From: a virus | Reading direction: 5' to 3' (one strand) | Virus record (IMG/VR): IMGVR_UViG_3300032224_002235 | Span: 1 to 26,322 of that record | DNA length: 26,322 bases | Shown here: in pieces, positions 1-26,322 of the stretch | Position numbering within the stretch: the first letter of the stretch is position 1 | Layout of the letters: each line of letters opens with the position of its first letter | Translations under genes and position numbers: made by a program | The notes under the pieces: model-generated | Seen by the model: only the letters and a program-made list of their open reading frames with translations | Databases searched by the model: none | What the model was told of the DNA's origin: nothing

Positions 1-123
1 CATGTTCATTTAATGACTAATGTTTATGAAGATATACATGAAATATTAGCATCTTGTGGGATGAATGTTATAGTAGCAATAGGATTCTTTATAGATTATA
101 AACAACAACATAAAAATAAATAA
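1..123 (+). CDS. C-terminal end of an unidentified protein (partial)
   Basis: An open frame enters from the left edge and stops at TAA 121-123, giving 40 visible residues. The sequence has an isoleucine/valine-rich stretch (MNVIVAIGFFIDY) followed by a lysine/glutamine tail. The stop lies 2 bases before the ATG of the next gene, so the two are probably cotranscribed. A start inside the window is possible (ATG at 13), but the frame is open to the edge. I do not recognise the family. Confidence 0.5.
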   Translation, partial: HVHLMTNVYEDIHEILASCGMNVIVAIGFFIDYKQQHKNK

Positions 124-125
124 AA

Positions 126-365
126 ATGGAAAATCAACCACAATTAAACATTGACTTAAAGTCAACAACATCAATTGAAACACCAGATGGAAACAAAATA
201 TTCCAACAAGGTGTATTACTTAGAAAAGTATCTAAATTTGTAGTAGGTGCTAAAGAAGATGCAGTAATGCCAATTCCTGTATTTTATGATCCAGTTTCTG
301 GTAAAATCTTAGAAAGTACTATCCCTACTGAATTAAGAGATGAATACAAAAATGACACAATCTAA
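126..365 (+). CDS. Small phage protein of unknown function
   Basis: A 79-residue soluble protein with no signal peptide or membrane segment. The middle part (GVLLRKVSKFVVG, then PIPVFYDPVSGKIL) looks like a compact beta-rich domain. I do not recognise a named family. It sits directly before the gp62-like gene, with a 14-base overlap if that gene starts at 352, so it belongs to the replication-side operon. A role close to replication is only an inference from this position. The ATG at 126 follows the previous stop by 2 bases and has an A-rich leader without a clear Shine-Dalgarno sequence, as is usual in Bacteroidota. Confidence 0.75.
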   Translation: MENQPQLNIDLKSTTSIETPDGNKIFQQGVLLRKVSKFVVGAKEDAVMPIPVFYDPVSGKILESTIPTELRDEYKNDTI

Positions 366-807
366 AAAAGATATAGTTAATATTTTTGAATGGTTAGAGG
401 AGATTACTGTTCATAAATCTCCTCCATCATCTTTCTCCGAGAAATCATGGGAAATGTGGAATTCTTACATGATACATAGATATTTATCGATGGATATAAA
501 TTATATTGACATTGTAAATCATGTTCAAAAAATAAATCCCCAAAATAAACATCAAATCTACCAAATCTATAAAGAAATGATCCCAAAAAGAAAAGTATGG
601 CTCAAGTACATCAAAAATGAAATTAAAAAAGATTTTAAAGAAATCGAAGAATATATAGCAAAATATTTTGACTGCTCACTTGGAGAAGCAGAACATTATA
701 TTGATATTCTAAGAGAAACTGGAGTCAGAGATATACTAAACGAAATGGGAGTGGAGATTAAAGAAATAAATAAGTTATTAAAAAAAGCTAAATTAAGCAT
801 TAAATGA
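352..807 (+). CDS. Clamp-loader small subunit, T4 gp62-like
   Basis: A protein of 151 residues when started at ATG 352; an upstream in-frame ATG at 340 would add four residues. In T4-like phages gp62 joins four gp44 ATPases to load the gp45 sliding clamp for DNA polymerase. Support comes from the order of features. An N-terminal segment with WEMWNSYMIHRYLSMD resembles the NRYLS region of cyanophage gp62. Next comes IPKRKVWLKYIK, which resembles the VPRGKRYGKWAK region of T4 gp62. Then a helical C-terminus (AKYFDCSLGEAEHYIDIL) parallels T4 AKRYQVNTNDAINYKSIL. Similarity is recalled, not computed. The partner gp44 and gp45 genes are not in the window and would be expected upstream. The stop overlaps the next start by 4 bases. 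Confidence 0.65.
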   Translation: MTQSKKDIVNIFEWLEEITVHKSPPSSFSEKSWEMWNSYMIHRYLSMDINYIDIVNHVQKINPQNKHQIYQIYKEMIPKRKVWLKYIKNEIKKDFKEIEEYIAKYFDCSLGEAEHYIDILRETGVRDILNEMGVEIKEINKLLKKAKLSIK

Positions 808-1043
808 AAGAATCAGTAAACCATCCTAAACATTATGGAGGTGAAAATAATCCATATGAAGCAATTAAAGTAATTGAAGCATGGGATGCTAACTTTAATA
901 TAGGTAATGTACTAAAATATATTTCTAGATGTGGAAAAAAAGATAGTGCCATTCAAGAATTAGAAAAAGCACTTTGGTATTTAAACAGAGAAATTGAGAA
1001 TAGAAAAAAATTAGAAGTAGAGGAGTTTGAAATACAGTTTTAA
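804..1043 (+). CDS. DUF3310 family protein
   Basis: A 79-residue protein containing nearly the whole DUF3310 signature: VNHPKHYGG near the N-terminus, then NPYEAIKVIEAW, FNIGNVLKYISRCGKKD, and ALWYLNREI near the C-terminus. This family is common in phages and is often annotated loosely as a nucleotide kinase-like (SaV) protein, but its biochemical role is not established. The ATG at 804 overlaps the gp62-like stop by 4 bases (ATGA), which suggests translational coupling. The charged tail after residue 68 is not part of the conserved core. Confidence 0.88.
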   Translation: MKESVNHPKHYGGENNPYEAIKVIEAWDANFNIGNVLKYISRCGKKDSAIQELEKALWYLNREIENRKKLEVEEFEIQF

Positions 1044-1045
1044 TA

Positions 1046-1993
1046 ATGGCTAAAAAGAAAAAAATTCCTCAAATAGTCAAGGAAATAAGAAGTTTTAAAC
1101 AAGGAGAAATAGATTATTCTTTCCAAAAAAATATATCTTATTCTCAACTATCTTTATATAGAAGTTGCCCTCACAGATGGTCTCTCCAATATAAAGACGG
1201 GTATAAAGTATTCACTTCAACAATCCATACTGTATTTGGAACAGCACTTCACGTTGCTATTCAACACTATTTAAGTGTTATGTATGAAAAAAGTGGAGCA
1301 GAAGCTGATAGAGAAGACATTGAATCTATATTTGAAGAAGCATATCGAAACGAATATAAAACCCAATACGATAAAAACAATAAACAACACTTCAGTTCAC
1401 CTGAAGAGTTAAGAGAATTTTTTGAGGATGGTCTTAAAATGTTATCTTTCTTAAAGAAAAAACGTAATCTATATTTTTCTAAAAAAGGATATCATTTAGT
1501 AGGATGTGAAGTTCCAATTTCAATTACCCCTCATCCTGAATTTAACAATGTTATATATCAAGGTTTCTTAGATGTTGTATTATATCATGAACCAACCAAT
1601 ACATTTGAAATCATCGATATCAAAACCAGTACTAGAGGATGGGATGCAGATACTAAAAAAGATGAGGAAAAACAATTCCAATTGATCCTATATAAACAGT
1701 TTTTATCTACCCAATTCAATATTCCAATAGATAACATCAGCATTAAATTTCTTATCTTGAAAAGAAAAATATATGAAAACACAGATTTTCCTATATCTAG
1801 AATCCAAGAATTTATACCCCCATCAGGTAAAATAAAATTAAGTAAAGCAAATAAAGCATTAAACGATTTTATTGAAGAAATATTTGATGAAAACGGATAT
1901 CAGAAAAAATCACACCATCCAAATCCAAGTCAAAAAACTTGTTTCTTTTGCCCATATAAAGAAAATAAGGAATTATGTAGTGTATCTCTTTAG
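1046..1993 (+). CDS. RecB/Cas4-like PD-(D/E)XK nuclease with probable Fe-S cluster
   Basis: A 315-residue protein of the PD-(D/E)XK superfamily (PDDEXK_1 type). Visible motifs in order: SYSQLSLYRSCPHRW with Cys41; GTALH with His69; GFLDVV with Asp176; EIIDIKTS with Asp191 and Lys193; and the Q-x5-Y helix QFQLILY with Tyr216. Cys299, Cys302 and Cys311 at the C-terminus, together with Cys41, give the four-cysteine pattern of the 4Fe-4S cluster in Cas4, AddB and related exonucleases. The expected activity is metal-dependent DNA exonuclease or ssDNA end processing. It lies two bases after DUF3310 and next to a clamp-loader gene, which fits phage replication, recombination or host DNA degradation. 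A Cas4 role is unlikely because no cas genes or repeats are present. Confidence 0.85.
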   Translation: MAKKKKIPQIVKEIRSFKQGEIDYSFQKNISYSQLSLYRSCPHRWSLQYKDGYKVFTSTIHTVFGTALHVAIQHYLSVMYEKSGAEADREDIESIFEEAYRNEYKTQYDKNNKQHFSSPEELREFFEDGLKMLSFLKKKRNLYFSKKGYHLVGCEVPISITPHPEFNNVIYQGFLDVVLYHEPTNTFEIIDIKTSTRGWDADTKKDEEKQFQLILYKQFLSTQFNIPIDNISIKFLILKRKIYENTDFPISRIQEFIPPSGKIKLSKANKALNDFIEEIFDENGYQKKSHHPNPSQKTCFFCPYKENKELCSVSL

Positions 1994-2023
1994 AATCCCG
2001 ATATATGTATCATCGTATATAAT
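1989..2023 (+). promoter_or_regulatory. Weak promoter candidate before the small RHH-like gene
   Basis: ATCG-TATATAAT ends at 2023, resembling the TTTCG-TATATTTA core found elsewhere in the window, and lies 20 bases before ATG 2044. The -33 region is poor: only TTTA at 1989-1992, with a 23-base gap instead of the usual 20. Confidence 0.3.
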
Positions 2024-2043
2024 TAAAAAATAAATATAATATT

Positions 2044-2244
2044 ATGAGTACTAAAAAAGAATTAACACTAACAAGTGTAAAAATCCAAAGCGATTTATTT
2101 GAAGAATTTAAAATTCAATGTGTAAAAAGAAAATTTTCATTTCAAAAGTTAGCTGATAGAGCAGTTTATCTTTATGTAACTAATGAAGATTTTAGAAAAA
2201 TGATTCACAACACAAGTATTGCCGAATCTGTAGAGGTAGAGTAA
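2044..2244 (+). CDS. Small possible ribbon-helix-helix protein
   Basis: A 66-residue protein. The N-terminal part LTLTSVKIQSDLFEEF looks like a short beta strand followed by a helix. The next segment, SFQKLADRAVYLYVTNEDF, could be the second helix, so the layout resembles ribbon-helix-helix (CopG/Arc) DNA-binding proteins. This is a structural impression and no diagnostic residue proves it. The gene stands apart from its neighbours (50 bases upstream, 54 downstream) and directly precedes the glycosylation island promoter. A regulatory role there is plausible but unproven. Confidence 0.6.
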   Translation: MSTKKELTLTSVKIQSDLFEEFKIQCVKRKFSFQKLADRAVYLYVTNEDFRKMIHNTSIAESVEVE

Positions 2245-2250
2245 TCAATA

Positions 2251-2282
2251 TTTGGTAGTCTAAAAAATGTTTTGTATATTAA
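2251..2282 (+). promoter_or_regulatory. Bacteroidota-type promoter driving the first glycosyltransferase
   Basis: TTTGG at 2251-2255 and TATATTAA at 2275-2282, with exactly 20 bases between TTTG and the -7 box. TTTTG sits directly upstream of the -7 box instead of the TTTCG seen at most other sites. The predicted start is about 10 bases before ATG 2299. Spacing is the same as in the other promoters of the window. Confidence 0.7.
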
Positions 2283-2298
2283 AATAAAATAAAATTAA

Positions 2299-3729
2299 AT
2301 GAAAGAAGGTTACATTAAAAGAGAAGACCGAAAGAAAATCCTGTTACTTACAGACGACATTAGAGTACACTCAGGTGTAGCTCACATTGCCCGTGAAATG
2401 GTTATCAACACATCCCATAGATACAATTGGGTTCAATTAGCTGGAGCAATAAACCATCCTGAAAAAGGTAAACGTTTAGATTTATCTCAAGATACAAGTA
2501 CACAAGCAGGAATACCTGATGCTTCAGTTACATTATATCCTACTGATGGATATGGAAATCCAGATCTAGTTAGACAAATTATGGAAATGGAAAAAATTGA
2601 TGCCATTTTCTTAATTACAGATCCAAGATATTTTACTTGGTTATTTCAAATTGAAAATGAAATCAGAAAGAAAATCCCAATTGCTTATCTTAATATTTGG
2701 GATGATTATCCAGCTCCAATGTATAATAAAGAGTTCTATGAATCTTGTGATGCATTATTTGGAATTTCAAAACAAACAGTAAATATTAATGAAATAGTTT
2801 TAGGCGATAAAGCTAAAAGTAAAGTAATTAAATATGTTCCTCATGGGTTGAATGATAAAGTATTCCAACCAATTGACCCTAAAAATGAAGAACTAGCTAA
2901 ATTTAAAAAGCAAATTTTAGGAAATGAAGAATATGAATTTGTTTTATTATTCAACTCAAGAAACATTAGACGTAAATCAATTCCAGATACTATTTTAGCT
3001 TGGAGATTGTTCTGTGATAAAATTGGAGAAGAAAAAGCTAAAAAATGTTTACTTTTACTCCATACAGACCCAGTAGATGAAAACGGAACCGATCTACCAG
3101 CAGTAATAGAGTATCTTTGCCCTGAAGAATATTGTAACGTCAAATTTACTAATGGTAAATTTGATGGTAATGGAATGAATTTTCTATACAATACAGCAGA
3201 TGGTGTTATCTTATTAACATCAAATGAAGGATGGGGATTAGCATTAACCGAAGCATTATTATCAGGAACACCTATTATAGCAAATGTAACAGGTGGAATG
3301 CAAGACCAAATGAGATTCATAGATGCAGACGGAAAATGGTTTACACCATCTCCAGAAATACCTTCAAATCACAGACGTACATTTGAAACATGTGGTAAAT
3401 GGGCTTTACCTGTTTTTCCAAGTAACATGTCTTTAGTTGGCTCTGTACCTACCCCTTATATCTTTGATGATAGATGTCGTCCTGAAGATGCTACTGAACA
3501 AATTTTAAATCTTTATAATATGAGTAAAGAAGAAAGACAAGAAAGAGGAGTAGTAGGTAGAGAATGGGCTACAGGAGATGAAGCCGGATTTACATCTTCA
3601 AAAATGTCTAATAGAATTATTGAAGGAATGGATGAGTTGTTTTCAACTTGGAAACCAAGAGAAAAATATGAATTTCTAAAAGACACAGATTTTGAACCAA
3701 GAACATTAAAACACGCTTTAATATATTAA
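2299..3729 (+). CDS. GT-B glycosyltransferase, GT4/GT1-like
   Basis: A 476-residue GT-B fold enzyme that would transfer a sugar from a nucleotide donor to an unknown acceptor in the cytoplasm. The N-terminal Rossmann half starts with KKILLLTDDIRVHSGVAHIA (residues 12-31), a usual GT4 opening with a Gly-containing loop. The C-terminal half carries NSRNIRRKSIPDTILAW (219-235) and the catalytic E-x7-E motif, Glu310 and Glu318 (NEGWGLALTEALLSGTP), followed by a GGMQDQ loop. About 80 residues after this motif are less typical. It has its own promoter and opens the sugar island. Donor and acceptor cannot be read from the sequence. Confidence 0.88.
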   Translation: MKEGYIKREDRKKILLLTDDIRVHSGVAHIAREMVINTSHRYNWVQLAGAINHPEKGKRLDLSQDTSTQAGIPDASVTLYPTDGYGNPDLVRQIMEMEKIDAIFLITDPRYFTWLFQIENEIRKKIPIAYLNIWDDYPAPMYNKEFYESCDALFGISKQTVNINEIVLGDKAKSKVIKYVPHGLNDKVFQPIDPKNEELAKFKKQILGNEEYEFVLLFNSRNIRRKSIPDTILAWRLFCDKIGEEKAKKCLLLLHTDPVDENGTDLPAVIEYLCPEEYCNVKFTNGKFDGNGMNFLYNTADGVILLTSNEGWGLALTEALLSGTPIIANVTGGMQDQMRFIDADGKWFTPSPEIPSNHRRTFETCGKWALPVFPSNMSLVGSVPTPYIFDDRCRPEDATEQILNLYNMSKEERQERGVVGREWATGDEAGFTSSKMSNRIIEGMDELFSTWKPREKYEFLKDTDFEPRTLKHALIY

Positions 3730-3737
3730 TAAGTTAT

Positions 3738-5051
3738 ATGAGTAAAAATACATTTTATATAAGTTGCCCTATCGACACATACTCAGGTTATGGAGCTCGT
3801 TCAAGAGATTTTGTTAAATCACTTATAGAATTAGATAGATATGATGTTAAAGTATTACCTCAGAGATGGGGTAGTACACCATTTGGGTTTATTGAAAACC
3901 ATAAAGAAGAATGGGGATTTTTAACCAAACATATACATCAAGGACAACTAACTGAACAACCTGATATTTGGTGTCAAATCACAGTCCCAAATGAATTCCA
4001 AGCAATTGGGAAATATAATATAGGATTAACAGCAGGTATTGAAACTACAGCTTGTGCTCCACAATGGTTAGAAGGATGTAATAGAATGAATATTGTCTTA
4101 GTATCATCAGAACATTCTAAAAAAGTATTTGAAGAAACTAAATTCAACTTTCAGGACCCTCAAACCGGAAGACAAGGTGAAATCAAATTAACCACCCCAG
4201 TTGAAGTATTGATTGAAGGAGCTAATTTAGATACATATAAACCCTTAAAAATTGAAGAAATAACTGAAAAAAATCTATTAACAGATATAAATTCAATCAA
4301 AGAATCGTTTGCTTTTTTATTTGTAGGACATTGGATGCAAGGAGATATAGGTGAAGATAGAAAAAACGTTGGTTTATTAATCAAAGCGTTTTATGAATTG
4401 TTTAAAAATAAGAAAAATGCACCCGCTCTTATCTTGAAAACAAGCATGGTTGGTTCTTCTTATATGGATAGAAGAGAAATTCAAAAACGTATAGATACGA
4501 TCCGTAAATCTGTTCCAAGTAAAAATTTACCAAACATCTATTTGCTGTGTGGTGAATTTACAGATACAGAAATGAATGAACTATATAATCATCCTAAAGT
4601 AAAAGCCATGATTAGCTTAACTAAAGGTGAAGGATTTGGAAGACCACTACTTGAATTCAGCTTAACAAATAAACCAGTTATAGCTTCAAATTGGTCAGGC
4701 CATTTAGATTTTCTAAATCCAGAATTTACAGCTTTAATAGATGGGCAAGCAAAACCGATACATCCATCAGCTCAAGTTAAAGATATGTTAATTGAAGGAT
4801 CTCATTGGTTTTCTCCTGATTTTAGCTCAATAGGATATAATATGAGTAAAGTATTTGAAGATTATAAAGAATGGCTAGTAAAAGGTAAACGTCAAGGATA
4901 TTATAGTAGAACTAATTTTAGTTTTGAAAAAATGAAAGAACAGTTGGATGGTATTTTATCTAAAAACGTACCTGAAATAGCTAAAAAAGTAGAGTTGAAA
5001 CTACCTCAACTTAAAAAAATAGAATTACCTAAATTAAAGAAAATAGAATAA
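3738..5051 (+). CDS. GT-B glycosyltransferase with a Leu/Pro/Lys repeat tail
   Basis: A 437-residue enzyme, distant from but similar in layout to the preceding glycosyltransferase. The N-terminus has the loop SGYGARSRDF (16-25). The C-terminal half has LFVGHWM (194-200), NVGLLIKAF and the E-x7-E motif Glu298 and Glu306 (GEGFGRPLLEFS). The last 22 residues (416-437) are an imperfect amphipathic repeat of ELxLPxLKK units, a probable add-on for binding or assembly rather than catalysis. It follows the first glycosyltransferase after 8 bases, so the two may act in sequence on one acceptor. Specificity is unknown. Confidence 0.85.
   Translation: MSKNTFYISCPIDTYSGYGARSRDFVKSLIELDRYDVKVLPQRWGSTPFGFIENHKEEWGFLTKHIHQGQLTEQPDIWCQITVPNEFQAIGKYNIGLTAGIETTACAPQWLEGCNRMNIVLVSSEHSKKVFEETKFNFQDPQTGRQGEIKLTTPVEVLIEGANLDTYKPLKIEEITEKNLLTDINSIKESFAFLFVGHWMQGDIGEDRKNVGLLIKAFYELFKNKKNAPALILKTSMVGSSYMDRREIQKRIDTIRKSVPSKNLPNIYLLCGEFTDTEMNELYNHPKVKAMISLTKGEGFGRPLLEFSLTNKPVIASNWSGHLDFLNPEFTALIDGQAKPIHPSAQVKDMLIEGSHWFSPDFSSIGYNMSKVFEDYKEWLVKGKRQGYYSRTNFSFEKMKEQLDGILSKNVPEIAKKVELKLPQLKKIELPKLKKIE
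4983..5048 (+). repeat. Coding repeat at the glycosyltransferase C-terminus
   Basis: Three imperfect copies of a short (I/V)EL(K)LPxLKK unit encoded head to tail at the very end of the upstream gene. The unit is basic and amphipathic. The repeats are visible at both protein and DNA level. Confidence 0.6.
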
Positions 5052-5052
5052 A

Positions 5053-5580
5053 ATGAGCAGATGGGTTGAATTATCATTTATTGAGGATTGTAAAGTACTT
5101 CATAAATATGGGTTAAATGAATATTATAATAAAGCTAATAGAGGATTATATGAGTTTCTTAATCCTGAATTATCATATAAATATGAATTGTATAATGCCG
5201 TTGATGGACAAAAAATGTGGAAAATTGAACAACAGGATGGGGATCCATTAATGGTTGTAACATTAAAAAAATCAAATTCTACCCCAAAATATTGGATATT
5301 AGATTTTTATTTTCCTAAAACTGAAAAAGGATATTCTAAAAATAAAGAAACATTAAAAGGAAACCATTATTTAGATACTATATCTAAGATAGTAAAAGAT
5401 GAAATATTACCATACTTTAACCAATCTGATTTAGATATACTATATTTTAAAACATACACAGATGATGATGCTGGGATTATGAGAAAAAATCTATTTAAAC
5501 GTATGATAGATAAATTTATGGATAAAGATGTATTTAATGTAGAAATAAGAAATGAAGATTTTATAATAACTAAAAAATAA
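5053..5580 (+). CDS. Phage protein of unknown function
   Basis: A 175-residue protein without signal peptide, membrane segment or cysteine motif. It is rich in aromatic and charged residues. Recognisable local patterns are YWILDFYFP (about residues 79-87), which looks like a central beta strand, and a C-terminal helix IMRKNLFKRMIDKFMD. I cannot assign a family. It begins one base after the glycosyltransferase stop, so it is cotranscribed, but its composition gives no sign of sugar chemistry. Confidence 0.75.
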   Translation: MSRWVELSFIEDCKVLHKYGLNEYYNKANRGLYEFLNPELSYKYELYNAVDGQKMWKIEQQDGDPLMVVTLKKSNSTPKYWILDFYFPKTEKGYSKNKETLKGNHYLDTISKIVKDEILPYFNQSDLDILYFKTYTDDDAGIMRKNLFKRMIDKFMDKDVFNVEIRNEDFIITKK

Positions 5581-5588
5581 ATAAAAAA

Positions 5589-6056
5589 ATGGATAATCTA
5601 ACAATATGTGAAAGATGTGGAGGTGATGCTTGTTATGTTACTGAAGTAAACGAAACAATCAAAAATTACTTTTGTTACGGATGTGGATTCCAAACTAGTA
5701 CTATAATAACTGTTGATTCAGAATTTTTAAAAGAACAAATGGAAACACTTCCAAACCTATATAAAGAATTAATGGGTGAAGATGAAAGTGGGAAAGTTTG
5801 GATGCCTACAACAATCAACGTTCCTTCTCAAGGTATGGTTTTTGCTAATGGTTCAAACTCTATTAACTGGAAATGGGCTGCTGTTAAAGCTGTTCCTGTT
5901 AAAGAAGAAGAAAAAACCAAATATCCTAACCCACATAAAAAAGGAGAATACTATGAGTGGAGAATGGACATGACCACACTCAAAGAGTTTGAAGAAAAAG
6001 ATTTCATAGAGGCACTAGAATATATTGGAGTGTTTGAAACAAGTTTGGATTCTTAA
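5589..6056 (+). CDS. Zinc-ribbon phage protein
   Basis: A 155-residue protein with an N-terminal zinc ribbon: Cys7 and Cys10 (CERC), Cys15, then Cys29 and Cys32 (CYGCG). The rest includes KVWMPTTINVPSQGMVFANG (about residues 74-93) and WKWAAVKAVPV. I recall similar proteins, conserved over their full length, in T4-like marine phages as conserved hypotheticals. Zinc binding is supported by the motif; DNA, RNA or protein binding is not resolved. The end of the gene contains the -33 element of the next promoter. Confidence 0.8.
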   Translation: MDNLTICERCGGDACYVTEVNETIKNYFCYGCGFQTSTIITVDSEFLKEQMETLPNLYKELMGEDESGKVWMPTTINVPSQGMVFANGSNSINWKWAAVKAVPVKEEEKTKYPNPHKKGEYYEWRMDMTTLKEFEEKDFIEALEYIGVFETSLDS

Positions 6057-6075
6057 AATATTATTTATATATTTA
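6044..6075 (+). promoter_or_regulatory. Bacteroidota-type promoter within the sugar island
   Basis: TTTGG at 6044-6048 and a perfect TATATTTA at 6068-6075, with a 20-base gap after TTTG. The usual TTTCG before the -7 box is absent (TTTAT here). The -33 box lies inside the end of the zinc-ribbon gene. It would drive the genes from 6091 onward. Confidence 0.65.
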
Positions 6076-6090
6076 ATATAAAGATAAGTT

Positions 6091-6339
6091 TTGAACCGAG
6101 AACAATATATTGAAATGCTTAAAACAAATAGATTTGATATATCTTTGATATATGAGCATTATAATATGTTTAATAAAAATAAATCATTTAACTTTGATTT
6201 AAACACATTTAATAATGTATTTATGCTATACGTTAGTGCTACAGGGTTTAATGTTGATATCATTAAAGATTATTATGATGCCAAGTTCAATATTGTTTAT
6301 CTTTATGATAAAAATCAAAAAATAATAAACATATATTAA
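6091..6339 (+). CDS. Small protein of unknown function
   Basis: An 82-residue protein if it starts with TTG at 6091, or 74 residues from ATG 6115. TTG lies about 9 bases after the predicted transcription start and follows an A-rich leader like its neighbours, but TTG starts would be exceptional in this window, so ATG 6115 is a fair alternative. The protein is rich in Asn, Tyr and Phe and has no motif I recognise. Its stop is one base before the next glycosyltransferase start. Confidence 0.55.
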   Translation: MNREQYIEMLKTNRFDISLIYEHYNMFNKNKSFNFDLNTFNNVFMLYVSATGFNVDIIKDYYDAKFNIVYLYDKNQKIINIY

Positions 6340-6340
6340 G

Positions 6341-6967
6341 ATGAAGATAAGTTATGCTATTACCGTTTGTAATGAATTTGTTGAAATACAACGTTTAATA
6401 AATTTTTTACTTAAAAATAAAAGACAAGAAGATGAGATAGTTGTACTATATGACCAATCTCATGGCGATCCAGAAATTGAATCATTTTTAAGATCTTCAT
6501 CTATTAATAATGAATTTAAATGGTACCCAGATAATTTTGAAAACCATTTTGCTGATTGGAAAAATAAACTAACCAGTTTATGCTCTGGAGATTATATATT
6601 CCAAATAGATGCAGATGAATTGCCTACGACTAAATTAGTAGATTTATTACCCCATATTATCCAACAAAATGTAGATATAGTACTTGTACCTAGAAGTAAT
6701 ACAGTTAAAGGATTAACAGATGAACATATCAAAAAGTGGGGATGGAGTATAGATAACCTAAATAGAGTCAACTGGCCAGATTATCAATGGAGAATTTATA
6801 GAAATTGTCCTGAAATAAAATGGGTAAATAAAGTCCATGAAAAACTTGAAGGATTTAAAACTTATAGTACTCTTCCTTCTGATATGTCACTTGGAGCGGT
6901 ATATTTAAACCATCCCAAAACAATAGAGAAACAAGAAAAACAAAATAATTTATACGATAATTTATAA
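6341..6967 (+). CDS. GT2 family glycosyltransferase
   Basis: A 208-residue GT-A enzyme. It opens with the GT2 strand ISYAITVCNEF (3-13) and reaches the metal-binding DxD motif Asp90-Ala-Asp92 (FQIDADE). A C-terminal segment WRIYRN..IKWVNKVHEKLEG is typical of short GT2 enzymes of the WaaE/SunS-like type, where the VHE histidine/glutamate lies near the catalytic base. The protein is shorter than most GT2 members but has the full catalytic core. It would use a nucleotide sugar in the cytoplasm. Donor and acceptor are unknown. Confidence 0.85.
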   Translation: MKISYAITVCNEFVEIQRLINFLLKNKRQEDEIVVLYDQSHGDPEIESFLRSSSINNEFKWYPDNFENHFADWKNKLTSLCSGDYIFQIDADELPTTKLVDLLPHIIQQNVDIVLVPRSNTVKGLTDEHIKKWGWSIDNLNRVNWPDYQWRIYRNCPEIKWVNKVHEKLEGFKTYSTLPSDMSLGAVYLNHPKTIEKQEKQNNLYDNL

Positions 6968-6976
6968 ACAATTGAA

Positions 6977-8119
6977 ATGAAAAAAATATGGTATGCTCCC
7001 AATAAGTTTGAATCTTACGGAGAAGAAGAAATTAAAGCTGTAGAACAGTGTCTTAGAGATGGTTGGTTAGCAGGGTTTGGTCCTCGTTCAATCGAATTTG
7101 AAGAAAAAATAGCTAAAGAATTTGGAAAGAAATATGGTGTATTTGTTAACTCTGGATCATCTGCTTGTCTTTTAGCTTTAGCTGTACTAAAATTACCTAA
7201 AGGAAGTAAAGTTATTACTCCAGCTTGTACATTTTCAACTACATTAGCACCTATTATCCAGTTAGGTTTAATTCCAGTATTTGTTGATGTTGACTTAACA
7301 GCATATGTTCCTTCAGTTGAAGACACAATTAATGCCGTTACTGATGACGTTAAAGCAATTATGATTCCTAATCTAATTGGAAATAAACCAGATTGGAAAT
7401 TATTGAAATCAGAACTAAAAAGAATTGGAAGAGAAGATATCGTGGTAATTGAAGATTCAGCTGATACTATTTCATATACTGAAGATACAGATATTTCAAC
7501 TACTAGTTTCTATGCGTCTCATGTTATTACAGCAGGTGGATCAGGTGGAATGGTAATGTTCAATGATAAAAAATTACGTGACATATGTTTACAATTTAGA
7601 GATTGGGGAAGAATGGGAGATAATTCTGAAATTGTGGATGATAGATTTAATCATGTTGTAGACGGAATCCCTTATGATCATAAATTTTTATATGATGTTT
7701 TAGGGTATAACTTTAAAAGTTCTGAAATGAATGCAGCATTTGGATTAGTGCAAATTGAAAGATTTGAAACATTTAAAAAAATCCGAAGAACTAATATTGA
7801 GCGTTATTTAGAAAATCTAAAAGATGTTAAAGAAATATTATTACCTAATGATAGCATTGAACCAAATTGGTTAGCTATTCCATTACAAACAGAAAGACGT
7901 TTAGAATTATTAACATTTTTAGAAAATAACAATATTCAAACAAGAGTAACATTTGCAGGTAACGTAACTCGTCACCCAATTTATAGAGAATACCTTCAAC
8001 CATTTGAAAATTCAGATACAATTATGAAAAATGGATTTTTATTAGGTGCTCATCACGGGATGACTGTTGAAGATGTAGATTATGTTTGTGATAAAATCAA
8101 AGAATTTTTTAGTAAATGA
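6977..8119 (+). CDS. DegT-fold PLP enzyme with Lys-to-His change, ColD/E1-type sugar 3-dehydratase
   Basis: A 380-residue member of the DegT/DnrJ/EryC1/StrS fold type I PLP family. NSGSSACLLAL (58-68) forms the phosphate-binding loop, and Asp160 in VIEDSAD is the residue that binds the pyridine nitrogen. In aminotransferases of this family the motif SFYxSK provides the Schiff-base lysine. Here it reads SFYASHVIT, with His182 at that position. The same Lys-to-His change defines the sugar 3-dehydratases ColD (GDP-4-keto-6-deoxymannose) and E1/DdhC/AscC (CDP sugars). I infer removal of the C-3 hydroxyl of a 4-keto-6-deoxyhexose rather than transamination. No cysteine cluster for the 2Fe-2S centre of E1 is evident, so it fits ColD better. 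The encoded GMD would supply its substrate. Confidence 0.82.
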   Translation: MKKIWYAPNKFESYGEEEIKAVEQCLRDGWLAGFGPRSIEFEEKIAKEFGKKYGVFVNSGSSACLLALAVLKLPKGSKVITPACTFSTTLAPIIQLGLIPVFVDVDLTAYVPSVEDTINAVTDDVKAIMIPNLIGNKPDWKLLKSELKRIGREDIVVIEDSADTISYTEDTDISTTSFYASHVITAGGSGGMVMFNDKKLRDICLQFRDWGRMGDNSEIVDDRFNHVVDGIPYDHKFLYDVLGYNFKSSEMNAAFGLVQIERFETFKKIRRTNIERYLENLKDVKEILLPNDSIEPNWLAIPLQTERRLELLTFLENNNIQTRVTFAGNVTRHPIYREYLQPFENSDTIMKNGFLLGAHHGMTVEDVDYVCDKIKEFFSK

Positions 8120-8958
8120 AAAAATTTGTTATAAGCACTCATGGTTTTGACTTTGGGATAGGGGGGTTAAAAGTATTACATAAGTTATGTCATCTATTAA
8201 ATGAAAACGGATATGACGCTTATTTAATCCCCTATAGTTTTAATGAGCCATTCATAACCTATGAAGAATATAACACTAAACTCATAACTCAGGACATATT
8301 AGATAATTTAGAAGATGCTATAGTTGTTTACCCTGAAAGTTGGTATGGGAATTATTTAAATGCTCCTAATGTTGTGAGATGGATGATTGGTCCTCCTAGT
8401 GAAGTTCATATTAATACATGGGATGATAAAGATTTGTGGTTTTGGTATATTCCATACTATACTACCTCCAAATTTAATAAAAACCCAGAAAATCAACTTT
8501 ATATTGGAGAACAACATAGAGATATATTTTTTGATAAAGGATTAGAACGTTCACACACTTGTTGGACATTAAGAAAAGCTCAAGGTCTTATTCAAGAATC
8601 ATCTTATATTCATCCCCAAGATAGTATTTTTATCCCTTATCATAGTGCTAGAGACTTAATAGGATTATCTGATTTATTTAATAAGTCAAAATCATTTTAT
8701 TGTTATGACAATTACACTTACTTAACTATTCAAAGTCTTCTTTGCAATACGGATGCGATTGTTATTCCTTTTAATAATGATAAATTAAAATTTTTAAATG
8801 GATTTGCTTTAAGTAAATACGTCGCTTATGGTTTAGATGATTTGCCTAGAGCTCAAAGTTTAAGAAATGAATTTTGGGATGAAATAAACGAAATTGAAAA
8901 AAATACAATTATACAATTACATGAATTCACACAAAAATGTTATGATTACTTTAAATGA
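8116..8958 (+). CDS. Probable GT-B glycosyltransferase
   Basis: A 280-residue protein. The start FVISTHGFDFGIGGLKVLHKL (4-24) has the glycine-rich loop and following helix of GT-B enzymes, and NVVRWMIGPPSEV (about 84-96) matches the end of the N-terminal domain in some polysaccharide glycosyltransferases. The segment YTYLTIQSLLCNTDAIVIP resembles the donor-binding region. The E-x7-E motif is missing, so it is not a standard GT4 enzyme, and catalysis is an inference. The start overlaps the upstream stop by 4 bases (ATGA), and the following gene starts inside its 3' end, so expression is tightly coupled. Confidence 0.7.
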   Translation: MKKFVISTHGFDFGIGGLKVLHKLCHLLNENGYDAYLIPYSFNEPFITYEEYNTKLITQDILDNLEDAIVVYPESWYGNYLNAPNVVRWMIGPPSEVHINTWDDKDLWFWYIPYYTTSKFNKNPENQLYIGEQHRDIFFDKGLERSHTCWTLRKAQGLIQESSYIHPQDSIFIPYHSARDLIGLSDLFNKSKSFYCYDNYTYLTIQSLLCNTDAIVIPFNNDKLKFLNGFALSKYVAYGLDDLPRAQSLRNEFWDEINEIEKNTIIQLHEFTQKCYDYFK

Positions 8959-9949
8959 TATTAGCATATTAATTGTTACAGCTGCAAAGAGTATCTCACG
9001 ATTAAAATCAGTATACAATCATGTAAGACACCAATATCCAAATAATGAAATTGTTATTGTATATGATAATGTCAATGAAAATATTCTCAAAGTTGATGAT
9101 CCTAATTTAATACAAATTCCTACTAATACACGAGTATATGTAAGTATTGGATATAATTTAGCTATAAAAAACAGTACTAAACCAGGTTTTGTTTTTCTTC
9201 ATGATGATACTTATACTGCTCCTGATTTTTTAGAAAATTTAATCCCCCATATTCAAAAAAATACATTTGCTAATTTTATACAAATAGAACCTCCAAAATT
9301 CCACTCTGAAAGTACCCTTATAAAACCTATTCAAAATTTTGGGTTGGATGAAAATGAATTTGATAAAAATAAATTTGATGAATTTTCAAAAGAATACATT
9401 TCCAACCTCCCATATAATTCAGAACCTTTTCCTTTTGGTGGGTTTTTTATGGCTGGTTATAAAGAATCCTTCTTAGATGTAGGTGGTTTTGATGAAGATT
9501 TCCAACCATATTTTTTTGAAGATTCTGATTTAATGGTTAGACTTCATCTAAAAGGATATAGATTTGTTTTAGTATTAAACAGTATAGTGTATCATATAGG
9601 AAGTTTAACATCCAGAGGAACTAAAGAAAGTGATATATCACATGAAACTACTCATAGAATATTTTTAAATAAATGGAAAGTAGAATTTGAACATTTTAAA
9701 AATTATACTATGTTACATGATATTCCATATAAAAAAATTCTTACCAAAATAAATTGCATTAATTGTAATAAACAACTTGAAGATTATTTAAACATAATCA
9801 GCGAAGATAGTTTAATAGAGGTTTTAGTAGATGGTTCTAAATTAACTCAACAAGAATTTGGATACCTTCAATCTCTATCGTATATTCTCCAAAATATTGA
9901 TGGTCCTGGGACTTATCAAATCGGTTCATTAGAAATAAAATATAAATAA
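8942..9949 (+). CDS. GT2 glycosyltransferase with extra C-terminal domain
   Basis: A protein of 335 residues when started at ATG 8942. The longer frame from 8894 would overlap the upstream gene by 65 bases and lacks a conserved N-terminus, so I chose 8942, where ISILIVTAAKS begins the GT-A domain. HDDTY (His87-Asp88-Asp89) is the DxD-like metal site. GGFDEDFQPYFFEDSDLMVRL forms the usual acceptor/base region, followed by VYHIGSLTSRG. The last 55 residues form a separate domain that resembles the end of the glycosyltransferase at 19344. The shared layout suggests the two are paralogs. Substrates are unknown. Confidence 0.85.
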   Translation: MITLNDISILIVTAAKSISRLKSVYNHVRHQYPNNEIVIVYDNVNENILKVDDPNLIQIPTNTRVYVSIGYNLAIKNSTKPGFVFLHDDTYTAPDFLENLIPHIQKNTFANFIQIEPPKFHSESTLIKPIQNFGLDENEFDKNKFDEFSKEYISNLPYNSEPFPFGGFFMAGYKESFLDVGGFDEDFQPYFFEDSDLMVRLHLKGYRFVLVLNSIVYHIGSLTSRGTKESDISHETTHRIFLNKWKVEFEHFKNYTMLHDIPYKKILTKINCINCNKQLEDYLNIISEDSLIEVLVDGSKLTQQEFGYLQSLSYILQNIDGPGTYQIGSLEIKYK

Positions 9950-9950
9950 A

Positions 9951-11168
9951 ATGCTAGTTAATTTAGGAAAACACCACGTATCAGATTTTATTAAATCTGA
10001 AGAAGATTACAAAGGAAGAAATTTATACAGTTTAGATTTAGTACTTGATACTGAAATAGGAGCTGCAAGACTTACAGAAATGGCCCCACCACAGACTATG
10101 TGGGGTAAATATTGGTACCGTTCAGGTATTAATGCTACTATGAAAAGAGAGTTAGGTGATATAGTTAAAGAAATTACCTCTCGAATAAAAACAAAAGAAG
10201 GAGATATTTGGTTAGATATTGCTTGTAATGATGGTACATTATTATCACAAGTACCGGATCAATATATAAAATTAGGTATTGATCCATGTGACGATAGTTA
10301 CTATGTAGAATCTTCTAAACACGCTACCATTGTTCAAGATTATTTCTCTTATGATGCGTATCAACGAACTGGTCATAGTGATAAAAAAGCAAAGGTCATT
10401 ACTACTATTGCTATGTTTTATGATCTTTTAAACCCACATCCTTTCATTTCAGACATTACTAAAGTATTAGATGACAATGGTATTTGGGTAGTTCAAATGT
10501 CATACACCCCACTAATGCTTCAACAGTTAGCATTTGATAATATTTGCCATGAACATGTTTATTATTATTCATTAAATTCAATCCAAAAATTATTTACACA
10601 GCATGGATTAAAAATAGTTGATTGTAGTTTAAATGATGTTAATGGTGGAAGTTTTAGAGTATATGTTCAAAAAGAAACAGCAGATATATCTTCTTTTGGT
10701 ACAAGTCCACTACGTGATGTATGTAATTTTAGAGTTCAATCAATTTTAAATTATGAAATAAGCCACTTTGATATTGGAAAACCTGAAGTATGGGAGGAAT
10801 TTATGAATAATATTGAATCTTTAAAAACTCAAACAGTTGAATTTATTAAAAAAGCTAAATCAGAAGGTAAAACAGTTTGTGGTTATGGAGCATCAACTAA
10901 AGGGAATACTTTATTACAATGGTTTGGTCTAGATAATACATTAATTGATGCTATCGCAGAACGTTCTCCATATAAATTTGGCTTAAAAACTATAGGTACT
11001 AATATCCCAATATTATCAGAAGAAGAAGTTCGTGCTATGAACCCAGATTATATGTTAGTTCTTCCTTGGCATTTTATTTCCGAATTTGTTATTAGAGAAA
11101 ATGAATACTTAATGAATGGTGGTAAATTTATAGTACCTTGTCCTAAATTTGAAATTATAGAAAAATAA
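9951..11168 (+). CDS. Nucleotide-sugar C-methyltransferase
   Basis: A 405-residue SAM-dependent methyltransferase of the TylC3/NovU/TcaB9 type, which methylates a carbon (often C-3) of NDP-4-keto-6-deoxy sugars. Layout: an N-terminal domain (1-60) matching Methyltransf_13 with YWYRSG; the SAM motif IWLDIACNDGTLL (86-98); the active-site block HEHVYYYSL, in which TcaB9-type enzymes place their catalytic His; and a C-terminal domain with GYGASTKGNTLLQW and a final CPKFEII. Family members usually bind zinc through four N-terminal cysteines, but none is visible here before residue 92. The gene follows after one base and precedes GMD. The likely substrate is a 4-keto sugar made by the neighbouring dehydratases. 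Confidence 0.85.
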   Translation: MLVNLGKHHVSDFIKSEEDYKGRNLYSLDLVLDTEIGAARLTEMAPPQTMWGKYWYRSGINATMKRELGDIVKEITSRIKTKEGDIWLDIACNDGTLLSQVPDQYIKLGIDPCDDSYYVESSKHATIVQDYFSYDAYQRTGHSDKKAKVITTIAMFYDLLNPHPFISDITKVLDDNGIWVVQMSYTPLMLQQLAFDNICHEHVYYYSLNSIQKLFTQHGLKIVDCSLNDVNGGSFRVYVQKETADISSFGTSPLRDVCNFRVQSILNYEISHFDIGKPEVWEEFMNNIESLKTQTVEFIKKAKSEGKTVCGYGASTKGNTLLQWFGLDNTLIDAIAERSPYKFGLKTIGTNIPILSEEEVRAMNPDYMLVLPWHFISEFVIRENEYLMNGGKFIVPCPKFEIIEK

Positions 11169-11178
11169 AATAAACAAA

Positions 11179-12153
11179 ATGAAAAAAAGAGCATTAATTA
11201 CCGGAGTAGGTGGTATGGATGGCAGCCATTTAGCAGAGTTTTTATTAAGTAAGGGTTATGATGTATTTGGAATTGAAAGAAGAAAAGCAATAGAAGATAG
11301 AACTAATACAGCCGGTATTATGGATAATATTCATTTTTTGAAAGGAGATTTAGCTGATCAAAATTCATTAGTACGATGTTTAAAAGAGGCACAACCCCAT
11401 GAGGTGTATAATCTAGCAGCTCAATCCTTTGTTGAGGATAGTTGGGACACACCAGAAGTTATTGCTAATACAACAGGTATAGGGGTATTAAGAATGTTAG
11501 AAGCAATCCGCGAGTATGGTAATAAAGACATTCGCTTTTATCAAGCATCTTCTTCGGAAATGTTTGGGAGGATGGTAGAAAACCCTGCGAATGAGTATAC
11601 ACCATTCTATCCGCGCAGCCCATATGGAATAGCAAAGTTATATGGACACTGGACTTGTAAAAATTATAGAGAATCTTACGGTATGTACAACTGTAGTGGA
11701 ATTTTATTTAATCATGAGAGTGAGAGACGTGGTAAACAATTTGTTACTAGAAAAATTACTCATGGTGTAGCAAAAATTCATTTAGGATTAGCTGATGTTC
11801 TTGCTTTAGGTAATCTAGAAGCTTCAAGGGATTGGGGATATGCTCCTGATTATATAGAAGGGATGTGGATGATGCTACAGCAAGATGCTCCTGATGATTA
11901 TGTACTAGCTACTGGGGAAACTCGTACTATTAGAGAATTGTTGAATGTAGCTTTTAGTTTTGTAGGAATCGAAGACTGGTCGCAATACGTAATAAAGGAT
12001 GAAAAGTTCTTTAGACCTGCAGAAGTAGATGTGCTTAGAGGTAATGCTAGTAAAGCTGAAAATGTATTAGGTTGGAAGCCAAAAACAACATTTCAAGAAA
12101 TGATTAAAAAAATGGTTCAAAATGATATAAACTTATTACAAAACGCTGGGTAA
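11179..12153 (+). CDS. gmd: GDP-mannose 4,6-dehydratase
   Basis: A 324-residue extended SDR enzyme converting GDP-mannose to GDP-4-keto-6-deoxymannose, the first step to fucose, rhamnose, perosamine and colitose. ITGVGGMDGSHLAEFLLSKG (7-26) is the NADP-binding loop, with MDGS in place of the usual QDGS. SSSEMFG (124-130) and Tyr149-x3-Lys153 (YGIAK) form the catalytic set. NHESERRG and ITHGVAKIHLG are highly specific for GMD. The end WKPKTTFQEM is also typical. The length is slightly below the usual 340-370. Codon use seems a little richer in G and C than the neighbours, a weak hint of separate acquisition. No mannose-1-phosphate guanylyltransferase is in the window, so GDP-mannose must come from the host or from elsewhere in the genome. 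Confidence 0.93.
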   Translation: MKKRALITGVGGMDGSHLAEFLLSKGYDVFGIERRKAIEDRTNTAGIMDNIHFLKGDLADQNSLVRCLKEAQPHEVYNLAAQSFVEDSWDTPEVIANTTGIGVLRMLEAIREYGNKDIRFYQASSSEMFGRMVENPANEYTPFYPRSPYGIAKLYGHWTCKNYRESYGMYNCSGILFNHESERRGKQFVTRKITHGVAKIHLGLADVLALGNLEASRDWGYAPDYIEGMWMMLQQDAPDDYVLATGETRTIRELLNVAFSFVGIEDWSQYVIKDEKFFRPAEVDVLRGNASKAENVLGWKPKTTFQEMIKKMVQNDINLLQNAG

Positions 12154-12166
12154 TTTAAAAAATAAT

Positions 12167-12418
12167 ATGGATACAATAGGAAATTTAATCGACAAATTAA
12201 CAATTGCTAATATTCGAATTTGGATGGCAGAAGATATTAAACGTGATAAAAATGCCACAGATAAACAAATTGCAGACGCAACACGAGTAACTAATGTAGT
12301 AAATGGATTGAGAACAGACTTAATTCAAGAAATTGATGAATCACTCAATAAAATGGTAGGTACCGGTGAATTACAAAAATTATACAAACAGGGCTCAACT
12401 AAAATGTATGGGAAATAA
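12167..12418 (+). CDS. Small DUF4254-like helical protein
   Basis: An 83-residue, mostly helical protein. It starts TIGNLIDKLTIANIRIWMAEDIKRD and continues with NVVNGLRTDLIQEIDESL. This pattern (IDKL, N-x4-W-x-ED, then RxDLIxEID) resembles the short DUF4254 proteins encoded beside polysaccharide genes in Bacteroidota and in large phages. The function of that family is not known. The gene is placed between GMD and a likely glycosyltransferase, whose start overlaps its end by 11 bases. Confidence 0.7.
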   Translation: MDTIGNLIDKLTIANIRIWMAEDIKRDKNATDKQIADATRVTNVVNGLRTDLIQEIDESLNKMVGTGELQKLYKQGSTKMYGK

Positions 12419-13217
12419 TATAACAAACTTTGTTATGGGAGGTAAATTGGGGGATTTTATCCAATCCCTCTATGCCGTTAAAAATATATGCAAGCAACGT
12501 AATTCTAAAGCAAATGTTTACATGTATGATATTGGGTGGGAATTTGGAATAAAAAACACTTATACTGAATTATATCCTATTTTAATGCAACAAGAATATA
12601 TTAATTCATTTGATATTCTTGAGAATTATCATCTTGATCCAATTCAAACACCAAATCAAAACTCTCCTATTATTATATATGATGAAAAACTTGTTGGACA
12701 AGGTTATATAGATTTAGGGGAATATTTGAGATCTCCACTTTTATATAAAACATGTTGGTCTGAATTATATAGTGATATGTGTGGTTTTTCTATTGAAGGA
12801 GAATATGAATGGATTAAATATAATAACTTTGATAATAAATTAAAAGATCGTATATTAATTCAAAGAAAGGCAGCAACCAGAACTAATGAAAAGTTTCCAT
12901 ATGATCAAATTGTTGAACAATATGGAGATAGTTTATTATTTATATCTTCAAATGATAATGATTATAATGAATTTCCATTCAAATCTAAAGTTGATTACCT
13001 TAAATTAACTACTTTAGATGAATGGTTTACATCAATAAATTCTTGCCAGATGATAATAGCTAATTTATCAGCACCCTCTGCAATAGCCCATGCTTTAGAT
13101 AAATTAAGAATAATAGAACTTCCATTTACAGCTGATAGCTATCACTGTATAGGAGAAGAAAAATATTCAGATAATATATTCTATTATTTAAACGAACAAT
13201 GTAACAACTTAATATAA
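12408..13217 (+). CDS. Probable GT9-like glycosyltransferase
   Basis: A 269-residue protein starting at ATG 12408, chosen because GGKLGDFIQSLYAVKNI follows at once; the longer frame from 12366 would run inside the upstream gene. The GGxLGDxIxSL opening and the late segment ANLSAPSAIAHALDKLRIIELP (which parallels the S-GPxHIAxAL motif of heptosyltransferases) suggest a GT-B enzyme of family 9. The protein is shorter than typical GT9 enzymes and the similarity is modest. It ends the promoter unit; the intergenic region that follows holds a promoter. Confidence 0.62.
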   Translation: MGNNITNFVMGGKLGDFIQSLYAVKNICKQRNSKANVYMYDIGWEFGIKNTYTELYPILMQQEYINSFDILENYHLDPIQTPNQNSPIIIYDEKLVGQGYIDLGEYLRSPLLYKTCWSELYSDMCGFSIEGEYEWIKYNNFDNKLKDRILIQRKAATRTNEKFPYDQIVEQYGDSLLFISSNDNDYNEFPFKSKVDYLKLTTLDEWFTSINSCQMIIANLSAPSAIAHALDKLRIIELPFTADSYHCIGEEKYSDNIFYYLNEQCNNLI

Positions 13218-13226
13218 TAAAATATA

Positions 13227-13258
13227 TTTGGCTATTTATTTCTTTTTTCGTATGTTAT
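13227..13258 (+). promoter_or_regulatory. Promoter for the second half of the sugar island
   Basis: TTTGG at 13227-13231, then TTTTTTCG and TATGTTAT at 13251-13258, with the standard 20-base gap after TTTG. The -7 box differs from the window consensus (TATGTTAT against TATATTTA). It fills the 72-base gap between genes, one of the larger gaps in the island. Confidence 0.65.
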
Positions 13259-13289
13259 ATTAAAATCACATTTAAAAAACAAATAAAAT

Positions 13290-13991
13290 ATGAGTTTATT
13301 TAGAACACAAAACCCTGAACCTTTTGTTACTATGAAAGATATGGATACATATCATAGCCACGAATGGGCTGAGGGAGGTAGTTTAGAACGTATCCAAGAA
13401 GATGTTTGGATAAAAAGATATCAATATGAAGCTCAACTTATTTCAAATACAATAAATCAAAATCCTAAAATAAAAAATGTATTAGAAATAGGAAGTGGCC
13501 CGGGAGTACTTTCTCAAGAAATATTGAAAATTCATCCTGAATTGGATTATCATTTGATTGATAAACCTTTTGCTGAAAAAGCATTTAAAGATAAAAATTT
13601 TAAAGGGACATTTTTTGTTAAGGATTTAGCAGAACAATTCGATATTACTGGGTTGAGAGAAAAATATGATTTAGTAATAATGAATGATTTTTTAGAGCAT
13701 GTTACTAATCCTCATTTAATCCTTAAAACAGTTTATAATTTAACCCACACTAACTCAATATTTTTTATTAGTAATCCAAATTGGAGGATGGGTCATCCTT
13801 TTATTTATAGAGGAGCTTTTGATTTTGATAATTTTATATTTATGTTGCATTTTCACTGTTTTGATTTAGAAGGATTCTATGGATCGTTATTGAAAACTCC
13901 ATTTTTCCCTAAATTAGATAGTGAAAAAATGCTCCCAGATGAAAATTTAACTGATTGGAATCATTATTTTGTTTTTAAACATAGAGATTAA
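13290..13991 (+). CDS. Class I SAM-dependent methyltransferase
   Basis: A 233-residue enzyme of the Methyltransf_23 type. VLEIGSGPGVLSQEIL (64-79) is SAM motif I; YDLVIMNDFLEHVTNP (about 128-143) is the motif III/IV region with the EHV pattern; SIFFISNPN marks the next strand. It has a Rossmann core and no membrane segment. Its substrate is not readable: an O-methyl group on the assembled sugar is the usual role in such clusters. It is the first gene after the internal promoter and is followed by an SDR after 2 bases. Confidence 0.82.
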   Translation: MSLFRTQNPEPFVTMKDMDTYHSHEWAEGGSLERIQEDVWIKRYQYEAQLISNTINQNPKIKNVLEIGSGPGVLSQEILKIHPELDYHLIDKPFAEKAFKDKNFKGTFFVKDLAEQFDITGLREKYDLVIMNDFLEHVTNPHLILKTVYNLTHTNSIFFISNPNWRMGHPFIYRGAFDFDNFIFMLHFHCFDLEGFYGSLLKTPFFPKLDSEKMLPDENLTDWNHYFVFKHRD

Positions 13992-13993
13992 TT

Positions 13994-14962
13994 ATGATAA
14001 AAGTAGTATATATAACAGGATGTTGTGGGTTTATAGGTTCCCATGTGACAAGATTATGTCTTAAAAAAGGATGGTATGTAAAAGGGGTTGATAAAATGAC
14101 TTATGCTGCCAATAAAGATTTATTAGATGAATTTAAATCTTATCCAAATTTTTCATTTGTTCATAGTGACATCAATGATTTAAAATTCCTATATGATTGT
14201 GATTATATAATTAATACAGCAGCTGAAACCCATGTTGGTAATTCAATTGCCAGTAGTGCTGAATTTGTTAAATCAAATATTGATGGAGTTCATAACTTAC
14301 TTGAATTAATTAAAAATCATAGAGGAGAAAACAGTAAAAAACCTGTATTATTACATTTCAGTACAGATGAAGTTTATGGTGATATAGATGAAGGAGCACA
14401 CACTGAAGATCACCTATTAAAACCAAGTAACCCATATTCAGCAACTAAAGCGGCCGCTGATATGTTAGTAATGGCTTGGGGTAGAACACATAATGTACCT
14501 TATATGATTATTCGTCCAACAAATAATTACGGTATAGGTCAATATGTAGAAAAATTGATTCCAAAAGCAATTAAATGTTTAAGTTTAGGTAGAAAAATAC
14601 CTTTACATAATGATGGTATGCCTTATAGAAACTGGTTACATGCAAGTGACACAGCAGAAGCAGTAATTACATTAATAGAAAAAGGTAAAATTGGTGAAAT
14701 ATATAATGTTGCTGGAGGATTTGAACAACGTAACATAGATACAGTTAATGCTATAATAACTGAATATTTTAATGATAGACCTTCTATAGCTAGCATAATG
14801 CATAAAGATTATATAGATTTATCAGTTAATAGACCAGGACAAGATGTTCGTTATGCGCTAGATGATTCTAAAATAAGAGCTTTAGGATGGAAACCAAAAA
14901 GCTTGTTTTCTCAAGAAATCATTCGTATAATTAACCATTATAAAAACAAGTTCATATGGTAA
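13994..14962 (+). CDS. Extended SDR, RmlB-like NDP-sugar 4,6-dehydratase family
   Basis: A 322-residue NAD-dependent enzyme. TGCCGFIGSH (8-17) is the nucleotide-binding loop, with CC replacing the common GA or GG. FSTDEVYG (122-129) gives the Thr124-Asp125-Glu126 triad of dTDP-glucose 4,6-dehydratases, and Tyr148-x3-Lys152 (YSATK) completes the active site. RPTNNYG and EKLIPKAI match RmlB further. It would oxidise at C-4 and eliminate water at C-5/C-6 of an NDP-hexose. No RmlA partner is in the window, so the nucleotide carrier is uncertain. The stop overlaps the start of the ThDP enzyme by 7 bases. Confidence 0.85.
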   Translation: MIKVVYITGCCGFIGSHVTRLCLKKGWYVKGVDKMTYAANKDLLDEFKSYPNFSFVHSDINDLKFLYDCDYIINTAAETHVGNSIASSAEFVKSNIDGVHNLLELIKNHRGENSKKPVLLHFSTDEVYGDIDEGAHTEDHLLKPSNPYSATKAAADMLVMAWGRTHNVPYMIIRPTNNYGIGQYVEKLIPKAIKCLSLGRKIPLHNDGMPYRNWLHASDTAEAVITLIEKGKIGEIYNVAGGFEQRNIDTVNAIITEYFNDRPSIASIMHKDYIDLSVNRPGQDVRYALDDSKIRALGWKPKSLFSQEIIRIINHYKNKFIW

Positions 14963-16710
14963 AAATTAGTGATGTTGTAGCAGATTTCTTAATTAAAAAC
15001 AATATTAAAGTTGTATTCGGAATTATAGGATCAGCTAACTCACATATATATAATTCATTAAATAAACACCCCCATATCAAACTAATACCTGTTCATCATG
15101 AGCAAGCGGCAGTAATGGCTATGGGGGCTTATTATCGTTCAAGTGGAGAAATGTCTGTAGCATTAGTTACAGCTGGAGGTGGATCTTCAAATGCTTTTAC
15201 TGGAATACTTTCAAATTGGGCAGATTCAATCCCAGGAATAATTATCTCAGGTCAAGAACAATCATATTATATTAATGAATATTCAGATATGAGAATGTAT
15301 GGTATTCAAGGATACGATTCAGTAGATACGTTTTCAAAACATACCAAAATGTCTGTTCGAATCACTAAAGAAAATGTATATGAATCATTTAAAAAAGCAT
15401 TTGAAACAACCCAAACTGGAAGACCAGGTCCTGTATTTTTAGAAGTACCATTTGATATTCAAGGACAGATGGTTGAAGAACAAATTATAACACCATTTGA
15501 AAAAACTTCACATTCTTTATTAAATAACGAAGCTTTAAATATTATAGAACTTCTTAATCAAAGTAAAAAACCTGTTGTAATAGGTGGACATGGTGTTAAA
15601 TTATCTCAATCTGAAAAGTTGTTTAAACAATTTATTGAACAACATAATCTACCTACAATATTAACTTGGTCAGCAGTAGATTTACTTGAAGAAACAAACC
15701 CAAACAATTATGGCCGTTCAGGTGTTCAAGGGCAACGTTCATCCAATTTTATTGTTCAAAACTGTGATTTATTAATTGTAATGGGAAGTAGATTATCTCT
15801 ATTACAAACAGGATATTCTAGGAAAGATTTTGCTCCACATGCAAAAATAATCCACATTGATATAGATTCAACAGAAACAAATAAATTTGATGGATTGTCA
15901 ATTAATAAAGACATTGGAGCAATTTTATCTAGCTTAAATAATTTTAGTGATAAAATTAACATAGACATTACAGATTGGAATAAATATTGCAATAATATTA
16001 GAAATGAATATCCTCGAGTAATGCCTGAGCATTTAGCAGATCCTACAAATTCATATACATTTATAGATTGGTTTTCAAATAAAATATCTGATAATTATAC
16101 TATTGTTACAGATATGGGGACTGCATTATTGAGTGGATTTTATGGTTTTAATATTAAACCAAATCAAAAAATGTTTACTTCTCTTGGTTTAGGAGAAATG
16201 GGATACGGCTTAGCAGCAGCAGTTGGAGCGGGATTTGGACCTAACCCAGTAATGTGTTTAAATTGTGATGGGGGTATGATGATGAATCTTCAAGAACTCC
16301 AAACCATCAAAACTCATAATTTACCAGTTAAAATAGTTATTTTTAACAATGATGGTTATTTAATGATTAAACACACTCAAAACATGCTTTTTAAAGGAAC
16401 TAAAACATGTGTTGATAAAAAAACAGGTGTTGAACTCCCCGATTATAAAAAAGTAGCAGAAGCATTCGAATACGAATATTATACAATAGATCGAATTGAT
16501 GAATTTTTATCATCTCCAAATCAAGGTATTTTAGAAGTATTTATGGATCCAAACCAAGAATTTATCCCTAAAGTAAAAGGTATTCAAAATAAAGATAACA
16601 CAATTCAAGCAGGTCTTTTGGAAGAAATGTCTCCTTTATTACCTTTAGAAAATATTGAAGCAGTAATGATATCAGGAACACATGAACGTAGTAAAACAAT
16701 AACAAGATGA
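14956..16710 (+). CDS. ThDP-dependent enzyme, acetolactate synthase-like
   Basis: A 584-residue enzyme with the three-domain layout of the acetohydroxyacid synthase/pyruvate oxidase family. The PYR domain contains catalytic Glu49 in HHEQAAVMAMGAYYR. A central domain spans about 190-330. The PP domain has the ThDP/Mg motif NCDGGMMMN, ending in IVIFNNDGYLMIKHTQ. It would decarboxylate a 2-oxo acid such as pyruvate and transfer the resulting two-carbon unit. In a sugar cluster the closest known precedent is YerE, which adds an acetyl group to a 4-keto sugar in yersiniose synthesis; true acetolactate synthase is less likely because no branched-chain amino acid genes are present. It overlaps the next gene by 4 bases and forms one cassette with it. 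Confidence 0.85.
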   Translation: MVKISDVVADFLIKNNIKVVFGIIGSANSHIYNSLNKHPHIKLIPVHHEQAAVMAMGAYYRSSGEMSVALVTAGGGSSNAFTGILSNWADSIPGIIISGQEQSYYINEYSDMRMYGIQGYDSVDTFSKHTKMSVRITKENVYESFKKAFETTQTGRPGPVFLEVPFDIQGQMVEEQIITPFEKTSHSLLNNEALNIIELLNQSKKPVVIGGHGVKLSQSEKLFKQFIEQHNLPTILTWSAVDLLEETNPNNYGRSGVQGQRSSNFIVQNCDLLIVMGSRLSLLQTGYSRKDFAPHAKIIHIDIDSTETNKFDGLSINKDIGAILSSLNNFSDKINIDITDWNKYCNNIRNEYPRVMPEHLADPTNSYTFIDWFSNKISDNYTIVTDMGTALLSGFYGFNIKPNQKMFTSLGLGEMGYGLAAAVGAGFGPNPVMCLNCDGGMMMNLQELQTIKTHNLPVKIVIFNNDGYLMIKHTQNMLFKGTKTCVDKKTGVELPDYKKVAEAFEYEYYTIDRIDEFLSSPNQGILEVFMDPNQEFIPKVKGIQNKDNTIQAGLLEEMSPLLPLENIEAVMISGTHERSKTITR

Positions 16711-17570
16711 AAATAAAAGTAGCAATTTTAGGCACAGGAAATATAGGTACTGATTTAATGTTAAAATCACTTAAAACTGATTTTATAGATATAGTAGCGT
16801 TTGTAGGAAGAAGATTAGATTCTCCTACTATGCAAATAGCCCAATCTAAAAACATCCCAATCTCAGATCAAGGAATTAATTATTTTATAAATAACCCAAA
16901 ATGTTGTGATGTTGTTTATGATTGTACCAGTGCAGAAGATGCTAAAGAACATGCTAAAATATTCAAAGAACAAGGAATTAAAGTAATTGATTTAACCCCA
17001 GCTAAGGTAGGAGATATGTGTGTTCCGGATGTTAACTCAGATATTATTTTAACTGATGATAATGTGAACATGATTACTTGTGGTGGTCAAGCTTCAATGC
17101 CTATGTTACATTTGATTTCAAAACATTGTACAGGATTAGAATACATTGAAATAGTATCTCAAATTGCCTCTAAAAGTGCGGGTATGGCAACTAGAATTAA
17201 TGTTGATAATTATATTGCTACAACAAAAAAGGCTATTACTAAATTTACAGGATGTAAAAATAATAAAGTTATTTTAAATTTGAATCCTGCTGAACCTTGT
17301 GTTGATATGCAAACTACTATTTTTATCAAAACCAAAGATATTAATTTTAATCATTTAACTGAAGAAATAGCTGATAAAATTGAGGAATTAAAAACATATA
17401 TTCCTTATTATGAATTAGTTTTGCCTCCAACAATGAATGAAAATGGTATAGTAGTGTTAAGTATTAGAGTAAAAGGAACAGGTGATTATCTTCCTGAATA
17501 TGCTGGAAATTTAGATATCATAAATTGTGCCGCTATTAAAATAACAGAAAAATTAAGCAAAAACATATGA
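16707..17570 (+). CDS. Acylating acetaldehyde dehydrogenase, DmpF/MhpF family
   Basis: A 287-residue NAD-dependent enzyme that interconverts an aldehyde and its acyl-CoA. VAILGTGNIGTDLM (5-18) is the Rossmann loop; DCTSAEDAKEH (72-82) follows; Cys125 in TCGGQASMPML is the catalytic cysteine of the family; and a C-terminal dimer domain ends with EYAGNLDIINCAA. In catabolic operons this enzyme is bound to the DmpG aldolase and receives acetaldehyde through a channel. Here the aldolase gene follows with a 4-base overlap, so the complex is likely kept. The genomic setting is a sugar cluster instead of aromatic degradation. The usual length is about 300-315 residues, so it is slightly short. Confidence 0.88.
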   Translation: MKIKVAILGTGNIGTDLMLKSLKTDFIDIVAFVGRRLDSPTMQIAQSKNIPISDQGINYFINNPKCCDVVYDCTSAEDAKEHAKIFKEQGIKVIDLTPAKVGDMCVPDVNSDIILTDDNVNMITCGGQASMPMLHLISKHCTGLEYIEIVSQIASKSAGMATRINVDNYIATTKKAITKFTGCKNNKVILNLNPAEPCVDMQTTIFIKTKDINFNHLTEEIADKIEELKTYIPYYELVLPPTMNENGIVVLSIRVKGTGDYLPEYAGNLDIINCAAIKITEKLSKNI

Positions 17571-18568
17571 AAAATATAATTATTACAGATTCCAGCCTTA
17601 GAGATGGAAATCATAGCGTTAAACATACAATCAGTCTAGATAGTATTGAAAAATACTGTCAGTTCGCAGATAAAGCTAATATACCTATTGTTGAAGTAGG
17701 ACATGGTAATGGTTTAGCTGCTTCATCTTTATTGATAGGAAAATCTCCAAATACAGATAAAGAAATGTTAACTGTAGCTAGAAAAAATTTAAAAAAATCA
17801 AAACTTGGCATTCACACTATCCCAGGGTTATCAACTATTGATGATGCAAAATTAGCTATTGATTGTGGTGTAGATGTATTTAGAGTAGCAACCCATTGTA
17901 CAGAAGCTACTTTATCAAAATCACACATTGAATCTCTTTCAAAATATGGAAAAGATGTATATGGAGTTTTGATGATGTCTGCTCTTATTACTGCTGAAGA
18001 ATTAGCTGAGCAAGCTAAAATTATGGAAGATTATGGAGCTCAAGCTGTTATTATAATGGATTCAACAGGTACTTATTTACCTCAAGATGTAAAAGAAAGA
18101 ATTAGTTTATTAAAAGATAAATTAAATATTAAAGTTGGATTTCATGCTCATAATAATTTAGGATGTGCTGTAGCTAATTCATTAATAGCAGCAGAGAATG
18201 GAGCTGAATTAATTGATGCATGTATTAGAGGATTTGGAGCAGGTGCAGGTAACGCACCCTTAGAATTAATAATTCCAGTATTTGAAAAATCAGGTTATAC
18301 TACAGGTATTAGCTTTGAAGAAACTATTAAAGAAGCTGATAGAGTAATGGATTATTTAGTTCCAAATGCTCCTATTACCACTCCAATCAATGTATTAACT
18401 GGGTTAACTAGATTGTTTTCTGGTTTTGAAAAACCAATTGTAAAAGCATCTAAATTATATGGAATTGAATATTCATCATTAATATTTGAATTAGGTAATA
18501 GAAAATTAGTTGCTGGACAAGAAGATTTAATTTTAGAGGTAGCTCAAAAACTCAAAAAAAGTAAATGA
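17567..18568 (+). CDS. 4-hydroxy-2-oxovalerate aldolase-like enzyme, DmpG/MhpE family
   Basis: A 333-residue class II pyruvate aldolase of the DmpG type. SSLRDGNHS has Arg12, Asp13 and His16, the positions of the catalytic arginine, metal ligand and catalytic histidine. VEVGHGNGL and RVATHCTEA follow, then GFHAHNNLG with metal ligands His193 and His195, and GFGAGAGNAPLE. The C-terminal communication domain ends with ELGNRKLVAGQEDLI. As I recall the family, YAGVYSS is found here with a catalytic or stereocontrolling tyrosine; this protein has FSGFEKP, so both tyrosines are phenylalanine. Altered aldehyde specificity is inferred. It overlaps both its neighbours by 4 bases. Confidence 0.88.
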   Translation: MKNIIITDSSLRDGNHSVKHTISLDSIEKYCQFADKANIPIVEVGHGNGLAASSLLIGKSPNTDKEMLTVARKNLKKSKLGIHTIPGLSTIDDAKLAIDCGVDVFRVATHCTEATLSKSHIESLSKYGKDVYGVLMMSALITAEELAEQAKIMEDYGAQAVIIMDSTGTYLPQDVKERISLLKDKLNIKVGFHAHNNLGCAVANSLIAAENGAELIDACIRGFGAGAGNAPLELIIPVFEKSGYTTGISFEETIKEADRVMDYLVPNAPITTPINVLTGLTRLFSGFEKPIVKASKLYGIEYSSLIFELGNRKLVAGQEDLILEVAQKLKKSK

Positions 18569-19347
18569 AAATATTAATTACTGGTAAAAGTGGTTATATT
18601 GCAAGAAGTATCCATTCATATCTATACTCTAAATATGATATAACTATTGTAGGAAGACAAGATTTTGATTTAACAAATTCATCTGAAACATTAGAATATT
18701 TTTCAAATAAAGATTTCGATATTGTTATACATTGTGCTGTAAGTGGAGGTAGTAGATTAAAACCAGATAATTGGGATGTTTTAGATGATAATCTTAAAAT
18801 GTATTACAATCTATTAAATTGTAATAATAAATTCAAAAAATTAATCCACTTTGGATCAGGAGCAGAAATATATTCTCCTGAAACACCATATGGATTAAGT
18901 AAAAAAGTAATTTCTAAATCTATTACAGAAAAAGAAAATTTCTATAATTTAAGAATATATGGTGTATTCGATGAAAATGAATTAGATACTCGTTTTATTA
19001 AAGCTAATATTAAACGTTATATTAACAAAGAATCTATTATTATTCATCAAGATAAATTTATGGATTTCTTTTATATGAAAGATTTGGTTTCTTTAGTAGA
19101 ATATTATATATTAAATACCTCTCCACCACAAGAAATAAATTGTAGTTACAATAAAAAATATACTCTAAGTGATATAACAAATATTATTAATAATCTAGAT
19201 AAGCATTCAGTAGATATAGAATATAATATTAAAGGATTAACTGACAATTATAACTTCAATGGAGAAAACCTACTTTCTAATTTACCACTTTTGGGTTTAG
19301 AAGAAGGTATAAAAAATGTTTATAATATATTAAAACAACAAAAATGA
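18565..19347 (+). CDS. Short SDR reductase/epimerase, GDP-fucose synthase (Fcl/ColC)-like
   Basis: A 260-residue SDR enzyme. KILITGKSGYIARSI (2-16) binds the nucleotide; IHCAVSGGSR (55-64) parallels the HxAxxxGG region of GDP-fucose synthase; the active site is Tyr109-x3-Lys113 in PYGLSK. It is about 50 residues shorter than Fcl. In a GMD-containing cluster the likely role is reduction and/or epimerisation of a 4-keto sugar, or reduction of a branched ketone as in YerF. I cannot choose between these. It is translationally coupled on both sides. Confidence 0.78.
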   Translation: MKILITGKSGYIARSIHSYLYSKYDITIVGRQDFDLTNSSETLEYFSNKDFDIVIHCAVSGGSRLKPDNWDVLDDNLKMYYNLLNCNNKFKKLIHFGSGAEIYSPETPYGLSKKVISKSITEKENFYNLRIYGVFDENELDTRFIKANIKRYINKESIIIHQDKFMDFFYMKDLVSLVEYYILNTSPPQEINCSYNKKYTLSDITNIINNLDKHSVDIEYNIKGLTDNYNFNGENLLSNLPLLGLEEGIKNVYNILKQQK

Positions 19348-20621
19348 AAAACATAACATTTTGCATTAATACTGCTAGAAATGAGATAGATCATATTAAG
19401 TTATTATTTAAATCATTAGAAAATAACTTATCAGTCTTAACACATGAAATCATAGTTTTTATAGATAGTGATAACCAAGGAACTACAGAGTGGTTATTAA
19501 CTCAAAAACCTACATTTCCCAATCTTAAAATTCTTAAGAATGAATTACCTATACCTTATGGATATCAAAGAAATATTAATGAAATGTTTGAATTTGCTTC
19601 AAATGAAATAGTATCTTACTTACAATCAGATATGGTTATTTGTAAAGATTATGATGTTGAAGTTCTTAAACATTTAGAACCAAACATGATTCTTTGCTCT
19701 ACTAGAATTGAACCCCCTCTCCATGGCAATTCAGGAGAAAAAATTACTTATAATTTTGGTTTAGATCCTAAAAAATTTAATTTAGACGTATTTACTAAGT
19801 ATGCTGAGGAACAAAAACAAGAAAAAATTACCAAATATTTCTTTGCTCCATTTACTTTATATAAAGATACATGGAATTCAATTGGTGGTCATGATACTAT
19901 ATTTAGACGTTCAAGAGAAGATTCGGATATTTTAACTCGATTAGTATTAAATAATACTAAAATCATTCAAGTTTGGAATGCCTTAGTTTATCATTTCACT
20001 TGTACATCTAGCAGAGGAAAAGATTGGTTTGATTCAAATAATCAAGAAGCCCAAAATAAAGCTAAATTACAACAATTTGCAGACCAAATTGAGATGGGGA
20101 AATTTTTTAGAAAATGGGGTAAATTTAATCACTCCACAGATAAAATAAAATATTATGAAATATCTGCTAATATTTTAGGTAAAAATTCTGTTTTAAATAA
20201 GTTTATTGCATTTGAAAGTTTCTTTGATAAAGTATATGTTAAAGATGAAACTATAATCCCCTCAATACAGGAAGAATATGATAAACAACAAACTATTGCT
20301 AATCAGCTTTTAAATGTATCATTTGAAGATTGGAAAAAATATGGGTATATGTTTAATCAATTAAACGTTAAAGATAGAATCTATCCATTAAATAACAGCA
20401 AAGGAGATATAATAGTAGAATTTGATATTAATTTGGTTGATGAAAATTATATTAATGATTTCTTTATTCATTTGCAGGATATAATAGATCAAACAGAAAT
20501 TGGTAATTTTGAATACGGGCCTTTTAAAATTATTATCCACAAAAAAGAAGATAGGGCCCAAAATAAAATTTTTATTTCAAATCCAATAATAAGTAAAAAA
20601 CATTTATATAAAATTCTTTAA
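19344..20621 (+). CDS. GT2 glycosyltransferase with long C-terminal extension
   Basis: A 425-residue protein. ITFCINTARNEIDHIKLLFKS (4-24) opens a GT-A domain. The metal site is close to LQSDMVICKDYD (about 93-104), and an acceptor region reads GGHDTIFRRSREDSDIL, then VYHFTCTSSRGKDW. The C-terminal domain IIVEFDINLVDENYINDFF...YGPFKIII resembles the last 50 residues of the glycosyltransferase at 8942. The two proteins share the same layout, so they are likely paralogs with diverged cores. It is the last gene in the coupled sugar operon. Substrates are unknown. Confidence 0.8.
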   Translation: MKNITFCINTARNEIDHIKLLFKSLENNLSVLTHEIIVFIDSDNQGTTEWLLTQKPTFPNLKILKNELPIPYGYQRNINEMFEFASNEIVSYLQSDMVICKDYDVEVLKHLEPNMILCSTRIEPPLHGNSGEKITYNFGLDPKKFNLDVFTKYAEEQKQEKITKYFFAPFTLYKDTWNSIGGHDTIFRRSREDSDILTRLVLNNTKIIQVWNALVYHFTCTSSRGKDWFDSNNQEAQNKAKLQQFADQIEMGKFFRKWGKFNHSTDKIKYYEISANILGKNSVLNKFIAFESFFDKVYVKDETIIPSIQEEYDKQQTIANQLLNVSFEDWKKYGYMFNQLNVKDRIYPLNNSKGDIIVEFDINLVDENYINDFFIHLQDIIDQTEIGNFEYGPFKIIIHKKEDRAQNKIFISNPIISKKHLYKIL

Positions 20622-20654
20622 TATTTATTGCCGAACAAATAAAACCCTCAACAT

Positions 20655-20990
20655 ATGGAACCCAATATAAAAGCTAAAAAGGGAATCATTAATCTTCAAA
20701 TATCATATGATACTAAAGAAGATTTAGAGATAATATCAAATAGTGAGGATTTTATAACATTTGCGTTACAACAAAGTTTAGATGTTATCCTCCAAGCTAT
20801 TGAAGATAATAAACCAAAAATAGAACTATTTAATATAGTTAATCTATCCTTAATAGTTGAAATAGACTCAACCCAATATATCCCAGTGTTAAAGAAGATT
20901 CAAGAATATTATGCTCAATTAGAAGATTTTGATAAGTGTATAGAAATTCAAAATGTAATAAACAAATTATCTGTATATGAAAAAGTATAA
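20655..20990 (+). CDS. Small protein with a UVR-like C-terminal helix pair
   Basis: A 111-residue acidic protein. The C-terminal part YYAQLEDFDKCIEIQNVINKL (about 86-106) has the spacing of UVR motifs (as in UvrB/UvrC), a two-helix coiled coil. A related copy of this region is found in the protein at 22677. The N-terminal half is beta-rich and unknown. There is no matching promoter in the 33-base gap, so it may be read through from the sugar operon. It overlaps the next small gene by 14 bases. Confidence 0.7.
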   Translation: MEPNIKAKKGIINLQISYDTKEDLEIISNSEDFITFALQQSLDVILQAIEDNKPKIELFNIVNLSLIVEIDSTQYIPVLKKIQEYYAQLEDFDKCIEIQNVINKLSVYEKV

Positions 20991-21153
20991 ATATTGTCAT
21001 GTTAATGACCAAAATGAAGAAGCAATAGGTATAGTTGAAGCAAAAAGTTTAGATGAAGCCCAAGTAATATCTAGTGGGATAAAAAGATTACCATTAGAAT
21101 CATTTTTAAAAATATTTAAAGTTATATTATGTTCGAAGGACCAGAAGAAATAG
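20977..21153 (+). CDS. 58-residue protein of unknown function
   Basis: A short ORF starting at ATG 20977 inside the end of the preceding gene and ending at TAG 21151-21153 inside the next gene. It fills what would otherwise be a 138-base gap. The translation, with VEAKSLDEAQVISSGIKRLP in the middle, looks like a real small domain of the type "AKSLDEAQ", frequent in small phage proteins. Overlaps of 14 and 25 bases with its neighbours are larger than usual here, which lowers confidence. Confidence 0.55.
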   Translation: MKKYKYCHVNDQNEEAIGIVEAKSLDEAQVISSGIKRLPLESFLKIFKVILCSKDQKK

Positions 21154-21542
21154 AAAATATAAAAATATTATTCGATAAGATATTAGGAGCTAATACTACA
21201 GTCAAAGACAATATTAAAGCCACCGAATCAACTGTATTTGAAATTCTGATAAAACAAGCAGATGATTCATTAAATATGGAAGATAAATTGGATGAAATAG
21301 CTGGTATTAACCTTACTAAAGTAACCGACCCACTTTGGTTTGTAATTGAAAATCAATTCAAATTAATATATGGAGAAGAAGCTACAGAAATAATAATGTG
21401 GTACCTAATGGAAAGATTTGATGAAGATAATAATATTGTAGCATTGGAAGATGAAGAAGAAAATAAAATTATCTTAAATAAACCTATTGATTTGTGGAAT
21501 TATCTCCAAAAAACGGTTTTTAGTAAAGACTTGGAAAATTAA
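21129..21542 (+). CDS. Conserved phage protein of unknown function
   Basis: A 137-residue acidic protein. The stretch PLWFVIENQFKLIYGEEATEIIMWYLMERFDED (about 72-104) is rich in aromatic residues and reminds me of conserved hypothetical proteins in T4-like marine phages. No catalytic motif is evident, and there is no membrane segment or signal. The promoter of the next unit starts inside its last 13 bases. Confidence 0.75.
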   Translation: MFEGPEEIENIKILFDKILGANTTVKDNIKATESTVFEILIKQADDSLNMEDKLDEIAGINLTKVTDPLWFVIENQFKLIYGEEATEIIMWYLMERFDEDNNIVALEDEEENKIILNKPIDLWNYLQKTVFSKDLEN

Positions 21543-21561
21543 TACTCTTTTCGTATATTTA
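21530..21561 (+). promoter_or_regulatory. Bacteroidota-type promoter before the TraR/DksA-like gene
   Basis: CTTGG at 21530-21534 (one mismatch to TTTGG), TTTCG at 21549-21553 and a perfect TATATTTA at 21554-21561, with a 20-base gap. The leader to ATG 21590 is about 22 bases. The -33 box overlaps the end of the upstream gene. Confidence 0.75.
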
Positions 21562-21589
21562 TACTAAAATCAAAAGTTATAAATAACAT

Positions 21590-21880
21590 ATGAGTAGAAA
21601 TTGTATAAAATGTAATATCGAAATTCCCGAAAAACGCCTTTTGGCTCTTCCTAACACAGCAACTTGTGTTAATTGCTCTACTACTGGAGCTTATAGATCG
21701 GTAACCATTACTTGTGGTGAAGGTGAAGATACATGGCAGGAGACAAAAATAATGTCTGAAAGTGAATATGATGCCTATATGAGAACTGAAAGGAAAGTAA
21801 ATGAAATGAATGGTATTCCAACCATTTCTAATTTTGATCAGATATTCCTTGAAGACGGACCATCAAATGTAGAAGAATAA
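21590..21880 (+). CDS. TraR/DksA-type zinc-finger protein
   Basis: A 96-residue protein with a C4 zinc finger: Cys5, Cys8, then Cys26 and Cys29 (CIKC...CVNC). The intervening sequence IPEKRLLALPNTATC is the hallmark of the zf-dksA_traR family, whose members act on RNA polymerase through the secondary channel. The long N-terminal coiled coil of DksA is missing, so an RNA polymerase role is only suggested. The part after the finger (TGAYRSVTITCGEGEDTW) looks like that of short TraR-like proteins in Bacteroidota and their phages. It has its own promoter and is followed by an HNH-like gene after one base. Confidence 0.82.
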   Translation: MSRNCIKCNIEIPEKRLLALPNTATCVNCSTTGAYRSVTITCGEGEDTWQETKIMSESEYDAYMRTERKVNEMNGIPTISNFDQIFLEDGPSNVEE

Positions 21881-21881
21881 T

Positions 21882-22511
21882 ATGCCTAAAGCAAAACCAT
21901 TCTTAAAAGAAGACATTGTAAGAGCAATGAATGTTACCCATTCAAACAGGGCAGCAGCAAGATATCTCCATTGTTCATACCAGCACTATAAAAAATGGGC
22001 TAAATTCTATAAGGATGAAGAAACAGGTAAAAGTTTATTTGAGCTCCACTTAAACCCATCAGGTAAAGGTATTCCAAAGTTTTTAAATAATGGGAAAAAA
22101 CATCATGCTTTAATAGATATAATCGAAGGTAGAGTTAATGCCGCTTCATTTTCACCTGAAAAGATGAAATATAGACTCATTACTGAAGGTTATTTATTAG
22201 AAGAATGTGCTGAATGTGGTTTTAAAGAAAGACGAGTATTAGACTATAAAATGCCTTTACTTCTTAACTTTAAAGACAAAAATAAGAAAAACTACAAACA
22301 GGAAAATATAGAGCTACTATGTTATAACTGTTACTTTATTTACCAGGGTGATATGTTTACTGATAGACAGATTAAAGGACTTGAAGACCATGTCTCAGTT
22401 AGTTTAAGTAAAGTAGAATGGGAACTAAACGATTACCATCTCCAGCGTTTAAAAGAGTTAGGACTTGAAGATGAAGAACCAGAAGAATACGATATAATAG
22501 CTAGAAAATGA
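21882..22511 (+). CDS. HNH-like zinc protein with N-terminal helix-turn-helix
   Basis: A 209-residue protein. Residues 8-42 (DIVRAMNVTHSNRAAARYLHCSYQHYKKWAKFY) look like a helix-turn-helix. The middle has Cys109-x2-Cys112 (CAEC) and Cys147-x2-Cys150 (CYNC), flanking LLLNFKDKNKKNYKQENIELLCYNC. This matches the HNH nuclease layout N-H-K-D...N-x2-L-x2-LC-x2-C, but the first catalytic histidine is Phe130. The loss of the residue suggests a non-cleaving DNA-binding protein, or another general base. It overlaps the next gene by 4 bases. Confidence 0.75.
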   Translation: MPKAKPFLKEDIVRAMNVTHSNRAAARYLHCSYQHYKKWAKFYKDEETGKSLFELHLNPSGKGIPKFLNNGKKHHALIDIIEGRVNAASFSPEKMKYRLITEGYLLEECAECGFKERRVLDYKMPLLLNFKDKNKKNYKQENIELLCYNCYFIYQGDMFTDRQIKGLEDHVSVSLSKVEWELNDYHLQRLKELGLEDEEPEEYDIIARK

Positions 22512-22675
22512 AAAATTTTAAAAAATCAAAGAAACATGAAGCTATAGTTAGAGATTATGATAAAATAAAATCTAAACATCTTGAAAAATTAGCTAGTGAC
22601 ATCTTAAAAAAAGATGAAAAAAACGAGAAATTAAAAAACAAAAATATAAATAAAGATTTTTTAAATTTATTTTAA
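22508..22675 (+). CDS. Small lysine-rich protein
   Basis: A 55-residue ORF that starts with an ATGA overlap on the HNH-like gene and ends one base before the next ATG. This exact packing supports it as a gene. The protein is very basic (many Lys) with a predicted helical middle (YDKIKSKHLEKLASDIL). No family is recognised; nucleic-acid binding is possible because of the charge. Confidence 0.65.
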   Translation: MKNFKKSKKHEAIVRDYDKIKSKHLEKLASDILKKDEKNEKLKNKNINKDFLNLF

Positions 22676-22676
22676 T

Positions 22677-22973
22677 ATGGCTGAGGAAATAATTGTTGAA
22701 AATTTTGATGAATTTGAAGACTTGGTTTCAAGTAAAGATTTGAATTTATCTGATATTATAATAAATTCAATTCTGAATAATTTAGAAAATGAAGAAGGAA
22801 AAATCCATTCTGTAGATCTTATAATTAAAGGTGAAGGAATAGTATATAGTTTAGAAGTATTAAAAGAAAATTTTATTGATACTTTGGAAAAAAACTTAAA
22901 AATACAAGAATATCATGAACAATTTGAAAGGTGTGTAGAAATCCAACAAGCTCTTGCTAAACTTAAAAATTAA
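22677..22973 (+). CDS. Small acidic protein with UVR-like C-terminus
   Basis: A 98-residue protein. The end YHEQFERCVEIQQALAKLKN aligns with EDFDKCIEIQNVINKL of the protein at 20655, the core of a UVR-like helical hairpin. The N-terminal third is acidic (EFDEFEDLVS type). The two genes are likely paralogs kept about 1.7 kb apart. I know of no function. The -33 box of the next promoter begins directly after its stop. Confidence 0.7.
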   Translation: MAEEIIVENFDEFEDLVSSKDLNLSDIIINSILNNLENEEGKIHSVDLIIKGEGIVYSLEVLKENFIDTLEKNLKIQEYHEQFERCVEIQQALAKLKN

Positions 22974-23005
22974 TTTGGTTTCCCTTTCTAGTTTTCGTAT
23001 ATTTA
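22974..23005 (+). promoter_or_regulatory. Promoter before the membrane-anchored glucosaminidase
   Basis: TTTGG at 22974-22978, TTTCG at 22993-22997 and TATATTTA at 22998-23005, the exact window consensus with 20-base spacing. The leader to ATG 23028 is about 16 bases and ends in AAAGGTT, the same string that precedes ATG 23822. Confidence 0.8.
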
Positions 23006-23027
23006 GAGTAAATAAAAAGTAAAGGTT

Positions 23028-23591
23028 ATGTTATATCAATTTAATCCCCAAACACTTAGATTAGAGTTAAATAAAACTCATTTTAGAATTTTAATTGGAA
23101 CAATAATATTTTTACTAATAACTTCATTCAGTATAGGAAGATTAGCACGATTTAAAGCTTTAGATAAATACGAACGTGAGCTTTTAATAGTTAATCTTGA
23201 AGCTGAAAAAAATAAATTTACTAAAGATAAATTAGTAAATGAAATAAAAAGATTAAATATTAAATTTCCTCATATAGTAATGGCTCAATCCATTATTGAA
23301 ACGAGAAAATGGACTAGCCCAATATTCAAAGAAAACCATAATCTTTTTGGCATGAAGGAGGCCAATGTCCGAATAACTACCTCATCAGGCACTGAAAGAG
23401 GACATGCCTACTATGAAGACTGGTATCAATCAGTATATGATTATGCTTTTTATCAAAGTAGATATCTTGGAGGTATAAGATCAGAAGCTGAATATCTTGA
23501 TTATTTAAGTGCTAGTTACGCTGAGGATAAAAACTATGTAGGTAAAATAAAAATGGTTATAGAAAAGGAAAAACTAAAAGATTTATTTTGA
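23028..23591 (+). CDS. Membrane-anchored glucosaminidase-type lysozyme
   Basis: A 187-residue protein with a single hydrophobic N-terminal segment (about 19-38, FRILIGTIIFLLITSFSIG) preceded by few basic residues and followed by RLARFK. It then has a linker helix and a glucosaminidase (GH73-like) domain: PHIVMAQSIIETRKW with the likely catalytic Glu91, then NHNLFGMK (103-110), and YEDWYQSVYDYAFYQSRYL. This enzyme class cuts the glycan strands of peptidoglycan. The segment would act as a signal anchor, so the domain would sit in the periplasm, as in SAR endolysins. It is most likely the phage endolysin or an exolysin; no holin is visible nearby. It has its own promoter. Confidence 0.83.
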   Translation: MLYQFNPQTLRLELNKTHFRILIGTIIFLLITSFSIGRLARFKALDKYERELLIVNLEAEKNKFTKDKLVNEIKRLNIKFPHIVMAQSIIETRKWTSPIFKENHNLFGMKEANVRITTSSGTERGHAYYEDWYQSVYDYAFYQSRYLGGIRSEAEYLDYLSASYAEDKNYVGKIKMVIEKEKLKDLF

Positions 23592-23616
23592 TATGTATTA
23601 TCAAAAACCTTAAAAA

Positions 23617-23760
23617 ATGGCCAAAGCAAAATCTACGACTCAATCAACGTTCCATTCAAAATCCAAAATAAATGGAAAAGGAGTCCATGCAAAAAAGAAA
23701 ACAAGTACTAACCCATCAAGTAAAAACTACTCAAAACCTTATAAAGGTCAAGGACGCTAG
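23617..23760 (+). CDS. Small basic protein of the MAKAKST...KPYKGQGR type
   Basis: A 47-residue protein, rich in Lys, Ser, Thr and Gly, starting MAKAKSTTQSTFHSKSK and ending NYSKPYKGQGR. I recall small proteins with the same opening and closing words in Bacteroidota and their phages; their function is unknown. The ORF starts 25 bases after the lysozyme stop. Its charge suggests nucleic-acid contact. Confidence 0.7.
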   Translation: MAKAKSTTQSTFHSKSKINGKGVHAKKKTSTNPSSKNYSKPYKGQGR

Positions 23761-23769
23761 TGATTCCCC

Positions 23770-23801
23770 CTTGGTATTCTAAAGTTTCTTTCGTATATTT
23801 A
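23770..23801 (+). promoter_or_regulatory. Promoter before the SWIM protein
   Basis: CTTGG at 23770-23774 (one mismatch), then TATTCTAAAG, TTTCG and TATATTTA at 23794-23801, with 20-base spacing. The leader to ATG 23822 is about 14 bases and ends in AAAGGTT. Confidence 0.75.
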
Positions 23802-23821
23802 AAGTATAAGAAATAAAGGTT

Positions 23822-24259
23822 ATGGCATTATTTAAATTTACACATTTTAACAAGCACGGAAATCTTCGTACTAGAATACTACACCGCCCTACAACTCAAT
23901 TTACTATCAGTAATCCTAAGAGTTATGGGAATATGGTTAGTGTTCAAATATTCAAATACAAACACACCCATCCTCACTTACCTTTTGCGTTTATAAATGC
24001 AAACGGAAAGAAATATATGTTGCCTGATTGGATTGAAGTTCATCCTGAAACTACTGCAGATGATGTAATCTGGGAAAAAACAAAAATAGATGAACCAAAA
24101 CAAAAATCTAATTCTTGGGAATTTGAATCTAAAAGTGATCCTGGACATTTTTATAAGGTAACATTCAACGGATTAAATTACAAATGCAATTGTCCAGGGG
24201 TTTGGAGATCAAAAGATAGAATTTGTAAACATATTAAAGAAGTAAAAAGTTATGAGTAA
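23822..24259 (+). CDS. Small SWIM zinc-finger protein
   Basis: A 145-residue protein with a C-terminal SWIM motif: Cys122, Cys124, Cys135 and His137 (CxC-x10-CxH in YKCNCPGVWRSKDRICKHI). SWIM domains bind DNA or proteins and are found in recombination mediators and transposases. Here the domain stands alone after an N-terminal region (about 1-75) rich in His, Phe and basic residues (FKYKHTHPHLPFAF). No catalytic domain is joined to it. It overlaps the next gene by 8 bases. Confidence 0.82.
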   Translation: MALFKFTHFNKHGNLRTRILHRPTTQFTISNPKSYGNMVSVQIFKYKHTHPHLPFAFINANGKKYMLPDWIEVHPETTADDVIWEKTKIDEPKQKSNSWEFESKSDPGHFYKVTFNGLNYKCNCPGVWRSKDRICKHIKEVKSYE

Positions 24260-24533
24260 ACGTGGAAGACCATCATTAGTTGGAATAGAGCAAAAACCAA
24301 CTAAATATACAAGAGAATATAAAAATGAAGATGGAAGTACTGAAGTGTGGTATTTTGATAGTAAAATCTCTCAAAATGGTCCTGTAAGTGTTGAAATAAA
24401 ATATTCTAAAAAATATAAATCATTTGAGGAAGAACAAGAAGAATTACCTATAACTAAAAGAAAATTCTTCAATGAATCAAATGGAAAATATGTTTCATAC
24501 GGGAGAGCTAAAGCATTGGGTATTCTAAAATAA
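24252..24533 (+). CDS. Small protein with N-terminal AT-hook-like motif
   Basis: A 93-residue protein starting MSKRGRPSL, which contains the RGRP core of an AT-hook, fitting for an AT-rich genome. The rest has a beta-like middle (TEVWYFDSKISQNGPVSVEIKYSKKY) and ends in GRAKALGILK. No other domain is evident. The overlap with the SWIM gene suggests coupled synthesis and perhaps a shared DNA target. Confidence 0.68.
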   Translation: MSKRGRPSLVGIEQKPTKYTREYKNEDGSTEVWYFDSKISQNGPVSVEIKYSKKYKSFEEEQEELPITKRKFFNESNGKYVSYGRAKALGILK

Positions 24534-24546
24534 AAGCATAATATTT
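24515..24546 (+). promoter_or_regulatory. Variant promoter before the gene at 24573
   Basis: ATTGG at 24515-24519, then the TATTCTAAAA spacer word also seen at 23775, and TAATATTT at 24539-24546, with the 20-base gap. The TTTCG element is missing and the -7 box deviates. The -33 part lies in the end of the upstream gene. Confidence 0.45.
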
Positions 24547-24572
24547 ATAATAAACAATTAAATAAATTTAAA

Positions 24573-24815
24573 ATGACAGAGACGTATCAATCAAAATGGA
24601 ATCAATTTATAAATGAAGAAAAACATTTTTCATTTGCACATAACGATTTAAAAGATCTTTTAATGGGTCATGGTGGCAGTGAAGATGTAGTAGAAGCATA
24701 TATTAATGCAGTTCATATGGATATGAAAACAAATGATGCTAAATATGATGATTTTACTAAAGAAGATTTCATTGAGGACTTTGAGAATTATATCGCTGAT
24801 AAAATGGATTCGTAA
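24573..24815 (+). CDS. Small acidic protein of unknown function
   Basis: An 80-residue protein, mostly helical by eye, with an acidic C-terminus (KEDFIEDFENYIADKM). It has a GHGGSEDVVEAYINAVH segment in the middle that could cap a helix. No family is recognised. It is the last gene before an intrinsic terminator. Confidence 0.65.
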   Translation: MTETYQSKWNQFINEEKHFSFAHNDLKDLLMGHGGSEDVVEAYINAVHMDMKTNDAKYDDFTKEDFIEDFENYIADKMDS

Positions 24816-24843
24816 TTTACTAATTTTACTTTTTTATATTTTT

Positions 24844-24870
24844 GAGGGGATGCATAGCATCCTCTTTTTT
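24844..24870 (+). terminator. Rho-independent terminator after the gene at 24573
   Basis: GAGGGGATGC pairs with GCATCCTCTT across a three-base loop (24854-24856), with G-T wobbles, and is followed by a T run to 24870. The position 28 bases after the stop and just before the next promoter makes a unit boundary. Confidence 0.85.
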
Positions 24871-24876
24871 ACCCTA

Positions 24877-24908
24877 TTTGGATCCTAAAAATAACTTTCG
24901 TATATTTA
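24877..24908 (+). promoter_or_regulatory. Bacteroidota-type promoter after the terminator
   Basis: TTTGG at 24877-24881, ATCCTAAAA spacer, TTTCG at 24896-24900 and TATATTTA at 24901-24908; 20-base gap. It starts 7 bases after the T run of the terminator and leads to ATG 24928 with a leader of about 13 bases. Confidence 0.85.
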
Positions 24909-24927
24909 AAGTATAAATCATATATAA

Positions 24928-25167
24928 ATGCAAACAACAATTAAAGAACATGCTCAAGAACTGATTAGACTTAACTTTAACCAGTTACTAAAAGTACCTG
25001 TTATGTCAGCAGGAGATGAAGTTATAGAAAAACATAGATTAGATTATTTAACAACGTTAGCTAAAACATCATCTATTTATAATATTAACTTTATATTAGA
25101 AAATACTCAAATGACACCAGAACAGAGTATCTTTTTAAAAGAATTGAAAAAAGAAATTGTATCCTAA
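24928..25167 (+). CDS. Small helical protein of unknown function
   Basis: A 79-residue protein that appears wholly helical, with leucine-rich segments IKEHAQELIRLNFNQLL and FLKELKKEI. No family is recognised. Its stop is one base before the ATG of the next gene, and both lie between a terminator and the tRNA-like RNA, forming a two-gene unit. Confidence 0.65.
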   Translation: MQTTIKEHAQELIRLNFNQLLKVPVMSAGDEVIEKHRLDYLTTLAKTSSIYNINFILENTQMTPEQSIFLKELKKEIVS

Positions 25168-25168
25168 A

Positions 25169-25480
25169 ATGGAGAAAAAAGGCTATACTGAAAAATTAAA
25201 ATATGATTTTAACACTGCTCAAGGTCTTGAAGTAGAAGTAAATGGAATATTTTACAGAACTACAGCTAATGACTTTAGATCTTGGGGAGGAAAGAGAAGA
25301 ATGTTAAATGTTAAAGATAGAACAAATCCAATATATGAAGAATATTTTGGCCCTGTCTATTATTTAGGTACTAATAAAATAGTACCACAAAATGAAATAA
25401 CAGACAAGATAAACTATCTAGACGGGTATGAAAAAATAAAATCACGTCCACGATCACGTGCAGAATATTTGGTATCCTAA
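25169..25480 (+). CDS. Small protein of unknown function
   Basis: A protein of 103 residues from ATG 25169, chosen over a TTG at 25157 because of spacing and codon preference. The sequence has YDFNTAQGLEVEVNGIFYRTT and IYEEYFGPVYYLGTNKIVP, suggesting a small beta-rich domain. The end of the gene holds the -33 box of the tRNA-like RNA promoter. No family is recognised. Confidence 0.65.
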   Translation: MEKKGYTEKLKYDFNTAQGLEVEVNGIFYRTTANDFRSWGGKRRMLNVKDRTNPIYEEYFGPVYYLGTNKIVPQNEITDKINYLDGYEKIKSRPRSRAEYLVS

Positions 25481-25499
25481 AATAAACTTCGTATATTTA
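25468..25499 (+). promoter_or_regulatory. Promoter for the tRNA-like RNA
   Basis: TTTGG at 25468-25472, ATCCTAAAA spacer, CTTCG at 25487-25491 and TATATTTA at 25492-25499; 20-base gap. The predicted start is about 7 bases upstream of the first acceptor-stem base at 25513, so the RNA needs only minor 5' trimming. Confidence 0.8.
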
Positions 25500-25512
25500 T
25501 CAGATAAAATAT

Positions 25513-25624
25513 AGTCAGGTGGTGTAATGGTAGCCAATAGTAGTATCACGAGTTCAGTAATCCTCCCAACCGTACGTGAATAAAGGAGGTAACTATACAG
25601 GTTCGATTCCTGTCCTGACTACCA
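25513..25624 (+). ncRNA. 112-nt tRNA-like RNA with a possible pseudoknot in place of the anticodon arm
   Basis: The ends are those of a tRNA. AGTCAGG (25513-25519) pairs with CCTGACT (25614-25620) as a perfect 7-bp acceptor stem, followed by A and an encoded CCA. The T arm is perfect: ACAGG, loop TTCGATT, CCTGT (25597-25613). The D arm GGTGTAATGGTAGCC (25521-25535) has the conserved GG. Between 25537 and 25596 no 17-base anticodon arm can be formed. Three other helices are visible: ATAGT (25537-25541) with ACTAT (25592-25596), directly against the T arm; and TCACG (25546-25550) with CGTGA (25575-25579), interleaved with CCTCC (25562-25566) and GGAGG (25585-25589), an H-type pseudoknot topology. 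An ordinary tRNA is excluded by size. A short intron or a new stable RNA are the alternatives; T4 also makes stable tRNA-like RNAs of 120-140 nt of unknown function. Confidence 0.7.
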
Positions 25625-25634
25625 TCACAAGTAG

Positions 25635-25678
25635 AACTAATTGGCCGTGTAAAGGTGCCACTACCAAGAAATTTAGTT
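25635..25678 (+). other. Hairpin in the transcript after the tRNA-like RNA
   Basis: AACTAA (25635-25640) pairs with TTAGTT (25673-25678). Inside it TTGG (25641-25644) can pair with CCAA (25664-25667), or TGGC (25642-25645) with GCCA (25657-25660). It lies between the CCA end and the terminator. It may be only a spacer that 3' processing removes. Confidence 0.35.
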
Positions 25679-25682
25679 GACG

Positions 25683-25707
25683 ACTCGGAAAGACGAGTAT
25701 ATTTTTT
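25683..25707 (+). terminator. Rho-independent terminator of the tRNA-like transcript
   Basis: ACTCG (25683-25687) pairs with CGAGT (25694-25698) over a GAAAGA loop, followed by ATA and six T. It closes a transcript of about 200 nt that starts near 25506. The next promoter begins two bases after the T run. Confidence 0.75.
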
Positions 25708-25708
25708 A

Positions 25709-25740
25709 TTTGATCTTATAAAATATATTTCGTATATTTA
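25709..25740 (+). promoter_or_regulatory. Promoter before the HExxH protein
   Basis: TTTGA at 25709-25713, TTTCG at 25728-25732 and TATATTTA at 25733-25740, with a 20-base gap. It shows that the long frame beginning at GTG 25655 is not the real gene start. Confidence 0.75.
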
Positions 25741-25753
25741 CAATAAAAAAAGG

Positions 25754-26143
25754 ATGGGTAAAGTAACGGTTATGAAAGCAATAGATATAATACCTGAAAA
25801 AGTCATCGATTTTTGTGAATTAAAATTTGGTAATAAAGAACGACCTCAAATACAATTTATGTTTGATAAAAGACATAAAACAAAATATGGAGAATACAAA
25901 GTAGGTAATATTATAATTTACCCTCACAATATCCCATCAATAACAAGACTAATCAAAACTTTAATACACGAATATGTTCATCACCTCCAACTCAACCATT
26001 GGAGAAAGATGGAAAACTATTTTTTACTATTAAGAGAATTTGGATATGAAAACCACCCACAAGAAATAGAAGCAAACGACATACAACAATATTATTATAA
26101 AGAATGTATAAAATATTTAAAATCCTATGGTTATTTAAAATAA
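25754..26143 (+). CDS. HExxH zinc-dependent peptidase-like protein
   Basis: A protein of 129 residues from ATG 25754, or 123 from ATG 25772. The latter is preceded by GGTT, the same string found before ATG 23028 and ATG 23822, so it may be the true start. The zinc motif is His72-Glu-Tyr-Val-His76 (IHEYVHHLQ). About 30 residues later HPQEIEANDIQQYY offers a glutamate third ligand (Glu104 or Glu106), similar to the EAD/EAN helix of ImmA/IrrE and SprT-like proteins. This is a minimal gluzincin-like fold without extra domains. It may cleave a host or phage protein. It has its own promoter directly after a terminator. Confidence 0.75.
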   Translation: MGKVTVMKAIDIIPEKVIDFCELKFGNKERPQIQFMFDKRHKTKYGEYKVGNIIIYPHNIPSITRLIKTLIHEYVHHLQLNHWRKMENYFLLLREFGYENHPQEIEANDIQQYYYKECIKYLKSYGYLK

Positions 26144-26157
26144 CTTTCGTATATTTA
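26126..26157 (+). promoter_or_regulatory. Promoter before the last gene
   Basis: TATGG at 26126-26130 (one mismatch), TTTCG at 26145-26149 and TATATTTA at 26150-26157; 20-base gap. It overlaps the end of the HExxH gene. The leader to ATG 26177 is about 13 bases. Confidence 0.7.
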
Positions 26158-26176
26158 GGTTATTAAAATAAAAGTT

Positions 26177-26322
26177 ATGAAAAAAGTAAAAAATAAAAGA
26201 AGAAGCAAAGAAGCAGGACAAATAGCACAAATAATTAGACGTAAAATGGTTCAACGTGACCATGGAAATAATAACATATATTCAAGAAAAAAAACAAATA
26301 AATCAAAGTGGATAGATGAATA
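26177..26322 (+). CDS. Small basic protein (cut by the window edge)
   Basis: At least 48 residues, starting at ATG 26177 after AAAGTT and running to the right edge. The last two bases, TA, probably belong to the stop codon, so the protein may be nearly complete. It is strongly basic (KKVKNKRRSKEAGQ, then RRKMVQRDHG). No family is recognised. It has its own consensus promoter. Confidence 0.6.
   Translation, partial: MKKVKNKRRSKEAGQIAQIIRRKMVQRDHGNNNIYSRKKTNKSKWIDE

Follow-up and report, generated by a model that had tools for sequence, protein, structure and literature searches.

The stretch of viral DNA analyzed here (an IMG/VR virus record of 26,322 bases, referred to as the window) carries, at positions 25513–25624, an RNA that is very probably a non-decoding member of a tRNA-framed family named after its AGTCAGG acceptor strand. 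An earlier note on this DNA had described the RNA by itself; what goes beyond it is that the RNA belongs to a large family, constant in its frame and variable in its centre, and that a conserved 3′ element lies within the same predicted transcript. The features of the locus, including the putative helices of the centre, are as follows:

25487–25499, plus strand: promoter-like motif CTTCGTATATTTA, a near-copy of the recurring intergenic motif TTTCGTATATTTA of this phage
25513–25519, plus strand: 5′ strand of the acceptor stem (AGTCAGG), forming 7 of 7 pairs with 25614–25620
25520–25536, plus strand: D-arm-like segment UGGU-GUAAUGGUA-GCCA, assigned from the sequence and the Rfam tRNA alignment
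25537–25541, plus strand: 5′ strand of the outer helix (AUAGU), able to pair with 25592–25596 and part of the three-helix test
25546–25550, plus strand: 5′ strand of the putative pseudoknot helix S1 (UCACG), able to pair with 25575–25579
25562–25566, plus strand: 5′ strand of the putative pseudoknot helix S2 (CCUCC), able to pair with 25585–25589
25575–25579, plus strand: 3′ strand of S1 (CGUGA), able to pair with 25546–25550
25585–25589, plus strand: 3′ strand of S2 (GGAGG), able to pair with 25562–25566
25592–25596, plus strand: 3′ strand of the outer helix (ACUAU), touching the T stem, with the variable loop absent
25597–25613, plus strand: T arm ACAGG-UUCGAUU-CCUGU, with 5 of 5 pairs
25614–25624, plus strand: 3′ strand of the acceptor stem (CCTGACT), A73 and an encoded CCA, the latter being part of ACCA at 25621–25624
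25625–25678, plus strand: conserved 54-nt 3′ element with core TTGGCYGTGTAAAGGTGCCACTACCAAGAAA in a stem AACTAA/TTAGTT, also present in loci L003 and L132
25679–25708, plus strand: terminator-like hairpin ACTCG-GAAAGA-CGAGT with T-run (the terminator scan marks 25683–25708)

The tRNA-like parts that had been read from this sequence before (i.e., a perfect 7-bp acceptor stem, an encoded CCA, a perfect T arm and a D-arm-like segment) were all found at 25513–25624. The D stem is formed by UGGU (25520–25523) and GCCA (25533–25536), with a GG inside the D loop, and since it starts right at the end of the acceptor stem, the two-base linker (positions 8–9) is absent. While the acceptor stem, the T arm and the GG-containing D loop expected of a tRNA are thus present, a canonical anticodon arm (5 bp plus a 7-nt loop) is absent from the Rfam tRNA alignment of this RNA, and its 60-nt middle is unable to make one. 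The Rfam tRNA model (RF00005) scored the RNA at 32.1 bits (cut-off of 29) with a 56-nt insert replacing the anticodon arm, in line with the earlier note; this match appears only under permissive filters and is missed by default-filter cmscan. ARAGORN called no gene on this RNA.

The earlier note had further proposed a helix stacked on the T arm without a variable loop, and two interleaved 5-bp helices. Both were recovered: AUAGU/ACUAU abuts the T stem, and UCACG/CGUGA and CCUCC/GGAGG can form an H-type pseudoknot, apparently the best fold found for the centre. An equally stable combination of outer helix and pseudoknot was obtained in none of 2000 dinucleotide shuffles, in a test whose architecture had been named from the very sequence tested. 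Nested folding of the 113-nt sequence gave no stability above that of shuffles (z of –0.38). An RNA at position 11508 of L082, on another phage contig, clearly offers the same outer-helix-plus-pseudoknot plan (matched by 0 of 300 shuffles) and shares the junction GGTAGCCANTAG with the window RNA. The plan is confined to these two RNAs and perhaps a few others. Covariation, proposed earlier as a check, was found at the family level, in the D and T stems and in subfamily centres (see below), but not for the window centre; because the latter is a singleton, with no homologue found, its pseudoknot is without covariation support.

Two known RNA classes offer rival readings. The first is tmRNA, and reading the window RNA as a tmRNA-like rescue RNA or a tmRNA relic would account for tRNA-like ends plus a pseudoknot; a genuine tmRNA gene (68.8 bits) also adjoins family members in L063. 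Nevertheless, among the tmRNA models tested (RF00023 and RF04321), the sole match, of 9.4 bits, covered just the T arm in the permuted model, the third acceptor pair is U-A rather than G-U, and a D stem is present, which makes a tmRNA origin extremely unlikely and agrees with the earlier note, which had argued against a tmRNA. The tmRNA gene of L063 itself, a phage gene at 553–939 on the minus strand (68.8 bits in Rfam), has the ARAGORN tag DNTISRQEEGARIINMAFANVEMAVAA.

The second is Y RNA, in which case the window RNA would be a partner of a Ro60 (TROVE) protein. Contig G008, home of the architecture closest to that of the window RNA, encodes a protein with TROVE and Ro60-vWA domains, and the bacterial Y RNA YrlA has a tRNA-like domain (PMC8394870). 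However, among 30 contigs with family members, TROVE turned up in one alone, and not in the four others longer than 130 kb, the ends of YrlA make a Ro-binding stem whereas those of the window RNA make an acceptor stem, and no Y RNA family match was found in the window, so that this reading is hardly probable. The Ro60-like protein of G008 (TROVE and vWA_Ro60 domains) is encoded at L154 1442–3088, and the contig carries several family RNAs.

The surroundings of the window RNA support a dedicated transcription unit, as the earlier note had proposed, with a promoter-like motif upstream and a terminator-like hairpin with T-run, found by scan, downstream. The motif TTTCGTATATTTA has 10 plus-strand matches in the window at two mismatches or fewer, versus 1.5 in shuffles, and six of the matches are exact; it is probably a phage-specific promoter. 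The exact copies lie at 21549, 22993, 23789, 24896, 25728 and 26145, most of them just 5′ of ORFs. A sigma-70-like scan also flags 25469–25497. The near-copy at 25487–25499 ends 13 nt before the RNA start, so that the predicted promoter was recovered whereas its reported distance of about 7 bases was only approximate.

Since the terminator-like hairpin (hairpin proper at 25683–25698) lies about 60 nt past the CCA, the predicted transcript exceeds the tRNA-like part. The intervening 54-nt element recurs in L003 (starting at 7001) and in L132 (spanning 9098–9153), where it sits after an ordinary tRNA and its stem is GGACAT/ATGTCC instead of AACTAA/TTAGTT; across the three loci the core is invariant and the outer stem covaries. 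No Rfam match was found for the element following the CCA. A supposed further copy in L133 was rejected as a chance match within a coding-like stretch. In the window and L003, the element is followed by a hairpin with loop GGAAAGAC (window 25679–25698; L003 7055), and hairpins with this loop occur in about a dozen other loci, mostly a few bases 5′ of AGTCAGG genes. A 4-bp stem flanked 17 of 72 GGAAAGAC sites, versus 0 to 2 for control loops, and the recurring form is TGAC-R-stem-GGAAAGAC-stem-AA with a covarying stem. Loci with this hairpin type are L008, L014, L021, L029, L059, L064, L098, L101, L111, L125, L136, L154 and L158, and a processing or termination signal is a possible function.

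The family was collected with a search that specified the acceptor and the start of the D arm while leaving the centre free (i.e., AGTCAGGTGGN{62,92}CCTGACTA). The pattern AGTCAGGTGG...CCTGACTA matched at least 120 IMG/VR viral loci, versus 9 loci for a permuted acceptor under equal constraints, and also occurred in four bacterial genome bins, two of which are labelled Bacteroidota. From the DNA fetched, a set of 169 non-identical copies was assembled, in which the AGTCAGG 5′ strand is present in 157, the CCTGACT 3′ strand in 166, A73 in 163 and C74 in all 169. The window RNA shares this acceptor, A73 and C74, together with D and T arms and the absence of an anticodon arm. Since the D stems (GCG/CGC, GTG/CAC, GCA/TGC) and position 50 of the T stem (C-G, A-U, G-C, U-A) vary with compensation, the family frame is a real RNA structure.

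The acceptor, by comparison, is fixed in sequence, with G-U changes as its sole variation. This fixity is partly a matter of ascertainment, because the search itself named the acceptor, but further copies recovered from the same arrays by an acceptor-blind scan also bear AGTCAGG, and the other acceptors in those arrays belong mostly to normal tRNAs. A fixed acceptor points to a recogniser, or else a processing route, that the members have in common. One form of the former would be a single host synthetase that charges the RNAs via the constant acceptor, A73 and a leucine-type D arm, either for a non-decoding use or for titration of the synthetase or EF-Tu. All seven acceptor pairs are indeed fixed beyond the needs of folding, A73 is nearly universal, and the commonest D arm of the family, GCGGAATTGGTAGACGC, is leucine-type, matching that of bacterial tRNA-Leu; the leucyl-tRNA synthetase of Escherichia coli (LeuRS) ignores the anticodon. 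Such charging would leave the structured, hypervariable centre unexplained, and the D arm of the window RNA is not leucine-type; we regard this explanation as rather unlikely.

A canonical anticodon arm is absent in 164 of the 169 members. Under the same strict test, 178 of 252 tRNA-like genes with other acceptors at the same loci have the arm and 74 do not. This bears on whether the window RNA could be an ordinary decoding tRNA, either odd in its anticodon or variable region or interrupted by a spliced insert, as its 32.1-bit Rfam tRNA score and the few members that do have a normal arm (L042 with Lys UUU, for instance) might indicate. The rarity of the arm speaks against this, as does the closing helix of the window RNA, which leaves no variable loop. 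The stems required by an intron were found in 7% (class I) and 13% (class II) of centres, compared with 2% and 9% in shuffles, and inserts of about 60 nt are below the size of known self-splicing introns. We consider a decoding tRNA very unlikely. A standard tRNA with a spliced intron, which the earlier note had named as the reading that would overturn its own, was rejected, the required stem being rare and in only small excess over shuffles.

Up to 12 copies occur per contig (within about 5 kb), often among ordinary tRNAs; another contig has 11 copies alongside a nearly complete ordinary tRNA set, and the window copy stands alone. Dedicated tRNA finders miss or mislabel family members, giving the anticodon as "???" or making odd Ser, Pro, Ile or Val calls, and Rfam returned nothing but tRNA and one tmRNA on array loci rich in these RNAs. 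A second tRNA-like series with core GTAATGAGG..GGTGCCGAGTCC..GGTTGC was noticed in L037, L041, L063, L075, L080, L098 and L099; the acceptors of the GTAATGAGG..GGTGCCGAGTCC series are TGTCAGG, GGCTAGG, AGCTAAG and AGTCAGG.

The centres are highly diverse: 124 distinct ones (median of 47 nt) remained after removal of near-duplicates. From the T arm on, the window matches L003 at 89% identity over 157 nt, yet the two centres cannot be aligned. Subfamilies of centres are nevertheless maintained across contigs. In one, found in seven contigs, a 7-bp helix with an inner 4-bp hairpin is kept with compensatory changes; over the whole structure, eight pairs changed on both sides, a count reached by 0 of 500 shuffles, and sliding the partners abolished the signal. 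In a subfamily of five, the sequences favour interleaved helices, the second of which contains one compensatory pair, and the L096/L123 pair shows two double changes within a single 7-bp helix. Averaged over the centres, foldability exceeds that of shuffles only slightly (mean z of –0.56). Interleaved helices beat shuffles (p ≤ 0.05) in 18% of 118 centres and tandem hairpins in 17%, a modest enrichment in each case. With less than a fifth of the centres above shuffles and tandem hairpins performing just as well, the pseudoknot is not the architecture of the whole family, and a family-wide pseudoknot was rejected. By this comparative evidence, the centres are diverse modules rather than one common fold, some of them demonstrably structured. 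An antisense guide was likewise rejected: in five contigs, the centres matched the remainder of the contig they come from no more closely than shuffled versions did (one duplicated copy excepted), which makes self-targeting antisense unlikely.

Constant ends around unalignable centres, in many copies that differ from phage to phage, could also be those of a spreading or recombining cassette whose centres are swapped or drift and are functionless themselves. A tRNA-Ile(UAU)-like body found with the AGTCAGG acceptor in L068 (4958) and with another acceptor in L135 (3534) points to apparent module exchange. Nevertheless, compensatory changes in the D and T stems and in some centres, the persistence of subfamilies across contigs and the promoter motif of the window copy itself are not expected of functionless centres, and we hold a mere cassette to be unlikely.

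The window shares gene types with larger family-bearing contigs, six of which encode the T4-type capsid protein Gp23. Among the phages collected, the closest relative of its PD-(D/E)XK nuclease is that of Flavobacterium phage immuto, and glycosyltransferase genes come after the nuclease gene in both. The host of the window phage is likely a member of the Bacteroidota; a T9SS sorting domain found in the protein set of contigs G001 and G004 agrees with this. The 3′-end motif of the family was not found in immuto, the nearest cultured relative, at three mismatches or fewer. Separately, the window carries glycosyltransferase, aminotransferase, epimerase and acetolactate-synthase-like genes at 2299–20621, probably a cluster for sugar biosynthesis. 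The cultured Tenacibaculum phage pT24 has two near-identical "tRNA-Undet" genes and an odd tRNA-Pro (L173 2796–3241) and, with its Flavobacteriaceae host, might serve as an experimental model.

Taken as a whole, our proposal is that of a non-decoding, tRNA-framed RNA, matured as a tRNA and carrying a variable module that acts as a decoy, and we put its chances at about even. Transcription would start a few bases upstream of 25513 and end at the hairpin near 25700, after which host RNase P would cut at 25513 and the 3′ end would be trimmed back to the encoded CCA. This would release a stable product of about 112 nt, with a tRNA-like elbow built from its acceptor, D and T parts, and the pseudoknotted module would take the place of the anticodon arm. 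Since the frame is near constant and the module fast-changing, it is probably the module that does the work, and the frame would serve maturation, stability or recognition. The RNA might then act in trans, as a decoy for a host factor directed at RNA or as an inhibitor of it; a nuclease of a defence or toxin system would be an example, and the various copies could each have targets of their own or follow targets that change. It is established that hosts defend themselves by cleaving tRNAs and that phages counter this with tRNAs of their own (PMC10264068, PMC11555353), and because phage tRNAs can counter RNA-cleaving defences, the decoy or inhibitor is our leading reading. This arms-race role is a guess, and the evidence does not point specifically to a decoy over another use. 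That large environmental phages hold a hypervariable RNA arsenal, with many structured modules on a fixed tRNA-like frame swapped against host RNA-directed defences, is a more doubtful, though conceivable, extension; if true, the arrays would be a natural counterpart of the engineered tRNA scaffold.

The purpose of tRNA arrays in large phages is debated, and such arrays also hold many tRNA-shaped RNAs that do not appear to decode. A constant frame with a changing module predicts processing by host tRNA enzymes and module-dependent activity, and if the modules are decoys, they would be pointers to unknown host factors.

Among known systems, the closest precedent is formed by RNA C (species 1, 139 nt) and RNA D (species 2, 119 nt) of phage T4, which are stable and of unknown function (PMC9697503, PMC3014915) and, like many family members, are phage-encoded within a tRNA cluster. 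The 3′ terminus of RNA C is a perfect T arm CCGGGTTCGAATCCCGG with CGTTTCG-TACA after it, and the family likewise has a tRNA-like 3′ end. By inspection, however, the T4 RNAs are two single RNAs that differ in acceptor, T stem and centre, and neither matches the Rfam tRNA model. In the part of the T4 literature covered, no family with constant frame and variable centre was found described around them; nor did we find any paper or Rfam family on a constant tRNA frame with variable modules, which is weak evidence given partial coverage of the literature. YrlA, too, combines counterparts of the tRNA acceptor, D and T regions with a separate functional module and has no normal anticodon arm (PMC8394870), but its 5′ and 3′ ends form the Rsr-binding stem, whereas those of the AGTCAGG family form an acceptor stem with C74 or CCA. 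Similarly, tmRNA resembles the family in its tRNA-like ends and in the pseudoknot(s) replacing the anticodon domain, while the window RNA differs in its lack of G3-U70, its D stem, its predicted length of about 112 nt and the want of any Rfam tmRNA match beyond the 9.4-bit T arm. Defence-evading phage tRNAs are again phage-encoded, come from tRNA arrays and have been proposed or shown to counter host RNases (PMC10264068, PMC11555353); they decode, with altered or supplementary anticodon arms, in contrast to the AGTCAGG family, which is without this arm. The family belongs with the tRNA-like stable RNAs of phages, where it reopens the question of the role of T4 RNAs C and D, and there is a real chance that it is more than another example of them.
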